Positions 1 through 64,000 of a DNA stretch of 64,000 bases are shown here, piece after piece (position 1 is the stretch's first letter; every line of letters starts with the position of its first letter). A model generated the notes under the pieces. That model was given only the letters and a program-made list of their open reading frames with translations, was not told the origin of the DNA and did no database searches. The position numbers and the translations under genes are program-made. The DNA lies in NCBI RefSeq assembly GCF_030499535.1, contig NZ_JASTLB010000001.1:5580001-5644000 (forward strand), written 5' to 3'. The stretch is from Streptomyces sp. TG1A-8. Lineage in GTDB: Bacteria; Actinomycetota; Actinomycetes; Streptomycetales; Streptomycetaceae.

Positions 1-202
1 AAGGCCGCTGTGGCGAACCCGCGATCGGGCAGCCGCTCGGGGAGTCCGTCCCCCACCCACCGCACCGACGCGCTTCGCGCGTCACCGCCAGGCTCACATC
101 TTGCTCCTTCGTCGGTCCCTGCGGCTCGAGGACTTCGCCCGGAATCCGGCCCCCGAGCACGATCGCCACCCGCAGTCGGTCGCGGGCCGGCTCGGACAGC
201 AT
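1..202 (-). pseudogene. GntR/FadR-type regulator, N-terminal piece, frameshifted, runs off the left edge
   Basis: Read on the minus strand from an ATG at 202, this stretch aligns without gaps to the N-terminal winged helix of the GntR regulator encoded at 5707. Both share MLSE, LR at the helix, the E-L-PQ block and a SLAV-REA recognition helix. Around positions 66-71 the frame breaks: five bases stand where one codon is expected. The homology then resumes in the next frame ([14 protein letters not shown] here, VGDGIADRLPNRGF in the paralogue). The gene continues past position 1, so the FCD domain is not visible. It is divergent from the PEBP gene at 382, with the shared operator between them. 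It is either a pseudogene or an intact gene with one sequencing error. Confidence 0.7.
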
Positions 203-248
203 CCGTCTGCTCGGCAGTAGTGAGGGCCGGCCGCCGACATCATGCATC

Positions 249-280
249 ATCATCGATGATCAAAACAATAATCGATTATC
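249..280. promoter_or_regulatory. Two adjacent palindromes between the gntR remnant and the PEBP gene
   Basis: ATCATCGATGAT (249-260) and ATAATCGATTAT (268-279) are both perfect 12-bp dyads sharing the ATCGAT core. Their centres are 19 bp apart. The second, with flanking bases, is identical over 14 bp to the site in front of the GntR gene at 5707. This fits an autoregulatory GntR operator that also controls the divergent PEBP gene. The binding assignment is inference. Confidence 0.6.
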
Positions 281-381
281 AGTGTTACAGTCGATTTATT
301 GGTGCCCGTTCGAACGCTCCGGAGGATCCGGAGCGCGCTCCTTTGCCGGGCGGGACCTCAGCGCGTGAGAGGAAAACCGTG

Positions 382-921
382 ATGCCCGCGAATAACCCCT
401 TCGCCCGCCTCCCCGAGGCGGCGACCTTCAGCGTCACCAGCACCAGCGTGTCCGACGGTGCAGCATGGGGCATCGAGCAGATGTCCGGGATCATCGGCGT
501 CCCCGGTGGTAAGGACGTCTCCCCGCAGTTGTCGTGGAGCGGCGCCCCTGAGGGCACCAAGAGCTACGCGGTGACGGTGTACGACCCCGATGCCCCGACG
601 GGGTCGGGCTTCTGGCACTGGGCGGTGGTGGACATCCCCGCCTCCGTCACCGAGCTCGCGGAGGGCGCGGGCGACGACACCGGCTCCGGCCTGCCCGAGG
701 GGGCTTTCCAACTGCCCAACGATGCCCGCGCGGCCCGCTACATCGGCGCTGCACCACCCGCCGGTCACGGCGTGCACCGATACTTCGTCGTCGTGCACGC
801 CCTCGACACCGAACACATCGGCGTCCCCGCCGACGCCACGCCGGCCTACCTGGGCTTCACCCTGGCCGGTCATGTCCTGGGCCGCGCCGTACTGACCGCC
901 ACCGCCGAGACTCCGGCCTGA
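382..921 (+). CDS. YbhB/YbcL-type PEBP (Raf-kinase-inhibitor-like) protein
   Basis: The protein is 179 aa if started at the ATG at 382, which has GAGAGG about 10 bases upstream; the frame is open back to 10 but that part has no family similarity. It carries the phosphatidylethanolamine-binding fold signatures [13 protein letters not shown] near residue 70 and [13 protein letters not shown] near 130, which form the anion-binding pocket of the family. The length is typical of bacterial members, which are cytoplasmic and whose ligand is usually unknown. No signal peptide is visible. Its promoter carries the palindromes at 249-280, so it is probably the target of the neighbouring GntR-type regulator. 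It ends facing the CGNR gene, with about 250 bp of featureless GC-rich DNA between. Confidence 0.88.
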
Positions 922-1177
922 CGCGCAGCCGGTCCCGCGGTAAACCGTCCGGGCCGCCGCTCGCCGGCGCGCGAGCCGACGGGCGGCCGTACGGCCATCG
1001 GCCCGGCGGCGGACCGTCGGGCGGCGCATGCCCGGTCGCCCGGTGGTACGACGCCCGCGGGAGCGCGACGGCGGCCGGGCGGTGCTGCGACCGGCTCCGG
1101 GGGACTGCCTGCCGGCCCGGCTCGGGCACAGCCCCGCCGACCGGTCCACAACCGCACTCGGTCCCGGTGGAATCCGC

Positions 1178-1864
1178 TCACTGCCGAGGAGTCGCCTCGG
1201 GTGCGGCATCTCCGGCGTTCCCCGGGGTCGCGGCACCGGCGCGGTGACGGTTTCGGTAGTTGCGCATGGCGACTTGCGAACTGCAGGTAGTGGTGCAGTA
1301 GGCGCCGGAGGTGTTGCGGCTGCGGTCGTAGAAGGCGAAGTGGCAGGGCGGGTTGCGGCAGGCCTTCAGGCGTTGCCAGGCACCGGTGAGGGCGAGTTCC
1401 GCCGCCGAGGCCAGGATGCCGGCCAGTACGCCGGGGAGTCCGTCGTGTCCGGGGACCAGGCGGGCACCGTACCGGTCGAGGACGGCGGCGAGCGGATAGC
1501 GGGCCGCCGCGCGGCGCAGGAGGTGCTCGGCGCGCGTCAGGGCCTGCTCGCTGGTGCGGGGATCGGCGGAGTGGCCCAGCAGGACGGTCACCAGGGCGTC
1601 GCGCAGTTCGCGGACCGCGGCGGCGTCGGCCTCGCTCACGTCGGCCGCCGCGTCGGGCAGACCGTTGTCCGTCAGCCACCGGGCCAAGCCCTCGGCGTCC
1701 GCGAACCGCTCCTGGCGACCGCCGGCGTCGGCATGGGTGTTGGCGAACGCCAGCACGGCGTCCGCGGCCGCGGAAGGGGCGGAAGGGGTCCTGTGCGGCT
1801 TCGCGCTGGGCGTCGTGTCGGCCGCCCCGCCCGTCGGTGCACTGCGTGTCGTGTCGCTCGCCAT
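1178..1864 (-). CDS. CGNR zinc-finger transcriptional regulator (ABATE domain)
   Basis: This 228-aa protein has an N-terminal helical ABATE-like domain with alanine/arginine-rich helices. A C-terminal zinc finger follows, with CRNPPCHFAFYD, then CTTTCSSQVAMRNYRNRHR; the CX4C and CX3C pairs and the N-R-H-R tail are the hallmark of the CGNR family. These proteins are putative DNA-binding regulators, often next to the genes they control. It is divergent from the SDR-epoxide hydrolase operon at 2058 across a 193-bp gap with inverted repeats, so that operon and its own promoter are the likely targets. The first 40 residues are low-complexity and the true start may lie further in. Confidence 0.85.
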   Translation of the reverse strand: MASDTTRSAPTGGAADTTPSAKPHRTPSAPSAAADAVLAFANTHADAGGRQERFADAEGLARWLTDNGLPDAAADVSEADAAAVRELRDALVTVLLGHSADPRTSEQALTRAEHLLRRAAARYPLAAVLDRYGARLVPGHDGLPGVLAGILASAAELALTGAWQRLKACRNPPCHFAFYDRSRNTSGAYCTTTCSSQVAMRNYRNRHRAGAATPGNAGDAAPEATPRQ

Positions 1865-2057
1865 GCCTTCACCTTACCGCCACACAGCTGAGTGTGTGAT
1901 GTTCGTAGCCGCAAAACTCATAACCAGTGAGTCAAAACAAGAGTTGAAGTTATGACTGTAACGTGTATGGTCTTAACGGCGAATGGAAGAGTGAAACCAG
2001 TCGCCACACCAGCTTTCACGGGGCCTTGCACGCCTCGCAGACGATCAGGAGCACATC
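1865..2057. promoter_or_regulatory. Divergent promoter region with inverted repeats
   Basis: The gap between the CGNR gene and the SDR operon is noticeably AT-richer than its surroundings. It holds CACAC-N6-GTGTG at 1881-1896, directly in front of the CGNR start. It also holds a wider inverted pair, CTCATAAC (about 1917-1924) and GTTATGAC (about 1948-1955). Either could be the operator of the CGNR protein. No clear -10/-35 pair stands out. Confidence 0.4.
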
Positions 2058-2951
2058 GTGACCACGCACACCAAGACCACGGCCGCCCGCCCCGCCGCGC
2101 ACGGCGGCGTCCGCACCTGGTTCATCACCGGTGCCACCTCGGGCATCGGCCTTGCCCTGGCCCGCGCGGCGGCCGAGCGGGGCGACAACGTCGCAGCCCT
2201 GGCCCGCCGCACCGACGCCCTCGCGCCCCTCACCGAAACCCACGGCCCCCGGGTGCTGGCACTGGCCGCCGACGTCCGCAGCGCTGAGGACCTCCGCACC
2301 GCGGTCACCACGACCCTCCAGGCATTCGGCCGGATCGACGTGGTCGCCAACAACGCCGGATACGGTCTGTTCGGCGCCGTCGAGGAGAGCACCGACGCCC
2401 AGGCGCGCGACATCTTCGACACCAACGTCTTCGGTGTCCTCAACGTCCTGCGCGCCACCCTGCCCGTCCTGCGCGCCCAGGGCGGCGGCCACATCCTGCA
2501 GGGGTCGTCCTACTACGGTCAGACCGCCCATCCCGGCGTCGGCCTGCTTGCCGCCACCAAGTACGCCGTCGAAGGACTCACCGACGCCCTCGTCGGCGAA
2601 CTCGCCCCCCTCGGCGTCAAGGTGACCGTCGTCGAACCCGGCCCCACCGCCACCGCCTTCCTGTCCAACCTCGACGTCGCCGACACCCTCACCGACTACG
2701 ACCCCACCGTCCGCGCCATCCAGAAGAGCATCGGTGAACTGCCCGCCTCGGCCTTCAACTCCGCCGACCGCGTCGCCACCGCCGTCCTCGCCGCAGTCGA
2801 CGCCGACCGGCCGCCCCTGCGCCTGGCCACCGGCACCACCGCTGTCACCGAGATCCGCGCCGCCCTTGACGCCCGCCTGGCCGAACTCGACGCCTGGGAA
2901 GCCGTCAGCACCGCCGTCGACACCCCCACCACTCAGTCCGACCAGGCATGA
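2058..2951 (+). CDS. SDR-family NAD(P)-dependent oxidoreductase
   Basis: A classical short-chain dehydrogenase of 297 aa. The cofactor loop TGATSGIG sits near residue 27, NNAGYG near 97, and YAVEG in place of the usual YxxxK context in the active-site helix (GLLAATKYAVEGLTD). The arginine-rich strand end (ALARR) suggests NADP(H). A GTG at 2058 is the first start in frame. The stop overlaps the start of the epoxide hydrolase by 4 bp (ATGA), so the two are translationally coupled. With a second SDR at 4201, the cluster looks catabolic or detoxifying: an epoxide opened to a diol, then oxidised. The substrate cannot be told from sequence. Confidence 0.85.
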   Translation: MTTHTKTTAARPAAHGGVRTWFITGATSGIGLALARAAAERGDNVAALARRTDALAPLTETHGPRVLALAADVRSAEDLRTAVTTTLQAFGRIDVVANNAGYGLFGAVEESTDAQARDIFDTNVFGVLNVLRATLPVLRAQGGGHILQGSSYYGQTAHPGVGLLAATKYAVEGLTDALVGELAPLGVKVTVVEPGPTATAFLSNLDVADTLTDYDPTVRAIQKSIGELPASAFNSADRVATAVLAAVDADRPPLRLATGTTAVTEIRAALDARLAELDAWEAVSTAVDTPTTQSDQA

Positions 2952-4123
2952 CGTCCGACCGCGGAGGGACTCGCGCCGCCGACGTGACAGCGTTCTCCCT
3001 TCACGTCGGCGACGCCGAACTGGAGGACCTGCGCCGCAGGCTGCGGTCGGCCCGGTTCCCCGAACCGCAGCCGCCCGCGCCGGACGGCTCGGGCGACCAC
3101 TGGACGCAGGGCGTTCCGCTGGATCACCTGCGGCACCTGGTGGAGTACTGGGCCGACGGCTACGACTGGCGTCGGACGGAGGCCGAACTGAACCTGGCGG
3201 GCCAGTGGACGACCGTGATCGGGGACCTGGACGTCCACTTCCTCCACCTGCGGTCCGACCGGACCGGTGCGCGCCCACTGCTGCTCACCCACGGCTGGCC
3301 GGGCAGCGTGGCCGAATTCCTGGACGTGGCCGGTGAGCTGGCAGTCCCGTCCCGTCCCGACGCACCGGCCTTCCACGTCGTCGCCCCCTCCCTGCCCGGC
3401 TTCGGCTTCAGCGGCAAGCCGCGCACCACCGGCTGGGGCGTCGCACGGATCGCCGACGCCTGGGCCACGCTCATGGAGCGCCTGGGGTACCCGTGCTTCC
3501 TCGCCCACGGAGGCGACTGGGGCGGGGCGGTCGCCACTGAGCTGGCCGTCCGCCACCCCCGGCGCGTCCGGGCACTGCACACCACCTTCCCCCAGGCACT
3601 GCCCCCGCCGGACTGGCGTGAGGAGGACCTCGACCCCGAGGAGGCACGCCGGTGGCAGGAGACACGGCACTTCTGGCGGGCCCGGACCGCCTACGCGATG
3701 CAGCAGGCCACCCGCCCGCAGACCCTCGGGTACGGCCTGGTGGACTCACCCGTGGCCCTGCTCGCCTGGATCGTCGACAAGTTCCACGAGTGGACCGATC
3801 CACGGGCCGGTCCTCTCGGAGGTATCAGCCGGGACCGGATCCTGGACAACGTCATGCTGTACTGGCTCGGTCGCTGCGGGGCGTCCGCCGCCAGATTGTA
3901 CTGGGAGAGCTACGGCCGCCTCGACAAGAACACTCCCGTCCTGACACCCACGGTGGTGTCGGTCTTCCCGTACGAGATCGAGAAGCCGCCCCGGGCGTGG
4001 GTGGCCGCTCGGTACCTGGCGATCGCCGACTGGCGGACCCCCGGCAGGGGTGGGCACTTCCCCGGCCTGGAGGTGCCCGACGTCTTCATCGAGGAGATCC
4101 GCGCAGCCTTCCGGCTGCCCTGA
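2948..4123 (+). CDS. Epoxide hydrolase, EHN-domain alpha/beta hydrolase
   Basis: The 391-aa protein opens with the EHN domain typical of microsomal-type epoxide hydrolases (residues about 10-115, including WxxGVPLDHLRHLVEYW). The alpha/beta hydrolase core follows. HGWPGS forms the oxyanion loop near residue 115, and HGGDWGG holds the nucleophile aspartate near 195. A late GGHFPGLEVPD block supplies the catalytic histidine near 375. It would open an epoxide to a vicinal diol through a covalent aspartyl ester. It overlaps the upstream SDR by 4 bp and is followed 77 bp later by another SDR, probably in one transcript. No signal peptide is seen, so the enzyme is probably cytoplasmic. Confidence 0.88.
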   Translation: MTSDRGGTRAADVTAFSLHVGDAELEDLRRRLRSARFPEPQPPAPDGSGDHWTQGVPLDHLRHLVEYWADGYDWRRTEAELNLAGQWTTVIGDLDVHFLHLRSDRTGARPLLLTHGWPGSVAEFLDVAGELAVPSRPDAPAFHVVAPSLPGFGFSGKPRTTGWGVARIADAWATLMERLGYPCFLAHGGDWGGAVATELAVRHPRRVRALHTTFPQALPPPDWREEDLDPEEARRWQETRHFWRARTAYAMQQATRPQTLGYGLVDSPVALLAWIVDKFHEWTDPRAGPLGGISRDRILDNVMLYWLGRCGASAARLYWESYGRLDKNTPVLTPTVVSVFPYEIEKPPRAWVAARYLAIADWRTPGRGGHFPGLEVPDVFIEEIRAAFRLP

Positions 4124-4200
4124 GGACGGCGACCCCGGCCAGGGCCGCCGTCCCCCACTCCCCACTCACCGGACAACGAGCACCAAGGAGCACCCCGGCC

Positions 4201-4950
4201 ATGACCGTCAGGAAGAACGTACTCATCACCGGAGCCAGTTCCGGCCTCGGGGAGGCCATGGCCCGCAAGCACGCCGCACGCGGCAGCGACCTCGCCCTGT
4301 GCGCGCGGCGCGCGGACCGACTGGAGACCTTGAAAGCGGAATTGACCGCCGTCCACCCCGGTATCAGGATCGAAGTGCACACCCTCGACGTCAATGACCA
4401 CGATCAGGTCTTCAGGGTCTTCCGGTCGTGCCGCGGGACGCTGGGCACTCTCGACCGGGTCGTCGTCAATGCCGGAGTCGGTCACGGGTCGCCCGTCGGC
4501 ACCGGCGGGTTTCCGGCCAACGCGAGAATCCTGCAGACGAATCTCGTCGCGGCCCTGGCCCAGTGCGAGGCGGCCGTCGAAATCTTCCGCGACCAAGGCA
4601 GCGGTCACCTGGTGGTGATCTCCTCCATGAGCGCGATGCGCGGGCTGCCGCACCTCACCGCATACGGGGCGAGCAAGGCCGGCGTCGCCACACTGGCCGA
4701 GGGCATTCGCGCGAGCTTGCTGGGGACCCCCATCAAGGTGACGACCCTCTTTCCGGGATACATCGAGTCCGAGATGACGACCACCGGGAACGAGCCCACC
4801 CCGATGATGGTCTCCACGGAAAAGGGGGTGACGTCGATGATGAAGGCCATCGAGGCCGAGCGCGCCCAGGCCAAGGTTCCTGCCTGGCCCTGGATTCCCA
4901 TGGGGTTCGTCATGCGCCACGCCCCCCTGCGGATCGTGGCCAAGTCCTGA
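4201..4950 (+). CDS. SDR-family oxidoreductase
   Basis: A 249-aa classical SDR: TGASSGLGEA at residues 10-19, a second-strand ARR suggesting NADP(H), NAGVGHG near 93 and YGASK near 157 as the catalytic Tyr-x3-Lys. The C-terminus (PWPWIPMGFVMRHAPLRI) resembles membrane-associated ketoacyl/sphinganine reductase-like SDRs. The ATG at 4201 follows AAGGAGCAC. It is the last gene of the cluster that starts at 2058 and is followed by a strong hairpin. The role is inferred only from context with the epoxide hydrolase. Confidence 0.85.
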   Translation: MTVRKNVLITGASSGLGEAMARKHAARGSDLALCARRADRLETLKAELTAVHPGIRIEVHTLDVNDHDQVFRVFRSCRGTLGTLDRVVVNAGVGHGSPVGTGGFPANARILQTNLVAALAQCEAAVEIFRDQGSGHLVVISSMSAMRGLPHLTAYGASKAGVATLAEGIRASLLGTPIKVTTLFPGYIESEMTTTGNEPTPMMVSTEKGVTSMMKAIEAERAQAKVPAWPWIPMGFVMRHAPLRIVAKS

Positions 4951-4976
4951 ACCGGGGCTGCCCCGAACGGGGCGCC

Positions 4977-5008
4977 GAGAGTTTCCCGCCGATCGGCGGG
5001 AAACTCTC
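4977..5008 (+). terminator. Perfect 14-bp hairpin after the SDR cluster
   Basis: The arm GAGAGTTTCCCGCC is followed by a GATC loop and its exact complement. It lies 27 bp after the stop of the last SDR gene. There is no T-run, as usual in Streptomyces, but stem length and position fit a transcription terminator. Confidence 0.7.
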
Positions 5009-5231
5009 GTGGCCGGCGTACGTCGTGTTCGGTGCGCCCTCGGACGGTGGTTCAGGCCCACCGCGCGAGTGCTGCCGAGTCACGGCGGACGGCGCGGGTT
5101 TTCGCGCGGCGCGTTCCGCTCCGCAGTCCGCTCTCCCGGCCCGGCAGTGCCGCGTGCTCCGTTCCTGCCGCTGCCCGTGCATGTCCGCACGAGCAGCGGC
5201 GAACCCGATTCCGAGCAATGGGCGGCGATAC

Positions 5232-5259
5232 GGCGTACCGGCCCCGGGGCCGGTACGCC
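5232..5259. repeat. Perfect 28-bp palindrome
   Basis: The 14 bases GGCGTACCGGCCCC at 5232-5245 are followed with no spacer by their exact reverse complement (5246-5259). A no-loop dyad of this length inside non-coding DNA suits a dimeric protein's binding site or a cruciform rather than a terminator. It lies about 450 bp upstream of the GntR start. Confidence 0.55.
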
Positions 5260-5668
5260 CCGGGCACGCGCCTCGGTGCCGCGCTGTCCGCGTGGGTCGG
5301 TGTCCGGGCCGGCGGCCCACTCGGCCGTCGTTTCCGCCGCCGGGTCCGGCGGCCGACGTCACGTGGTGTGGCGACCGCCGTGCGGTGGAGGAAGTCCTCG
5401 GCGCGGTCCCATGACCAGCAACCTCGTGGACCGTCTCGTGGACCACGCACAAGGGATCCGGGCTCAATGCGCAGCGCCGGGCCGGAGAACCGCACCGCAC
5501 GGGGGTCTTCGCCCCCCTGATGCCTGGCTGACTGCCCCCGGCAGGTGGCTGCCGACCGCACGTGTCCGCCCAGGCCGGGTCCTCCCGTTCGTACCGTGCA
5601 GCCCACGACCCCTGAACCGGTGCGCGGTCGGCGGGCGGCAAGTCTGTTCGATGACTCCGCGCAATGAA

Positions 5669-5700
5669 AATAATCGATTATCACTCGGATTGGTTATGCT
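5669..5700 (+). promoter_or_regulatory. GntR operator and leaderless promoter of the 5707 gene
   Basis: AATAATCGATTATC (5669-5682) is identical to the site at 267-280. Thirteen bases downstream is a TATGCT -10 box (5695-5700), then six bases, then the ATG at 5707. Transcription would start at or next to the start codon. The palindrome covers the -35 region, so a bound repressor would block its own promoter. Confidence 0.6.
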
Positions 5701-5706
5701 GAGGGC

Positions 5707-6366
5707 ATGACCGGGACGACGAAGCAGATGCTCTCCGAGCGCGTGTACAGCGAGCTGAGGGACGCGGTCATGCGGGGCGAATTCGCTCCTGAGGAGGCTC
5801 TCAAACCCCAAGAACTGGCCCGCAAGTACGCGGTCAGTCTGGCCGTGGTGCGTGAGGCGCTGGTCCAGTTGGTCGGCGATGGGATCGCCGACCGGTTGCC
5901 CAACCGCGGCTTCGCCGTTTCCGCCTTCTCCGACCAGCGGTGGCAGGAGGTCGCCCAGGCCCGTTGCGCCATTGAGCCCGTCATGCTGCGCATGTCCATC
6001 GAGCGGGGGGACCTCGACTGGGAGGCGCGGGTGCGTGCCGCGCACCACAGGCTGGCCCGCACTCCGATGTACCGGCCGGAGGAGGGTGAGTACTTCAGCG
6101 CCGCCTGGTCACGTGCCCACCGGGACTTCCACCGGGTTCTGCTGGAAGGCTGCGGCAACGACGTCCTGTTGGACACCTTCGACCGTCTCTGGATGGCCAG
6201 CGAACTGGCCCGCCGGTGGTCGGCGAACCGCACCCCGAACCGCGACGCCGAAGCCGAGCACCGCCGCCTGGAACAGGCAGCCCTGGCTCGTGATGCCGAC
6301 ACCGCCGCCGCGGTCCTCGGCCGACATCTGACCCTCACCGCCGCCGGCCTGACCGCCCCCCGTTGA
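5707..6366 (+). CDS. GntR-family regulator with FCD domain
   Basis: A 219-aa regulator. The winged helix-turn-helix occupies residues about 10-75 (LSERVYSELRDAV, then the recognition helix SLAVVREAL and wing NRGFAV). An all-helical FCD ligand-binding domain spans about 85-210, with the usual metal-site pattern of Asp and His residues (for example FHRVLLEGCGNDVL and a late AAVLGRHL helix). FCD regulators sense small carboxylic acids. It closely resembles the broken regulator at the left edge and has the same operator, so the two loci are probably duplicates. There are no obvious metabolic partner genes immediately downstream. The ATG at 5707 is chosen because a -10 box sits six bases before it. 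Confidence 0.9.
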   Translation: MTGTTKQMLSERVYSELRDAVMRGEFAPEEALKPQELARKYAVSLAVVREALVQLVGDGIADRLPNRGFAVSAFSDQRWQEVAQARCAIEPVMLRMSIERGDLDWEARVRAAHHRLARTPMYRPEEGEYFSAAWSRAHRDFHRVLLEGCGNDVLLDTFDRLWMASELARRWSANRTPNRDAEAEHRRLEQAALARDADTAAAVLGRHLTLTAAGLTAPR

Positions 6367-6844
6367 TCCTGACGAACACCTCGTCCAGATGCCCTGTGTC
6401 CCCGGGCATCACCGTTCGCTTCGCAGTCCGGGAGCAGATCACCGGCGTCGCCGGCCTCGCTGTCACGGCCTGAGCACAACCCGGAACCGGGGTCCACCAC
6501 GCCGCGCCGCACCATCAGGCACTTCCCATCCAACAACGTGACAGCGTCCCGTTCCGGGTCCAGTAGGGACTCTGATGTGCTTTGGAACCAGCGGGGTGCG
6601 GTGGATTGCGCACGCCGTGCCACGGGAAACGGGCGCGGTGATCTGCTGGCTTCGGTTCCAGCTGTTGTGAAGCGACTCACCTGCATCTCGGAATCCTACT
6701 CGCTGGTAACAATGCGTGGCGTATGAGTTCCGTCAAAATGCTCCGCAATGCCGTAAGGGAGTCGTCAATGGACGATCCGATCCGGCCACAAAAGCGCTTT
6801 GCTCTACTCGTCCGTTCAACCGAGTCTGACTCCAGGAGTTCGCG
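6367..6844. other. 478-bp region upstream of the kdp operon
   Basis: No convincing gene is visible. The right half is AT-richer and must hold the kdp promoter. The motif GTCAA-A/T-TG recurs near 6733-6740 and 6764-6769, and AGGAG at 6835-6839 is the ribosome-binding site of the first small ORF. I could not recognise a KdpE box or a riboswitch. Confidence 0.4.
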
Positions 6845-6928
6845 GTGGCCGATCTGGCCTTCGTTGTCACCATGCTCGCGGGTTTCGCGCTGGTGGCCCT
6901 TGTCGCCAAGGGGGTGACGAAGCTGTGA
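6845..6928 (+). CDS. 27-aa single-pass membrane peptide ahead of kdpF
   Basis: A GTG-started ORF preceded by AGGAG at 5-base spacing, encoding [10 protein letters not shown], a hydrophobic helix ([11 protein letters not shown]) and a basic tail KGVTKL. Its stop overlaps the kdpF start by 4 bp (GTGA), the same coupling used elsewhere in the operon. The Shine-Dalgarno match, the overlap and the clean transmembrane composition argue that it is translated. It could be an extra small subunit or assembly factor of the KdpFABC pump, or a leader peptide. I know of no assigned function. Confidence 0.6.
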
Positions 6929-7014
6929 CCGTCGAGAACATCGTCGGCATGGTAATAGCCGTCTGCCTGCTGGGCTATCTCGTCCTTGCCCTGATCTTCC
7001 CGGAGAGGTTCTGA
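6925..7014 (+). CDS. kdpF: K(+)-transporting ATPase subunit KdpF
   Basis: A 29-aa peptide with one transmembrane helix and the characteristic ending [14 protein letters not shown]. KdpF is a lipid-like stabiliser of the KdpFABC complex in the membrane. It starts at a GTG overlapping the upstream small ORF and ends 2 bp before kdpA. Size and C-terminal motif match actinobacterial KdpF. Confidence 0.9.
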
Positions 7015-7016
7015 CG

Positions 7017-8708
7017 GTGACATCAGCCGCTACCGCGGCGGGCAGCATGGGTCCCGTAACCGCCGGTGTGCTCCAACTGTTCGCCTTGATAGGCGCACTG
7101 GCGCTTGTCCACATCCCTCTCGGCACCTACATGACCGGGGTCTACTCGTCGAAGAAGCACCTTTGGGTCGAGAAGTGGATCTACAAAGGCATTGGCGCCG
7201 ACCCCGACACTGAGATGACCTGGACGGCGTATCTGCGCGGTGTCCTCGCCTTCTCGGTGATCGGCGTCCTCTTCCTCTACGGCCTCCAACGGCTCCAAAG
7301 CGTCCTGCCCGGCTCGCTCGGCTTCGCCTCGATCGACCCGGACCAGGCGTTCAACACCGCCGTCTCCTTCGTGACGAACACCAACTGGCAGTCGTACTAC
7401 GGCGAGCAGGCCATGGGCCACGTTGTGCAGACCGCTGGGCTGGCTGTGCAGAACTTCGTCTCGGCAGCCGTTGGCATGGCCGTCGCGGTCGCGCTGGTGC
7501 GCGGTTTCGCACGATCCCGCTGCGGTGAGCTGGGCAACTTCTGGTCGGACCTGGTGCGCGGTGTCGTGCGCATCCTGATGCCTCTGGCGTTCGTCGCCGC
7601 TATCGTGCTGGTCGCCTGCGGCGCGATCCAGAACTTCTCCGGCATTCACGAGGTCGGCCAGTTCATGGGCGGCTCGCAACAGTGGAACGGCGGCGCGGTC
7701 GCCTCGCAGGAGGCCATCAAGGAGCTGGGTACCAACGGCGGCGGCTACTTCAATGCCAACTCCGCCCACCCCTTCGAGAACCCCACCCCGTTCTCCAACC
7801 TGTTCGAGATCTTCCTGATCCTGGTCATCCCGTTCTCCCTGACCCGCACCTTCGGCGCCATGGTCGGCAGCGTGAAGCAGGGGTACGCGATCCTCGCCGC
7901 GATGGGCACGATCTGGATCGGCTTCGTCCTGCTGATGATGTGGACCGAGTTCTCCCACCACGGCCCGGCCTTCAACCTGGCGGGCGGGGCGATGGAGGGC
8001 AAGGAGGTCCGCTTCGGCATCGGTGGCTCCTCGATCTTCGCCGTGTCGACCACAATGACTTCCACCGGCGCGGTGGACTCCTTCCACTCCTCCTTCACCG
8101 GCCTGGGCGGCGGCATCACCCTGCTCGGCATGATGCTCGGCGAGATCGCGCCCGGCGGCGTCGGCTCCGGCCTCTACGGCATGCTGATCATGGCGGTCAT
8201 CGCGGTGTTCCTCGCCGGCCTGATGGTCGGCCGCACCCCCGAGTACCTGGGCAAGAAGATCGGCACCCGCGAGATCAAGCTGGCCGCCCTGTACATCCTG
8301 GTCACCCCGGCGCTCGTGCTGGTCTTCACCGCCGCCGCGATGGCCCTGCCGACCCCGGCTAACTCCATGACCAACAGCGGTGCGCACGGCTTCTCCGAGA
8401 TCCTCTACGCCTACACGTCCGCCTCGAACAACAACGGCTCGGCCTTCGCCGGCCTGAACGCGGACACCCAGTGGTTCAACAGCACTCTGGGCCTGGCCAT
8501 GCTGTTCGGCCGCTTCCTGCCGATGGTGTTCGTGCTGGCGCTCGCCGGCTCGCTGGCCCGGCAGACGCCGGTGCCGGTCACTGCGGGCACCCTGCGCACG
8601 GAGAAGCCGCTGTTCACCGGCCTGCTGGTGGGCGCCATCCTGATCCTCACCGGTCTCACGTACTTCCCCGCCCTCGCGCTGGGTCCGCTCGCCGAGGGGC
8701 TGGCGTGA
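7017..8708 (+). CDS. kdpA: K(+)-transporting ATPase subunit A
   Basis: The 563-aa channel-like subunit of the KdpFABC pump, with about ten transmembrane segments. The four-fold selectivity-filter repeats are visible, including [20 protein letters not shown] near residue 240 and further glycine-rich loops ([22 protein letters not shown]). It forms the high-affinity K+ pathway that feeds KdpB. It starts with a GTG 2 bp after kdpF, and its stop overlaps the kdpB start by one base (TGATG). Length is as usual for the family. Confidence 0.96.
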
Positions 8709-10837
8709 TGACCGCTCGTACAGAGAAGTCAGAGGACTGCATGTCCACTCCCACTCTGGCGCCCCACCAGGACGCGCCGACGGGTCACAAGACCCCCGGG
8801 GGTCGTGTCGGCGCGGGCCTGTTCGACCCCAAGCAGCTGCTGAGGTCATTGCCGGACGCGTTCGGCAAGCTCGACCCGAGGGTGATGATCAAGTCTCCCG
8901 TGATGTTCGTGGTCCTCGTCGGATCGGTCCTGACGACGGTCTTCTCCTTTACGGACCCGGGCGATTGGTTCGGCTGGACGATCAGTGCCTGGCTGTGGCT
9001 CACCGTGATCTTCGCGAACCTTGCCGAGGCGGTAGCCGAGGGCCGCGGCAAGGCACAGGCCGACACTCTGCGCAAGGCCAAGACCGACACCGTGGCGCGC
9101 CGACTGGGCAGGGGCGGCTCCGAGGAGCAGGTCCCCGGCACCGAGCTGAAGGTCGGTGACCTGGTCGTCTGCGAGGCTGGCGACGTCATCCCCGGCGACG
9201 GCGATGTCGTCGAGGGCGTCGCGAGCGTGGACGAGTCGGCGATCACCGGTGAGTCGGCGCCGGTCATCCGGGAGTCGGGCGGTGACCGGTCGGCGGTCAC
9301 CGGCGGTACCAAGGTCCTCTCCGACCGCATCGTCATCAGGATCACGACGAAGCCGGGGGAGACCTTCATCGACCGGATGATCAATCTGGTCGAGGGCGCG
9401 GCCCGGCAGAGGACGCCCAACGAGATCGCGCTGAACATCCTGCTTGCCTCGCTGACGATCGTCTTCCTGCTGGCGGTGGCGACCCTGCCGCCGTTCGCGG
9501 CGTACGCCGGCTCCGAACTCGGCATGGTCGTCCTGGTGGCACTGCTCGTCTGCCTCATCCCGACCACCATCGGCGCCCTGCTCTCCGCGATCGGCATCGC
9601 GGGCATGGACCGCCTCGTCCAGCGCAACGTGCTGGCCATGTCCGGCCGTGCGGTCGAGGCCGCCGGCGACGTCTCCACCCTGTTGCTCGACAAGACCGGC
9701 ACCATCACCCTCGGCAACCGGCAGGCCGCCGAGTTCGTGCCGGTGCGCGGTACCACAGAGGCCGAAGTCGCCGACGCCGCGCAGCTGTCCTCGCTGGCCG
9801 ACGAAACACCCGAGGGCCGCTCCGTCGTCGTCCTGGCGAAGGCGAAATACGGGCTGCGCGAGCGCTACCAGGGCGAACTGGTGGGCGCCGAGTGGATCGA
9901 GTTCACCGCGCAGACCTGCATGTCGGGTGTGAACATCGACGGCAAGAAGATCCGCAAGGGTGCGGCCGGTTCGGTCATCGCCTGGGTCGAGGAGCGCGGC
10001 GGCCAGGTTGCCGAAGACGCCGAAACCGTCGCCAACCGCATTTCCGAGGCCGGCGGCACCCCGCTGCTGGTCGCCGTCGAGGACACCGGCGGCGCCCGGG
10101 TCCTGGGGGTCATCCACCTCAAGGACGTCGTCAAGGACGGCATGCGCGAGCGGTTCCAGGAACTGCGCCGCATGGGCATCAAAACCATCATGATCACGGG
10201 CGACAATCCCCTGACCGCCAAGGCGATCGCCGAGGAGGCCGGCGTCGACGACTTCCTCGCCGAGGCCACTCCTGAGGACAAGATGGCCCTGATCAAGCGG
10301 GAGCAGGCCGGCGGCAAGCTGGTGGCCATGACCGGTGACGGCACCAACGACGCCCCTGCGCTCGCGCAGGCGGACGTCGGCGTAGCGATGAACACCGGCA
10401 CATCGGCCGCCAAGGAGGCCGGCAACATGGTCGACCTCGACTCCAACCCGACCAAACTCATCGAGATCGTGGAGATCGGCAAGCAGCTGCTGATCACCCG
10501 CGGCGCGCTGACGACGTTCTCCATCGCCAACGACGTCGCCAAGTACTTCGCGATCATCCCGGCCCTGTTCACGGCCGTCTACCCGGGCCTGGACAAGCTC
10601 AACATCATGAACCTGTCCTCGCCGCACTCCGCGATACTCTCCGCCGTCATCTTCAACGCGCTGATCATCATTGCGCTGGTGCCACTGTCACTGAAGGGCG
10701 TGCAGTACCGGCCGGTCAGCGCCGACAGGATGCTGCGCCGCAACCTCACCGTCTACGGCTTGGGCGGACTGGTCGCTCCCTTCATCGGCATCAAGACCAT
10801 CGACCTGCTCATCTCCCTCATCCCCGGAATCGGCTGA
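8708..10837 (+). CDS. kdpB: K(+)-transporting P-type ATPase subunit B
   Basis: A 709-aa P-type ATPase. The key residues are all present: actuator TGES at about 180-183, phosphorylation motif DKTGTIT at D328, and hinge [10 protein letters not shown] at 543-552. It hydrolyses ATP to drive K+ uptake through KdpA. I start it at the ATG overlapping the kdpA stop. An in-frame ATG at 8741 ([10 protein letters not shown]) would remove an 11-residue unconserved leader and cannot be excluded. Downstream, kdpC begins 5 bp after the stop. Confidence 0.96.
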
Positions 10838-10842
10838 TCGTC

Positions 10843-11511
10843 ATGAACAACTCGGTCACGAACACCGCCCGATTGCTCGGAGCGGGCCTGCGTGCCCTCC
10901 TCGCGCTGACCCTGGTGACCGGCGTCATCTACCCGCTCATCGTCACGGGCATCGCGCAGGGGCTGTTCAGCGACAAGGCGAACGGCTCGGAGATCACGTC
11001 CGATGGCAGGGTCGTCGGCTCTTCTCTGATCGGCCAGGCGTACCACCTGCCGCTCAAGAAGGGCCGGGAGACCCCCGGGCCCGACCTGAAATGGTTCCAA
11101 GGCCGTCCGCAAAACGGCCTCGGCACCAACAGCGTCAATACCCAGTACTCGATCATCCTGTCCGGCGCGACCAACCGGTCCGGCGACAACGAAGAACTCA
11201 TCCAGTGGGTGAAGGACGCCAAGACTGCCGTCATCAAGGACAACTCCACCGCCGACTACAGGGTCAAGCCGTCCGAGGTGCCCGCCGACGCGGTCACCTC
11301 CTCCGGGTCCGGCCTCGACCCGGACATCTCCCCGCAGTACGCGCTGATCCAGATCCACCGGGTCGCCCGGAAGAACCGTCTGCCCGTCGCCGAGGTCCAC
11401 AAGCTGGTTGACGCACACACCAAGGGCCGTACGCTCGGCTTCATCGGTGAGCCACGGGTGAACGTGCTCGAGCTCAACATCGCCCTCAGGGCGCTTGTCG
11501 CCGAGAGCTGA
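10843..11511 (+). CDS. kdpC: K(+)-transporting ATPase subunit C
   Basis: A 222-aa subunit with a single N-terminal membrane anchor (residues about 12-36, ALLALTLVTGVIYPLIVTGI) and an extracellular domain. It contains family blocks such as GSSLIGQ, SGSGLDPDISP and a C-terminal LNVALR-like ending. KdpC stabilises the pump and raises apparent affinity. It sits 5 bp after kdpB and 130 bp before kdpE, so a single kdpFABCED transcript is likely. Confidence 0.95.
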   Translation: MNNSVTNTARLLGAGLRALLALTLVTGVIYPLIVTGIAQGLFSDKANGSEITSDGRVVGSSLIGQAYHLPLKKGRETPGPDLKWFQGRPQNGLGTNSVNTQYSIILSGATNRSGDNEELIQWVKDAKTAVIKDNSTADYRVKPSEVPADAVTSSGSGLDPDISPQYALIQIHRVARKNRLPVAEVHKLVDAHTKGRTLGFIGEPRVNVLELNIALRALVAES

Positions 11512-11641
11512 TGGCGTCAGGCGATCCCCACAGGAGTCGGCGAACCCGAAGACCTTCCGGACCCGCTGACTCCCACAGGCATGAAGCCGGTGCTCCAGCC
11601 GGCGCGCACGGCCCGACGTACGACAGGAGAGGTACACACCC

Positions 11642-12325
11642 ATGACCCGGGTGCTCGTGGTAGAGGACGACCCGCAGCTCGTGCGGGCCCTCGTGATCAA
11701 CTTGCAGGCACGTCACTACGGCGTGGACGCCGCCCCCGACGGGGCCACGGCGCTGCGGCTCGCCGCCGCGCGTCAGCCCGACGTGGTCCTGCTGGACCTG
11801 GGACTGCCCGATATGGACGGCGTCGACGTCATCAAGGGCCTGCGCGGCTGGACCCGGGTGCCGATCCTTGTCCTGTCCGCCCGCCAAGCGTCCGACGAGA
11901 AGGTGTCCGCGCTCGACGCAGGTGCCGATGACTACGTCACCAAGCCGTTCGGCATGGATGAACTGCTGGCCCGGCTGCGCGCCGCCGTCCGCCGCACCGA
12001 GGACACCCCGGCCGGTCCGGCGACAACGCTCGTCGAGACGGAGGACTTCAGCATCGACCTGGTCGCCAAGAAGATCGTGCGCGAGGGGCAAGACGTGCGG
12101 CTCACCCCGACCGAGTGGCACCTGTTGGAGATCCTGGTCACCAACCCCGGCCGACTTGTCACGCAGAGGCACCTGCTGAAGGAGGTCTGGGGCGTCTCCC
12201 AAAGCAGCAAGACCAACTACCTGCGCGTCTACATGGCCCAGCTGCGGCGCAAACTGGAGAAGGATCCATCCCATCCCCGCTATCTGATCACCGAGCCCGG
12301 TATGGGTTACCGCTTCGAAGGCTGA
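11642..12325 (+). CDS. kdpE: KdpE response regulator (OmpR family)
   Basis: A 227-aa regulator. The receiver domain (1-120) has the acidic pair D9/D10, phosphoacceptor D52 (LLDLGLPDMDG) and a conserved lysine in DYVTKPFG. The OmpR winged helix (about 130-225) ends in YLITEPGMGYRFEG. It activates kdp transcription when phosphorylated by KdpD. The ATG at 11642 follows AGGAGAGG. It precedes kdpD by 13 bp; this E-before-D order is the reverse of E. coli. Confidence 0.93.
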   Translation: MTRVLVVEDDPQLVRALVINLQARHYGVDAAPDGATALRLAAARQPDVVLLDLGLPDMDGVDVIKGLRGWTRVPILVLSARQASDEKVSALDAGADDYVTKPFGMDELLARLRAAVRRTEDTPAGPATTLVETEDFSIDLVAKKIVREGQDVRLTPTEWHLLEILVTNPGRLVTQRHLLKEVWGVSQSSKTNYLRVYMAQLRRKLEKDPSHPRYLITEPGMGYRFEG

Positions 12326-12338
12326 CCGAGAGAAACAC

Positions 12339-14879
12339 ATGGCACGCGGCAAACTCCGGATCTACCTCGGCGCGGCACCCGGCGTCGGCAAAACGTACGC
12401 GATGCTGGCGGAGGCACACCGCCGTGTCGAACGGGGCACCGACTGCGCCGTCGCCTTCCTCGAGCACCACAACCGATCGCGCACCGAGGCGCTGTTGCAC
12501 GGCTTGGAGCAGGTGCCCCGCAAGGAGATCGTCCACCGGGACGCCGTCTTCACCGAGATGGACGTGGACGCCGTTCTGCGCCGCGCCCCCGCAGTCGCCC
12601 TGGTCGACGAGCTGGCCCACACCAACGTGCCCGGCTCGCGCAACGCCAAGCGCTGGCAGGACGTGGAGGAACTGCTCGCCGCGGGCATCGACGTGATATC
12701 GACCGTGAACATCCAGCATCTGGAGTCGCTGGGCGATGTGGTCGAGTCGATCACCGGGGTACGGCAGCGTGAGACCGTCCCCGACGAAGTCATACGGCGG
12801 GCCGATCAGATCGAGCTGGTCGACATGTCCCCGGAGGCGCTGCGCCGCCGCATGGCGCACGGCAACATCTACCGAGCGGACAAGGTCGACGCGGCCCTGG
12901 CCAACTACTTTCGGCCCGGCAACCTCACCGCCCTGCGAGAGCTGGCACTGCTGTGGGTGGCCGATCGGGTCGACGCATATCTGACCGAGTACCGCAGCGA
13001 GCACCGCGTCTCGGCCATCTGGGGTTCGCGTGAGCGCATCGTCGTCGGCCTGACCGGCGGGCCCGAGGGGCGCACCCTCATCCGGCGGGCCGTGCGACTG
13101 GCCGAGAAGGGCGCCGGCGGTGAGGTGCTCGCCGTCTACATATCCCGCAGCGACGGCCTCACCGCCGCCTCCCCGAAGGAGCTGGCCCTCCAGCGCATTC
13201 TGGTCGAGGACCTCGGCGGCACCTTCCACCACGTCATCGGCGACGACATACCGGCCGCCCTCCTCGACTTCGCCCGGGGAGTGAACGCCACCCAGATAGT
13301 CCTCGGCGTCTCCCGGCGCAAGAGTTGGCAGTACGTCCTCGGGCCGGGCGTCGGAACCACGGTCGCCCGCGCCTCCGGCCCCGACCTCGACGTCCACCTC
13401 ATCACGCACGACAAGGTAGGTAAAGGCCGCGGACTGCCCGCGGCGCGCGGAGCGCGCCTGGGACGCTCGCGCGTGGTCAGCGGCTGGCTGGTCGGCGTAC
13501 TCGGCCCTGTCCTGCTTACCTGGCTCCTTACGCGGGTAGCGCCGGACGTCGGCCTCGCCAACGACGTGCTGCTCTTCTTGGCCCTGACGGTGGCGGCGGC
13601 CCTGCTGGGCGGTCTCTTCCCGGCGCTGGCCTCTGCGGTGGTGGGATCGCTGCTGCTCAACTGGTTCTTCACCCCGCCCGTGCACACCTTGACGATCGCC
13701 GACCCGAAGAACATCTTCGCCATCGTCGTCTTCGTCAGCGTGGCCGTCTCGGTGGCCTCGGTGGTCGACCTCGCGGCCCGGCGCACCCACCAGGCCGCCC
13801 GGCTACGCGCCGAGTCCGAGATCCTCTCCTTCCTGGCGGGCAACGTCCTGCGCGGCGAGACCGGCCTCGAGGCTCTCCTGGAGCAGGTCCGCGAGACCTT
13901 CGGCATGGAGTCGGTGGCACTGCTGGAACGGACCGGCGAGGCGAACCCCTGGACCTGCGCCGGCAGCGTGGGACCGCAGCCCGCCGAAATCCCCGAGGAC
14001 GCGGACGTCGACGTCCCCGTGGGCGACAACATGGCCCTCTCCCTGCGCGGCAGGTTGCTGCCGGCCGCCGACCGCCGGGTGCTGGCCGCGTTCGCCGCCC
14101 AGGCCGCAGTCGTCCTGGACCGCCGACGGCTGCGTGAGGAGGCCGACCGGGCCAAGGAACTCGCCGAGGGCAACCGCATCCGCACCGCTCTGCTCGCCGC
14201 CGTCAGCCACGACCTGCGCACCCCGCTCGCCGGTATCAAGGCCGCAGTGTCCTCCCTGCGCTCCGACGACGTCGACTGGTCCGAGGAGGACGAGGCGCAA
14301 CTGCTGGAAGCCATCGAGGATGGCGCCGACCGACTCGACCAGTTGGTCGGCAACCTGCTCGACATGTCCCGGCTCCAGACCGGCACCGTCACCCCCATCA
14401 TCCGCGAAACCGACCTCGACGAGGTCGTGCCCATGGCACTCGGCGGGGTGCCCGAGGACAGCGTCGACTTGGACATCCCCGAAACGCTGCCCATGGTCCA
14501 CATCGACCGGGGACTGCTGGAGCGGGCCGTCGCCAACATCGTCGAGAACGCCGTCAAGTACAGCCCGCCGCACAAGAAGGTCCTGGTATCGGCGAGCGCC
14601 CTCGGCGACCGGGTCGAGGTAAGGGTCGTCGACCGCGGGCCCGGCGTCCCCGACGAGGCCAAGAGCGGGATATTCGAACCGTTCCAGCGGTACGGCGACG
14701 CGCCCCGCGGCACCGGCGTCGGCCTCGGCCTCGCGGTCGCCCGTGGCTTTGCCGAGGCCATCGGCGGCACCCTCGACGCCGAGGACACGCCCGGCGGAGG
14801 CCTGACCATGGTCCTCGCCCTGCGGACGGCACCACAGCGGCGTGCGAAGCAGGCGGACCTCTGGACAGCAACGACCTGA
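12339..14879 (+). CDS. kdpD: KdpD osmosensitive K(+) channel sensor histidine kinase
   Basis: An 846-aa sensor kinase with the full KdpD plan. The N-terminal nucleotide domain has Walker A GAAPGVGKT at residues 11-19 and VDELAHTN as Walker B. A universal-stress-protein-like domain spans about 225-365, and four close transmembrane helices (DUF4118) about 378-477. A GAF-like segment precedes the HisKA domain with phosphoacceptor H624 (AVSHDLRTPLAGIK). A HATPase domain ends the protein (N box ENAVKYS, GLGLAVARGFAE). It senses low K+ or salt stress and controls KdpE. The next 193 bp hold nothing I can identify before the transposase remnant. Confidence 0.95.
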   Translation: MARGKLRIYLGAAPGVGKTYAMLAEAHRRVERGTDCAVAFLEHHNRSRTEALLHGLEQVPRKEIVHRDAVFTEMDVDAVLRRAPAVALVDELAHTNVPGSRNAKRWQDVEELLAAGIDVISTVNIQHLESLGDVVESITGVRQRETVPDEVIRRADQIELVDMSPEALRRRMAHGNIYRADKVDAALANYFRPGNLTALRELALLWVADRVDAYLTEYRSEHRVSAIWGSRERIVVGLTGGPEGRTLIRRAVRLAEKGAGGEVLAVYISRSDGLTAASPKELALQRILVEDLGGTFHHVIGDDIPAALLDFARGVNATQIVLGVSRRKSWQYVLGPGVGTTVARASGPDLDVHLITHDKVGKGRGLPAARGARLGRSRVVSGWLVGVLGPVLLTWLLTRVAPDVGLANDVLLFLALTVAAALLGGLFPALASAVVGSLLLNWFFTPPVHTLTIADPKNIFAIVVFVSVAVSVASVVDLAARRTHQAARLRAESEILSFLAGNVLRGETGLEALLEQVRETFGMESVALLERTGEANPWTCAGSVGPQPAEIPEDADVDVPVGDNMALSLRGRLLPAADRRVLAAFAAQAAVVLDRRRLREEADRAKELAEGNRIRTALLAAVSHDLRTPLAGIKAAVSSLRSDDVDWSEEDEAQLLEAIEDGADRLDQLVGNLLDMSRLQTGTVTPIIRETDLDEVVPMALGGVPEDSVDLDIPETLPMVHIDRGLLERAVANIVENAVKYSPPHKKVLVSASALGDRVEVRVVDRGPGVPDEAKSGIFEPFQRYGDAPRGTGVGLGLAVARGFAEAIGGTLDAEDTPGGGLTMVLALRTAPQRRAKQADLWTATT

Positions 14880-15072
14880 GGCGTTCATGCCCTGAACGGT
14901 ACGTCCGTGGGTTCCCTGACCATATGACCGGCGGCCAGCCGCAGCCGGCAGACGGTACGCCGACGGACGGCCGTCAGGGCCTCCAGCTGCGACCTCGTCG
15001 GTCGCCCGCACGTGACCGCCGTACACAACGGCCACTCCCGCGCAGCGACGGCTGATCTTGGTTGTTGGTCGG

Positions 15073-15846
15073 TCAGTGGGTGGCCGGGGTGAGCCGGCCT
15101 TCAAGTGGATCCGGAAGGCGTTCAGTGGGGCCTTCCCGCACATGGTCCAGCGCTTGCGGCCCTTGCCTGTCGGGTCCAGGGACAATCAGCGCCGTATAGA
15201 CGCACTTCATGGCGGCCTGTTCGTTCGGGAAGTGCCCGCGGGCGCGGACGGCCTTGCGGATCCGTGCGTTCACGCGCTCGATCGCGTTGGCCGAGCAGAT
15301 GACCTGGCGGATCTCGACATCGAAGGAGCGGAAGGGCACGGACTCCGCCCAGGCGTCCTCCCCGGGCCGGACGATCGCGGGATACTTGGCGCCCCGCTCC
15401 TCCTGGAACTCGGTGAAGCGGGCTGTGGCCGTGGCCTCGTCCGGCGCGGTGCGGGCCGGCTTCAGCTTTTTGACGATCCCGTCCCCGTCCTGACGGGCCG
15501 CACAGCGGAAGCTGTTGCCCAGCGGATGGATCACGCAGGTCTGAACAATTGTTCGGGGCCAGACCGTTTCGACGGCGTCCGGAAGGCCCTTCAGGCCGTC
15601 GCAGACCAGCATCAGCACGTCGTCCACGCCGCGGTTCTTCAGCTCGGTGAACACGTGCAGCCCGTACTTTGCGCCCTCCCCGCCGTCACCGGCCCGGATC
15701 CCCAGGACGCCGCGACGGCCTTCGACCGTGACGGCCATGACCACGTAGATCGGCCGGTTCGCGACCTGACCGTCCCCCATCGGGGTTCTGTCGACGATCT
15801 TGTGATCCGGACGGCTGAGCACGTTGCTCCGCCTGTTCGCGATCAT
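15073..15846 (-). pseudogene. Decayed IS256-family (Mutator-type) transposase
   Basis: The reading frame gives the central and C-terminal part of an IS256/Mutator-type DDE transposase. Visible landmarks are GQVANRPIYV, GDGGEGAK, VCDGLKGLP (catalytic Asp), QTCVIH, and NAIERVNARIRKAVRARGHF with the catalytic Glu. The N-terminal 130 or so residues are missing. Near 15180 the frame shifts: the expected SLDPTGKGRKRWTM continues in another frame. Near 15105 it shifts back, so the canonical EGRLTPATH ending is read again. Several normally invariant residues are changed (RPGEDAWAES for RLWENAWAEF). It is therefore an old, inactive copy. No flanking inverted repeats were found. Confidence 0.85.
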
Positions 15847-15871
15847 GCGTCGCGTGCTCTGACGATGTGCT

Positions 15872-16050
15872 CATGAAGCTGTTTCCGCGAGCACGGTCTA
15901 CCGCTACATCAGCGAATCGTCGACCTGCTGGCCGCACTCGCACCGACCCTCGACGAGGCCGTCCAGGCTGCTTCGACGAAGGCGTACGTCCTGCTCGACG
16001 GGACGCTTCTGCCGATCGACCGGATCGCCGCCGACCGGCGGTTCCACTCA
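15872..16050 (+). pseudogene. Fragment of an IS5-type DDE transposase
   Basis: HEAVSASTVYRYIS is followed, after a one-base frame change near 15914, by IVDLLAALAPTLDEAV and then VLLDGTLLPIDRIAADR. This is the helix-turn-helix-to-first-catalytic-Asp region of a common Streptomyces IS5-like transposase (DDE superfamily, LDGTLLPIDR motif). Only about 60 residues remain. The rest is absent on both sides, and the downstream DNA belongs to a CoA-transferase remnant. Confidence 0.7.
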
Positions 16051-16059
16051 CTGCACGAG

Positions 16060-16444
16060 CATGTCGTACGCTGGCTTTTCCGCGAACGGCCCCCGGTTCC
16101 GTACCGGAGACGTCCACGGCGATCAGCCGCGGGTGCGCGACGCGGGCGAGGTTCTGCACGAACACGTCCGCGTCCGCGACCAGCCGGCGCACGACGTCGA
16201 GGCCGCGCGGGTCCTTCAGGTCCACGCGATGGACTCCTTGCCGCGGTTGCACCACACGAAGTGCGGGGCGAGCCCGCGGGCCGCGGTGTCGTAGCCGCGC
16301 GCGAAGTCACCGCCGTCCACCCGCTCGACCTTGACGACCCTGGCACCCGGGTCGGCGAGCTGCCGGGTCGCGAAGGGCGCCGACACGGCCTGTTCCGCGG
16401 CGACGACGGTGATGCCCTGCCAGGGGCAGCGGGGGACGGTCCAC
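16060..16444 (-). pseudogene. Truncated, frameshifted CaiB/BaiF CoA-transferase (family III)
   Basis: On the minus strand, from a GTG at 16444, PPLPLAG leads by frameshift into ITVVAAEQAVSAPFATRQL, then RVVKVERVDGGDFARGYD and FVWCNRGKES. A second shift follows, to VDLKDPRGLDVVRRLVADAD and HPRLIAVDVSG. These are consecutive blocks of the N-terminal third of a formyl-CoA-type CoA-transferase. A short internal deletion lies between FVQNLA and HPRLIAV. The C-terminal two thirds are missing and the break coincides with the IS5 fragment, so an insertion followed by deletion is the likely history. Confidence 0.75.
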
Positions 16445-16503
16445 GGGGTGGATGGTCCCCTCCGGCCCGCTGCCGTGTCAGCACCGGGTCACCGGCACCG
16501 GTT

Positions 16504-17667
16504 CTAGAGCAGCGCGAACTGGCCCTCCGGCCCCTCCTCCCGGTGGCCCAGGACCGAGGCGGGGCGGCGGGAGGCGGAGGGGGGCGGGAGGACGCCCGCC
16601 CGGCCGAGGTCCGTCCTCGTCACCGGCGAGGCCACCGCCGGTCCGACGCGCAGCGGACGGACCTCCGCCAGCAGGGTCAGGACCGTGATCAGCTCCAGGA
16701 GTTCCGACGTCCAGGACTGCGGCCAGACCGCGGGACGGATCGCCGCCAGGGTGCCGGGGGCGGCCGGGGCGGTGCGGGCGGTGAACCAGGCCTCCAGGAC
16801 CCGGACTCCGGCCACCCGGTGGTCCCAGGCCTGCGGCGGCACGGGGGAGACGCGGCCCCCGTCGAGGTGGAGGGTCTCCTCGTCGCGGTCGTAGCGGAGG
16901 GTCAGGGGGCGCGCGGGAAGCGGCGCGCGGACGTACGGGCGGCGGCCGCCGGGGAGCCTGGGCCGTTCGCCGTCGCGCCGCATCAGCCACAGCGTCCGGC
17001 GTCCCAGCTCGACGCCCCGCGTCCACAGCCCGGCGTCCCCGGTGAGCGGCACGGTCAGGTCCGGGCGGACCGCCGCCAGGATCCAGGCCAGCAGGTCCAG
17101 GGCCGTCACGCGCTCACCGAGGCGGTCCGACAGGTGCTCCGCCAGGCCCGGCGCCACGTTCGGTTCCGTGCCGCCCGGGCGGCGGTACAGCGGGCGGACG
17201 CGGCCCGCGCGGAGGGCGGGCAGCAGCGAGGTCGCCAGCAGCGCAGCGCCCTCGGCGGACCCCGCGCCCGTCTCCACCACGAACACCTGCCGCCCGTCCG
17301 CCACCCGCCACAGCTCCGGGCGGGCCGCGTCGAGCAGCCGGTGGTCCGGGATCAGCCACTGCTCGTCGAAGGGCGCCGCCAGGACGCGCACGGGCTCCGC
17401 GCAGGGCCCCTCGGCCCGCGCCAGCCGCTCCGTGCCGCCCACCCGGCCCGGCAGCTGTCCCACGGCGGTGTGCAGCGTGCGGGAGCGGGTGGGTTCGAAC
17501 AGCGCCTCCCGGTCCGGTCCCCGGGCCTTGAGCAGGGCGTCCCAACGGGCCCTCAGGCACGCCGGGTCGGGCGCCGTCGGCCAGGCGCGGCCCGGCCGCA
17601 GCGGTGCGACGGACCACGGCATGAGGTCCGCCAGCGGCGGAGCGTCGTCGTGCGTCACGCTGGGCAT
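16504..17667 (-). CDS. Type ISP restriction/modification-like protein (C-terminal specificity region)
   Basis: A 387-aa protein conserved in Streptomyces and usually named after the C-terminal specificity domain of type ISP enzymes (LlaBIII-like). Typical blocks are LADLMPWSVAPLRPGR, FEPTRSRT, DEQWLIPDHRLLDAARPELWRVAD and PLYRRPGGTEPN. No helicase, nuclease or methyltransferase motifs are present and no restriction partner lies nearby. It is thus an orphan whose DNA-modification role is doubtful. It sits at the right border of the pseudogene zone, and its stop codon is 60 bp from the CoA-transferase remnant. The name comes from family memory; the function is unknown. Confidence 0.6.
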   Translation of the reverse strand: MPSVTHDDAPPLADLMPWSVAPLRPGRAWPTAPDPACLRARWDALLKARGPDREALFEPTRSRTLHTAVGQLPGRVGGTERLARAEGPCAEPVRVLAAPFDEQWLIPDHRLLDAARPELWRVADGRQVFVVETGAGSAEGAALLATSLLPALRAGRVRPLYRRPGGTEPNVAPGLAEHLSDRLGERVTALDLLAWILAAVRPDLTVPLTGDAGLWTRGVELGRRTLWLMRRDGERPRLPGGRRPYVRAPLPARPLTLRYDRDEETLHLDGGRVSPVPPQAWDHRVAGVRVLEAWFTARTAPAAPGTLAAIRPAVWPQSWTSELLELITVLTLLAEVRPLRVGPAVASPVTRTDLGRAGVLPPPSASRRPASVLGHREEGPEGQFALL

Positions 17668-17693
17668 CGTAGAGCCTGCCGCGGGCGCCCGGA

Positions 17694-18443
17694 TCAGTTG
17701 GCGTCCAAGGTGACCGTGAAGGAGAACCGGTCGCCCCGGTAGTGGATGACCGCCACGTCCAGCGCACGGCCCGCGGCGTCGTACGTCACGCCCGTGTAGT
17801 GCAGGATCGGGCTCAGCAGCGGCACCCGCAGCAGCCGCGCGGTCTCCGGGTCGGCGAGCCGGGCCTCCACGGTGTCCGTGATGCGGCCGATGTCCGCGCC
17901 CGCGACGTCCCGCAGCACCTTCGTCATCGGCCAGCGGACCAGGTCCTCCAGGTCGATCCGCGCGGCCAGTTCGGGACGGACGTGGTTGCGGGCGTGGTTG
18001 GTCGGCTCGCCGGTCTTCTCGTCGCTGCGCAGGCGGTGGTAGGTCGCCACCTCCGCGAGGCCGGGGAAGTACTCGGCGAGTTCCCCGGGCACGGCAGCCC
18101 TGCCGTGCCCCAGCAGCTCGGTCGCCATGCCGGACTGCTGGGCCACGATCGCGTCCACCGAGCCGAGCAGCCGCACCGGCGCCCCGCGCCGCGCCCCCGG
18201 CTCGATGAACGTGCCGCGCCGCCGGTGCCGGCTGATCAGCCCCTCGTCCTCCAGTTCCTTCAGCGCCTGGCGCATGGTCAGCACGCTGACCCCGTAGTGC
18301 TCCGCCAGCCGCTCCTCGGTGGGCAGGCGCAGCGGGTCCTGCGGTGAGCGCCCGAGTATCGAGGCGCGCAGCGACTGCGACACCTGGTACCAGAGCGGCA
18401 GCTTGCGGTTCAGGACGATCGAATCCGGGGCGAAGGAGGTCAC
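17694..18443 (-). CDS. GntR-family regulator with UTRA domain (HutC type)
   Basis: A 249-aa regulator. The N-terminal GntR winged helix occupies about residues 10-80, with LPTEERLAEHYGVSVLTMRQALKEL and the wing RRGTFI. It is followed by a UTRA ligand-binding domain (about 95-245). It lies 45 bp downstream of hmgA on the same strand, so it is probably co-transcribed and may control homogentisate or aromatic amino-acid breakdown. It precedes the type ISP-like gene by 26 bp. UTRA regulators bind sugars, histidine intermediates or other small acids; which one applies here cannot be told. Confidence 0.88.
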   Translation of the reverse strand: MTSFAPDSIVLNRKLPLWYQVSQSLRASILGRSPQDPLRLPTEERLAEHYGVSVLTMRQALKELEDEGLISRHRRRGTFIEPGARRGAPVRLLGSVDAIVAQQSGMATELLGHGRAAVPGELAEYFPGLAEVATYHRLRSDEKTGEPTNHARNHVRPELAARIDLEDLVRWPMTKVLRDVAGADIGRITDTVEARLADPETARLLRVPLLSPILHYTGVTYDAAGRALDVAVIHYRGDRFSFTVTLDAN

Positions 18444-18488
18444 GCGGCTATCCGTATCCGTCGGAGGACGTTCGGCGCAACGCCGGCG

Positions 18489-19802
18489 TCACGGCGTGCG
18501 GAAGTGGCGTTCGAGACCCCGCCACACGTCGTCGTACCCCTGCTGCAGGTGCTCCGCCCCGGCCGCCTGCGGGGTGAGCGCCACCGGCCAGCGGGTCTCG
18601 AACATGAACGCCAGTCCGTCGTCGACCTTCTGCGGCCTCAGCTCCGCCGCGCTCGCCCGGTCGAAGGTGTCCCGGTCGGGCCCGTGCGCCGACATCATGT
18701 TGTGCAGCGAGCCGCCGCCCGGCACGAAACCCTCGGCCTTCGCGTCGTAGGCGCCCTCCACCAGGCCCATGTACTCGCTCATCACGTTCCGGTGGAAGTA
18801 CGGCGGCCGGAAGGTGTCCTCGCCCACCAGCCAGCGCGGCGCGAAGACCACGAAGTCGACGCCCGCCAGGCCCGGGGTGTCCGACGGGGAGGTCAGCACG
18901 GTGAAGATCGACGGGTCCGGGTGGTCGTAGGAGATGCTGCCGATCACATTGAAACGGCGCAGGTCATAGACGTACGGCACATGGTTGCCGTGCCAGGCGA
19001 CCACGTCCAGGGGGCTGTGGTCGTACGTGGCCGTCCAGAGGTTGCCGCAGAACTTGTTCACCACCTCCACCGGGCCCTCCACGTCCTCGTACGCCGCCAC
19101 CGGTGCGCGGAAGTCACGGGGGTTCGCCAGGCCGTTGGCGCCGATCGGGCCGAGGTCGGGCAGTTGGAACGGTGCCCCGTAGTTCTCGCACACATAGCCG
19201 CGCGCGGACGCGTCCAGCAGCTCCACACGGAAGCGCACCCCACGCGGAACCAGTGCCACCTGTGCGGGCTCCACATGCAGCAGTCCGAACTCGGTGCGCA
19301 GCAGCAGCCCGCCCCGCTCCGGCACGATCAGCAGCTCCCCGTCGGCGTCGGAGAAGACCCGCTCCATCGAGGCGTTGGCGTGGTACAGGTGCACGGCCAT
19401 CCCGGCGCGCAGGCCCGCGTCGCCGTTCCCGCCCAGCGTCCACAGGCCGGCCAGGAAGTCCGTGCCGGCGGGCGGCTCGGGCAGCGGGTTCCAGCGCAAC
19501 CGGTTGGGGTCGGGCACCGTCTCGGTGAAGGGGGCGGTGCGCACCGCGCCGTTGCCGGTGCGGGTGAACGCCGGGTGCGCGGCCGAGGGGCGGATCCGGT
19601 ACAGCCAGGAGCGGCGGTTGCGGGCCCGCGGCTCGGTGAAGGCCGTACCGCTCAACTGCTCGGCGTACAGGCCGAGCGGCGCCCGCTGCGGCGCGTTGCG
19701 GCCCTCGGGCAGCGCGCCCGGCACCGCCTCGGAGGCGTGTTCGTTGCCGAACCCGGCGAGGTACGACAGTCCCTCGGCGGTCTTCCGCGCGTCCCCGTGC
19801 AT
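18489..19802 (-). CDS. hmgA: Homogentisate 1,2-dioxygenase
   Basis: A 437-aa non-haem iron dioxygenase that opens the ring of homogentisate to maleylacetoacetate in tyrosine and phenylalanine breakdown. Clear family blocks are [12 protein letters not shown] at the N-terminus, [18 protein letters not shown] with iron ligands His and Glu, and [10 protein letters not shown] with the third His. I start it at the ATG at 19802 ([11 protein letters not shown]), preceded by GGGAG. The frame is open further upstream but that part is low-complexity. It is followed by a UTRA-type GntR gene and is divergent from a TetR gene 220 bp away. Confidence 0.95.
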
Positions 19803-20022
19803 GATCGCTCCCTTGCGGTCCTCATTCCTCTGCATCACCGTAGGAATGAGCGGGGGCGCGCGCAAGGGGACGGGCGGCCGCCGTCCGGCAGGGGGCGGGA
19901 ACCGGACTCCAGGGGGATCCGGGGCGGGGCGTTGTCCCCGCCCTCCCGGCCGCGGTGAGCGGGCCGGCGGTCCGCGCCCGTACCGGGGGGCGAGGTTCAC
20001 CGGACCCCGGCGGAAAGGCATC

Positions 20023-20639
20023 ATGAAACCCGTGCCCCACGCGAGCTCCCTGCGCCGCGCGCCCGTCCAGCGGCGCAGCGCCGAACGGCTGACCAGAATC
20101 CTCGACGCCTGCGCCGAACTCCTCGACGAGGCCGGCTACGACGGCCTGAGCACCCGGGCCGTCGCCCTGCGCGCCGGAGTGCCCATCGGCTCGGTCTACC
20201 GGTTCTTCGGCAACAAGCGGCAGATGGCCGACGCCCTCGCCCAGCGCAACCTGGACCGGTACGCCGGGCGGGTCGCCGAGCGCCTGGAGCGGGCCGGACG
20301 GGGGACTGGCGGGCCGCCATGGACGCCGTACTGGACGAGTACCTGGACATGAAGCGCACCGCGCCCGGTTTCTCCCTGGTGGACTTCGGCAACCAGATAC
20401 CCGTCGGCGTCCACCGGGCCGAGCCCAACACCCGCGTCGCCGACCGCCTCACCGACCTGCTCTCCGGTTTCCTCGGCCGCACCCCCGACGACGAGCTGCG
20501 CCGTGTCTTCCTGATCGCCGTGGAAAGCGCGGACACCCTCGTCCAACTGGCGTTCCGGGCCGACCCGCAGGGCGACGAGGCGATCCTCGGGGAGGCCCGG
20601 GAACTGCTGCGGGCGTACCTGGGGCGCGTGCTCGACTGA
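20023..20639 (+). pseudogene. TetR-family regulator with a one-base frameshift
   Basis: The first part (from ATG 20023) is a good TetR helix-turn-helix: [41 protein letters not shown]. At a run of five Gs (20300-20304) the frame changes. The expected DWRAAMDAVLDEYLDMKRT and the whole ligand-binding domain to LLRAYLGRVLD continue in another frame up to 20639. The total length is one base short of a full frame, so a single G deletion explains it. A homopolymer sequencing error is as likely as a real mutation. The gene lies just upstream of the molybdopterin oxidoreductase, whose promoter has a TetR-like operator. Confidence 0.8.
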
Positions 20640-20686
20640 GTCCCCCGGGCGTCGCCGGAACCGGCCGACGGCGAGGACTCCCCTCC

Positions 20687-20705
20687 ATGCCAACCGGTCG
20701 GTATG
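20687..20705 (+). promoter_or_regulatory. TetR-like operator over the promoter of the molybdoenzyme
   Basis: ATGCCAACCGGTCGGTATG is a near-perfect dyad of the CATACCGACCGGTCGGTATG type. It overlaps a TATGCT -10 box (20702-20707). Related copies stand at 36900-36919 and 42391-42409. The regulator could be the adjacent frameshifted TetR or the TetR at 39443. Confidence 0.6.
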
Positions 20706-20764
20706 CTCGCGTCCAGGGCCCGCCTGTGCCGGCCCGGCACCGTCGCCGACCCCCGGGAGGACCC

Positions 20765-23017
20765 GTGTCCCGCACCGCCCTGCGAATCTGCCCCCTGTGC
20801 GAGGCCACCTGCGGGCTGACCCTCACCATCGAGGGCACCCGTGTCACCGGCGCCCGCGGCGACCGCGAGGACGTCTTCAGCAAGGGCTTCGTCTGCCCCA
20901 AGGGCGCCTCCTTCGGCGCCGTCGACGGCGACCCCGACCGGTTGCGCACCCCGCTCGTCCGCAGGGACGGCGCGCTGCGCGAGGCCACCTGGGAGGAGGC
21001 CTTCGACGCGGTCGCCGCCGGCCTGCGCCCGGTCGTGGAGCGCCACGGTCCCGACAGCCTCGGCGTGGTCCTCGGCAACCCCAACGCGCACACCATGGCC
21101 GGCGCCCTCTACCCCGGCGTCCTGCTCGGCGCGCTGCGCACCCGCAGCCTGTTCACCGCCTCCACGGTCGACCAGATGCCCAAGCACGTCTCCAGCGGGC
21201 TGCTCTTCGGCGACGCCCACGCCATCGCGGTACCGGACCTGGACCACACCGGCCACCTGCTCCTCATCGGCGCCAACCCGCTGGAGTCCAACGGCAGTCT
21301 GTGCACCGCCGCCGACTTCCCCGGCAAGCTCAGGGCGCTCAGGGCCCGCGGCGGCCGGCTCACCGTCGTCGACCCGCGCCGCACCCGCACCGCCAGGCTC
21401 GCCGACCGCCACGTGGCGATCCGCCCCGGCACCGACGCCCTGCTGCTCGCCGCGATGGCCACGGTGCTCTTCGAGGAGGACCTGACCGACCCCGGGGACC
21501 TCGCCCCGCACGTGCAGGGCGTGGACGAGGTCCGCGAAGCCCTGCGGGACTTCACCCCCGAAGCCGTCGCCGGGGCCTGCGACGTCGACGCCGGCCTCAT
21601 CCGCACCCTCGCCCGCGACCTGGCCGCCGCCCCCACCGCGGCCGTCTACGCCCGCATCGGCAGCTGCACCGTCCCGCACGGCACCCTGGCGAGCTGGCTG
21701 GTCGACGTCCTCAACGTCCTCACCGGCAACCTCGACCGGCCGGGAGGCGCCCTGTTCCCGCAGGCGGCCACCGACCGGACCCCGCGCCCGGCCGGCCCCG
21801 GCCGGGGCTTCGCGCTCGGCCGCTGGCACTCGCGGGTGCGCCGGCTGCCCGAGGCCAAGGGGGAGTTGCCGCTCTCCGCGCTCGCCGAGGAGATCGACAC
21901 CGCCACCGAGGAGGGCGAACCCGTCCGCGCGCTGGTCGTGCTCGCCGCCAATCCGGTGCTGTCCGCCCCCGACGGCGACCGCCTCGGCAAGGCCCTGGAC
22001 GCACTGGACTTCATGGTCAGCGTCGACCCGTACCTGAACGAGACCTCGTGCCACGCGGACGTCGTCCTGCCCCCGCCCCCGCCCTCCCAGAGCCCGCACC
22101 ACGACTTCGTCTTCAACACCTTCGCCGTGCGCCACCAGGTCCGCTACAGCAGGCCCGCCGTCCCCCTGGAAGCGGGCTGCATGGCCGAGACGGAGATCTG
22201 GGCCCGGCTGATCCTGGCCGTCACCGGCAGGCACGGCGCCGACCCGGCCGCCGTGGACCGGGCGGTGATCGAGCAGACCCTCGGCAAGGCCGTGCGCGAA
22301 CCCCACTCGCCGGTGCACGGCCGCGACCCGGGGGAACTCGCTGCCCGGTTGCACGGCGACACCGGACCCGAGCGGCGGCTGGACCTGATGCTGCGCCTCG
22401 GCCCCTACGGCGACGGCTTCGGCGCCCGGCCCGGCGGACTGACGCTGCGCGAACTGCTCGCCCACCCGCACGGCATCGACCTCGGGCCGCTGCGCCCCCG
22501 CCTGCCGCAACCGCTGAAGACCCGCAGCGGCAAGGTCGAACTGCTGCCGGAGCCCATCGCCGGCGACCTGCCCAGGCTCCGCGCGGCCCTGCGCGAGCGG
22601 CCCGCCGGACTCGTCCTCGTCGGCCGCCGCCACCTGCGCTCCAACAACAGCTGGATGCACAACGTGCCCGCCCTCACCGGCGGCAGCAACCGCTGCACCC
22701 TGCACCTGCACCCCGAGGACGCCGAACGGCTCGGCGTGCGCGACGGGGAGCCGGTGCGGGTGAAGGGCGCCGGGGGAGGGGTGACCGTGCCCGCCGAGGT
22801 CACCGACGAGGTCCGGCGGGGCGTGGTGAGCCTCCCGCACGGCTGGGGCCACCACCGCCCCGGCACCCGGCTCGGCCACGCCGCCACCGTCCCCGGCGTC
22901 AACGTCAACCAGCTCCTGGACGGCAGCCTGCTCGACCCGCTGTCGGGCAACGCCGTCCTCAACGGGGTGCCGGTCGAGGTGAGCGCCGTGCCGGGGACGC
23001 CTGCCCCGGTGGGCTGA
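20765..23017 (+). CDS. Molybdopterin-dependent oxidoreductase (formate dehydrogenase/nitrate reductase-like)
   Basis: A 750-aa member of the Mo-bis-MGD family. Four N-terminal cysteines (C9, C12, C16, C44) hold a [4Fe-4S] cluster. The molybdopterin domains follow, with signatures such as GANPLESNGS, VVDPRRTRTA, NPVLSAPDG and a C-terminal cofactor domain (LHLHPEDAERLGV, SLPHGWGHHRPG). Members act on formate, nitrate or unknown small substrates. No electron-transfer subunit is adjacent and no Tat signal is present, so it is cytoplasmic. The GTG at 20765 is chosen because GGGAGG lies 7 bases before it. Confidence 0.88.
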   Translation: MSRTALRICPLCEATCGLTLTIEGTRVTGARGDREDVFSKGFVCPKGASFGAVDGDPDRLRTPLVRRDGALREATWEEAFDAVAAGLRPVVERHGPDSLGVVLGNPNAHTMAGALYPGVLLGALRTRSLFTASTVDQMPKHVSSGLLFGDAHAIAVPDLDHTGHLLLIGANPLESNGSLCTAADFPGKLRALRARGGRLTVVDPRRTRTARLADRHVAIRPGTDALLLAAMATVLFEEDLTDPGDLAPHVQGVDEVREALRDFTPEAVAGACDVDAGLIRTLARDLAAAPTAAVYARIGSCTVPHGTLASWLVDVLNVLTGNLDRPGGALFPQAATDRTPRPAGPGRGFALGRWHSRVRRLPEAKGELPLSALAEEIDTATEEGEPVRALVVLAANPVLSAPDGDRLGKALDALDFMVSVDPYLNETSCHADVVLPPPPPSQSPHHDFVFNTFAVRHQVRYSRPAVPLEAGCMAETEIWARLILAVTGRHGADPAAVDRAVIEQTLGKAVREPHSPVHGRDPGELAARLHGDTGPERRLDLMLRLGPYGDGFGARPGGLTLRELLAHPHGIDLGPLRPRLPQPLKTRSGKVELLPEPIAGDLPRLRAALRERPAGLVLVGRRHLRSNNSWMHNVPALTGGSNRCTLHLHPEDAERLGVRDGEPVRVKGAGGGVTVPAEVTDEVRRGVVSLPHGWGHHRPGTRLGHAATVPGVNVNQLLDGSLLDPLSGNAVLNGVPVEVSAVPGTPAPVG

Positions 23018-23257
23018 GCAGGGGACCGGCCCGGAGCCTCCCGCCCGCGGGCCGGTGCCCCGCCGGCGGCGTCGCGCCGCGGCCACCGGGTGCCGGACGG
23101 GGCGGGGGCGGGTCCGGCGCGAGCGCCCGGGGTTGCGCCGCACGAGCGACATCCGGCGGCGCGTCCGGCGTTGGTGCCCCGGGCCGCGGTGCGCATGCGT
23201 GAGAGTCCAAACCGAAGAGCGATTTGTATGAAAATCGTCCAACTCGGAGGAGCTTGC

Positions 23258-23911
23258 ATGCCCACCCTGACAGTTCCACGAACCCTCCCCCGCGCGGGCG
23301 CCACCGTCGTCCTGACCACCCTCGCCGCGGCCGGCGTGTCATGGGCGGCGGCGCCGTACGCGAGGGCCCAGGGGGAGAACGGCGACATCCGGGTGCACCG
23401 CGTGGGCGTGCCCTTCGGCGTCTCCAAGGACGATCCGGTGGTCTGCAGGTTCTACCTGGACGCCGTCAACTTCGACGTCCTGCCGGCCATCACCTACACC
23501 ATCCAGGCGCAGCCCCCGCTGCCCACCGCCGCCACCGTCACCGGCACCATCCAGCTCGCCGGGGGCGCCGGGCACACGGACCCGCTGGGCCTGGCCGACG
23601 GCCAGTACCGGATCACCTGGGTCGTGGCCGGCGCTCCCCGCGAGAAGGTCTTCCGGGTCAACTGCCACGACGGCAAGCAGGACGGGGGGCACGACCGGAA
23701 CAACCAGATCGAGGACCACCAGCGTGCCGACACCTCCTGGGGCCAGGGCGACGACCCGAACGGCCCGAGGGGCGGCGTCCACGCGGGCGGCGGCGGCCTC
23801 ATCGACACCGTGGGCGCCTTCTCGCCGGTGGCCGCCGCCGCGGCGGTGGTCGCGGCCGGCGCCGCCGTGTACGTCCGGCTGGTCCGCCGGCGGCCCCATG
23901 GCGCCGCGTAG
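23258..23911 (+). CDS. Secreted, membrane-anchored protein paired with a class F sortase
   Basis: A 217-aa protein. The start at ATG 23258 follows CGGAGG. A signal peptide spans about residues 1-37 (LPRAGATVVLTTLAAAGVSWAAA, cut near ARAQG). A compact domain (about 40-135) contains two cysteines. A low-complexity Asp/Asn/Gly/His linker leads to a hydrophobic helix (AAAAAVVAAGAAVYV) and a basic tail RLVRRRPHG. This is the shape of a sortase substrate, but no LPXTG or LAXTG is present. The nearest candidate is LIDTV just before the helix. Its stop overlaps the sortase gene start by 14 bp. The function of the domain is not recognised. Confidence 0.75.
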   Translation: MPTLTVPRTLPRAGATVVLTTLAAAGVSWAAAPYARAQGENGDIRVHRVGVPFGVSKDDPVVCRFYLDAVNFDVLPAITYTIQAQPPLPTAATVTGTIQLAGGAGHTDPLGLADGQYRITWVVAGAPREKVFRVNCHDGKQDGGHDRNNQIEDHQRADTSWGQGDDPNGPRGGVHAGGGGLIDTVGAFSPVAAAAAVVAAGAAVYVRLVRRRPHGAA

Positions 23912-24611
23912 GCGCGGGCGCAGGCCCTGGTACCGGACGCGCGCCTACCGCCTCGCCAGGACGGCCCTGCTCGCGGTCGTCCTGGTGGCGGTGGGCGTCC
24001 GGTCCGGGGAGCACGACGGGGCCCGGGGACCCCTCCGGGCCGCGGGACGGGGCACCGCCCCGGACTCCGCCCGCGCCGACGGGCGCGGCGCCGGCCGGGA
24101 CGGGACCGGCCCGGACCGCGCCGCGCCCCGCCCGGCACCCCCGCCCCGTCCGCTGGCCCGGTCCCGGCCGACGTCCCTGCGCATCCCGTCCCTGGGCATC
24201 GACGCGCCCGTCGTCGCCGTCCGGCTCGACGGCGACCGGCAGCTGGCGACCCCGCCGGTCGACAGGCCCAGGCTGGTCGGCTGGTACGAGGGCGGCCCCA
24301 CCCCGGGGGAGCCCGGCACCGCGGTCGCCGTCGGCCACCGCGACACCAGGACGGGCCCCGCCGTCTTCGCCGCGCTCGCCCAGGTCGAGCCCGGCAGGCG
24401 TATCGAGGCCCGGCGCGCCGACGGCCGCACCGCCGTCTACACCGTGGACCGGGTGAAGGTCTTCGACAAGGCCGGCTTCCCGGACGAGGAGGTCTACGGC
24501 CCGGTCCGGCGCCCGGAGCTGCGCGTGCTCACCTGCGGGGGCCTGTTCAGCAGGCGCACCGGCTACACGGGCAACGTGGTCGTCTTCGCCCACCTGACCG
24601 CCACGAGGTGA
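23898..24611 (+). CDS. Class F sortase
   Basis: A 237-aa cysteine transpeptidase. An N-terminal membrane anchor (LARTALLAVVLVAVGV) is followed by a proline/arginine-rich linker and the sortase domain (about 95-235). Catalytic residues are H147 (VGHRDT), C213 (LRVLTCGG, the TLXC-type motif) and an Arg near 220 (SRRTGY). Class F sortases are widespread in actinobacteria and poorly understood. The 14-bp overlap with the upstream secreted protein implies that protein is its substrate or partner. After the gene, about 200 bp of alanine/proline-biased DNA is non-coding. Confidence 0.88.
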   Translation: MAPRRRGRRPWYRTRAYRLARTALLAVVLVAVGVRSGEHDGARGPLRAAGRGTAPDSARADGRGAGRDGTGPDRAAPRPAPPPRPLARSRPTSLRIPSLGIDAPVVAVRLDGDRQLATPPVDRPRLVGWYEGGPTPGEPGTAVAVGHRDTRTGPAVFAALAQVEPGRRIEARRADGRTAVYTVDRVKVFDKAGFPDEEVYGPVRRPELRVLTCGGLFSRRTGYTGNVVVFAHLTATR

Positions 24612-24815
24612 CCGCACGGTGCGGGCCGCGGCGCCCGCACCGGCGGCGCGCGGCTCCCCGGCGGCCCGGACCGGCTCCCCCGCTCCCCGTCCCGCCCGGG
24701 CGAAGCGCCCGATGCCGTGCCACGCCTCCTCCCGCTCCCCGCCCGCCCGGCCCGGAGGCCCCGGCCCGGCGGGCGCGTCCCGGCGCGTCCGGTGGCCGGG
24801 ACGTCTGGCGCACAA

Positions 24816-24834
24816 AAACTAACACCGCTAGTTT
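24816..24834 (+). promoter_or_regulatory. TetR operator upstream of the aldehyde dehydrogenase operon
   Basis: AAACTAACACCGCTAGTTT is a 19-bp imperfect dyad ending 37 bp before the ATG. A sister site (28165-28183) lies between the TetR gene and the acyl-CoA dehydrogenase. This makes it the probable binding site of the TetR protein encoded at 27497-28138. Confidence 0.7.
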
Positions 24835-24871
24835 GGAGGTGGACGACGCCGACCCGCCGGGAGGAAGCACC

Positions 24872-26260
24872 ATGAAGGCACACGACGGCCTCTACATCGA
24901 CGGCGTCTGGCGCCCCGCCGGGAGCCGTGACGTGATCGAGGTCGTGAACCCGGCCGACGAGCAGGTCATCGGCCGGGTCCCGGCGGGCGGCGCCGCGGAC
25001 GTCGACGGCGCGGTGCGCGCGGCGCGCGCCGCCCTGCCCGGCTGGGCCGCCACGCCCCCCGCCGAGCGGGCCGCCCGCCTGGCCGCCCTGCGGGACGTCC
25101 TGGCGGCGCGCAAGGACGAGATCGCCGCGACGGTCACCGCCGAACTGGGCTCCCCGCTGCCGTTCTCGCAGGCGGTGCACGCGAGCGTGCCGATCGCGGT
25201 CGCGGGCTCCTACGCCGAGCTGGCCGCGGCCCACTCCTTCGAGGAGAGGGTCGGCAACTCCACCGTCCTGCACGAGCCCGTCGGCGTCGTCGCCGCGATC
25301 ACCCCCTGGAACTACCCCCTGCACCAGATCGTCGCCAAGGCCGCCCCGGCGCTGGCCGCCGGCTGTACGATCGTCCTCAAGCCGGCCGAGGACACCCCGC
25401 TCACCGCGCAGCTCTTCGCCGAGGCCGTCCACGAGGCGGGCCTGCCGGCCGGCGTGTTCAACCTGGTCACCGGTCTCGGCCCGGTCGCCGGGCAGGCCCT
25501 CGCCGAACACCCGGACGTCGACATGGTCTCCTTCACCGGTTCCACGGCGGTCGGCCGGCGGATCGGCGCGGTGGCCGGCGCGGCCGTGAAGAAGGTCGCC
25601 CTCGAACTCGGCGGCAAGTCGGCCAACGTCATCCTGCCCAGCGCCGACCTCGCCAGGGCCGTCAACGTCGGCGTGGCCAACGTGATGGCCAACTCCGGCC
25701 AGACGTGCAGCGCCTGGACCCGCATGCTGGTCCACCGCGAGCAGTACGCCGAGGCCGTCGAACTGGCCGCCACCGCCGCCGCCAAGTACGGCGACCGCAT
25801 CGGCCCGGTCGTCAACGCCAAGCAGCAGCAGCGGGTGCGCGGTTACATCGAGAAGGGCATCGCCGAGGGTGCCCGCCCGGTCGCCGGCGGTCCCGAAGCC
25901 CCGCGCGAGAAGGGCTACTTCGTCAGCCCGACCGTCCTCGCGGACGTGACCCCCGGCATGACCGTCGCCCAGGAGGAGATCTTCGGCCCGGTCCTGTCGG
26001 TCCTGCGCTACGAGGACGAGGACGACGCCCTGCGCATCGCCAACGGCACGGTGTACGGCCTCGCGGGGGCCGTCTGGGCCGGTGACGAGAGCGAGGCGGT
26101 GGCCTTCGCCCGCCGCATGGACACCGGCCAGGTCGACATCAACGGCGGCCGGTTCAACCCCCTCGCCCCCTTCGGGGGGTACAAGCAGTCCGGGGTCGGC
26201 CGGGAACTCGGCGCGCACGGACTCGCCGAGTACCTCCAGACCAAGTCCCTCCAGTTCTGA
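24872..26260 (+). CDS. Aldehyde dehydrogenase, NAD(P)-dependent
   Basis: A 462-aa ALDH-superfamily enzyme, oxidising an aldehyde to an acid. Visible residues are the cofactor-binding [10 protein letters not shown] and KPAEDTP region, general base E245 (ALELGGKSA) and nucleophile C279 ([11 protein letters not shown]), spaced as usual. The [14 protein letters not shown] motif is near the end. The ATG at 24872 has GGGAGGAAG upstream. It is 15 bp from the alcohol dehydrogenase gene, with which it forms an operon under the TetR operator at 24816. An alcohol-to-aldehyde-to-acid route for a fatty or aromatic substrate is likely; the substrate is not determinable. Confidence 0.92.
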
Positions 26261-26275
26261 GGAAGTCAGCGAGCC

Positions 26276-27358
26276 ATGGTCGTACGAGCCGCCGTCCTGC
26301 CCGCCATCGGCGCCCCCCTGGAGATCACCGCGATCGAACTGCCCGACCCCGGACCCGGACGGGTCCGGGTCCGCCTCGCCGCCGCCGGCGTCTGCCACTC
26401 CGACCTGTCCCTGACCAACGGCACCATGCGGGTGCCGGTCCCGGCGGTCCTCGGCCACGAGGGCGCGGGCACGGTCGTCGCCGTGGGGGAGGGGGTCACC
26501 GGTGTCTCACCCGGCGCCGCCGTGGTCCTCAACTGGGCACCGGCCTGCGGGGAGTGCCACGCCTGCGCACTCGGTGAGGTCTGGCTGTGCGCCAACGCCC
26601 TCAACGGCGCCGGCGCCCTCCACGCCCGCACCGCCGACGGCACCGAACTCCACCCCGGCCTGAACGTCGCCGCGTTCGCCGAGGAGACGGTCGTCCCCGA
26701 GTCCTGCCTGCTGCCCCTGCCCGACGGCGTCCCGCTCACCGACGCGGCCCTGCTCGGCTGCGCCGTCCTCACCGGCTACGGCGCCGTCCACCACTCGGCA
26801 CGGGTCCGGCGCGGGGAGACGGTCGCCGTGTTCGGTGTCGGCGGCGTCGGCCTGGCCGCCCTGCAGTCGGCCCGGATCGCGGGCGCCTCCCGCATCGTCG
26901 CGGTCGACGTCTCCCCCGAGAAGGAGGAGCTGGCCCGCGCGGCCGGTGCCACCGACTACGTCCTCGCCTCCGCCACCACCCCCCGCGAGATCCGCGCCCT
27001 GACCGGCAAGCAGGGCGTCGACGTCTCCGTGGAGTGCGTGGGTCGCGCGGTCACCATCCGCGCCGCCTGGGAGTCCACCCGCCGGGGCGGCCGCACGACC
27101 GTCGTCGGCATCGGCGGCAAGGACCAGGAGGTCACCTTCAACGCCCTGGAGATCTTCCACTGGGGCCGCACCCTGTCCGGCTGCGTCTACGGCAACTGCG
27201 ACCCGGCGCGCGACCTGCCGGTACTCGCCGAACACGTGCGGGAGGGCCGGCTGGACCTCTCCCGGCTGGTGACCGAGCGGATCACCCTGGAGGGCATCCC
27301 GGCCGCCTTCGACAACATGCTCGCGGGCCGGGGCGGCCGGGCGCTGGTGGTGTTCTGA
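26276..27358 (+). CDS. Zinc-dependent alcohol dehydrogenase (class III-like, MDR family)
   Basis: A 360-aa medium-chain dehydrogenase. Catalytic zinc ligands are C40 (GVCHSD) and the His of GHEGAG. The structural zinc lobe is CGECHACALGEVWLC. The Rossmann motif VFGVGGVGLAALQSARIAGA sits near residue 185. It closely resembles the mycothiol- or NDMA-type alcohol dehydrogenases of actinobacteria. It follows the aldehyde dehydrogenase by 15 bp and probably supplies its aldehyde. It is convergent with the TetR gene at 27497, with 138 bp between. Confidence 0.9.
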   Translation: MVVRAAVLPAIGAPLEITAIELPDPGPGRVRVRLAAAGVCHSDLSLTNGTMRVPVPAVLGHEGAGTVVAVGEGVTGVSPGAAVVLNWAPACGECHACALGEVWLCANALNGAGALHARTADGTELHPGLNVAAFAEETVVPESCLLPLPDGVPLTDAALLGCAVLTGYGAVHHSARVRRGETVAVFGVGGVGLAALQSARIAGASRIVAVDVSPEKEELARAAGATDYVLASATTPREIRALTGKQGVDVSVECVGRAVTIRAAWESTRRGGRTTVVGIGGKDQEVTFNALEIFHWGRTLSGCVYGNCDPARDLPVLAEHVREGRLDLSRLVTERITLEGIPAAFDNMLAGRGGRALVVF

Positions 27359-27496
27359 GGGACACCCGGCCGGCGGCGCCGGGACCCGGGCGGGCGCGAC
27401 GGCGGACCGTGCGTGCGGGGCGCACGGGAGACCGCCCGCCCCGCCCCTCGCGGCCCCGCGCCCCCGGTGTGCGGTGCCCGCCCCGCGGCCGCCGCG

Positions 27497-28138
27497 CTAC
27501 GACCCCTGCCGCACCTGCTCGTACTGCCGCGCCAGCCCGTCCAGCAGCGCCGTGAGCCCCGTCTCGAAGGCCCGCTCGTCGATCTTCTCCTGCTGCTCGG
27601 CCAGCAGGTGCGCCTGCTGGAGGTGGGGGTAGTCGGCGGGGTCGTACGCGCTCGCGTCGTCCACGAAGCCCGCCGCGAAGGAGCCCAGCGCGGAGCCCAT
27701 GATGAAGTAGCGCATCAGCGCCCCGATGGAGGTGGCCTGCGCGGGCGGCCAGCCCGCGTCGACCATCGCGCCGTAGACCGCGTCGGCCAGCCGCAGCGCG
27801 GCCGGGCGGCGACCGGGGCCGCGGGCCAGGACCGGGACGATGTTCGGGTGGTCGCGCAGGGCGGCCCGGTAGGAGGCGGCCCAGTCGTGCAGCGCGGTCC
27901 GCCAGTCCCGGGCGTCCTCGAACATCGACAGGTCCACCAGCGCGCTCACCGAGTCCGCGACCGCCTCCAGGATGTCGTCCTTGGTGCGGAAGTGGTTGTA
28001 CAGCGAGGGCCCGCTCACTCCCAGTTCGGCGGCGAGCCGCCGGGTGGAGACGGCCGCCAGGCCCTCCGCGTCCACGAGTTCCCGGGCCGTCTCGACGATC
28101 CGGTCGGTGCTGAGCAGGGGCTTGCGCGGTCGGGCCAT
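27497..28138 (-). CDS. TetR/AcrR-family repressor of the alcohol/acyl-CoA oxidation genes
   Basis: A 213-aa TetR protein. The helix-turn-helix is at residues about 12-58 (IVETARELVDAEGLAAVSTRRLAAELGVSGPSLYNHFRTKDDIL), followed by a TetR_C-like helical ligand domain. An in-frame ATG three codons upstream (28147) is an alternative start. The operator at 28165-28183 lies just upstream, between this gene and the divergent acyl-CoA dehydrogenase. The same motif fronts the aldehyde dehydrogenase operon. It therefore probably represses itself, the dehydrogenase at 28229 and the operon at 24872, released by an acyl-CoA or aldehyde-type ligand. Confidence 0.88.
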   Translation of the reverse strand: MARPRKPLLSTDRIVETARELVDAEGLAAVSTRRLAAELGVSGPSLYNHFRTKDDILEAVADSVSALVDLSMFEDARDWRTALHDWAASYRAALRDHPNIVPVLARGPGRRPAALRLADAVYGAMVDAGWPPAQATSIGALMRYFIMGSALGSFAAGFVDDASAYDPADYPHLQQAHLLAEQQEKIDERAFETGLTALLDGLARQYEQVRQGS

Positions 28139-28164
28139 GGCGCACATAGTAGGGCTGCGACAAG

Positions 28165-28183
28165 AAACTAGCAGTGCTAATTT
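28165..28183. promoter_or_regulatory. TetR operator between tetR and the acyl-CoA dehydrogenase
   Basis: AAACTAGCAGTGCTAATTT is a dyad matching the site at 24816-24834. It is placed 27 bp from the tetR start and 46 bp from the dehydrogenase start, in an AT-rich pocket suitable for both divergent promoters. Confidence 0.7.
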
Positions 28184-28228
28184 AAGGGTACGGCTTTCAA
28201 GATCTGTCTGGTGCGGGGTGATCGCGTG

Positions 28229-29380
28229 GTGAACCTGGAGCTGAGCGAGGAGCAGGCCGCCGTACGGCAGCTCGCCCGGGACTTCGTGGAGCGCGAGATC
28301 GCCCCGCACGTCGTCGCCTGGGACCGGGCCGAGGAGGTCGACCGGGGCATCGTGAGGAAGCTCGGCGACGTCGGCTTCCTCGGCCTGACCATCGACGAGG
28401 AGTACGGCGGCTCGGGCGGCGACCACCTCGCGTACTGCCTGGTCACCGAGGAGCTGGGTCGCGGCGACTCCTCGGTGCGCGGAATCGTCTCCGTCTCGCT
28501 CGGACTGGTCGCCAAGTCCGTCGCCGCCTGGGGCAGCGAGGAGCAGAAGCGCCGCTGGCTGCCCGGTCTGACCGCCGGGGAGTACGTCGGCTGCTTCGGC
28601 CTCACCGAACCCGGCACCGGCTCCGACGCCGGCAACCTCACCACCCGGGCCGTGCACGACGGGGACGACTACGTCCTCAACGGCACCAAGATGTTCATCA
28701 CCAACGGCACCTGGGCCGACGTCGTCCTGCTCTTCGCCCGTTCCACCGACGCTCCCGGCCACAAGGGCGTCTCCGCCTTCCTGGTGCCCGCCGACACCCC
28801 CGGCCTGTCCCGCCGCACCGTCCACGGCAAGCTCGGCCTGCGCGGCCAGGCCACCGCGGAACTGGTCCTGGAGGACGTCCGGGTGCCCGCCTCGGCGATG
28901 GTGGGTGCGCAGGGCAAGGGCTTCTCCGTCGCCATGTCCGCGCTCGCCAAGGGGCGGATGTCGGTGGCCGCGGGCTGCGTCGGCATAGCCCAGGCCGCGC
29001 TGGACGCGGCCGTCCGGTACGCCGGCGAGCGCGAGCAGTTCGGCAAGCCGATCGCCCGCCACCAGCTGGTGCAGGAACTGATCAGCGACATCGCCGTCGA
29101 CGTGGACGCGGCCCGGCTGCTGACCTGGCGGGTCGCCGACCTGATCGACCGGGGGCAGCCCTTCGCCGTGGAGTCCTCCAAGGCCAAGCTGTTCGCCTCC
29201 GAGGCCGCCGTGCGCGCCGCCAACAACGCCCTGCAGGTCTTCGGCGGCTACGGCTACATCGACGAGTACCCGGCCGGCAAGCTGCTGCGCGACGCCCGCG
29301 TGATGACCCTCTACGAGGGCACCAGCCAGATCCAGAAGCTCCTCATCGGGCGGGCGCTGACCGGGGTCTCGGCCTTCTGA
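28229..29380 (+). CDS. Acyl-CoA dehydrogenase
   Basis: A 383-aa flavoprotein that introduces the alpha-beta double bond in acyl-CoA. Family signatures are GCFGLTEPGTGSDAGNL, FITNGTWAD and QVFGGYGYIDEYPAGKLLRDARV. The catalytic base is E363 in LYEGTSQIQKLLIG. The GTG at 28229 gives the normal N-terminus NLELSEEQ. GTGs at 28211 and 28226 are alternatives; only a weak GGGG precedes them. It is divergent from the TetR gene and shares its operator with the alcohol/aldehyde dehydrogenase operon. Together they suggest oxidation of an alcohol to an acid and then beta-oxidation. Confidence 0.93.
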   Translation: MNLELSEEQAAVRQLARDFVEREIAPHVVAWDRAEEVDRGIVRKLGDVGFLGLTIDEEYGGSGGDHLAYCLVTEELGRGDSSVRGIVSVSLGLVAKSVAAWGSEEQKRRWLPGLTAGEYVGCFGLTEPGTGSDAGNLTTRAVHDGDDYVLNGTKMFITNGTWADVVLLFARSTDAPGHKGVSAFLVPADTPGLSRRTVHGKLGLRGQATAELVLEDVRVPASAMVGAQGKGFSVAMSALAKGRMSVAAGCVGIAQAALDAAVRYAGEREQFGKPIARHQLVQELISDIAVDVDAARLLTWRVADLIDRGQPFAVESSKAKLFASEAAVRAANNALQVFGGYGYIDEYPAGKLLRDARVMTLYEGTSQIQKLLIGRALTGVSAF

Positions 29381-29479
29381 GCGCGCCCCGCCGCGCCCGC
29401 CGGCCCCGCCCGTCCTGAGTACCCGTCCTGAGTACCCCGGCGGATGCGGTGCGGGCCGCCCGGGGCCGATGCTCGTCCC

Positions 29480-29767
29480 ATGAGCGACACACCGGTCAAG
29501 CAGCAGAGCACGGCCGCCTTCTACGGGCAGGCCGTCGCGTCCTTCGCCGTCGCCATGGCGGCCGCCACCCTCGGCATCGTCCGCCTGCACGCCGACGCCT
29601 GGGTGCGCGGCTTCCTCGGCATCGCCGTGCTCTACCTCGTCACGTCCGCGTTCACCCTCGCCAAGGTGATCCGCGACCGCCAGGAGGCCGGGCAGATCGT
29701 CAGCCGCGTCGACCAGGCGCGGCTGGAGAAGCTGCTCGCCGAGCACGACCCCTTCGAGAAGCTCTGA
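29480..29767 (+). CDS. YiaA/YiaB-type two-helix membrane protein
   Basis: A 95-aa protein with two transmembrane segments (about residues 13-33 and 40-62, AFYGQAVASFAVAMAAATLGI and FLGIAVLYLVTSAFTLAKVI). A cytoplasmic tail, RDRQEAGQIVSRVDQARLEKLLAEHDPFEKL, follows. The pattern AFYGQ...LG and FLGIAVLYLV...AFTLAKVIRD is that of the YiaAB two-helix domain family. The function is unknown. The ATG at 29480 lacks a strong Shine-Dalgarno. Confidence 0.8.
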   Translation: MSDTPVKQQSTAAFYGQAVASFAVAMAAATLGIVRLHADAWVRGFLGIAVLYLVTSAFTLAKVIRDRQEAGQIVSRVDQARLEKLLAEHDPFEKL

Positions 29768-29803
29768 GCGCTCCGGCGGCCCGGACCGCGCCGGACGGCC
29801 GCC

Positions 29804-29834
29804 CTAAGCGAGCGCTCAGCTTCGGCGGTATGGT
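29804..29834 (+). promoter_or_regulatory. TetR operator and -10 box of the 29868 gene
   Basis: CTAAGCGAGCGCTCAG (29804-29819) has the form CTAAGC-N4-GCTNAG, as does the site at 30989-31004. A TATGGT -10 box follows at about 29829-29834, so the operator occupies the -35 region. Autoregulation is the simplest reading. Confidence 0.65.
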
Positions 29835-29867
29835 GGTGCTCCTGTCACCGGAAGGGGCGAGCGAGCG

Positions 29868-30512
29868 ATGAGTACGGCGCAGGAGACGACCGGCGGCGAG
29901 GTCGAGCCGTGGGAAGAGGTCACCCCCGACGCGGCCCGGCGGCTCCTCGTCGCCGCCGTGGAGGCCTTCGCCGAGCGCGGGTACCACGCGACGACGACCC
30001 GCGACATCGCGGGCCGGGCCGGCATGAGCCCGGCCGCGCTCTACATCCACTACAGGACCAAGGAGGAGCTGCTCCACCGGATCAGCCGGATCGGCCACGA
30101 CAAGGCCCTGGACATCCTGCGCACGGCGGCCCGGCGCGAGGGCAGCCCCGCCGAGCGGCTGGCCGACGCGGTCGGCTCCTTCGTCCGCTGGCACGCCGGC
30201 CGGCGCACCACGGCGCGGGTCGTGCAGTACGAGCTCGACGCGCTCGGCCCCGGGGCCCGCGCCGAGATCGTGGCGCTGCGCCGCCAGGTCGACGCCGAGG
30301 TGCGCGGGATCATAGAGGACGGCGTGGCCTGCGGCGAGTTCCAGGTGGCGGACGTCCAGGGCACCACCCTGGCCGTATTGTCGCTGTGCATCGACGTGGC
30401 CCGCTGGTTCAACGTGGAGGGGCCGCGCACCCCCGAGGAGGTCGGCGCGCTCTACGCCGACCTCGTGCTGCGGATGGTGGGCGCCGAGCGGGCGCCCGGC
30501 GCTCAGAGGTAG
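29868..30512 (+). CDS. TetR-family regulator
   Basis: A 214-aa TetR protein. The helix-turn-helix is near residues 25-70 ([44 protein letters not shown]). The ligand domain matches the KstR2-like TetR_C group used for acyl-CoA sensing. The ATG at 29868 has GGGGCGAGCGAGCG upstream. Its 3' end overlaps the convergent MaoC gene by 10 bp. Its operator motif recurs in front of that MaoC gene, which is therefore the obvious second target. Confidence 0.88.
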
Positions 30513-30964
30513 TACCGGGACACCGACTCGGCGACGCAGACCGGCTTGTCGCCGCCCTCGCGCTCCACGGTGAAGGCAACCGCCACCTGGACGCCTCCGG
30601 GCACGTCCTCGACCCCGGTGATGGCGGCGGTGGCGCGCAGTCGGGAGCCGACCGGGACGGGGGAGGGGAAGCGGACCTTGTTCGTCCCGTAGTTCACGCC
30701 CATCTTCACGCCCTCGACGCTGATCAACTGCGGCCCGAACAGCGGGAGCAGGGACAGGGTGAGGTAGCCGTGCGCGATGGTGGTCCGGAAGGGCCCGGCG
30801 GCGGCCTTCTCCGGGTCGACGTGGATCCACTGGTGGTCCCCGGTGGCGTCGGCGAACAGGTCGATCCGCTTCTGGTCGATCTCGACCCAGTCGGTGTACC
30901 CGAGCTGCTCGCCCACGGCGGCCCTCAGCTCGTCGGGGGAGGTGAAGGTCCTCGGTTCTGCCAT
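30503..30964 (-). CDS. MaoC-like (R)-specific enoyl-CoA hydratase
   Basis: A 153-aa single hot-dog domain. The hydratase motif is present as [34 protein letters not shown], with the catalytic Asp/His pair. Length is typical of single-domain actinobacterial MaoC proteins. It hydrates trans-2-enoyl-CoA. It is convergent with, and overlaps by 10 bp, the TetR gene, and its promoter carries the same CTAAGC-N4-GCTTAG operator. Induction by a fatty acyl-CoA is a reasonable inference. Confidence 0.9.
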
Positions 30965-30988
30965 GTTCCCGGCCTCTCGCTCGCATGT

Positions 30989-31004
30989 CTAAGCAACTGC
31001 TTAG
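30989..31004 (-). promoter_or_regulatory. TetR operator upstream of the MaoC gene
   Basis: CTAAGCAACTGCTTAG is a 16-bp dyad 25 bp upstream of the MaoC start codon. It shares the CTAAGC and GCTNAG half-sites with 29804-29819, the promoter of the TetR gene. Confidence 0.7.
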
Positions 31005-31069
31005 CATGGTCGGGTGCGGAGTCCCTGTCAACGGACCGCGGCGGACGGCGGGTCGGTAGGCTCTGCGGG

Positions 31070-31528
31070 GTGCCGCAGATTCCCGAGAAGATCCACGAGC
31101 TGACCGTCGGCCAGGTGTCCGCGCGTAGCGGCGCCGCCGTGTCCACCCTGCACTTCTACGAGTCCAAGGGGCTGATCAGCAGCCGCCGCACCCCCGGGAA
31201 CCAGCGCCGCTACACCCGTGACACGCTGCGCCGGGTGGCCTTCGTGCGCGCGGCCCAGCGGGTCGGCATCCCGCTGGCCACGATCCGCGAGGCGCTCGCG
31301 CAGCTCCCCGAAGAGCGCACCCCGACCCGCGAGGACTGGGCCCGGCTGTCACAGGCCTGGCGCTCGGAACTGGACGAGCGCATCAAGCGGCTGAACCGCC
31401 TGCGCGATCACCTGACCGACTGCATCGGGTGCGGGTGCCTGTCGCTGGACACCTGTGTGCTGTCCAACCCCGGCGACGCGTTCGGCGAGCGGCTGACCGG
31501 GTCACGGCTGCTGGCGGAGGGGCGGTAG
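31070..31528 (+). CDS. soxR: SoxR, redox-sensing MerR-family activator
   Basis: A 152-aa MerR-type regulator. The DNA-binding head is [31 protein letters not shown] dimerisation helix follows, then the [2Fe-2S] ligands C118, C121, C123 and C129 ([14 protein letters not shown]2CX1CX5C). In Streptomyces SoxR responds directly to redox-active pigments rather than superoxide. A TAGGCT -10 box (31057-31062) lies seven bases before the GTG, which suggests a leaderless transcript. It is divergent from the MaoC gene but without an obvious functional link to it. This matches SCO1697 as I recall it. Confidence 0.93.
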
Positions 31529-31853
31529 CGGGCGGTGCGCGGCACTGCCGGACCGGTGCGTGCTCCCGGGCCGGTTGCCGCGCACGGCGGGCCGTCGGCC
31601 GGGGCCGGCACCCGTCGCGGCCGGTCGCGCCCGTGTGGGGCGGCCCCGCCTCACCGGCCCGGACCGCCGGGTCCGACCGACCGGCCGGGCCCCGGACCGG
31701 TGCGGCCCCGCGTGCCGTGCGGCGGCACCGGGCGGCCGCGCCCCCAGTGGTCCCGGCCGGCCGGGACCACGCCGGCGCCCCGGCGGTGACGGGGGCCGGG
31801 CCGGCCGTCCCGGCGGGCGCCCGCCGCGCCCCCGGGCCCCGCGGGCCGGTCGC
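31529..31853. other. 325-bp intergenic stretch
   Basis: GC-rich DNA between two convergent genes. I see no gene-like frame, no strong hairpin and no repeat. Confidence 0.5.
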
Positions 31854-32456
31854 TCACGCCGACATCAGCAGCCGTTCCCGCTCGGCGTACGCCAGTGCCT
31901 GCGGGGTGAGCACGGGCCGGGGCACGAGGATCCCGCAGTCCGCGCAGACCGGACCGGAGGAGGGTTCGTGGTCCAGGCCGTACCTCCAGACGAGGTGCTC
32001 GCCGCCGCACACCGGGCAAGCCGCGCCCGGCTCGCGGTTCAGTGCGGCGATCAGCCGGCGCAGCACCTCGGCCAGCGGCGCGCCGGGGTGGACCCGCGGG
32101 TCGTCGCACCACGCGACCCCGAATCCGCCCCAGGTCATCCGGTGCCAGTCGTCCACGCTGCCCGGCCGGCGCAGCCCGTCGTGCTTCTCCTTCTTGCGGC
32201 GCTCGGCGAACTCGGCCTCGTAGCCGAGCCAGACCGCCCGCGCCTCCTCCAGCTCCTCCAGCGCGGCCACGAGCCGCGCCGGATCTGGGGCCCGGTCCTC
32301 CGGGCCGAAACCGGCCCGGGAGCACAAATGGTCCCACGTCGCCCGGTGCCCGTAAGGAGCGAACCGCTCCAGGCACTTGCGCAGTGAATAGCGCCGCAGC
32401 GCCAGGTCGCACCGCGGGTCGCGCACCTGTCTCGCCAGGCTTCGGAATCCGGCCAT
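31854..32456 (-). CDS. Conserved hypothetical protein with C-terminal zinc ribbon
   Basis: A 200-aa soluble protein. The N-terminal half is helical and basic (LARQVRDPRCDLALRRYSLRKCLERFAPYGHR). The middle contains an E/K-rich helix (FAERRKKEKHD). A zinc ribbon near residues 145-175 is CPVCGG...CADCG. I do not recognise a named family; a nucleic-acid-binding role is possible from the ribbon. It is divergent from the secreted penicillin acylase across 256 bp, in which I see no clear site. Confidence 0.7.
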   Translation of the reverse strand: MAGFRSLARQVRDPRCDLALRRYSLRKCLERFAPYGHRATWDHLCSRAGFGPEDRAPDPARLVAALEELEEARAVWLGYEAEFAERRKKEKHDGLRRPGSVDDWHRMTWGGFGVAWCDDPRVHPGAPLAEVLRRLIAALNREPGAACPVCGGEHLVWRYGLDHEPSSGPVCADCGILVPRPVLTPQALAYAERERLLMSA

Positions 32457-32712
32457 CGCCCTGCACCTCCGTCACACCTGCGTTCGCACTTCGGTCACTT
32501 CGGCGTCGCCGTACGGGTTCCGCGCGACGTCGACCAGTAGACGTACCGATACGCGATTCGGCTCCATCCGATCGGTGACGCCTCCGGGCCGGGCGTCCCG
32601 GTTCCTCCACCCGGCACCATCCCCAGTCACCCCCGAAGTTGACGCATGTTCATCTTTGTCCCCGGGGATACCGGCGGTAACGTCCGGCTCACCCCCGTCG
32701 GGAGGAGCTGCC

Positions 32713-35502
32713 ATGCCACGGCACACCCCACACAACGTGTCGCTCCACGAACGGAGAACTCCCCGCAGACTCAACGGGTTCCTGAAGTCGGCGTCGATAT
32801 GCGTGCTCGTCGCCGGACTTCTCTCCCCGGTCACCCGGGCGGCGGCAGCGCAGGACGCCCCGGCCTCGAACGACCACTGCGGCGGCCGGTGCTCGGACAT
32901 CCTGCCGCCCGGCGAGAACGGCAACGCCACCCTCGCCCAGATCCTGCTCAACAAGGCCTTCGGCACGCAGCCCCCGCACGCCGGGGACCAACTCGGCCCC
33001 TACGCCGGCCTGGCCACCGGTTACCCGGGCCTCACCGATGAGAAGATCAACACCTTTTTCAACGACGCCTCCTTCGGCGTCCCCCCCGACCAGGTCGCCT
33101 CCACGGAGAAACCGGCCGGCCGCACCGACGTGACGATCGTGCGCGACAAGAAGGCCGGCGTGCCGCACATCACCGGCACCACGCGCTACGGCACCGAGTT
33201 CGGCGCCGGATACGCGGCCGCCGAGGACCGGCTGTGGCTCATGGACGTCTTCCGGCACGTGGGCCGCGGACAGCTCACCTCCTTCGCGGGCGGCGCCGCC
33301 GCCAACCAGGGCCTGGAACAGGAGTTCTACCGCAACGCCCCGTACACCGAGGCCGACCGGCAGGCGCAGATCGACGACGCCGTGGCGAAGAACGGCGCCC
33401 GCGGCCAGCAGGCCCTCGCCGACGTCAACGCCTACACCGACGGCATCAACGCCTACATCGACGCCTCCGACGGCGGGCGTTACTTCCCCGGCGAGTACGT
33501 CCTGACCGGTCACAAGGACTCCCTCACCAACGCCGGCACCATCGACCACTTCAAGGTCACCGACCTGGTGGCCCTGGCCTCGGTCGTCGGCTCGCTGTTC
33601 GGCTCCGGCGGGGGCGGCGAGGTGGACAACGCCCTCTCCCTGATCGCGGCCCAGGCCAAGTACGGCGTGGAGGAGGGCGCCAGGGTCTGGGAGTCCTTCC
33701 GCGAACGCAACGACCCCGAGGCCGTCCTCACCGTCCACGACGGCCGGAGCTTCCCGTACGGCACCAGGCCCGCCGACGCCCGGGGCGAGGCCCTGCCCGA
33801 CGCCGGCTCGGTGACCACGGAGCCACTGGTGTACGACCGCACGGGCAGCGCGACCGGCGCGGGCGCCCGGAGCGCCACCGCCACGGCCGCCAGGACCACC
33901 CTCGGCTCCGCCCGGCGCGGCATGTCCAACGCCCTCGTGGTGAGCGGTGAGCACACCGCCGGCGGCCACCCGGTCGCCGTCTTCGGGCCGCAGACCGGCT
34001 ACTTCGCCCCCCAGCTGCTGATGCTCCAGGAGATCCAGGGTCCGGGCCTCAGCGCGCGCGGCGCCTCCTTCGCGGGCCTGAGCATGTACGTCGAACTCGG
34101 CCGCGGCCAGGACTACTCCTGGAGCGCGACCACCTCCGGCCAGGACATCATCGACACCTACGCCGTCGAGCTGTGCCAGGACGACCACCACTACCTGTAC
34201 CGCGGCACCTGCACCGCCATGGACCAGGTCGAGCAGAAGAACGCCTGGTCGCCGACCGTGGCCGACGGCACGGCCGCCGGCTCCTACACCATGCGGGTGT
34301 GGCGCACGAAGTACGGGCCGGTCGAGTACCGCGCGACCGTCGGCGGCAAGAAGGTCGCCTACACCACCCTGCGCTCCTCGTACCTGCACGAGACCGACTC
34401 GATCGTCGGCTTCCAGATGCTGAACGACCCGGACTACGTCAAGGGTCCGCAGGACTTCCAGACCGCGGCCCAGCACATCAACTACACCTTCAACTGGTTC
34501 TACGCCGACTCCCGGCACACCGCGTACTACAACAGCGGTGACAACCCGGTCCGTGCGTCCGGCGTCGACGCCGAGTTCCCGGTGTGGGCGCGGCCCGCGT
34601 ACGAGTGGCGCGGCTGGGACCCGGCCCGCAACACCGCCGACCACACGCCGCCCTCCGCCCACCCCGCCTCGGTCGACCAGGACTACTACGTCTCCTGGAA
34701 CAACAAGCAGGCCGAGGACTACGCGGCCGCGCCCTGGGGCGAGGGCTCCGTGCACCGCGGCAACCTGCTCGACGACCGGGTGAAGAGGCTGGTGGCGGCC
34801 GGCGGGGTGACCCGCTCGGCACTGGTGAAGGCCATGGCGGACGCGGCCCTGGCCGACCTGCGCGCCGAGGACGTGCTGCCGGAGCTGCTGAAGGTGGTCG
34901 ACTCCTCGCCGGTGACCGACCCCGCGGCCGCCGCGGCGGTGGACGAGCTCCGGACGTGGCTGACGGCGGGCGCCAGGCGCACGGAGACCTCGGCCGGTTC
35001 GAAGACGTACGCCCACGCGGGCGCCATCCGCATCCTGGACGCCTGGTGGCCGCTGCTGGTGAAGGCGGAGTTCGAGCCCGGCCTGGGCAGCGACCTGTAC
35101 GGCGCCTTCACCGCCAACCTGCCCGTCGACGAGGCCCCGTCCGCCGGACACGGCCCGACCGGCTCGCACGCCGGCAGCTCCTTCCAGTACGGCTGGTGGA
35201 GCTACGTCGACAAGGACATCCGGGCGGTGCTCGGTGAGTCCGTGAAGGGCGGCCTGGCGCGGACGTACTGCGGCGGCGGCAGCCTCGGCGCGTGCCGGGA
35301 CGTCCTGATCGGCACCCTGAAGCAGGCGGCCGGGACGACCGCCGCCCAGGTCTACCCGGGCGACGACCAGTGCTCGGCCGGCGACCAGTGGTGCGCCGAC
35401 TCGATCGTGCAGCGCACCCTGGGCGGCATCGGGCACGGCCGCATCGGCTGGCAGAACCGGCCGACCTTCCAGCAGGTCGTGGAGTACACCTCGCACCGGT
35501 AG
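32713..35502 (+). CDS. Secreted penicillin acylase-family (Ntn-hydrolase) amidase
   Basis: A 929-aa precursor. A signal peptide spans about residues 1-46 (ICVLVAGLLSPVTRAAAAQ). The alpha chain, including FGAGYAAAEDRLWLMDVFRH, and a linker lead to the autoproteolytic site RGMSNALVVSG with N-terminal nucleophile S405. The beta chain holds the oxyanion-hole and Asn residues (ETDSIVGFQMLNDPDY). Relatives hydrolyse penicillins, acyl-homoserine lactones, cyclic lipopeptides or capsaicin. The long N-terminal part resembles the aculeacin/AHL acylase branch more than penicillin G acylase. GGAGGAG precedes the ATG. It faces the NamZ gene across a terminator. Confidence 0.9.
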   Translation: MPRHTPHNVSLHERRTPRRLNGFLKSASICVLVAGLLSPVTRAAAAQDAPASNDHCGGRCSDILPPGENGNATLAQILLNKAFGTQPPHAGDQLGPYAGLATGYPGLTDEKINTFFNDASFGVPPDQVASTEKPAGRTDVTIVRDKKAGVPHITGTTRYGTEFGAGYAAAEDRLWLMDVFRHVGRGQLTSFAGGAAANQGLEQEFYRNAPYTEADRQAQIDDAVAKNGARGQQALADVNAYTDGINAYIDASDGGRYFPGEYVLTGHKDSLTNAGTIDHFKVTDLVALASVVGSLFGSGGGGEVDNALSLIAAQAKYGVEEGARVWESFRERNDPEAVLTVHDGRSFPYGTRPADARGEALPDAGSVTTEPLVYDRTGSATGAGARSATATAARTTLGSARRGMSNALVVSGEHTAGGHPVAVFGPQTGYFAPQLLMLQEIQGPGLSARGASFAGLSMYVELGRGQDYSWSATTSGQDIIDTYAVELCQDDHHYLYRGTCTAMDQVEQKNAWSPTVADGTAAGSYTMRVWRTKYGPVEYRATVGGKKVAYTTLRSSYLHETDSIVGFQMLNDPDYVKGPQDFQTAAQHINYTFNWFYADSRHTAYYNSGDNPVRASGVDAEFPVWARPAYEWRGWDPARNTADHTPPSAHPASVDQDYYVSWNNKQAEDYAAAPWGEGSVHRGNLLDDRVKRLVAAGGVTRSALVKAMADAALADLRAEDVLPELLKVVDSSPVTDPAAAAAVDELRTWLTAGARRTETSAGSKTYAHAGAIRILDAWWPLLVKAEFEPGLGSDLYGAFTANLPVDEAPSAGHGPTGSHAGSSFQYGWWSYVDKDIRAVLGESVKGGLARTYCGGGSLGACRDVLIGTLKQAAGTTAAQVYPGDDQCSAGDQWCADSIVQRTLGGIGHGRIGWQNRPTFQQVVEYTSHR

Positions 35503-35515
35503 CGCCCCCGGCGGC

Positions 35516-35552
35516 GCGTGCGGCGGACCGGGCGTCCCGGCCCGCCGCACGC
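35516..35552. terminator. Bidirectional terminator hairpin between acylase and NamZ genes
   Basis: Two 17-bp arms (35516-35532 and 35536-35552) pair with a single mismatch around a CGT loop. They lie between two convergent stop codons, 14 and 21 bp away. Confidence 0.8.
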
Positions 35553-35572
35553 ACCCCGAAAGGGGGCGCGGC

Positions 35573-36802
35573 TCACGCGTAGAGCAGGTACGCCTCCCGC
35601 GTCCGCCGGAACGCCGCCAGTTCCTCCTGCCAGGCGCCCACCACCTCCTCGGTACCGGCTCCCGCGTCGATCATCGTGCGCACCCGGGCGGAGCCGGTGA
35701 GCCTGTCGATCCAGTTGTCCGGGCGCCAGGCGAAGCCGTCCCACGCCTTCCGGGCGGTCACCAGCAGTGCGATCCCGGTGCGGACGGGGTCGTAGGCCGC
35801 CCGGTCCCGCACGTGGACCTGCAGCCCGCCGACGGTGCGGCCTTCGAACTTGGAGAAGGCCGGCGTGAAGTACGCCTCCCTGAACCGCACCCCGGGCAGG
35901 CCGAGTTCGCCGGCCGCGGCGGCCCAGCGTCCGTCGAGGCCCTCCGCGCCGAGGAGTTCGAAGGGCCTGGTCGTACCGCGCCCCTCGGACAGGTTGGTGC
36001 CCTCGAACATGCAGGTGCCGGAGTACACCAGGGCCGTGTCCGGCGTCGGCATGTTCGGGCTCGGCGGCACCCAGGGCAGGCCCGAGGCGTCGTGGAAGTC
36101 GTGGCGCCGCCAGCCGGTCATCAGCACGGTCTCCAGCGGCACCGGGTTGCCCAGGAACTCGCCGTTGAACAGCCGGGCCAGTTCGGCGACCGTCATGCCG
36201 TGCGCCTGCGCGATCGGTTGCCGGCCGACGAAGGTGGCGAACTCCCGGTGCAGGACGGGTCCCCGGGCCGAGCGCCCGGTGACCGGGTTCGGGCGGTCCA
36301 GGACGACGAACCGCTTGCCGGCGAGCCCGGCCGCCTCCATGCAGTCGTAGAGCGTCCAGACGTAGGTGTAGAAGCGGGCGCCCACGTCCTGGATGTCGAA
36401 GACGACCGTGTCCACGCCGGAGGCGGTGAACACGTCGGCCAGCGGCCGGCCGCTCTTCAGGTACGTGTCGTAGACCGGCAGCCCCGTCGCCGGGTCGTCG
36501 TAGCGGCCCTCGGAGCCGCCCGCCTGCGCGGTGCCCCGGAAGCCGTGCTCGGGGCCGAAGACCGCCGTCAGGCGCACACGGGGGTCGGCGTGCATGACGT
36601 CGACGATGTGGCGCACGTCGCGGGTGATGCCGGTGGGATTGGTGACCAGACCCACCCTCCGGCCGGCCAGGAGGGCGTAGCCGTCGGCGGCCAGGCGCTC
36701 GAAACCGGTTCTCAGGCGGCGGCCGGAGCGGGCGGCGGCGGGGGCCGCCGGCACCACCGCCGTCGAGGCCGATGCGAGAAGGTGCCGTCGGGACAGGCGC
36801 AT
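35573..36802 (-). CDS. Exo-beta-N-acetylmuramidase NamZ-type protein (DUF1343)
   Basis: A 409-aa protein. A twin-arginine signal (SRRHLLASASTAVV) is followed by the NamZ/DUF1343 domain. Family blocks are RVGLVTNPTGITRD, FGPEHGFRGTAQAG, DTYLKSGRP, DIQDVGARFYTYVWTLYDCMEA, VLDRPNP, MTVAELARLFNGE and SKFEGRTVGGLQVHV. NamZ enzymes release N-acetylmuramic acid from the non-reducing end of peptidoglycan fragments. Export by Tat fits wall recycling outside the membrane. Its neighbour, convergent across a terminator, is also a secreted hydrolase, but the promoters are separate. Confidence 0.88.
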   Translation of the reverse strand: MRLSRRHLLASASTAVVPAAPAAARSGRRLRTGFERLAADGYALLAGRRVGLVTNPTGITRDVRHIVDVMHADPRVRLTAVFGPEHGFRGTAQAGGSEGRYDDPATGLPVYDTYLKSGRPLADVFTASGVDTVVFDIQDVGARFYTYVWTLYDCMEAAGLAGKRFVVLDRPNPVTGRSARGPVLHREFATFVGRQPIAQAHGMTVAELARLFNGEFLGNPVPLETVLMTGWRRHDFHDASGLPWVPPSPNMPTPDTALVYSGTCMFEGTNLSEGRGTTRPFELLGAEGLDGRWAAAAGELGLPGVRFREAYFTPAFSKFEGRTVGGLQVHVRDRAAYDPVRTGIALLVTARKAWDGFAWRPDNWIDRLTGSARVRTMIDAGAGTEEVVGAWQEELAAFRRTREAYLLYA

Positions 36803-36899
36803 GGGGTGACCTCCGTAGGTGGGGAAGGTGCAGGCCGAGTGTGGCCGCTCGCGCGGCTCCCCGCGCCCCCCGGACCGGAGCGGTCACCCTTCCTTTACA

Positions 36900-36919
36900 C
36901 ATACCGACTGGTTAGTCTG
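36900..36919 (+). promoter_or_regulatory. TetR-like operator over the SDR/acyl-CoA ligase promoter
   Basis: CATACCGACTGGTTAGTCTG resembles the dyads at 20687-20705 and 42391-42409. A TAGTCT -10 box (36913-36918) lies inside it. The operon it controls ends with a TetR gene (39443), the likely autoregulator. Confidence 0.65.
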
Positions 36920-36968
36920 GTGGGGCCAGAGTCGACGCGCGCCGCGCGAAGTCGTGTCAAGGAGACCG

Positions 36969-37742
36969 ATGGTGGAAGCCGTGCAGGATGCGGGAGTGGT
37001 CGTCACCGGGGCGGGCGGGGGGATCGGGGCCGCGCTGGCCCGCAGGTTCGCCGCCGAGGGCGCCCGGGTGGTGGTCAACGACCTGGACGCCGGGAAGGCC
37101 GAGGCGGTCGCCGAGGAGATCGGCGCGACCGCCGTGCCCGGTGACGCCTCCGCGATCGTCGACGACGCGCGGGACGCCCTCGGCGGCACCGTGGACGTCT
37201 ACTGCGCCAACGCCGGCGTCGGCTTCCAGGACGGGGACGCGGCCGGACCGCTCGACGAGAAGAGCTGGGCGCTGTCCTGGGACGTCAACGTGATGGCCCA
37301 CGTCCGGGCCGCCCACCAGCTGCTGCCCGGCTGGCTGGAGCGGGGCCGCGGCCGGTTCGTCTCCACCGTCTCGGCCGCCGGCCTGCTCACCATGATCGGC
37401 GCCCCCTCCTACAGCGTCACCAAGCACGGGGCACTGGCCTTCGCCGAATGGCTCTCGCTCACCTACCGCCACCGGGGCCTGAAGGTCCACGCGATCTGCC
37501 CGCAGGGCGTGCGCACCGACATGCTGGCCGCCACCGGCAGCGCGGGCGACCTGGTGCTCCAGCCGACCGCGATCGCGCCGGAGGCCGTCGCCGACGCCCT
37601 GCTCCGGGGCATCGAGGAGGACCGCTTCCTGATCCTGCCGCACCCCGAGGTCGCCGAGTTCTACCGGGCGCGGGCCACCGACCCCGACCACTGGCTGGGC
37701 GGCATGAACCACCTCCAGCGCCAGTGGGAGGCGACCCGGTGA
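36969..37742 (+). CDS. SDR-family oxidoreductase
   Basis: A 257-aa classical SDR: TGAGGGIGAALAR near residue 13, acidic strand end NDLDAGKAE suggesting NAD(H), NAGVGF near 83 and the Y-x3-K motif in PSYSVTKHGALA. The ATG at 36969 follows AAGGAGACC. Its stop overlaps the acyl-CoA ligase GTG start (GTGA), so the two are coupled. In the context of a ligase, an APH kinase and an acyl-CoA dehydrogenase it could play the LvaD role, interconverting 4-oxo- and 4-hydroxyacyl-CoA. That is inference, since SDR sequence alone does not fix the substrate. Confidence 0.88.
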   Translation: MVEAVQDAGVVVTGAGGGIGAALARRFAAEGARVVVNDLDAGKAEAVAEEIGATAVPGDASAIVDDARDALGGTVDVYCANAGVGFQDGDAAGPLDEKSWALSWDVNVMAHVRAAHQLLPGWLERGRGRFVSTVSAAGLLTMIGAPSYSVTKHGALAFAEWLSLTYRHRGLKVHAICPQGVRTDMLAATGSAGDLVLQPTAIAPEAVADALLRGIEEDRFLILPHPEVAEFYRARATDPDHWLGGMNHLQRQWEATR

Positions 37743-39406
37743 CCGTCTCCCGGTACGCCGCCCGCCCCTGGCTGGCCCTCCTCGACGAGGCCCAGCGCGC
37801 CCCGGTCGAGCCCGCCGACTCCCTCGTGCACGCCCTGCGCCACGCCGTCGCCGAGGCCCCCGGGCGCACCTTCCTCACCTACTTCGACGCCCGTCTGAGC
37901 TACCGCGAGGTGGACCGGATGAGCGACTCCGTCGCCGCCCACCTCGCCGGGCGCGGCCTGGAGCGCGGGGACCGGGTCGCCGTCCTGCTGCAGAACTCCC
38001 CGCACTTCGTGCTGGCGGTCCTCGGCGCCTGGAAGGCGGGCGCGACCGTCGTGCCCGTCAACCCCATGTACAAGTCGGCGGAGGTCTCCCACGTCCTGCG
38101 CGACGCCGGGGTGGCGGCGCTGGTCTGCTCCGACCGGGCCTGGGAGTCCTACCTGCGCGCCACGGCCGCCGACTCGCCGGTGCGGACCGTGCTCACCGCG
38201 TGCGAGCTGGACTTCCAGACGCGCGACGACACGCGCGTGCTGGGCTTCGAACGGCTGCCCCCGGCCGCGGACGCCGACGACCTCGTGGCCGTCGCCCGGC
38301 GGGGCGGCACGGCCCCCGCGGGCCGCGACCCGCACCCCGGCGACACCGCCCTGATCAGCTACACCTCCGGCACCAGCGGCACCCCCAAGGGCGCCACCAA
38401 CACGCACGGCAACATCATGCACAACGCCGAGCGGCAGCGCACCGGGCTCGGCCTGCCCGAGGCGCCCGTCTACCACGCGCTGGCGCCCCTGTTCCACATC
38501 ACCGGAATGGTCTGCCAGCTCGGCGCCTGCCTCGACAGCGCGGGCACGCTCGTGCTCACCTACCGCTTCGAGGCCGGGGTCGTCCTGGGGGCGTTCGCCG
38601 AGCACCGCCCGCACTACACGGTCGGCCCGTCCACCGCGTTCATGGCGCTGGCCGCCCACCCCGACGCCACCCGCGACCACTTCTCCTCCTTCGTGCACAT
38701 CTCCTCCGGCGGCGCCCCCCTGCCGCCCGCCCTGGTGGAGATGTTCCGCGAGCGCTTCGGGCCGTACATCCGCAACGGCTACGGCCTCACCGAGTGCACC
38801 GCCCCCTGTGCCTCCGTCCCGCCCACCCTGGAAGCGCCCGTCGATCCGGCCTCGGGAACCCTGGCCGTCGGCGTGCCCGGCGCGGACACCGTCGTGCGCG
38901 TCCTGGACGAGCGGGGCGCGGAGGTCCCCTTCGGCGAGCAGGGCGAGATCGCCGTCCGCGGACCGCAGGTCGTCCCCGGCTACTGGCGGCGGCCCGACGC
39001 CACCGCCGAGACCTTCCCGGACGGCGAACTGCGCACCGGCGACATCGGGTTCATGGACGCGCAGGGCTGGCTGTACGTCGTCGACCGCAAGAAGGACATG
39101 ATCAACGCGTCCGGCTTCAAGGTGTGGCCGCGCGAGGTCGAGGACGTCCTCTACACCCACCCGGCGGTGCGCGAGGCGGCCGTCGTCGGGGTCCCGGACG
39201 GCTACCGCGGGGAGACCGTGAAGGCCTACATCAGCCTCCGGCCGGACGCGGAGGCGGACCCGGAGGAACTCGCGGTGTACTGCAGGGAGAGACTGGCCGC
39301 CTACAAGTACCCGCGCCAGGTGGAGATCCTGCCCGAGCTGCCCAAGACGGCCAGTGGGAAGATCCTGCGGCGGGAACTGCGTTCCCGTACGCACGGGGAC
39401 CGGTAG
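37739..39406 (+). CDS. Acyl-CoA synthetase (AMP-forming), long-chain-fatty-acid-CoA ligase type
   Basis: A 555-aa ANL-superfamily ligase. P-loop YTSGTSGTPKGATNTH lies near residue 205, NGYGLTECTAP near 345, GELRTGDIGFMD near 430 and VVDRKKDMINASGFKVWPREVE after it. The catalytic lysine is in PKTASGKILRREL at the C-terminus. It activates a carboxylic acid to its CoA thioester via an acyl-adenylate. The GTG at 37739 overlaps the SDR stop. It is followed 36 bp later by the TetR gene, completing a three-gene operon under the operator at 36900. Confidence 0.93.
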   Translation: MTVSRYAARPWLALLDEAQRAPVEPADSLVHALRHAVAEAPGRTFLTYFDARLSYREVDRMSDSVAAHLAGRGLERGDRVAVLLQNSPHFVLAVLGAWKAGATVVPVNPMYKSAEVSHVLRDAGVAALVCSDRAWESYLRATAADSPVRTVLTACELDFQTRDDTRVLGFERLPPAADADDLVAVARRGGTAPAGRDPHPGDTALISYTSGTSGTPKGATNTHGNIMHNAERQRTGLGLPEAPVYHALAPLFHITGMVCQLGACLDSAGTLVLTYRFEAGVVLGAFAEHRPHYTVGPSTAFMALAAHPDATRDHFSSFVHISSGGAPLPPALVEMFRERFGPYIRNGYGLTECTAPCASVPPTLEAPVDPASGTLAVGVPGADTVVRVLDERGAEVPFGEQGEIAVRGPQVVPGYWRRPDATAETFPDGELRTGDIGFMDAQGWLYVVDRKKDMINASGFKVWPREVEDVLYTHPAVREAAVVGVPDGYRGETVKAYISLRPDAEADPEELAVYCRERLAAYKYPRQVEILPELPKTASGKILRRELRSRTHGDR

Positions 39407-39442
39407 ACGCGCACGACAGCCAGTGGAACGACGGAAAGGCAG

Positions 39443-40045
39443 GTGGCGGCAGTGCCCAGGACGACGGACGGAGACGGGACGCCCGTTCCGCAGAGGCTGC
39501 TGAACGCCGCCACCCGCCTCTTCGCCGAGCAGGGTTACGACCGCACCTCGGTGCAGGAGATCGTGGAGGCGGCCGGCGTCACCAAGGGGGCGCTGTACCA
39601 CTACTTCGGCTCCAAGGACGACCTCCTGCACGAGGTGTACGCACGCGTGCTGCGCGTCCAACAGGAGCGGCTGGACGCCTTCGCGGACGCGGACGAGCCG
39701 GTCGAGCGGCGTCTGCGGGGCGCGGCGGCGGACGTGGTCGTCACCACGATCGAGAACCTCGACGACGCGTCGATCTTCTTCCGCTCCATGCACCACCTGA
39801 GCCCGGAGAAGAACAAGCAGGTCCGCGCCGAGCGCCGGCGCTACCACGAACGCTTCCGCGCGCTCGTCGAGGAGGGCCAGCGCGAGGGCGTCTTCTCCAC
39901 CGCGACCCCCGCCGACCTGGTCGTGGACTACCACTTCGGCTCCGTCCACCACCTGTCCACCTGGTACCGCCCCGACGGCCCCCTGGCCCCGCAGGAGGTC
40001 GCCGACCACCTCGCCGACCTGTTGCTGCGGGCCCTGCGGCCGTGA
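39443..40045 (+). CDS. TetR-family regulator of fatty/hydroxy-acid genes
   Basis: A 200-aa TetR protein. The helix-turn-helix is LLNAATRLFAEQGYDRTSVQEIVEAAGVTKGALYHYFGSKDDLLHEVY. The ligand domain contains FFRSMHHLSPEKNKQVRAERRRYHERF. A GTG at 39452 is an alternative start. As the last gene of the SDR-ligase operon it should autoregulate through the dyad at 36900. The divergently placed APH/acyl-CoA dehydrogenase operon has a better copy (42391), and a third stands before the molybdoenzyme (20687). These make a small regulon likely. Confidence 0.9.
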   Translation: MAAVPRTTDGDGTPVPQRLLNAATRLFAEQGYDRTSVQEIVEAAGVTKGALYHYFGSKDDLLHEVYARVLRVQQERLDAFADADEPVERRLRGAAADVVVTTIENLDDASIFFRSMHHLSPEKNKQVRAERRRYHERFRALVEEGQREGVFSTATPADLVVDYHFGSVHHLSTWYRPDGPLAPQEVADHLADLLLRALRP

Positions 40046-40109
40046 GCGCACGGGTGGGGGGCGGCCACCGGGCACCGCCCGCGACCGTCCCCCGCCCGTG
40101 TGCGCTCAC
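40042..40109. terminator. Hairpin joining two convergent stop codons
   Basis: GTGAGCGCAC at 40042-40051 contains the TetR stop. Its exact complement at 40100-40109 contains the stop of the convergent acyl-CoA dehydrogenase. Further G/C pairing inside extends the stem, interrupted by a 2-base bulge. It probably terminates both transcripts. Confidence 0.65.
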
Positions 40110-41320
40110 AGGTACTTCTTCAGCTCCCTGCGGGCCAGCGAGCGCTGGTGCACCTCGTCCGGCCCGTCGGCGAGCATCAGCGTGCGCGCTCCGGCGTACA
40201 GCTCGGCCAGCGGGAGGTCCTGGCTCACCCCGGCCGCGCCGTGCAGCTGGATCGCGCGGTCGATGATGTCCACGACCGCCCTCGGCGTGGCGATCTTGAT
40301 GGCCTGGATCTCCGTGTGGGCGCCCCGGTTGCCGACGGTGTCCATCAGCCAGGCCGTCTTGAGCACCAGCAGCCGCAGCTGCTCGACCGTCACCCGGGCG
40401 TCCGCGATCCAGTTGTGGACCACGCCCTGCTGGGCCAGCGTCTTGCCGAAGGCCGTGCGGGACACCGCGCGCCGGCACATCAGCTCGATCGCCCGCTCGG
40501 CCATGCCGATCAGCCGCATGCAGTGGTGGATCCGGCCGGGACCCAGGCGGGCCTGGGCGATGGCGAAGCCGCCGCCCTCCTCGCCGATCAGGTTCGCCAC
40601 CGGCACGCGGGCGTGGTCGAAGACCACCTCGGCGTGCCCGCCGTGGTGGTGGTCCTCGTAACCGAACACCCCCATGGCCCGCTTCACGGTGACACCCGGG
40701 GTGTCGCGCGGGACCAGCACCATGGACTGCTGGCGGCGCACGTCCTGCCCGTCCGGGTCCGTCTTGCCCATCACGATGAAGACCGCGCAGTCCGGGTTCA
40801 TCGCCCCGGAGATGTACCACTTGCGGCCGGTGACGACGTACTCGTCGCCGTCCCGCTCGATGTGCGTGGTGATGTTCGTGGCGTCGGACGAGGCCACCTC
40901 GGGCTCCGTCATCGCGAACGCCGAGCGGATCCTGCCCGCCAGCAGCGGCTCCAGCCACTGCTTCCGCTGCTGTTCGTCGCCGAACTGCGCCAGCACCTCC
41001 ATGTTGCCGGTGTCGGGCGCCGCGCAGTTCAGCGCGGTGGGCGCGAGCTGCGGGGAGCGGCCGCTGATCTCGGCGAGCGGCGCGTACTGGAGGTTGGTCA
41101 GCCCGGCGCCGTACTCGGCGTCCGGCAGGAACAGGTTCCACAGGCCCTGCCGGCGCGCCTCGGCCTTCAGCTCCTCGACCACGGCCGGGGTGTCCCACGG
41201 CGAGGCCAGCGCGGCCCGCTGCTCCTCGGCCACCGCCTCCGCCGGGTAGACGTACTCGTCCATGAAGGCGAGGAGCCTGGCGCGCAGTTCCTCCGTGCGC
41301 GCGTCGAACGCGAAGTCCAT
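40106..41320 (-). CDS. Acyl-CoA dehydrogenase, ACAD10/11-like (LvaC-like)
   Basis: A 404-aa acyl-CoA dehydrogenase of the subgroup that travels with APH-type kinases. Characteristic blocks are NLFLPDAEYGAGLTNLQYAPLAEI, NCAAPDTGNMEVL, FAMTEPEVASSDATNI, GRKWYISGAMNPDC and LGPGRIHHCMRLIGMAERAIELM, ending in DGPDEVHQRSLARRELKKYL. In human ACAD10/11 and in LvaC of Pseudomonas such enzymes process phosphorylated 4-hydroxyacyl-CoA. The gene is 6 bp downstream of the APH kinase in one operon. That gives this pair a specific predicted role rather than plain beta-oxidation. Confidence 0.9.
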   Translation of the reverse strand: MDFAFDARTEELRARLLAFMDEYVYPAEAVAEEQRAALASPWDTPAVVEELKAEARRQGLWNLFLPDAEYGAGLTNLQYAPLAEISGRSPQLAPTALNCAAPDTGNMEVLAQFGDEQQRKQWLEPLLAGRIRSAFAMTEPEVASSDATNITTHIERDGDEYVVTGRKWYISGAMNPDCAVFIVMGKTDPDGQDVRRQQSMVLVPRDTPGVTVKRAMGVFGYEDHHHGGHAEVVFDHARVPVANLIGEEGGGFAIAQARLGPGRIHHCMRLIGMAERAIELMCRRAVSRTAFGKTLAQQGVVHNWIADARVTVEQLRLLVLKTAWLMDTVGNRGAHTEIQAIKIATPRAVVDIIDRAIQLHGAAGVSQDLPLAELYAGARTLMLADGPDEVHQRSLARRELKKYL

Positions 41321-41326
41321 GTCGGG

Positions 41327-42349
41327 TCAGCCTTCCTGCAGAGTGGTCAGTCCGTGGTGGATGAAGACGGGCACCAGCTCGCCGATCCGGTCGAAGCCGT
41401 GTCCCACCGTCCGGCCCAGCGTGTACCGGTAGTGGATGCCCTCCAGGATCACGGCGAGCTTGAACCAGGCGAACGCCGTGTACCAGGAGACGGCGGAGAC
41501 GTCGCGCCCCGAGCGCGCGGCGTACCGCTCGACCAGCTCGGCCGGGGAGGGGTGCCCCGGGGCCTCGGCCGTGGTGGAGACGGGCGACTCGGGCATGCCC
41601 AGCGGCCGGCTGTACATCACCAGCAGGCCCAGGTCGGTGAGCGGGTCGCCGAGCGTCGACATCTCCCAGTCGAGGATCGCCCGGATCCGGTCGTCCTCGC
41701 CGATGAGGACGTTGTCGAGCCGGTAGTCGCCGTGCACGACGGCCGGCGCGGGGGAACGGGGCAGGGCGCGCCCGAGGGCCGCGTGCAGTTCGTCGATGCC
41801 GGCCAGCTCGCGGTTGCGGGAGGCGTCCAGCTGCTTGCCCCAGCGGCGCAGCTGCCGGTCCAGGAAGCCCTCCGGCCGGCCGAAGTCCGCCAGGCCCACC
41901 CCGGCGGGATCCACCGCGTGCAGCTCGACCAGTGTGTCCACCAGGGACAGCACCGCGTCGCGGGTGCGCTCCGCGCCGAGCGGGACGAGCTGCTGGGCGG
42001 TGCGGTACGGGGTGCCCTCCACGAACTCCATGACGTAGAACGGCGCGCCGAGCACCTCCTCGTCCTCGCACAGCAGCACCGGGCGGGGGACGGGCACGGA
42101 CGTCGGGTGCAGCGCGCTGATCACCCGGTGCTCGCGCTTCATGTCGTGCGCGGTGGCCAGCACGTGGCCGAGCGGCGGGCGCCGCACGACCCACTTCGAG
42201 GTGCCGTCGGTGACCGCGTAGGTGAGGTTGGACCGTCCGCCCTCGATCAGCCGGCCGGTCAGGGGGCCGCCGACCAGACCGGGGCGCTCACGGTCCAGCA
42301 GGGCGCACAGCCGGTCGAGATCGAGCCCGGGCGGGTGGTCGGCGCTCAT
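41327..42349 (-). CDS. APH-type phosphotransferase (ACAD10/11 kinase domain, LvaA-like)
   Basis: A 340-aa aminoglycoside-phosphotransferase-fold kinase. The N-lobe has GGRSNLTYAV, then WVVRRPPLGHVLATAHDM with the ATP-binding Arg/Lys region. The catalytic loop is VVHGDYRLDNVLI (HGDxxxxN) and the metal-binding segment AILDWEMSTLGDPLTDLG. The length and a following acyl-CoA dehydrogenase are exactly those of the split bacterial form of ACAD11. Its predicted substrate is 4-hydroxyacyl-CoA, phosphorylated on the 4-OH. The ATG at 42349 follows TAGGAGTG. The operator at 42391 controls the operon. Confidence 0.88.
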   Translation of the reverse strand: MSADHPPGLDLDRLCALLDRERPGLVGGPLTGRLIEGGRSNLTYAVTDGTSKWVVRRPPLGHVLATAHDMKREHRVISALHPTSVPVPRPVLLCEDEEVLGAPFYVMEFVEGTPYRTAQQLVPLGAERTRDAVLSLVDTLVELHAVDPAGVGLADFGRPEGFLDRQLRRWGKQLDASRNRELAGIDELHAALGRALPRSPAPAVVHGDYRLDNVLIGEDDRIRAILDWEMSTLGDPLTDLGLLVMYSRPLGMPESPVSTTAEAPGHPSPAELVERYAARSGRDVSAVSWYTAFAWFKLAVILEGIHYRYTLGRTVGHGFDRIGELVPVFIHHGLTTLQEG

Positions 42350-42663
42350 ACATCACTCCTACGAACGGGTGAACAACGACGTGGTTCATGATGCCGACCG
42401 GTCGGTATGCAGTCCAGTGCGCGTACCGAACACGGACGCAAACGTGACCGGAGCCACGAGGGGACGACGGCCCCCGGTCCGCGGCGGCTGCCCGCCCCTG
42501 CGGCCGCCTGCGTCCGCGTGCCGCCCGCCCGGGTGCCGGCCGCGCGCGGTCACGGTGGTGGGGCGCGGTCACGGGGGTGGGCTCCGGGAGCGCGGGGGCC
42601 TCGGAAACGGCCGACGCGCGACCGGCACGCGCCCGGGCACCACGGCCCGGCCCGCCGGTGCCG
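42350..42663. other. 314-bp upstream region of the kinase/dehydrogenase operon
   Basis: It holds the TetR-type operator at 42391-42409 and the operon's promoter. The rest, towards the DUF202 gene, is GC-rich and has no visible gene. Confidence 0.5.
42391..42409 (-). promoter_or_regulatory. TetR-like operator of the kinase/acyl-CoA dehydrogenase operon
   Basis: ATGCCGACCGGTCGGTATG is a 19-bp dyad with one mismatched pair, the best of three related sites in the window. It is 42 bp upstream of the kinase start codon. Confidence 0.7.
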
Positions 42664-42978
42664 CTAGACCACCAGGACGACCGCGCACCCGGCCAGCGCC
42701 ACCGCGCACAGCACCGCCGCCGTGGCGTGCCGGGCCCCCAGTGCGGGCGGCCGGGCCCCGGCGGCCAGGGCGCGGATCCGGTGCTGGGCCACCCGCAGGA
42801 AACCCAGCCACTGCGCGCAGCACAGCGCGCACGTGACGACGCCCGTGGGGGACGCCCCGCCGTGCAGGGCGGTGCGCGCGGCGAGGACGGCGGCCACGGT
42901 GGCCGACAGCGTCGTGCGCCGCCACGCCAGCCGGGTGCGCTCCGGCTGGAGCCCCGGGTCCCGGCCCGCCGGGCTCAC
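42664..42978 (-). CDS. DUF202-domain membrane protein
   Basis: A 104-aa protein. The DUF202 signature LQPERTRLAWRRTTL opens the protein, followed by three hydrophobic segments (TLSATVAAVLAARTAL, GVVTCALCCAQWLGFL, ATAAVLCAVALAGCAVVLVV). It starts at a GTG overlapping the stop of the upstream DUF202 gene (GTGA). An ATG three codons earlier is possible. The function is unknown; DUF202 proteins often occur as such pairs. Confidence 0.8.
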   Translation of the reverse strand: MSPAGRDPGLQPERTRLAWRRTTLSATVAAVLAARTALHGGASPTGVVTCALCCAQWLGFLRVAQHRIRALAAGARPPALGARHATAAVLCAVALAGCAVVLVV

Positions 42979-43367
42979 CCCGCCCATCCGGCCAGCACCA
43001 CCACGACCATCGCCGCGGCCACCACCGCGACCACCACGCCCAGCAGGGCCGGGAACCGGGAGGCGGGCAGGTCCTCGCCGCGCCGCATGGCCCGCTCGCA
43101 GCGCACCCAGTGGTTCACCGCGCGCAGCGCGCACAGCGCACCGGCGCCGAGCAGCGCGAGCGCCAGGCCCACCCGCCAGGCCCAGCGGAGGCCCGGCAGG
43201 AACTGGTCGACCGCGAAGCCGCCCCCGATCAGCGCCAGCGCGGTGCGCAACCAGGCCAGGAACGTGCGCTCGTTGGCCAGCGAGAACCGGTAGTCCGGGG
43301 TGCCCCCCTCGTCCCGCACCCGCTCCGGTGCGAACCACAGCCGCACGTTCCGCACAAGTCCGCTCAC
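42975..43367 (-). CDS. YidH/DUF202-family inner-membrane protein
   Basis: A 130-aa protein with the N-terminal YidH-like segment DYRFSLANERTFLAWLRTALALIGGGFAVDQFLP. Two or three further transmembrane helices follow. It starts at a GTG at 43367. It is coupled to the second DUF202 gene by a 4-bp overlap, so the two probably form a heteromeric membrane unit. A transporter role has been suggested for E. coli YidH relatives but is not settled. Confidence 0.85.
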   Translation of the reverse strand: MSGLVRNVRLWFAPERVRDEGGTPDYRFSLANERTFLAWLRTALALIGGGFAVDQFLPGLRWAWRVGLALALLGAGALCALRAVNHWVRCERAMRRGEDLPASRFPALLGVVVAVVAAAMVVVVLAGWAG

Positions 43368-43387
43368 GCGCAGGACCCTACCGGGGC

Positions 43388-43903
43388 TCAGCGGGCCGAC
43401 CGGAACGCCCGCAGCCGCTCGTACGCGGCCAGCCCGTCGGGCACCCACTCCCACGTGCCGAGCAGCCGCCGCACCTCCTCGTCGGGCAGGAAGCCGTACC
43501 ACGCGACCTCCTCGGCCTGCGGCCGCACCGGCAGCGCGCAGCGCAGCTCGTACACCGCGGACCACCAGCTCTTCCCGGCGCCGTCGTCGTACAGGAACTT
43601 GAAGAGGAAGGACGGCTGCGGCAGTCCGCTCACGCCCAGTTCCTCCTCCGCCTCCCGCAGGGCGGCCGCGTCGTAGGACTCGCCGGCGCCCACGACCCCG
43701 CCGACGAACATGTCGTGGCGGGAGGGGAACACCAGCTTGGTGGCGGTGCGCCGGTGGACGAAGAGCCGGCCGTCCGGGTCCCGGGCCTCGATGAACACGC
43801 AGCGGTGGCGCAGCCCCCGGGCGTACGCCTCGCCGCGCGGGCACCGGGCGACCACCCGGTCGTTCTCGTCGACGACGTCGAGGATCTCGTCAGCAGGGTT
43901 CAT
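43388..43903 (-). CDS. NUDIX hydrolase
   Basis: A 171-aa protein with a complete Nudix box, GGVVGAGESYDAAALREAEEELGV (GX5EX7REUXEEXGU), near residues 70-93. N-terminal EILDVVDENDRVVARCPRGEAYARGLRHRCV resembles the isopentenyl-diphosphate isomerase-like/YfcD branch of the family. It hydrolyses a nucleoside-diphosphate-linked compound; the substrate is open. The ATG at 43903 (MNPADE) is preferred; an in-frame ATG at 43915 adds four residues. Confidence 0.88.
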   Translation of the reverse strand: MNPADEILDVVDENDRVVARCPRGEAYARGLRHRCVFIEARDPDGRLFVHRRTATKLVFPSRHDMFVGGVVGAGESYDAAALREAEEELGVSGLPQPSFLFKFLYDDGAGKSWWSAVYELRCALPVRPQAEEVAWYGFLPDEEVRRLLGTWEWVPDGLAAYERLRAFRSAR

Positions 43904-43945
43904 GCCCGTATCCAAGCAAAGCCGGCCGGCCGGCCCGGCACGGGC

Positions 43946-44839
43946 TCAGCGGGCCTGGAAGTCCCGGGCGGGCTCCCGTTCCGTCGCGCCGCACGGCATC
44001 GCCGGGTGCAGCCCGAGCAGCACGATGCCCGTGACGACCGCCGCGAGTCCCGCCGCCTCCCAGGCCAGCGCCCCGGTGTCGGTGCGCAGCCGGTCGCCGA
44101 GGAAGCCCACCCCGCACAGGATGCCGGCCAGCGGTTCGGCGGCGGTCAGCGCGGGCAGCGACATCCGCAGGGAGGCGGTCTCGAAGGCGCTCTGCACCAG
44201 GACCAGGCCGGTGACGCCGCACGCCAGCACGCCGTACGGCTGCCAGCCGGTGAACAGCTCCACGAGGCCGCCGTCGGAGAAGCGGGTGCCGCTCACCCGG
44301 GTCAGGGCGTCCTGCACGCCGTACAGGAGCCCGGCCGCGGTGGCCAGCAGCACGGGGCCCCAGCTCAGCCGCGACCGCTTGGCGTACGCCGTCAGCACCA
44401 GGGCCGCGCCGACCGTCACGCCGATGATCAGCCAGTGCCGCAGCGGGTCGGTGACCGCGCTGCCGCCGCGCGGTTCCCCGGCGATGATGAACGCGCCCAC
44501 GCCGCCCGCGAGCAGCACGAGGCCGGCCCAGCCCTGGCGGCCCAGGGACTGTCCGGTCTGGTGCCGGGACAGGGCGAGGGCGAACAGCAGGTTCGTCGCG
44601 AGCAGCGGTTCGACCAGGGAGATCTCGCCCTTGCCGAGCGCGACCGCGCCGAGCACCATGCCGGCCACCATCAGCGCCAGGCCGCGGAGCCAGCGCGGCA
44701 CCCGCACCAGGTCGAGCAGCAGCCGGAAGGACAGGAAGTCACTGAGCGGTGCCCGCTGCGCGGCGTTCTGCTGGAGGACGAATCCGAAACCCAGGCAGCA
44801 CGCGGCACTCACGGAGAGAAGGAGAACCAGTACGGACAC
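43946..44839 (-). CDS. EamA/DMT-family transporter
   Basis: A 297-aa integral membrane protein with about ten helices in two EamA-like halves. The N-terminal helix LVLLLSVSAACCLGFGFVLQQNAA and the repeat LAGILCGVGFLGDRLRTDTGALAWEAAGL are typical of the actinobacterial DMT proteins. It may export or import a small metabolite. The GTG at 44839 follows GAGGTAGG. It is divergent from the hypothetical gene at 45263 across a long gap. Confidence 0.82.
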   Translation of the reverse strand: MSVLVLLLSVSAACCLGFGFVLQQNAAQRAPLSDFLSFRLLLDLVRVPRWLRGLALMVAGMVLGAVALGKGEISLVEPLLATNLLFALALSRHQTGQSLGRQGWAGLVLLAGGVGAFIIAGEPRGGSAVTDPLRHWLIIGVTVGAALVLTAYAKRSRLSWGPVLLATAAGLLYGVQDALTRVSGTRFSDGGLVELFTGWQPYGVLACGVTGLVLVQSAFETASLRMSLPALTAAEPLAGILCGVGFLGDRLRTDTGALAWEAAGLAAVVTGIVLLGLHPAMPCGATEREPARDFQAR

Positions 44840-45262
44840 GCTGCCTACCTCGATCGTCCGGCCGGGCCACGGGTGCGCAGTGGCCGACTGTAGCGTTACC
44901 GGGACCGCATTGCCCCGGAGAGTACCCGGAAGGGAGCCTTTGACGCGGTCCCGGTGCCCGCCCCGCGCGGACGGGGCCGGGGGCGGCGGGGCCGTGCGGC
45001 CATGTTCCGCGCCCCGGGCGTCCGGCGCCATGGCGTACGCCACACAAATCGTCCCGAATCCCGCGCGGTGGCACGGCTCGCGGGGCCCGTCGCCCGGCGT
45101 GCCCCGCCGGGCGCGGTGACCGACGACGGCAGCGACGAGGGTGACGACGGCGACGACGACGGCAACATCGTCGTTACCGTCGTTCAGCTTGACGCGACCC
45201 TTGGCTCGGGGTTTGCTGTGCGTGACCGGCCGATGGCAGCCCGAGAAACAGGAAGTCCTGCG
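44840..45262. other. 423-bp divergent intergenic region with GAC-rich repeat and dyad
   Basis: Between about 45117 and 45164 the sequence is a run of GAC/GGC/GAG triplets. GACGGCAAC (about 45159-45167) and GTTACCGTC (about 45174-45182) then form an imperfect inverted repeat. In the frame of the downstream gene this would encode an acidic stretch (DDGSDEGDDGDDDG), so the gene could start at the GTG at 45117. Without that it is a repeat-bearing leader. Confidence 0.45.
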
Positions 45263-46240
45263 GTGCCCCCAATCCCGTCCCTGCTCGGCGCTCGCCGGGC
45301 CCCCGCGGAACCGTCCGGTGACACCGGCCCGGACGACTCCGGCGCCTTCGACGACGCGCTCGACGACCCCGCACTCCCCTCCGCCCGGGCCGCCCTGACC
45401 CAGGGCCGCTGGCAGACCGTGCGCTCGCTGCTGCTGCACACGGGTGACGAGTGGGACCGCCGCGGCCACCGGGTCACCGTGCTCGCCCGGGAGCCGTACG
45501 CCGCCGCCTGGGCCCGGCAGTGGCTGCTGCGCGAACCCGGCTCCGCCGACGCAGCCACGCTGCTCGCGCTCGCCCTCGTCCACCGCGCCCTGCGCGGCAA
45601 GGAGGAACCCGGCACCGCCCGCGAGGCCTGCCGCACCGCCGCCGCGCTCGCCCCCGCCGACCCCACCCCCTGGCTCGGCCTGCTCCTGCTGGCCCGCACC
45701 CACGGATCCGAGGACGAGCTGCTGCACGCCTTCGGGGAACTGCGCCGCCGCCACCGCGAGCACCACCACGGCCACCACCTGCTGGTCTCCCGCCTCGCCG
45801 AGCGCCCCCAGGGCGGTGGGGCCGAGTCCCACGAGGTGTACGACCTCGCCGAGCGGGCCGCCGCCGAGGCCCCCGCCGACTCCCCGCTGGCCGTCCTGCC
45901 GGTGGTCGCGTACGCCGAGCGCTACCGGGTCCTGGCCGCCACCGGCCTCGCCCCCGCCGACCCGGCCGCTTCCGGACACTGGTCCGGCCCCCGGGCCCGG
46001 CGGATCCTGCGGGCGTCGTTCGACTGGTGGCTGGAGTGGGAGCACGACGACCACCCCCGCCGCCACGTCGACCTCAACCACCTCGCCTTCGCCATGTCCT
46101 GCGCCGGCCGCCCGGCCGAGGCGGCGGCCCTGTTCCAGCGCATCGGCCGGCACGCCACCCCGGACCCCTGGTCGTATCCGCACCGCGACCCGTGGACGGC
46201 CTTCCGCACGGCCCGCGCCCGGGTGCTCCGCCCACGGTGA
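45263..46240 (+). CDS. Conserved hypothetical protein, TPR-like helical
   Basis: A 325-aa soluble protein rich in short helices. Segments such as LALALVHRALRG, AACRTAAALAPADPTPWLGLLLLAR and DLNHLAFAMSCAGRPAEAAALFQRIGRHAT look like tetratricopeptide repeats. I know no function. The start is uncertain: GTG 45263 (VPPIPSLLGARR) has AGGAAG nine bases upstream, ATG 45233 and GTG 45117 are also in frame. It precedes the molybdoenzyme by 85 bp but shares no obvious role with it. Confidence 0.65.
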   Translation: MPPIPSLLGARRAPAEPSGDTGPDDSGAFDDALDDPALPSARAALTQGRWQTVRSLLLHTGDEWDRRGHRVTVLAREPYAAAWARQWLLREPGSADAATLLALALVHRALRGKEEPGTAREACRTAAALAPADPTPWLGLLLLARTHGSEDELLHAFGELRRRHREHHHGHHLLVSRLAERPQGGGAESHEVYDLAERAAAEAPADSPLAVLPVVAYAERYRVLAATGLAPADPAASGHWSGPRARRILRASFDWWLEWEHDDHPRRHVDLNHLAFAMSCAGRPAEAAALFQRIGRHATPDPWSYPHRDPWTAFRTARARVLRPR

Positions 46241-46324
46241 GGGACCGGCGGGAAGTCCTTACGGAACGCTGACCGACGGCCGTCCCCCCTGGCCCCGGCG
46301 GGCCCGAGGTGCTCGAATGAACGG

Positions 46325-47068
46325 GTGAACCCCGAACCGGCCGAACCGTCCGAACCGTCCGACGCCCGGGGCCGGCCCATCGGCCGCCGTGTCCTCCTCG
46401 GCACCCTGGGCCTCGGCGCCCTCGGCGTGGCCGCCGCGCCCGTGCTGCAACGCGGTCTGGAGGACTTCCTCGGCGGCGTTTCCGGCAAGGACCCCACGGG
46501 CCTGACCGGCCTGCTGCCCAACGGCGGCGGCTTCCGCTACTACTCGGTCGCCGCGTCCGTCCCGCGCCGGAGCGCCGCCGACTACCGGCTCACCGTCGAC
46601 GGCCTGGTCGACCGCCCGGCCACCCACACCCTCGCCGACCTGCGCGCGCTGCCGCAGACCCGGCTGGTCAGGGACGTCCAGTGCGTCACCGGCTGGCGGG
46701 TCCCGGGCACCCCCTTCGAGGGCGTACGGCTCTCCCGCCTGCTGGACGCGGCGGGTGTCCGCGGCTCCGCCCGGGCCGTCCGCTTCACCTGCTTCGACGG
46801 CACCTACAGCGAGAGCCTCACCCTCGACCAGGCCCGCCGTCCCGACGTCCTGGTCGCCCTGCGCATGCAGGACGACGACATCGGCCACGACCACGGCGGT
46901 CCGGTCCGCCTGTACGTCGCCCCCATGTACTTCTACAAGTCCGCCAAGTGGCTCTCCGGCATCACGGTCACCGACCACGTCCGGCCCGGCTACTGGGAGA
47001 ACCTCGGCTACGACGTCGACGCCTGGGTGGGCCGGTCGAACGGACGCACCGATGAACCCACGAACTGA
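46325..47068 (+). CDS. Molybdopterin-dependent oxidoreductase, sulfite-oxidase/MsrP-like fold
   Basis: A 247-aa protein. A twin-arginine-like N-terminus (GRRVLLGTLGLGALGVAAAP) anchors or exports it. The oxidoreductase molybdopterin domain then carries the molybdenum ligand cysteine in DVQCVTGWRVPGTPFEGV and the closing HDHGGPVRLYVAPMYFYKSAKWLSGI. The size and partner recall MsrPQ, in which a periplasmic Mo enzyme takes electrons from a haem b membrane protein. Here the partner is the overlapping cytochrome gene (17-bp overlap). The substrate is unknown. Confidence 0.88.
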   Translation: MNPEPAEPSEPSDARGRPIGRRVLLGTLGLGALGVAAAPVLQRGLEDFLGGVSGKDPTGLTGLLPNGGGFRYYSVAASVPRRSAADYRLTVDGLVDRPATHTLADLRALPQTRLVRDVQCVTGWRVPGTPFEGVRLSRLLDAAGVRGSARAVRFTCFDGTYSESLTLDQARRPDVLVALRMQDDDIGHDHGGPVRLYVAPMYFYKSAKWLSGITVTDHVRPGYWENLGYDVDAWVGRSNGRTDEPTN

Positions 47069-47723
47069 GACCCCGGCGCCCCCGGACACCCGGGTGCGCC
47101 GCTTCACCACCGCCGAACGGTGGGTGCACCGCACCACGGCCGCGCTCATGGCCGGGTGCGTGCTGACCGCGGCCGTCCTCTACGTGCCGCAGCTGGCCGT
47201 GCTCGTCGGCCGCCGCGCACTGGTCGTCCGCGTCCACGAGTGCGCCGGGCTCGCCCTGCCCGTCCCCGTCCTGCTGGGCCTGGCCTCCCGCGCCTTCCGG
47301 GCAGACCTGCGCTTCCTCAACCGCTTCGGCCCGCACGACCGCGTGTGGCTGCGCGCCGCGCTCCGCCGTGACAAGCGGCCCTCCTCCCGGCCGGCGGGTA
47401 AGTTCAACGCCGGCCAGAAGGTTTACGCGGCCTGGATCGCCGGCGCGGGCCTCGTCATGCTCGGCACCGGCCTGCTGATGTGGTTCACCCGCCTCACGCC
47501 CCTGGTGTGGCGCACCTCGGCGACCTTCGTCCACGACTGGCTGGCCCTGACCGTCGGCGTGGTGCTGGCCGGCCACATCGGCATGGCGCTGGGGGACCCG
47601 GAGGCCAGGCGGGGACTGCGCACGGGCTCGGTCAGCGCGCGGTGGGCCGGGACCGCGCACCCGTTGTGGCGCCCCGGGGACCGGGGCGCCACAACGGGCC
47701 GGCGGGCCTCAGACCACCAGTGA
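47052..47723 (+). CDS. Cytochrome b-type membrane electron carrier
   Basis: A 223-aa protein with four transmembrane helices. Histidines positioned for haem b occur in FTTAERWVHRTTAALM, VRVHECAGLALP, FVHDWLALTVGV and LAGHIGMAL. The pattern is that of formate dehydrogenase gamma/cytochrome b561-type subunits. It overlaps the molybdoenzyme by 17 bp and is its evident electron donor or acceptor in the membrane. The last 25 codons are inside an 18-bp-stem hairpin and may be dispensable; the hydrophilic C-terminus is not conserved in appearance. Confidence 0.88.
   Translation: MNPRTETPAPPDTRVRRFTTAERWVHRTTAALMAGCVLTAAVLYVPQLAVLVGRRALVVRVHECAGLALPVPVLLGLASRAFRADLRFLNRFGPHDRVWLRAALRRDKRPSSRPAGKFNAGQKVYAAWIAGAGLVMLGTGLLMWFTRLTPLVWRTSATFVHDWLALTVGVVLAGHIGMALGDPEARRGLRTGSVSARWAGTAHPLWRPGDRGATTGRRASDHQ
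47660..47698. terminator. 18-bp perfect-stem hairpin within the end of the cytochrome gene
   Basis: CCCGTTGTGGCGCCCCGG (47660-47677) and its exact complement (47681-47698) flank a GGA loop. It lies inside the last codons of the cytochrome gene and 11 bp from the stop of the convergent gntP. This compact arrangement could terminate both. Confidence 0.75.
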
Positions 47724-49107
47724 CAGCAGCAGGACCAGGCCGCCGGCGACCACCGAGATGATCGTCTCCATCACCGACCAGGTCTTGACCGTCTGTCCGA
47801 CGCCCAGCCCGAAGTACTCCTTCACCAGCCAGAAGCCGGCGTCGTTGACGTGGCTGAAGAACAGAGATCCGGCACCGATGGCGAGGACCAGCAGGGCCGA
47901 GTGGGTGGTGGACATGTCGGCCGCCAGCGGCGCCACCAGACCGGCCGCCGACACGGTCGCGACCGTCGCCGAGCCGGTGGCCAGCCGGATCACCACCGCG
48001 ATCAGCCAGCCCAGCAGCAGGGCCGGGATCGACCAGTCCCTGGAGACGTCCAGGACCATCTGCCCCACTCCGCAGTCGATCAGCGTCTGCTTGAAGCCGC
48101 CGCCCGCGCCGACGATCAGCAGGATGCCCGCGATGGGCATCAGGCTCGTCTCGAACCGTCTGCTGGATCCGCTCCTTGCCGAAGCCGGCGGGCCGGCCCA
48201 GCGTGAAGATGGCGACCAGCACGGCGGCGAGCAGCGCGATCAGCGGGGAGCCGGCGACGTCGAAGACCCGCTGGGTGAGGTCCGCCGGGTCGTCCACGAC
48301 GATGTCCACCAGCGCCTTGGCCAGCATCAGCACCACCGGCAGCAGCACGGTGCCCAGCGTCGCGCCGAACCCCGGCCGGCGCTGCAGGTCCTGCGAGGGG
48401 CGCTGCGGCAGCATCCGGTCGGGAGCGGGCACGTCCACCCAGCGGGCGGCGGCACGGGAGAACAGCGGTCCGGCGATGACCACCGTCGGGACGGCGACGA
48501 GGATGCCGAACGCCAGGGTCACGCCCAGGTTGGCCCCCACCGCGTCGATCGCGGTCAGCGGGCCGGGATGCGGCGGGACCAGGCCGTGCATCACGGACAG
48601 ACCGGCCAGCGCCGGGATGCCGATGCGCATCAGGGAGTAGTTGCCGCGCTTGGCGACCATCAGCACGACCGGGATCAGCAGCACGATGCCGACCTCGAAG
48701 AACAGCGGCAGGCCGATCACGGAGGCGATCAGCACCATCGCCCACGGCATCGCCCGTCCGCCCGCCTTCGCGAGGATCGTGTCCACGATCTGGTCCGCGC
48801 CCCCGGAGTCGGCGAGCAGCTTGCCCAGGATCGACCCGAGCGCGATCAGGACACCCACGCCGGCCACCGTGGAGCCGAGTCCGGTGGTGAAGCTGGTGAT
48901 CGCCTTGTCGAGCGGCGCTCCGGCGACCGCCCCGAGGACGAGCGAGCCGATGGTGAGCGACAGGAAGGCGTGGAGCCTGAACCTGGTGATGAGCAGGACG
49001 ATGACGGCGATGCCCACGAGGACGGCGATGCCCAGCTGGGCATCGCCGGCGGAGGTGATCGGCGCAGGTGCGTCCGCTGCCAGCACCTCGACGCTGAGTC
49101 TGGTCAC
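47709..49107 (-). pseudogene. gntP: Gluconate permease GntP, frameshifted
   Basis: From a GTG at 49107 (after AAGGGAA) the protein reads as a GntP-family gluconate:H+ symporter. Examples are QLGIAVLVGIAVIVLLITRF, GLPLFFEVGIVLLIPVVLMVAKR and LVPPHPGPLTAIDA. The reading runs up to FGKERIQQTV. At about 48153 one extra base shifts the frame. The proper continuation ETSLMPIAGILLIVGAGGGFKQTLI to the end at 47709 is read in another frame. The span is one base longer than a whole number of codons. It is either a genuine loss of gluconate uptake or a sequencing error. It is downstream of gntK with a purine-rich spacer. Confidence 0.85.
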
Positions 49108-49130
49108 GGGGTTCCCTTGCAGGTACGGGG

Positions 49131-49240
49131 ACGGGGGGATGGAGGGGAAGGAGGGGAAGGAGGGGATGGAGGGGGCAGAGAGGGACAGAGGGGTACGGAG
49201 AGGGGAGGAGAGAGCAGGAGGGAGCGGGGGCGCGGGGCTG
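49131..49240. repeat. Polypurine tract with GGGG/GGA repeats
   Basis: About 110 bp of almost uninterrupted purines on the plus strand, built of GGGGAAGGA-like units and many G-runs of three to five. It lies exactly between gntK and gntP. On the transcribed strand it gives a pyrimidine-rich RNA, while the DNA could form a triplex or G-quadruplex. Confidence 0.75.
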
Positions 49241-49247
49241 CGGGGCG

Positions 49248-49766
49248 TTACCCCGGGGTGCCGGGCAGGGACGCCAGCGCCTTCACCGCGCGCTCGACGA
49301 TCTCCTCGGGACCGCCGCCGACGTCCACGGCGACGCCCGCCTCGTCGGCCTGCAGCGGCTGGAGCGCGGCGAACTGCGAGTCCAGCAGCGCGGTCGGCAT
49401 GAAGTGGCCCCGCCGCTGGGACATCCGGTCCCCGATGAGCTCGCGGTCCCCCGTCAGGTGGACGAACACGACCCCGGGAGCGGCGGCCCTGAGCCGGTCG
49501 CGGTACGACCGCTTCAGCGCCGAACTGCTGACCACCCCGCCGAGCCCGGCCCGGCCGTGCGCCCAGGCGCCGATGGCGTCGAGCCACGGCCACCGGTCGG
49601 CGTCCTCCAGCGGGACACCGGCCGACATCTTGTCGATGTTGGCCTGCGGGTGGAAGTCGTCGCCCTCGGCGTACGGGACGCCCAGCCGGGCGGCGAGCAA
49701 CGGGCCGATCGTGGTCTTGCCCGTCCCGGCGACGCCCATCACGATGACGACGTGGGGGGTGCGCAT
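49248..49766 (-). CDS. gntK: Gluconokinase
   Basis: A 172-aa P-loop kinase: Walker A GVAGTGKTT at residues 11-19, EGDDFHPQANIDKMSAGVPLEDADRWPWL near 35-65 and SSSALKRSYRDRLR near 82. These are diagnostic of GntK, which phosphorylates gluconate to 6-phosphogluconate for the pentose phosphate pathway. The ATG at 49766 gives the usual N-terminus. It is divergent from the FCD-type regulator at 49910 and upstream of gntP, the standard actinobacterial gluconate locus. Confidence 0.94.
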   Translation of the reverse strand: MRTPHVVIVMGVAGTGKTTIGPLLAARLGVPYAEGDDFHPQANIDKMSAGVPLEDADRWPWLDAIGAWAHGRAGLGGVVSSSALKRSYRDRLRAAAPGVVFVHLTGDRELIGDRMSQRRGHFMPTALLDSQFAALQPLQADEAGVAVDVGGGPEEIVERAVKALASLPGTPG

Positions 49767-49909
49767 CACTGCCTCGCTGTCTTCCTCGGCACACGGCGCC
49801 GACATCCGGCGTCGGCCACACTGAAACCCATTAGGTACGATGAATTCAAGAGCCTGTGACATACAAGTCTGACTTTTTGGCTCCGTGATCCAGGCCGTAC
49901 GCTGAGTGC
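49767..49909. promoter_or_regulatory. gntK/gntR divergent promoter region
   Basis: An AT-rich 143-bp gap. Towards gntR, TACGCT (49898-49903) stands six bases before the ATG, matching the leaderless layout seen at 5695-5707. The stretch GTGACATACAAG (about 49856-49867) is a candidate half-site for the regulator. I cannot define a full dyad. Confidence 0.45.
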
Positions 49910-50611
49910 ATGAGCACACCGGGCCGGGGGCTGCACGGCCGTGTCCTGGACACACTCGGCCCCGCGATCACCGCGGGCGAGTACCCGCCGGGCAGCGTTC
50001 TGCGCACCGACGAACTGGCGCAGCACTTCGAGGTGTCACGCTCCGTGATGCGCGAGGCGGTCCGCGTCCTGGAGTCCATGCACCTGGTCGAGTCCCGCCG
50101 CCGGGTCGGCGTGACGGTCCGCCCCCGGGCCGAGTGGAACGTCTACGACCCGCAGGTCATCCGCTGGCGCCTGGCGGGCGCCGACCGCCCCCACCAGTTG
50201 CGCTCCCTGACCGTGCTGCGCTCGGCGGTCGAGCCCGTGGCGGCGGGTCTGGCCGCCCGGCAGGCCACGGCGGAGCAGTGCGCCGAACTCACCGAGTGCG
50301 CGCTCGGCATGGTGGCCAACTCGCGCGGCCACCGGCTGGAGCAGTACCTGGTCCACGACATCGCCTTCCACCGCGTCGTCCTCAACGCCTCGGGCAACGA
50401 GATGTTCGCCCGCCTCGGCGACGTCGTCGCGGAGGTGCTGGCCGGCCGCACCCACCACGAGGTCATGTTCGAGGACCCCGCCCCGGCCGCCGTCACCCTG
50501 CACGTCCAGGTCGCCGAGGCGGTCCGGGCGCGCGACGCGGCCCGCGCCGAGGAACTGACCCGGCAGATCACCGTGGGCGCCCTGCGGGAACTGGACGTCC
50601 TGGCCCCTTGA
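49910..50611 (+). CDS. gntR: GntR-family FCD regulator of gluconate genes
   Basis: A 233-aa regulator. The winged helix has LRTDELAQHFEVSRSVMREAVRVLESMHLVESRRRVGVTV. The FCD domain (about 95-220) has the expected metal ligands, for example HDIAFHRVVLNASGNEMF and the late HVQVAEAVRARDAARAEEL. It is divergent from gntK and should repress the gluconate genes until gluconate or a phosphate of it binds. This corresponds to SCO1678 as I recall. Confidence 0.9.
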   Translation: MSTPGRGLHGRVLDTLGPAITAGEYPPGSVLRTDELAQHFEVSRSVMREAVRVLESMHLVESRRRVGVTVRPRAEWNVYDPQVIRWRLAGADRPHQLRSLTVLRSAVEPVAAGLAARQATAEQCAELTECALGMVANSRGHRLEQYLVHDIAFHRVVLNASGNEMFARLGDVVAEVLAGRTHHEVMFEDPAPAAVTLHVQVAEAVRARDAARAEELTRQITVGALRELDVLAP

Positions 50612-50629
50612 GGGCCGGGCCGCGGGCGG

Positions 50630-51007
50630 TCAGCCGGGGAAGTCCCCGTCGACGTAGGCCCACGCGCCGTCCGCCCGCTCGAACCGGCTGCGCTCGTGCA
50701 GTGAGCCGCCCCGGTAGGAGGCCCGGAAGGTCACCGTTCCGGTGGCGTGGAAAGCCGACCCGCCGGTCGTGCCGAGGATCTCCAGACCCGTCCAGCGCAC
50801 CCCGGGATCCAGCTCCAGCGGCTCCGGCCGGGTCCGCGGGTGCCACGTCCGCAGCAGGTACGCCGCGTCCCCGCGCACGAACGCGCTGTAGCGCGAGCGC
50901 ATCAGCGCCTCCGCCGTCGGCGCCGCGGCGGAGCCGGAGTGGAAGCGGCCGCAGCAGGCGCCGTACGGCCCGGGCAGCCCGCAGGGGCAGGAGGAACGCG
51001 TGCTCAT
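50630..51007 (-). CDS. YchJ-family protein with SEC-C zinc motif
   Basis: A 125-aa protein opening with SSCPCGLPGPYGACCGRFH, the SEC-C-type zinc-binding motif, followed by the YchJ block ALMRSRYSAFVRGDAAYLLRTWHP. An NTF2-like beta core ends in WAYVDGDFPG. The ATG at 51007 is selected because it starts right before the cysteine motif. The function is unknown. Its 3' end faces the gntR stop 19 bp away. Confidence 0.88.
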   Translation of the reverse strand: MSTRSSCPCGLPGPYGACCGRFHSGSAAAPTAEALMRSRYSAFVRGDAAYLLRTWHPRTRPEPLELDPGVRWTGLEILGTTGGSAFHATGTVTFRASYRGGSLHERSRFERADGAWAYVDGDFPG

Positions 51008-51087
51008 GGCCCACATTCTGCCCCCACCGCGGTGGGGCGCCCGGGCGCCCCGCCGCCCTGGGCGGTGCCGGGTGCGAGGAACGGGGA

Positions 51088-51129
51088 ACACCCCAGGTGC
51101 CGACCGGAATCCGGCGGCACCTGGGGTGT
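51088..51129 (-). terminator. Terminator of tRNA-Leu
   Basis: A 15-bp perfect stem (51088-51102 with 51115-51129) around a 12-base loop, starting 3 bp after the encoded CCA end of the tRNA on the minus strand. Confidence 0.8.
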
Positions 51130-51132
51130 CGG

Positions 51133-51220
51133 TGGTGTCCGAGGGGGGACTTGAACCCCCACGCCCGATAAAGGGCACTAGCACCTCAAGCTAGCGCGTC
51201 TGCCATTCCGCCACCCGGAC
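51133..51220 (-). tRNA. tRNA-Leu (anticodon GAG)
   Basis: On the minus strand GTCCGGG pairs with the terminal CTCGGAC. The anticodon stem CTAGC/GCTAG holds a TTGAGGT loop, giving anticodon GAG. A long variable arm (TGCCC...GGGCG) is typical of a class II tRNA, and GGTTCAAGTCC is the T loop. CCA is encoded. It is followed at once by a strong hairpin. Confidence 0.93.
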
Positions 51221-51418
51221 AAGGTGTCTGTCGTGCGGGATCTCCCCCGCGGCGACGGAGGAAACATTACCAGGCTTTCCGGGGCGGCCGATCACACCCC
51301 GTCCCCGGGACCCGGTCCGCGTGAACGGCGTGTGACGGGCCGGGCCCGCTCTTGGGCCCGGGCGGGCGCGGAGGCAGGATGAGGGGGACCACCAGCAGGG
51401 ACAGCGGGAGGAAGCAGC

Positions 51419-52744
51419 GTGAGCGAGACGGACACGACCAGGGGCGTCACCGGCGAGGACGAGGTCGTGGACCTCTGCCGCGAGCTGATCCGGTTCGACA
51501 CCAGCAACTACGGCGACCACTCCGGCCCCGGCGAGCGCCAGGCCGCCGAGTACGTCGCCGAGAAGCTCGCGGAGGTCGGCCTGGAGCCGGAGATCTTCGA
51601 GTCGCACCCGGGGCGCGCCTCCACCGTGGCCCGCATCGAGGGCGAGGACCCCTCCCGGCCCGCGCTGCTGATCCACGGCCACCTGGACGTCGTGCCGGCC
51701 AACGCCGACGACTGGACCCACCACCCGTTCTCCGGCGAGGTCACCGACGGGTGCGTGTGGGGGCGCGGGGCCGTCGACATGAAGGACATGGACGCCATGA
51801 CCCTCGCGGTCGTGCGCGACCGGCTGCGCAGCGGGCGCCGCCCGCCCCGGGACGTCGTGGTGGCCTTCCTCGCCGACGAGGAGGCCGGCGGCACCCACGG
51901 GGCCCGCTACCTGGTGGACCGGCATCCGGAGCTGTTCGAGGGCGTCACCGAGGCGATCAGCGAGGTGGGCGGGTTCTCGTTCACCGTGGACGAGCAGCGC
52001 CGGCTCTACCTGATCCAGACGGCAGAGAAGGGCATGCACTGGATGAAGCTGACCGTGGCCGGCACCGCCGGGCACGGCTCGATGATCCACCGCGACAACG
52101 CCATCACCGAACTGTCCGAGGCCGTCGCCCGCGTCGGCCGCCACAGCTTCCCGGTGCGGGTCACCAAGACCACCCGCGCCTTCCTCGACGAACTGGGCGA
52201 CGCGCTCGGCACCGAGCTGGACCCCGAGGACATGGAGTCCACCCTCGCCAGGCTGGGCGGCATCGCCAAGCTCATCGGCGCCACCCTCAGCAACACCGCC
52301 AACCCCACCCAGCTGAACGCCGGGTACAAGGTCAACGTCATCCCGGGCGAGGCCACCGCGCACATCGACGGACGCTTCCTGCCGGGACACGAGGAGGAGT
52401 TCCTGGCCGACCTCGACCGCCTCCTCGGACCGAACGTGCGGCGCACCGACGTCCACGCCGACAAGGCGGTCGAGACCACCTTCGACGGCGCGCTGGTGGA
52501 GGCCATGCAGTCCTCGCTGCTGGCCGAGGACCCCACCGCCAAGGCGATCCCCTACATGCTCTCCGGCGGCACCGACGCCAAGTCCTTCGACGACCTCGGC
52601 ATCCGCGGCTTCGGCTTCGCCCCGCTCAGGCTGCCCCCGGAGCTGGACTTCGCCGGCATGTTCCACGGCGTGGACGAGCGGGTGCCGGTGGACGGGCTGC
52701 GGTTCGGGGTGCGGGTGCTCGACCGGTTCCTCGACGCCTCGTGA
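51419..52744 (+). CDS. M20/M25/M40-family metallopeptidase
   Basis: A 441-aa dizinc hydrolase of the ArgE/DapE/carboxypeptidase group. Metal-site residues are in LLIHGHLDVVPAN (His, Asp), WGRGAVDMKDM (bridging Asp) and FLADEEAGGTHGA (general base and ligand Glu). A dimerisation domain lies about 190-310, and a late GGTDAKSF and MFHGVDER supply the last His. The GTG at 51419 is the first in-frame start. It probably removes an N-terminal residue or acyl group from small peptides. No gene partner is obvious. Confidence 0.92.
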   Translation: MSETDTTRGVTGEDEVVDLCRELIRFDTSNYGDHSGPGERQAAEYVAEKLAEVGLEPEIFESHPGRASTVARIEGEDPSRPALLIHGHLDVVPANADDWTHHPFSGEVTDGCVWGRGAVDMKDMDAMTLAVVRDRLRSGRRPPRDVVVAFLADEEAGGTHGARYLVDRHPELFEGVTEAISEVGGFSFTVDEQRRLYLIQTAEKGMHWMKLTVAGTAGHGSMIHRDNAITELSEAVARVGRHSFPVRVTKTTRAFLDELGDALGTELDPEDMESTLARLGGIAKLIGATLSNTANPTQLNAGYKVNVIPGEATAHIDGRFLPGHEEEFLADLDRLLGPNVRRTDVHADKAVETTFDGALVEAMQSSLLAEDPTAKAIPYMLSGGTDAKSFDDLGIRGFGFAPLRLPPELDFAGMFHGVDERVPVDGLRFGVRVLDRFLDAS

Positions 52745-52831
52745 GGGCGGCGGACGGGCGCGACCGCATCGGCCGCCGTAATCGGACACCCGTGCGGGAC
52801 CGACTGGAAAGGGTGATTGCGACCATAAGTT

Positions 52832-52859
52832 CGTAGCTCCATTCATTCCTTCTCGTTAC
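52832..52859 (+). promoter_or_regulatory. Sigma-BldN-type promoter of the short chaplin
   Basis: CGTAGC and CGTTAC are separated by exactly 16 bases, close to the known sigma-BldN consensus (CGTAAC, 16-17 bp, CGTTGA). Transcription would begin near 52866, right where the hairpin at 52866-52889 starts. Confidence 0.65.
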
Positions 52860-52865
52860 AGGTGT

Positions 52866-52889
52866 TGCGGTCCGCTGCTTGGGACCGCA
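52866..52889 (+). other. Hairpin at the 5' end of the chaplin mRNA
   Basis: TGCGGTCC and GGACCGCA form an exact 8-bp stem with an 8-base loop. It sits between the promoter and AGGAGG and ends about 11 bases before that ribosome-binding site. It may protect the mRNA 5' end or modulate translation. Confidence 0.6.
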
Positions 52890-52908
52890 TTGCCAACTAG
52901 GAGGAACA

Positions 52909-53142
52909 ATGATCAAGAAGGTCGTCGCTGCCGCGGCTGCCACCGGTGGTCTGGTGCTCGCGGGTGCGGGCCTGGCCGTTGCCGACGCGGGTGCCCAGGG
53001 TGTCGCCACCCAGTCGCCGGGCGTCGCGTCCGGCAATGTCATCCAGGTGCCGGTCCACGTGCCGGTGAACGTCTGCGGCAACACGGTCAACGTGATCGGG
53101 CTCCTGAACCCCGCCTTCGGCAACACCTGCGTCAACGACTGA
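52909..53142 (+). CDS. chpH: Short chaplin (ChpH-like)
   Basis: A 77-aa secreted amyloid-forming surface protein. The signal peptide (residues 1-26, ending AVADA) is followed by one chaplin domain: SPGVASGN, then the valine-rich strand QVPVHVPVNVCGNTVNVIGLLNP and NTCVND, with the two conserved cysteines. Chaplins coat aerial hyphae and spores and make them hydrophobic. AGGAGG precedes the ATG closely. A developmental sigma-BldN-type promoter and a 5' hairpin stand upstream. The long chaplin follows 115 bp later, as in the chpH/chpC pair of S. coelicolor. Confidence 0.93.
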   Translation: MIKKVVAAAAATGGLVLAGAGLAVADAGAQGVATQSPGVASGNVIQVPVHVPVNVCGNTVNVIGLLNPAFGNTCVND

Positions 53143-53172
53143 CGTCGGCTCCCCGAGGGGCGTCCTTTACGA

Positions 53173-53218
53173 GCCGTCGGCCTCGGAGCGCGCGCCACGC
53201 GCTCCGGGGCCGACCGGC
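53173..53218 (+). terminator. Terminator between the two chaplin genes
   Basis: A long stem (about 19 pairs with one bulge and one G-U pair) with a 9-base loop, followed by TTTCTC. It would uncouple the two chaplin transcripts. Confidence 0.7.
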
Positions 53219-53257
53219 TTTCTCCACAGCGATTTCGAAGGCAAGGGGCACTCCCGA

Positions 53258-54007
53258 ATGCGACAGGGCACCCGTAAGGGCCTGATGACCATGGCCGCCG
53301 CCACCGGTGTGATCGCCGCCGCGAGCGGCTACGCCCACGCCGACGCGGGCGCGGCCGGAACCGCCGCCGGCTCGCCCGGCGTACTGTCCGGCAACACCGT
53401 GCAGGTACCGGTCGACGTGCCGGTCAACGTGTGCGGCAACACCGTGGACGTCGTCGGGCTCCTCAACCCGTCGGTGGGCAACGCCTGCGTCCAGCGGGGC
53501 GGCGGCACACCGGAGGGTCGCCACGCCGGCGCACCCGGCGCCCACGTCGGCACACCCGGCGCGTACGCGGGCGGCCGGAGCGAGGGTGCGTCCAGCACCC
53601 ACGGCGGCGCGCACGCGGCCGGAACCGCCGCCGGCTCGCCCGGCGTACTGTCCGGCAACACCGTGCAGGTACCGGTCGACGTGCCGGTCAACGTGTGCGG
53701 CAACAGCGTGAACGTCGTCGGCCTCGGCAACGCCACCGCCGACAACGCCTGCGCGAACGGCGGCCACCACGTCCAGCCGCCCGAAACCCCGGCCCGTCCG
53801 GACCACCCGGGCACGCCGGCCGCCCCGCCCGCCAAGGGCCCCGGCGCGCCCCACGGCCCGTCCCGGGCCGGGCATCCCCGGCCGCAGGCCGACGCCCAGC
53901 TCGCGCACACCGGTAGCGGCCTGCCGCTCGGGCTCACCGCGTCGGCGGGCGCCGGCGCGCTGCTCGCGGGCGCGGTGCTGTACCGCAAGGCGCGCGCCGC
54001 GGTGTGA
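53258..54007 (+). CDS. chpC: Long chaplin with two chaplin domains and LAHTG sorting signal
   Basis: A 249-aa chaplin. A signal peptide (cut after YAHA) is followed by chaplin domain 1 (about 30-77), an Ala/Gly/His-rich linker, chaplin domain 2 (about 118-166) and a proline-rich spacer. The wall-anchoring signal is LAHTG, then a hydrophobic helix and RKARAAV. Long chaplins are attached to peptidoglycan by class E sortases and nucleate the fibril layer. Domain 1 and 2 share an identical 92-bp DNA stretch. The symbol chpC rests on its position next to chpH; chpA or chpB type cannot be excluded. Confidence 0.88.
   Translation: MRQGTRKGLMTMAAATGVIAAASGYAHADAGAAGTAAGSPGVLSGNTVQVPVDVPVNVCGNTVDVVGLLNPSVGNACVQRGGGTPEGRHAGAPGAHVGTPGAYAGGRSEGASSTHGGAHAAGTAAGSPGVLSGNTVQVPVDVPVNVCGNSVNVVGLGNATADNACANGGHHVQPPETPARPDHPGTPAAPPAKGPGAPHGPSRAGHPRPQADAQLAHTGSGLPLGLTASAGAGALLAGAVLYRKARAAV
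53350..53441 (+). repeat. 92-bp direct repeat, copy 1 (chaplin domain 1)
   Basis: Identical base for base to 53614-53705, offset by 264 bp. It covers the SPGVLSGN-to-CGN half of the domain. Flanking parts of the two domains differ, so identity is limited to this block. Confidence 0.85.
53614..53705 (+). repeat. 92-bp direct repeat, copy 2 (chaplin domain 2)
   Basis: The exact match to 53350-53441. The lack of any silent change suggests recent duplication or gene conversion. Confidence 0.85.
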
Positions 54008-54022
54008 CGCGGACCACCGGGA

Positions 54023-54060
54023 ACGCAGCGGGCCCCGCCGCACGGCGGGGCCCGCTGCGT
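54023..54060. terminator. 18-bp perfect hairpin after the long chaplin gene
   Basis: The arms 54023-54040 and 54043-54060 are exact complements. They lie between the chaplin stop (54007) and the convergent DUF5703 stop (54074), so the hairpin can serve both genes. Confidence 0.85.
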
Positions 54061-54073
54061 CATGTGCCCTGTC

Positions 54074-54262
54074 TCACCACGTGGCACGCACCTGGCGGAT
54101 GATCCGCCGGCGCAACCGCACCCTGCGGCTGCCGTCGCGGAGCAGGCTCAGTCGGTCCAACTCCCAGTGTCCGTACTCTGCATGGTCGGTCAGCAGACGC
54201 GTCGCATCCTTGCGGGACACCCCGCGAGGTACGTACACGTCGACGAATTCGTATTCCGGCAT
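54074..54262 (-). CDS. DUF5703-family small protein
   Basis: A 62-aa basic protein: EYEFVDVYVPRGVSRKDATRLLTDHAEYGHWELDRLSLLRDG, then the arginine-rich tail RRVRLRRRIIRQVRATW. This is the complete actinobacterial DUF5703 pattern. The function is unknown. It is divergent from the hypothetical gene at 54310, with only 47 bp between start codons. Confidence 0.85.
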   Translation of the reverse strand: MPEYEFVDVYVPRGVSRKDATRLLTDHAEYGHWELDRLSLLRDGSRRVRLRRRIIRQVRATW

Positions 54263-54309
54263 CGCATCTATTGTGCGGGCTGGTGCCCGGTACGGATAGC
54301 GTCTGCACT

Positions 54310-55017
54310 ATGTCTGATGCTGCGCAGCCCACCGCTGCCGAGGTACGTGCCGCCGCCGAGGCGGTCAAGACCGCGCTCGACCGCCACCTGGCCGCGGTCG
54401 AACGCCGGTCGGGCGAGGACGATCCGGCCGTCTACGAAGCGTTCAACCAACTGGCCGCCGCCGCCGAGGTGTACGACGAGCTGCTCTACGACCGCTACGA
54501 CGAGGTCACGCCCTTCGAGATCCCCGGTGCGGAGGACGCGCTGCCGCCGTACGCGGGGCCCGGGGAGCCGCACGCGATCAGCGTGCTGATCCGCCGCGAC
54601 TACACCGTGGCGGAGCCCCAGCGGCTGCTCGCGCAGGCCCAGCGGGTCGAGGCGGCGGAGTACGGGGACGGCGGCGCGGGCGAGGAGGCCGCGGCCACGG
54701 TCCCCGGCGCGCTGAGCACCCTGTTCGGTGAGTTCGAACCGGACGAGATCGCCTCCCGGCACGCGGAGTTCGGCCTGGAGGAGGGCGACTCCACGCTCTG
54801 GGTCACCGCCGCCGAGGGGCCCGCCGAGGCCGGGGAGTGGCTGGAGGCGCCGTTCGAGCAGGTCGACGCGCAGCAGGTGGTGTGCCGGTTCGACGTCAGT
54901 GCGGTGTTCGACGACGAGGCCGACGAGGACGACGAGGCCGGCCCGGCCGCCGGGGCCGACGAGCTGGACCTCGTCGCGGACGAGGACGATCTGGAGCCGC
55001 TCGACTCCGACCGCTGA
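54310..55017 (+). CDS. Conserved hypothetical protein with acidic C-terminus
   Basis: A 235-aa soluble protein. A helical N-terminal part (VKTALDRHLAAVERRSGEDDPAVYEAFNQLAAAAEVYDELLYDRYDEVTPFEIP) is followed by an alpha/beta region (WVTAAEGPAEAGEWLEAPF) and a strongly acidic tail (DDEADEDDEAG...DEDDLEPLDSD). I do not recognise a characterised family. A TAGCGT box lies seven bases before the ATG at 54310, suggesting a leaderless transcript. Confidence 0.75.
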   Translation: MSDAAQPTAAEVRAAAEAVKTALDRHLAAVERRSGEDDPAVYEAFNQLAAAAEVYDELLYDRYDEVTPFEIPGAEDALPPYAGPGEPHAISVLIRRDYTVAEPQRLLAQAQRVEAAEYGDGGAGEEAAATVPGALSTLFGEFEPDEIASRHAEFGLEEGDSTLWVTAAEGPAEAGEWLEAPFEQVDAQQVVCRFDVSAVFDDEADEDDEAGPAAGADELDLVADEDDLEPLDSDR

Positions 55018-55091
55018 GCCGTGCCGGCGGTGCCGTGGGGCGGGGCCGGCACGGTCCCGCGGCACCGCCGCGTTCCGCCTCCGCGGGCCGG

Positions 55092-57398
55092 TCAGTCCGC
55101 CGCCGGGACCTGGGCGCGCAGCAGGGCCGGCAGGCGGGTGGTGCGCGGTCTGGCGGGGACCTCGGCCACCGCCCTCGGCAGGGCCTGTTCCACGCCGTGC
55201 ACCACGGACAGGTGACGCTCGGCCCGGCCGAACGCCGTGTACACCCACGGCCGGCTGAGCGTCCGTGCGGCGTCGCCGGGCAGCACCACCACCGCGGCCG
55301 GCCAGCGGACGCCCACCGCCTGGTGCGCGGTCAGCGCCCAGCCGTGCCGTACGGACCGCTCCACCCGCTCCCTCGGCACGACGACGGGGGCGCCCGCGCA
55401 CTCCAGGTGCAGCCCTTCCGCGTCGGCGGTCACCACCCGCCCCGGCACCGTGCGTCCCGGCGCGGGGGAGTAGGCGACCCGGTCGCCGGGGTCGAAGCCC
55501 GCGAAGCGGCCCGGGCCCGGATTGAGGCGTTCCTTCAGCGCGGTGTTGAGGACGCGGGTGCCGGCCGCGCCGCCGTGCCCCGGGGTGATCACCACCGTCT
55601 GCTCGGGCGGAACGCCGATCGCCCGCGGCACCGAGTCCGCGACCAGTTGCACGGTGCGGTGCACGGCCTCGCCCGCGTCCCGCACCGGCACGACGACGAT
55701 CTCCTTGCCGGGCGCCCCGACCTGGTTCAGCTCGCCGACGCCGATGCCGGAGACCAGCTCGCCGAGGGGGCCCGGGTCGGGGGTGCGGGAGGCGATCTGC
55801 GGGCACGCGCGGGCCGTGAGCAGGTCGGCGAAGACCCGCCCGGGTCCGGCGGACCACAGCACCGCCGGGTCACCGCTCAGCACCAGCCGGGCCCCGTCGG
55901 ACAGCGACTCCACCAGCATCGCGGCGCTCTCGACGTCGAGCTGGGGCGCGTCCGGCACGATCAGCAGGTCGAGGTCCAGGGCGCCCTCCGCGTCCCGGCC
56001 GGGACCCTCGGCGCCGGAGAGCAGGCCGGCGACCGTGCCGACGGGGGCGGGGTCGCCGGCCGTGCCGAGCAGCGCGGCGAAGCGGCGGTGCCCGTCGGCG
56101 GTGTGGCAGGCGGCGAAGGCGCGCAGGCCGGCGGTGCGGGCGGCGCCGAGCAGCGCGGCCGGTTCGGCCCGGGCCGCCTCGCCGCCGGTGTGCAGCACCA
56201 GGCCGTGCCCGGCGACCGCGCGGACCAGCTCGGCGGCACCGCCGGACATCCCGGCCGCGGCCGCCTCCCAGGCCCCGGGGGCTTCCTTGGGCGGGGAGTT
56301 GACCAGCCGGGCCAGGCCGTCGGCGAGGCTCTCCTCGGCGAGCGCGTAGCGCTCCAGGCCGATGAGGACCCGGACCGGCCGCTCCTCCTCCGCCGCCTCC
56401 TCGCCCCGCTCCGCCGGGTCGGGCACCGGCTGCCGGGCCGGGGCGCCGGGTTCCTCCACGGCGTCCTGGAAGGCCAGCGCCTCGCCCTCGGCGAGCGTGC
56501 TCTGCACGGCCGCGTCCGGGTCCGGCACGCCCTGCCGGGCCAGTGCCGCGGTGAGCGCCGGCAGGTCCAGGGCGGTGTGTCCGGCGAGCGCCGCCTGCTC
56601 CAGCAGCCAGACGGTCACCGCGCGGACCCGCCGCTCGTCGGCCGGGCCGCAGGCCGCGCCGAGCAGCCCCCGCGCGAAGCCGTCGGCCTGCTCCGGCCGT
56701 ACGCCGGGGACCCGCAGCAGCTGCCAGGGGTCCTCGCGGAGCACGGCGTCGGCCCCCTCACCGAGGTCCGCGGCGACCTGGGCGGCCAGGGTCCCGGGGG
56801 CGCCGCCCTCGCCCAGTACCCGCCGTACGGCCTCGACGGCCTCCGGGGCGGGGACCGGGGTGCCGGGCGCGGCGGCGGGCGCGGGCCGGCGCACGGGCTC
56901 CGGGGCGGGGCGGGACGCAGCCGACCCGGGCTCCGCGAACACCGCGGCCACCGGCTTTTGGCCGCTCTCCACCGCCCGTACCGCGGCGAGCAGGTCGGCC
57001 GCCGTGCCGCTCAGCTTGGTGCCGCTCTCGATGGAGCCCTGCCGCTCGGCCTTGCGCCGCTCGATCCGCTCCCGCTCCAGACGCTGCGCGGCCAGTTCGG
57101 CCTCGGCCTCGGACATCCGGGCGGCGGCGCCGTCCGCACCGGCCCCCTCGGCGTCCCCGCTCCCGGCACCGCCCGCGCCGGGCGGTCCGCCCGGTCCTCC
57201 GGGGGTGTTCGCCCCCGAGTCCGAGCCGGGCGGACCGTCCCCCGCATCCCCGGCGCCGTCACCCGCGTCCGAGCCGGCCGCAGCCGGACCCCCGCCCCCG
57301 GGCACCCCCTGCGCGCCGTCGCCGGTTCCCGCCTCCGGTGCGGGGGCCCCCGGGGTCCCCGGCCCGGTTTCCTCCGTGGTCTCCGGCTCCGTGCTCAC
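55092..57398 (-). CDS. RecD2-like helix-hairpin-helix protein with degenerate ATPase site
   Basis: A 768-aa protein. A long disordered Gly/Pro/Ala N-terminus (about 1-75) precedes a helix-hairpin-helix-rich region (about 190-260, PWQLLRVPGVRPEQADGFARGLLG), as in RecD2. The C-terminal half follows the RecD2 helicase order, but the motifs are altered. HTGGEAARAE replaces the GxxGxGKT Walker A, and VPDAPQLD the DEAQMLD-type Walker B. LVLSGDPAVLWSAGPG still resembles motif III, and WALTAHQAVGVRWPAAVVVL motif VI. It is probably a DNA-binding relative without helicase activity. Its GTG start overlaps the stop of the aldo/keto reductase gene. Confidence 0.75.
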   Translation of the reverse strand: MSTEPETTEETGPGTPGAPAPEAGTGDGAQGVPGGGGPAAAGSDAGDGAGDAGDGPPGSDSGANTPGGPGGPPGAGGAGSGDAEGAGADGAAARMSEAEAELAAQRLERERIERRKAERQGSIESGTKLSGTAADLLAAVRAVESGQKPVAAVFAEPGSAASRPAPEPVRRPAPAAAPGTPVPAPEAVEAVRRVLGEGGAPGTLAAQVAADLGEGADAVLREDPWQLLRVPGVRPEQADGFARGLLGAACGPADERRVRAVTVWLLEQAALAGHTALDLPALTAALARQGVPDPDAAVQSTLAEGEALAFQDAVEEPGAPARQPVPDPAERGEEAAEEERPVRVLIGLERYALAEESLADGLARLVNSPPKEAPGAWEAAAAGMSGGAAELVRAVAGHGLVLHTGGEAARAEPAALLGAARTAGLRAFAACHTADGHRRFAALLGTAGDPAPVGTVAGLLSGAEGPGRDAEGALDLDLLIVPDAPQLDVESAAMLVESLSDGARLVLSGDPAVLWSAGPGRVFADLLTARACPQIASRTPDPGPLGELVSGIGVGELNQVGAPGKEIVVVPVRDAGEAVHRTVQLVADSVPRAIGVPPEQTVVITPGHGGAAGTRVLNTALKERLNPGPGRFAGFDPGDRVAYSPAPGRTVPGRVVTADAEGLHLECAGAPVVVPRERVERSVRHGWALTAHQAVGVRWPAAVVVLPGDAARTLSRPWVYTAFGRAERHLSVVHGVEQALPRAVAEVPARPRTTRLPALLRAQVPAAD

Positions 57399-58378
57399 AG
57401 CGTGCTCCAGTCGTGATCGGGATAGCGGTGCACGGGCGCCGACACATCGTCCAGCGCCCGGCAGATCTCGTCAGGAAGACTAAGCGCCTCCACTGACAAC
57501 GCCGCCGTGAGCTGCTGGGCGTTGCGCGCGCCGACGACCGGCGCGACCACGCCGGGCCGGTCCCGGACCCAGGCGAGGGCCACCTGCAGCGGGGTGACCG
57601 CGAGCCCGTCCGCGGCCGTGGTGACCGCGTCCACGATGCGGGTCGCCGCGTCGTCCAGGTACGGCTCGACGAACGGCGCCAGGTGTTCGGAGGCGCCGCG
57701 CGAGTCCGACGGGGTGGCGTGCCGGTACTTGCCGGTCAGCACGCCCCGGCCCAGCGGGGAGGAGGGCAGCAGGCCGACGCCCAGGTCCAGCGCGGCGGGC
57801 AGCACCTCGCGCTCGATGCCGCGCTGGAGCAGCGAGTACTCCATCTGCGTGCTGGCCAGCCGGGTGCGGGTGCCCGGTGCGGCCAGCTGCCAGGTGGCCG
57901 CCTTGGCGAGCTGCCAGCCGCAGAAGTTGGACACGCCGGCGTAGCGGGCGCGGCCGCTGCTCACGGCCAGGTCCAGGGCCTGGAGCGTCTCCTCCAGCGG
58001 GGTGCCCGGGTCGAAGGCGTGGACGTGCCACAGGTCGACGTAGTCCGTGCCGAGCCGGGCCAGGGAGGCGTCGAGCGCGGCGAGCAGGTGGCCGCGCGAG
58101 CCGTCGAAGCGGCGGCCGGGGTCGGGCACGCTGCCCGCCTTGGTCGACACGACCAGGTCCCGGCGCGGCACCAGGCCCTCCATGAGCTGCCCGAGCAGGT
58201 ACTCCGCCTCCCCGCCGCCGTACACGTCCGCGGTGTCGACCAGGGTTCCGCCGGCTTCCCAGAACGCCTTCAGCATGTCCGCGGCGTCGTGCTGGTCGGT
58301 GTCCCGGCCCCAGGTGAGGGTGCCGAGTCCGATCCGGGACACGCGCAGGCCTGTGCGGCCGAGATGCCTCTGCTCCAT
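57395..58378 (-). CDS. Aldo/keto reductase
   Basis: A 327-aa NADPH-dependent TIM-barrel oxidoreductase of the AKR family. Catalytic tetrad residues are visible: Asp and Tyr in VDTADVYGGGEAEYLLG, Lys in VVSTKAG and His in DLWHVHAFD. Cofactor-binding residues lie near VAPVVGARNAQQL. It reduces an aldehyde or ketone. It overlaps the RecD2-like gene downstream by 4 bp (GTGA), an odd pairing of metabolic and DNA-related genes that seems fixed in Streptomyces. Confidence 0.9.
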   Translation of the reverse strand: MEQRHLGRTGLRVSRIGLGTLTWGRDTDQHDAADMLKAFWEAGGTLVDTADVYGGGEAEYLLGQLMEGLVPRRDLVVSTKAGSVPDPGRRFDGSRGHLLAALDASLARLGTDYVDLWHVHAFDPGTPLEETLQALDLAVSSGRARYAGVSNFCGWQLAKAATWQLAAPGTRTRLASTQMEYSLLQRGIEREVLPAALDLGVGLLPSSPLGRGVLTGKYRHATPSDSRGASEHLAPFVEPYLDDAATRIVDAVTTAADGLAVTPLQVALAWVRDRPGVVAPVVGARNAQQLTAALSVEALSLPDEICRALDDVSAPVHRYPDHDWSTL

Positions 58379-58547
58379 GTGCGCGAGATTATCTGGCCGG
58401 AACTGTCCCGTGGGTGGCCTGTGGACAACCGGTCCCGGACCCGCGGCCCGGTTCCGGCGGCGCGCCCGCCCGCGCGGCCGGGCGCCGCCCGCGCGGGTCC
58501 CCTGCCCCGGGCCGTGGCCCCCGCGCTAAGGTCTGCGCCAAGGGACG

Positions 58548-58561
58548 TTACTGACTGGTAA
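58548..58561 (+). promoter_or_regulatory. Dyad in the promoter of the F420 oxidoreductase gene
   Basis: TTACTGACTGGTAA is an imperfect dyad (TTAC-N6-GTAA) 11 bp upstream of the start codon. It could be an operator or overlap a -10 element. It differs from the other TetR motifs in the window. Confidence 0.35.
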
Positions 58562-58572
58562 GGGGATCGGCC

Positions 58573-59628
58573 ATGCAGCTCGGGATCAACCTCGGCTACT
58601 GGGGTGCCGGGATGGACGCGGACAACCTGGCCGTGGCGCAGGAGGCCGACCGGCTGGGCTACGCCGTGTGCTGGGCCGCCGAGGCGTACGGCTCCGACGC
58701 GGCCACGGTGCTCAGCTGGGTCGCCGCACAGACCGAGCGCATCGACGTCGGCTCGGCCATCTTCCAGATCCCGGCCCGGCAGCCGGCGATGACCGCGATG
58801 ACGGCGGCGACGCTGGACTCGCTGTCCAGGGGCCGCTTCCGGCTCGGTCTCGGCGTCTCCGGGCCGCAGGTCTCCGAGGGCTGGTACGGCGTCAAGTTCG
58901 ACAAGCCGCTGGCCCGCACGCGCGAGTACGTGGAGATCGTCCGCAAGGCGATGACGCGCGAGCGGCTGTCGTACGAGGGCGAGCACTGGACGCTGCCGCT
59001 GCCCGGCGGCCCGGGCAAGCCGATCAAGCTGACCGTGCACCCGCAGCGCGAGCACATCCCGCTCTACGTCGCCGCGATCGGCCCGAAGAACCTGGAGCAG
59101 ACCGGCGAGATCGCCGACGGCGCGCTGCTGATCTTCCCCTCCGCCGACCACCTGGAGGAGACCACGGTCCGGCACCTGCGCGCGGGCCGGGAGAAGGCGG
59201 GCCTGACCCTGGACGGGTTCGACATCTGCCCGACCCTGCCGCTCGCCGTCGGCGACGACCGGGACGTGGCCCGGCTGGCCGACGCCTTCCGCCCCTACAC
59301 CGCGCTCTACGTGGGCGGCATGGGCAGCCGCAGGCAGAACTTCTACAACCAGCTCGCCCAGCGCATGGGCTACGAGAAGGAAGCCGCCGAGATCCAGGAG
59401 AAGTACCTGTCCGGTGACAAGCAGGGCGCCGCGGCCGCCGTCCCGCAGGACCTCGTCGACCGGACCGCCCTGCTCGGCTCGGTCGACCGCATCGCCGACC
59501 GGATGAAGGCCTACGCCGCCGCCGGGGTCACCACCCTCAGCCTCGCTCCCGCGGGCTTCACGCTGGACGAGCGCCTCGCCTCCCTGCGGGCCGGCAGCGA
59601 GGCCCTGGAGCGCGCCGGACTGGCGTAG
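58573..59628 (+). CDS. LLM-class F420-dependent oxidoreductase
   Basis: A 351-aa luciferase-like monooxygenase-fold protein. It begins MQLGINLGYWGAGMDADNLAVAQEADRLGYAVCWAAEAYG and contains FRLGLGVSGPQVSEGWYGVKFDKPLARTREYVEIVRKA, the usual actinobacterial F420-type pattern. It probably uses F420H2 to reduce an unknown substrate in the cytoplasm. The ATG at 58573 is preceded by AAGGGGATC. It is divergent from the aldo/keto reductase. Confidence 0.88.
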   Translation: MQLGINLGYWGAGMDADNLAVAQEADRLGYAVCWAAEAYGSDAATVLSWVAAQTERIDVGSAIFQIPARQPAMTAMTAATLDSLSRGRFRLGLGVSGPQVSEGWYGVKFDKPLARTREYVEIVRKAMTRERLSYEGEHWTLPLPGGPGKPIKLTVHPQREHIPLYVAAIGPKNLEQTGEIADGALLIFPSADHLEETTVRHLRAGREKAGLTLDGFDICPTLPLAVGDDRDVARLADAFRPYTALYVGGMGSRRQNFYNQLAQRMGYEKEAAEIQEKYLSGDKQGAAAAVPQDLVDRTALLGSVDRIADRMKAYAAAGVTTLSLAPAGFTLDERLASLRAGSEALERAGLA

Positions 59629-59810
59629 GGAGGTCCGCGGCCGTGGTGGGGGCTCGGGGAGTCCTCCCCGCCACGGCCGTCACGGGGAACAACGCGCCGG
59701 GCCCCGCGCGGTTACGACTCCGGCCCCCGCCCCTCCCGGCCGTGCGGGCCGGCCGGGAGGGAGGGGCGGACGTGCCGCCGCGCCGGCCGCCGGTCGCGCC
59801 CGCGCGGCGG

Positions 59811-60815
59811 TCACAGCCAGCCGCGCCGCTGGAACAGCCGGTACAGCAGCACCTCCAGCACGGCCATCACCGCGATCACGGCCGGGTACGACCACACCCA
59901 GTGCAGCTCGGGCATGTGCTCGAAGTTCATGCCGTAGATCCCCGCGATCATCGTGGGGACCGCCGCCATCGCCGCCCACGCGGAGATCTTCCGCATGTCG
60001 TCGTTCTGCCGCACGCTCATCTGCGCCAGGTGCGCCGACAATATGTCCGACACCAGCCGGTCCAGGCTCTCCACGGACTCGTTCACGCGGGTGAGGTGGT
60101 CGTGGACGTCCCGGAAGAAGGGCCGCGCCTTGTCGTCGACGAACGGCACCCCGCCGCCCAGTGCGCTCGCGCCGGCCAGCCGGTTCAGCGGCACCGCCAG
60201 CGGTCCGGTGGCCCGCCGGAACTCCAGCACCTGCCGCTTGAAGGTGTAGATCCGCGACGCCGTGTGCCGCGAGCCGCCGCCGTCCGGCGAGAACACCTCC
60301 GTCTCCAGTTCCTCCAGATCCGTCTGCAGCTCCGTCGCGACCTCCAGGTAGTGGTTGACGACGGCGTCGGAGATCGCGTACATCACGGACGTGGGGCCCT
60401 TGCCGAGCATCTCGGGCTCCGCCTCCAGCCGGTGCCGCACCGCCGCGAGCGGCGCGCCCTCGCCGTGACGGACGGTCACCGCGAAGCAGTCGCCGATGAA
60501 GATCATCACCTCGCCGGCCGACACGGTGTCGCTCTCGGGCTCGTACACCACCGGCTTGAGGACCATGAACAACGAGTCGTCGTACACCTCCAGCTTGGGC
60601 CGCTGGTGCGCCTTGAGGGCGTCCTCGACGGCCAACGCGTGCAGCCCGAACTCCTGGGTGACCAGGTCGAACTCCCGTTCCGACGGCTCGTGCAGCCCGA
60701 TCCACACGAACCCGCCCGCGGCCCGTGCCTCGGCCAGTGCGTCGGACAGGTCCTCCGGTCCCTCGGTGCGGTGCCCGTGCCGGTAGATGGCGCAGTCCAC
60801 GATCACGGAGCGCAT
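59811..60815 (-). CDS. corA: Magnesium/cobalt transporter CorA
   Basis: A 334-aa CorA-type pentameric channel protein. The N-terminal cytoplasmic alpha/beta domain (FVWIGLHEPSEREFDLV, AVEDALKAHQRPKLEVYDD) leads to a long helix. Two C-terminal transmembrane segments are separated by the pore signature YGMNFEHMPEL. The ATG at 60815 has GGGAGA upstream; an in-frame ATG at 60842 adds nine residues. It takes up Mg2+ (and Co2+). It is divergent from the phosphatase gene, with 53 bp between the starts. Confidence 0.94.
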   Translation of the reverse strand: MRSVIVDCAIYRHGHRTEGPEDLSDALAEARAAGGFVWIGLHEPSEREFDLVTQEFGLHALAVEDALKAHQRPKLEVYDDSLFMVLKPVVYEPESDTVSAGEVMIFIGDCFAVTVRHGEGAPLAAVRHRLEAEPEMLGKGPTSVMYAISDAVVNHYLEVATELQTDLEELETEVFSPDGGGSRHTASRIYTFKRQVLEFRRATGPLAVPLNRLAGASALGGGVPFVDDKARPFFRDVHDHLTRVNESVESLDRLVSDILSAHLAQMSVRQNDDMRKISAWAAMAAVPTMIAGIYGMNFEHMPELHWVWSYPAVIAVMAVLEVLLYRLFQRRGWL

Positions 60816-60868
60816 TCTCCCTTCGTCCGACGTCCTGCGCATGCCCCGATGCGCTTACTCTGGGCCGC

Positions 60869-61555
60869 ATGCCCACGTTGATCCTCGTCAGGCACGGACG
60901 TTCCACCGCCAACACCTCCGGCGTGCTCGCCGGCTGGACCCCGGGCGTCGCCCTGGACGAGCGCGGGGTCGCGCAGGCCCGGGCGCTGCCCGGCCGGCTC
61001 GCCGGGCTGCCGGTCCACGAGGTCGTCACCAGCCCCCTGCAGCGCTGCCAGGAGACCGTACGGCCGCTGCTCGACGCCCGTCCCGGGCTGCGCGCCCACA
61101 CCGAGGAGCGGATCGGGGAGTGCCACTACGGCGACTGGTCCGGCCGCAAGCTCGCCGAGCTGAAGGACGAGCCCCTGATGGAGGTCGTGCAGGCCCACCC
61201 GTCGGCCGCCGCCTTCCCCGGCGGCGAGTCCATGCGCTCCATGCAGACCCGCGCCGCCGAGGCCGTGCGCGAGTGGAACGCGCGCGTCGAGCGCGACCAC
61301 GGCGCCGACGCCGTCTACCTGATGTGCTCGCACGGCGACGTCATCAAGTCGCTCGTCGCGGACGCCCTCGGCATGCACCTCGACCTCTTCCAGCGGATCT
61401 CCGTGGAACCGTGCTCCGTCACCGCGATCCGCTACACCCGCCTGCGGCCCTACCTCGTCCGCCTCGGCGACACCGGCGACTTCGCCTCGCTCGCGCCGCG
61501 CGGGGAACCCGGGGAGGGCGACGCACCGGTCGGCGGTGGTGCGGGCGCACCGTGA
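60869..61555 (+). CDS. Histidine phosphatase superfamily protein (MSMEG_4193-like)
   Basis: A 228-aa branch-1 histidine phosphatase. The RHG motif is LILVRHGRSTAN at residues 4-15. TSPLQRCQETVRPLL lies near 55, GECHYGDWSGRKLAELK near 87 and the second histidine in MCSHGDVIKSLVADALG near 155. A TACTCT box seven bases before the ATG suggests a leaderless mRNA. The following genes (DUF3090, SCO1664 family, mshC) keep the same order in mycobacteria, which implies a shared function still to be identified. Confidence 0.9.
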   Translation: MPTLILVRHGRSTANTSGVLAGWTPGVALDERGVAQARALPGRLAGLPVHEVVTSPLQRCQETVRPLLDARPGLRAHTEERIGECHYGDWSGRKLAELKDEPLMEVVQAHPSAAAFPGGESMRSMQTRAAEAVREWNARVERDHGADAVYLMCSHGDVIKSLVADALGMHLDLFQRISVEPCSVTAIRYTRLRPYLVRLGDTGDFASLAPRGEPGEGDAPVGGGAGAP

Positions 61556-61645
61556 TCGTCTGCCGCAGTAGGGTGAAGCGGTCCGCACGGCCGCGCACAC
61601 AGTGACCGGCACCGCCGAAACCCCCGATCCCCATGGAGACAGGAC

Positions 61646-62236
61646 GTGTCCCGTCAGGTGTTCCTCTACGATCCGCCGGACCGTTTCGTGGCCGGCACGG
61701 TCGGACTGCCCGGACGCCGTACGTTCTTCCTCCAGGCCACCGCAGGCACCCGGGTGACCAGCGTGGCCCTGGAGAAGACCCAGGTGGCCGCGCTCGCCGA
61801 GCGCATGGAAGAACTGCTCGACGAGGTCGTACGGCGCAGCGGCGGCAACGCCGCCGTCCCCGCCGTGGCGCCCACGGAGATCGCCGACACCGCCCCGCTG
61901 GCCACCCCCGTCGAGGAGGAGTTCCGCGTCGGCACCATGGCTCTGGCCTGGGACGGCGAGGAGCAGCGCATGATCGTCGAGGCGCAGGCCCTGGTCGAAC
62001 TGGACGCCGACACCGACGAGGACCTCGCCGAGGCCGAGGAGCGGCTCCTGCAGGACGAGGAGAACGGGCCCCCGATGCTGCGGGTCCGGCTGACCGGCGC
62101 GCAGGCCAGGGCCTTCGCCAAGCGCGCCCTCGACGTCGTCAACGCCGGGCGGCCGCCGTGCCCGCTGTGCAGCCTCCCGCTCGATCCGGAAGGACACGTA
62201 TGTCCGCGCCAGAACGGATACCGCCGCGGAGCGTGA
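61646..62236 (+). CDS. DUF3090-family protein
   Basis: A 196-aa protein. RQVFLYDPPDRFVAGTVGLPGRRTFFLQA at the N-terminus and the C-terminal zinc knuckle PCPLCSLPLDPEGHVCPRQNG are the family's signatures. The GTG at 61646 follows GGAGACAGGAC. It overlaps the SCO1664-family gene by 37 bp. The pair is kept together in most actinobacteria that make mycothiol. The function is unknown; a cofactor or kinase partner role is conceivable from the pairing. Confidence 0.9.
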   Translation: MSRQVFLYDPPDRFVAGTVGLPGRRTFFLQATAGTRVTSVALEKTQVAALAERMEELLDEVVRRSGGNAAVPAVAPTEIADTAPLATPVEEEFRVGTMALAWDGEEQRMIVEAQALVELDADTDEDLAEAEERLLQDEENGPPMLRVRLTGAQARAFAKRALDVVNAGRPPCPLCSLPLDPEGHVCPRQNGYRRGA

Positions 62237-63036
62237 CGGCCGCCGACCCGGCGACCGCCGCGCGGCTGCTCGCCCACGGTGAACTGACCGTGCGCGGCCG
62301 CATCCGCGAGGCGTCCAACGCCGCCCTGTTCTGCACGGTCGCGCTCGACGGCCAGGAGGCCGGCTGCGTGTACAAGCCCGTGGCCGGCGAACGCCCGCTG
62401 TGGGACTTCCCCGACGGCACCCTGGCCGGCCGTGAGGTCGCCGCCTACGAGGTCTCCGAGGCCACCGGCTGGGGACTGGTCCCGCCGACCGTGCTGCGCG
62501 GGGGCCCGTACGGCGAGGGCATGTGCCAGCTGTGGATCGAGACGAGCGCCGACGCCGGACTGCTCGCGCTGGTGGACGGCGAGGAGCCGGAGCCGGGCTG
62601 GAGGGCCATCGGCCTCGCCGAGGTCGGCGAGGACCGGACGGCACTGCTCGTGCACGCCGACGACGAGCGGCTGCGCCGGCTCGCCGTCCTCGACGCGGTG
62701 ATCAACAACGCCGACCGCAAGGGCGGCCACCTGCTGCCCACCGCCGACGGACGCCTCTACGGCATCGACCACGGCGTCACCTTCAACGTCGAGGACAAGC
62801 TGCGCACGCTGCTGTGGGGATGGGCCGGGGAACCCCTGCCCGGGGACGCCGTCGACGTGCTCGAAGGGCTGCGCGCCTCCCTCGCCGGGGGCGGCGCCCT
62901 GGCCGCACGGCTGGCCCCCCTGATCACCCCGGCCGAGATCGCGGCCACGCGCGCCCGGGTCGAGGCCCTGCTCGCCTCCGGCCGCCACCCGGAGCCGGGC
63001 GGGGAGTGGCCGGCGATCCCCTGGCCCCCGGTGTGA
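62200..63036 (+). CDS. SCO1664-family protein (kinase-like fold)
   Basis: A 278-aa protein. Near residues 167-185, VLDAVINNADRKGGHLL and then YGIDHGVTFN resemble the N-D-R-x-x-H and ID-H-G elements of PI3/4-kinase-like and HipA-like kinases. CVYKPVAGERPLWDF near 50 could be the ATP-binding lysine region. This suggests phosphotransfer, but no substrate is known. The ATG at 62200 follows AAGGACAC and lies inside the end of the DUF3090 gene, so the two are coupled. Confidence 0.85.
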   Translation: MSAPERIPPRSVTAADPATAARLLAHGELTVRGRIREASNAALFCTVALDGQEAGCVYKPVAGERPLWDFPDGTLAGREVAAYEVSEATGWGLVPPTVLRGGPYGEGMCQLWIETSADAGLLALVDGEEPEPGWRAIGLAEVGEDRTALLVHADDERLRRLAVLDAVINNADRKGGHLLPTADGRLYGIDHGVTFNVEDKLRTLLWGWAGEPLPGDAVDVLEGLRASLAGGGALAARLAPLITPAEIAATRARVEALLASGRHPEPGGEWPAIPWPPV

Positions 63037-63124
63037 GCGCCCCCGCGGTGCACCGTGCCCCGGTCCGACGGGGCACAACCGGCCATCCGACGCGATCCGG
63101 TTCGTAAGCGCAGCTCGCGGGCGG

Positions 63125-63138
63125 TTAGGCTCATGTAC
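63125..63138 (+). promoter_or_regulatory. Promoter of mshC
   Basis: TAGGCT (63125-63130) with TTCGTA (63101-63106) upstream at 18-bp spacing. The expected start of transcription coincides with the ATG at 63139, implying a leaderless mRNA and favouring that codon over the ATG at 63133. Confidence 0.5.
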
Positions 63139-64000
63139 ATGCATGCCTGGCCCGCTTCCGAGGTCCCCGCCCTGCCTGGTCAGGGCCGCGACCTGAGGAT
63201 CCACGACACCGCGACCGGCGGCCTGGTCACCCTCGCTCCCGGTCCCGTCGCCCGTCTCTACGTCTGCGGCATCACGCCGTACGACGCGACCCACATCGGT
63301 CACGCGGCGACCTACAACGCGTTCGACCTCGTCCAACGCGTGTGGCTCGACACCAAGCGCCAGGTCCACTACGTCCAGAACGTCACCGACGTCGACGACC
63401 CGCTGCTGGAGCGCGCGGAGCGGGACGGCGTCGACTGGACCGCCCTCGCCGAGCAGGAGACGGCCCTCTTCCGCGAGGACATGACCGCCCTGCGGATGCT
63501 CCCGCCGCAGCACTTCGTGGGTGCCGTCGAGGCGATACCCGGCATCGTCCCGCTCGTGGAGCGGCTGCGCGACCTGGGGGCGGCCTACGAACTGGAGGGC
63601 GACGTCTACTTCTCCGTCGGGGCCGATCCGCACTTCGGCGGGGTCTCGCACCTCGACGCCGCCGCGATGCGCCTGCTGTCCGCCGAGCGCGGCGGCGACC
63701 CGGACCGGCCGGGCAAGAAGAACCCGCTCGACCCGATGCTGTGGATGGCGGCCCGCGACGGGGAGCCCAGCTGGGACGGCGGCTCCCTCGGCCGGGGACG
63801 CCCCGGCTGGCACATCGAGTGCGTGGCCATCGCCCTGGACCACCTGGGCATGGGCTTCGACGTCCAGGGCGGCGGCTCCGACCTGGCCTTCCCGCACCAC
63901 GAGATGGGCGCCTCGCACGCCCAGGTGCTCACCGGCGAGTTCCCGATGGCCAAGGCGTACGTCCACGCCGGCATGGTCGCCCTGGACGGCGAGAAGATGT
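63139..64000 (+). CDS. mshC: L-cysteine:GlcN-Ins ligase MshC, 3' end beyond the window
   Basis: The first 287 codons of a class Ia synthetase-fold ligase related to cysteinyl-tRNA synthetase, usually about 410 aa. Visible are the N-terminal [33 protein letters not shown] (the HIGH motif is HIGH) and [15 protein letters not shown]. Then come [36 protein letters not shown] with zinc ligands Cys and His, and the start of the KMSKS loop (LDGEKM) where the window ends. The short form without a tRNA-binding domain and the N-terminus match MshC, which joins cysteine to glucosaminyl-inositol in mycothiol synthesis. Confidence 0.9.

Follow-up and report, generated by a model that had tools for sequence, protein, structure and literature searches.

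We propose that a PfmR-like TetR regulator in Streptomyces sp. TG1A-8 governs a regulon that likely feeds 4-hydroxyacyl groups into beta-oxidation, with a molybdopterin oxidoreductase (MoOx) as its putative third member. Five genes occupy positions 36969–42349 of the window, the 64,000-nucleotide stretch analyzed here from the 7.66 Mb genome, and the three promoters concerned share one conserved predicted operator (Table 1). The gene anatomy, the catalytic residues, the operator conservation and the co-occurrence of these elements are established below. As proposed in the earlier note, gene coordinates, strands and Pfam matches agree in placing SDR, ligase and TetR in one operon and kinase and ACAD in a convergent one; the start of the ligase overlaps the stop of the SDR. 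The related dyads it had pointed out at both promoters were recovered as 20-bp dyads. Among the NCBIfam matches listed, none of the five proteins scored above a family's own cut-off.

Table 1. Genes and predicted operator sites of the candidate regulon, in window coordinates.
Feature	Position	Strand	Evidence
TetR operator, SDR-ligase-TetR promoter	36900..36919	+	exact half-site; CATACCGACTGGTTAGTCTG; predicted
Short-chain dehydrogenase/reductase (SDR), 257 aa	36969..37742	+	PF00106 (adh_short), E 9.9e-35
Acyl-CoA ligase, 555 aa	37739..39406	+	PF00501, E 1.4e-87; AMP-binding and AMP-binding_C
TetR regulator, PfmR-like, 200 aa	39443..40045	+	PF00440 (TetR_N) and PF17932 (TetR_C_24)
ACAD10/11-LvaC-type acyl-CoA dehydrogenase (ACAD), 404 aa	40106..41320	-	Acyl-CoA_dh_N, _M, _1
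APH-fold kinase, 340 aa	41327..42349	-	PF01636 (APH), E 4.2e-58
TetR operator, kinase-ACAD promoter	42390..42409	-	exact half-site; CATACCGACCGGTCGGCATC; predicted
Third operator copy, upstream of MoOx gene	20686..20705	-	exact half-site; predicted
MoOx (DMSO reductase family), N-terminal 4Fe-4S motif, ~750 aa	20765..23017	+	PF00384, PF01568, PF04879

The ACAD matched 8V3U (ACAD11) with an E value of 1.3e-136, the best ordinary ACAD reaching 2.3e-38. According to the available part of the source, the 4-phosphoacyl-CoA chemistry of mouse ACAD11 involves residues R626, H634, R637 and D753 (PMC12440821). These align with R258, H266, R269 and D385 of the window ACAD, in which positions 266 to 269 read HCMR and D385 is a catalytic Asp where Glu is usual. 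At the D385 column, the eight paralogues from the same genome carry Glu (six) or Gly (one) or are not aligned (one), and the next-closest ACAD of the genome is 32% identical. All four residues were present in 35 of 35 aligned LvaC-type ACADs (two with HAMR for HCMR), and the full set was found in none of 11 other ACADs, two of which have Arg at the 269 column. In a midpoint-rooted FastTree phylogeny of these 35 and 11 rows, with P. putida LvaC outside the tree, the 35 LvaC-type ACADs including ACAD11 formed one clade (support 0.93). The window ACAD falls inside the ACAD11 clade, and the earlier note's pairing of the kinase with an ACAD10/11-LvaC-type ACAD is borne out by the catalytic residues and the ACAD tree.

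The kinase carries the motif HGDYRLDN, whose D208 and N213 align with D220 and N225 of ACAD11; it therefore has both catalytic residues, Asp and Asn, that characterize the APH/PKL fold. Its structure model has a pLDDT of 88.5; 9O56 was the best sequence match and was absent among the VIA-align matches listed. No second kinase match was found in the genome at E ≤ 1e-10, and the best kinase matches (120 of 7998) were Streptomyces proteins of up to 93% identity. In an unrooted tree without outgroup, with P. putida LvaA outside it, the window kinase sits among actinobacterial kinases and the kinase domain of ACAD11 among those of proteobacteria, a separation that counts against our reading. The kinase might act on some other alcohol, such as a steroid-like alcohol of the sort that 25-hydroxysteroid kinase phosphorylates, with the ACAD working on an unrelated substrate. 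The title of a PDB entry attests to an APH-fold kinase phosphorylating a steroid alcohol, which counts against a 4-hydroxyacyl substrate, but we find this alternative very unlikely: the kinase and ACAD genes lie next to each other under common control, the complete 4-phosphate signature is present in the ACAD, and the kinase is far closer to the ACAD11 kinase domain (E 8e-50) than to 9FSG (E 2.4e-9). Judged by these signatures, the core step is probably the conversion of 4-hydroxyacyl-CoA via 4-phosphoacyl-CoA to 2-enoyl-CoA.

The exact half-site has three copies in the window, and the whole genome holds no others; a reversed control pattern was found 0 times. Allowing three mismatches was uninformative, as the 32 half-sites found in the window compare with 30.1 expected by chance. 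Across the genus Streptomyces, the 20-bp pattern CATACCGACYGGTYRGYMTS was present in 75 of 81 genomes, with no occurrence of the reversed control in any of the 81. Of the 134 genus sites, 71 have the form found at the SDR promoter (ending TTAGTCTG), and 66 of these 71 lie within 15 kb of the kinase. The kinase itself was detected in 78 of 81 genomes. For the upstream survey we kept 77 kinases, one orthologue per genome, after dropping paralogue rows, second fragments and a 52% copy in genome G079. The strict operator was located 36–127 bp upstream in 61 of these 77, and a variant operator of 22 to 30.8 bits in 14 of 14 further kinases taken from the 16 without a strict site. Altogether, 75 of the 77 kinase genes are preceded by the operator, the other two (G050, G041) being outside the sample. 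The claim in the earlier note that a single operator serves both operons is therefore upheld by conservation in the genus, although a third exact site and the MoOx gene behind it had been overlooked. A ScbR-type gamma-butyrolactone operator was also considered and rejected: the NCBIfam ScbR score was 71.6, below the cut-off of 150, and the ScbR motifs in the available part of PMC4595836 differ.

The regulator links the locus to a characterized system. The best solved structure for the window TetR was 3VPR (E 1.6e-26), and the printed stretch of 3VPR agrees with the translation of a TetR gene on Thermus plasmid pTT27, whose product is 34% identical to the window TetR. Binding-site coordinates given in the available text of PMC7022988 identify this pTT27 gene as TTHB023, that is, PfmR. 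According to the same text, PfmR sites are bound with KD values of 0.3–1 nM and share the common core TACCGACCGGT; a site such as CCTACCGACCGGTCGG is bound at a KD of 0.3 nM (PMC7022988). Compared with the PfmR consensus TACCGACCGNTNGGTN given there, the kinase and MoOx sites conform over the initial 14 of 16 positions and deviate at position 15; the SDR-promoter site departs additionally in the middle and in the right half. The PfmR operon, as listed in that part of the paper, includes a phosphotransferase (TTHB014) and an ACAD (TTHB015) (PMC7022988), and the pTT27 ACAD adjoining the kinase reads THCMR and YDGPSEVH. The parallel has limits: none of the SDRs in the Thermus operon matched the window SDR at 1e-5. 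From these resemblances we infer that PfmR would control the same kind of module as the window TetR, which we class as PfmR-like and predict to bind the operator. The PfmR regulon is published as one of phenylacetate and fatty acid metabolism (PMC7022988, available part), and this counts against the 4-hydroxyacyl reading; our comparison suggests that PfmR really governs a 4-hydroxyacyl-CoA module.

To see how far the arrangement extends, we took the best 80 loci among at least 594 matched stretches, 35 from Streptomyces and 45 from other genera. Among the latter, 29 encode the kinase (≥40% identity), 16 the SDR (≥42%) and 12 the TetR (≥55%), and 15 have an operator (≥16 bits); in eight, no more than 300 bp separate the SDR from the kinase or the ACAD. 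TetR and operator occurred together in 12 of these 45 loci, the operator alone in three, the TetR alone in none and neither in 30 (Fisher p 1.6e-8, the loci not being independent). Scanning 46 loci (the 45 plus one from Streptomyces) returned 26 matrix matches at 16 bits and 11 at 24, and eight column-permuted controls returned 0, 1, 14, 1, 0, 1, 0 and 0 at 16 bits and at most one at 24. A Cytobacillus plasmid (Bacillota) encodes a TetR of 32% identity and has a 24.4-bit site upstream of an SDR (null maximum 17.5 in 60), as well as a second site of 15.7 bits, which is below the null maximum. The scan of 17 plasmid loci turned up sites of at least 13 bits in S. cathayae, in Cytobacillus and, weakly (13.7 bits), in one Deinococcus only, and none was found in the Tsukamurella, Burkholderia, Sphingobium, Azospirillum and most Deinococcus loci. 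Genes lying between TetR and ACAD in relatives were rejected as pathway members: the five scanned encode two M28 peptidases, a sensor kinase, a transposase and a helix-turn-helix protein.

The third operator copy brings MoOx into the predicted regulon. MoOx is present in 60 of 81 genus genomes, and when 44 of the 60 upstream regions were scored with a matrix made from SDR and kinase sites alone, 42 reached 12 bits (misses: G062, 5.2; G014, 4.1); mononucleotide-shuffled stretches gave a maximum of 12.6 in 360 trials and a 99th percentile of 8.4. Outside the genus, a site was detected at two of 12 MoOx upstream regions, taken from 11 genomes that have a kinase at E ≤ 1e-80 (G300, 19.5 bits; G309, 21.5 bits), and at none of eight from genomes without such a kinase (best 8.7 bits). 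In G300 and G309, which belong to another family, MoOx bears the site although 0.5 Mb or more separates it from the kinase. Conserved synteny was discarded as proof of membership, since MoOx was within 60 kb of the kinase in none of 20 other-genus genomes with both (by eye; contig breaks possible). Because synteny fails outside the genus, we argue from the shared operator that MoOx is a candidate third member. On the Deinococcus QL22 plasmid, MoOx (44% identical) follows an ACAD-SDR-kinase-phosphatase string; where both positions were listed for Deinococcus plasmids, MoOx and ACAD were within 16 kb in three of six and more than 80 kb apart in the other three. The best matches of MoOx are a thiosulfate reductase and formate dehydrogenases; its cysteine motif and TVDQMPKH are kept in seven genus relatives, and three Deinococcus relatives read DQLPHH.

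A TetR-type gene (20023–20640), frameshifted in this genome, stands directly upstream of MoOx, so the site could serve that gene and MoOx be outside the regulon. This is improbable in our view: the exact half-site is that of the kinase promoter and is otherwise confined in the genome to the promoters of the module, and the distant MoOx genes of two other-family genomes carry the site, as none of the eight upstream regions from genomes without a kinase at E ≤ 1e-80 does. As to what a regulated MoOx might do, it could conceivably create the hydroxyl on the acyl chain using water, which the kinase would phosphorylate and the ACAD eliminate, an idea to which we give very little credence. If true, Streptomyces and Deinococcus would own an oxygen-independent hydroxylate-phosphorylate-eliminate route on acyl-CoAs, analogous to anaerobic steroid side-chain activation and under a regulator type of three phyla.

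Relatives of the SDR neighbor the kinase/ACAD pair in both Actinomycetota and Deinococcus; nearly full-length ones are 42–46% identical on Deinococcus plasmids and 57% in Tsukamurella. Among 20 genus loci picked for unusual operator spacings, kinase, ACAD, SDR and TetR were found in all and the ligase gene was not found in five. Similarly, 11 of the 35 named Streptomyces loci, some of them contig-cut or rearranged, yielded no ligase within the stretch fetched, with kinase and ACAD present in all 11. In genome G012 a rearrangement splits the ligase; reading that genome as two intact operons far apart was rejected because the break runs through the ligase. The TG1A-8 genome has no gene for DUF6285, the family to which we take LvaB to belong, and small proteins in Deinococcus were dropped as DUF6285 candidates after none of four had a Pfam match.

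These observations bear on whether the locus is simply an actinobacterial lva operon with levulinate as natural substrate; the earlier note had put forward a candidate levulinate / 4-hydroxyacid module. The four enzyme classes (kinase, ACAD, SDR and ligase) are those of lva, with the SDR and ligase as putative LvaD and LvaE counterparts, and growth of P. putida on levulinate requires lvaA, lvaB and lvaC (PMC6692424, available part). The apparent lack of an LvaB is compatible with this explanation, because the P. citronellolis cluster, as described in that part of the paper, also lacks lvaB. The paper describes LvaR as a sigma54-type regulator and lvaABCDE as one operon (PMC6692424); here the regulator is a TetR and the genes form two convergent operons. 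Levulinate is not supported as substrate, given a ligase that is often absent, a TetR as regulator and no DUF6285 gene in the genome; some related clusters moreover hold lactonase-type genes, and we regard a plain levulinate pathway as unlikely. Of the note's interpretation, the kinase/ACAD pairing and the shared operator are supported and levulinate is not.

In four actinobacterial loci and in one Deinococcus operon, genes of lactonase type are found together with the module, raising the idea that gamma-lactones are the natural substrates, opened by a lactonase to 4-hydroxy acids that then enter the module. In two Amycolatopsis loci a phosphotriesterase-family (PTE) gene separates TetR from ligase; it follows the ACAD in Nocardioides and belongs to the same gene string on a Tsukamurella plasmid. 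The Deinococcus operon has an SMP-30-like gene. The closest PDB matches of the PTE gene are 4IF2 ('phosphotriesterase homology protein', E 6e-134) and 2VC5 (E 4.5e-71), which we take to be a mycobacterial relative and the Sulfolobus lactonase SsoPox, respectively, and PLL lactonases are described in the literature. Nevertheless, TG1A-8 itself has no PTE gene, the gene was found in three of the 80 named loci only (best 80 of at least 594 stretches), and among 246 genomes of the class none of the 19 with both had it within 20 kb of the kinase (by eye). A PTE lactonase as general partner was therefore rejected, and lactones as the natural source appear a possible but doubtful explanation.

Returning to the PfmR-like regulon, we suggest the following scheme, for which we infer the substrates, the order of steps, the inducer and the direction of the SDR reaction. 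The TetR would repress three promoters through one 20-bp operator and release them once an inducer appears, which is probably one of the pathway's own acyl-CoAs. The CoA thioester would be formed by the window ligase or by a different one; the SDR may interconvert 4-oxo and 4-hydroxy forms or correct the stereochemistry at C4; the kinase would phosphorylate the 4-OH; and the ACAD would remove the phosphate by redox-neutral use of FAD, yielding 2-enoyl-CoA. The chemistry is already known; the regulon, the PfmR link and the molybdenum enzyme appear new. Among the papers listed from the open-licence full-text literature, we found none tying the Streptomyces locus, PfmR or MoOx to LvaA/LvaC chemistry. 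For the bacterial relatives of ACAD10/11 this defines a regulon and supplies a regulator whose DNA site can be read, which should allow their substrates to be traced through the inducer. The common operator may also tie a molybdenum enzyme to the module, in two genomes despite distant genes. Three promoters and a handful of proteins suffice for testing in a laboratory Streptomyces.

Among known systems, the locus shares with the lva operon of Pseudomonas putida the kinase, ACAD, SDR and acyl-CoA ligase classes, and differs in that a TetR takes the place of LvaR, the genes form two convergent operons, the ligase is dispensable and a DUF6285 gene was not found. In Sterolibacterium, a DMSO-reductase-family enzyme, steroid C25 dehydrogenase (S25DH), and an APH-fold kinase, 25-hydroxysteroid kinase, presumably act in one pathway. 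The alkyl-hydroxylating DMSO reductases, S25DH and ethylbenzene dehydrogenase among them, are alpha-beta-gamma complexes with a heme subunit. S25DH has three subunits and heme (PMC6016249, available part), and the window MoOx has its best matches elsewhere, as given above. Mammalian ACAD10 and ACAD11 likewise combine a kinase with an ACAD bearing the catalytic Asp, HCMR and Arg, and in the segment that aligns, the window ACAD shares 55% identity with mouse ACAD11. Here, in contrast, the two activities reside in separate proteins, the kinase belongs to another branch, and TetR regulation places SDR and ligase within the same regulon. Finally, the PfmR (TTHB023) system of Thermus thermophilus is one long operon that includes MaoC, a thioesterase, DUF6285 and a histidine phosphatase, and its kinase is only 27% identical to the window kinase, over part of the length; yet it shares with the window a homologous TetR, the same operator core, SDRs, an ACAD with HCMR and Asp, and a phosphotransferase.

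The stretch of the window that separates the molybdopterin oxidoreductase gene (MoOx), the third predicted member of the regulon, from the module encodes an aldehyde dehydrogenase, a zinc alcohol dehydrogenase, an ordinary acyl-CoA dehydrogenase (ACAD), a TetR regulator and a MaoC protein, and no operator sites of at least 16 bits were found within it. The TetR-family gene adjoining MoOx is frameshifted mid-gene, its N- and C-terminal halves lying in separate frames; the frameshift may be either genuine or an assembly error. In the Streptomyces genome G062, an exact operator, the third of that genome, is followed about 100 bp downstream by a luciferase-like monooxygenase gene.

Relatives of the module were also observed on plasmids. 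The Tsukamurella plasmid carries, in a single string, genes for a thiolase, SDRs, a HAD phosphatase, FabG, MaoC, the kinase, three ACADs, a phosphotriesterase and a ligase, seemingly a complete version of the module; the operator was not found there in the matrix scan (13 bits). On the plasmid of Streptomyces sp. NBC_00388, a kinase-ACAD pair belongs to a gene cluster that also encodes an AfsA hotdog protein and ketosynthases and that may direct gamma-lactone/butenolide biosynthesis.

Coordinates of the features described (locus-internal outside the window)
Locus	Position	Feature
Window	20023-20640	TetR-family gene
Window	24608-30964	genes between MoOx and module
L064 (G062)	2068-2087	operator
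L160 (Longimycelium)	5310-8212	operator to ACAD
L204 (Tsukamurella, NZ_LR134470.1)	1088-14045	module string
L233 (NBC_00388)	7853-17508	AfsA-ketosynthase cluster
L236 (Thermus pTT27)	5694-6044	DUF6285 gene

On Thermus pTT27, the kinase gene of the PfmR operon is adjoined by a DUF6285 gene, whose 116-aa product is similar in size to LvaB (12 kDa), the small protein of the Pseudomonas putida lva operon. In Longimycelium, the operator is followed by a HAD-hydrolase gene, the kinase and the ACAD, separate genes in the same succession as the HAD-kinase-ACAD domains of human ACAD10.
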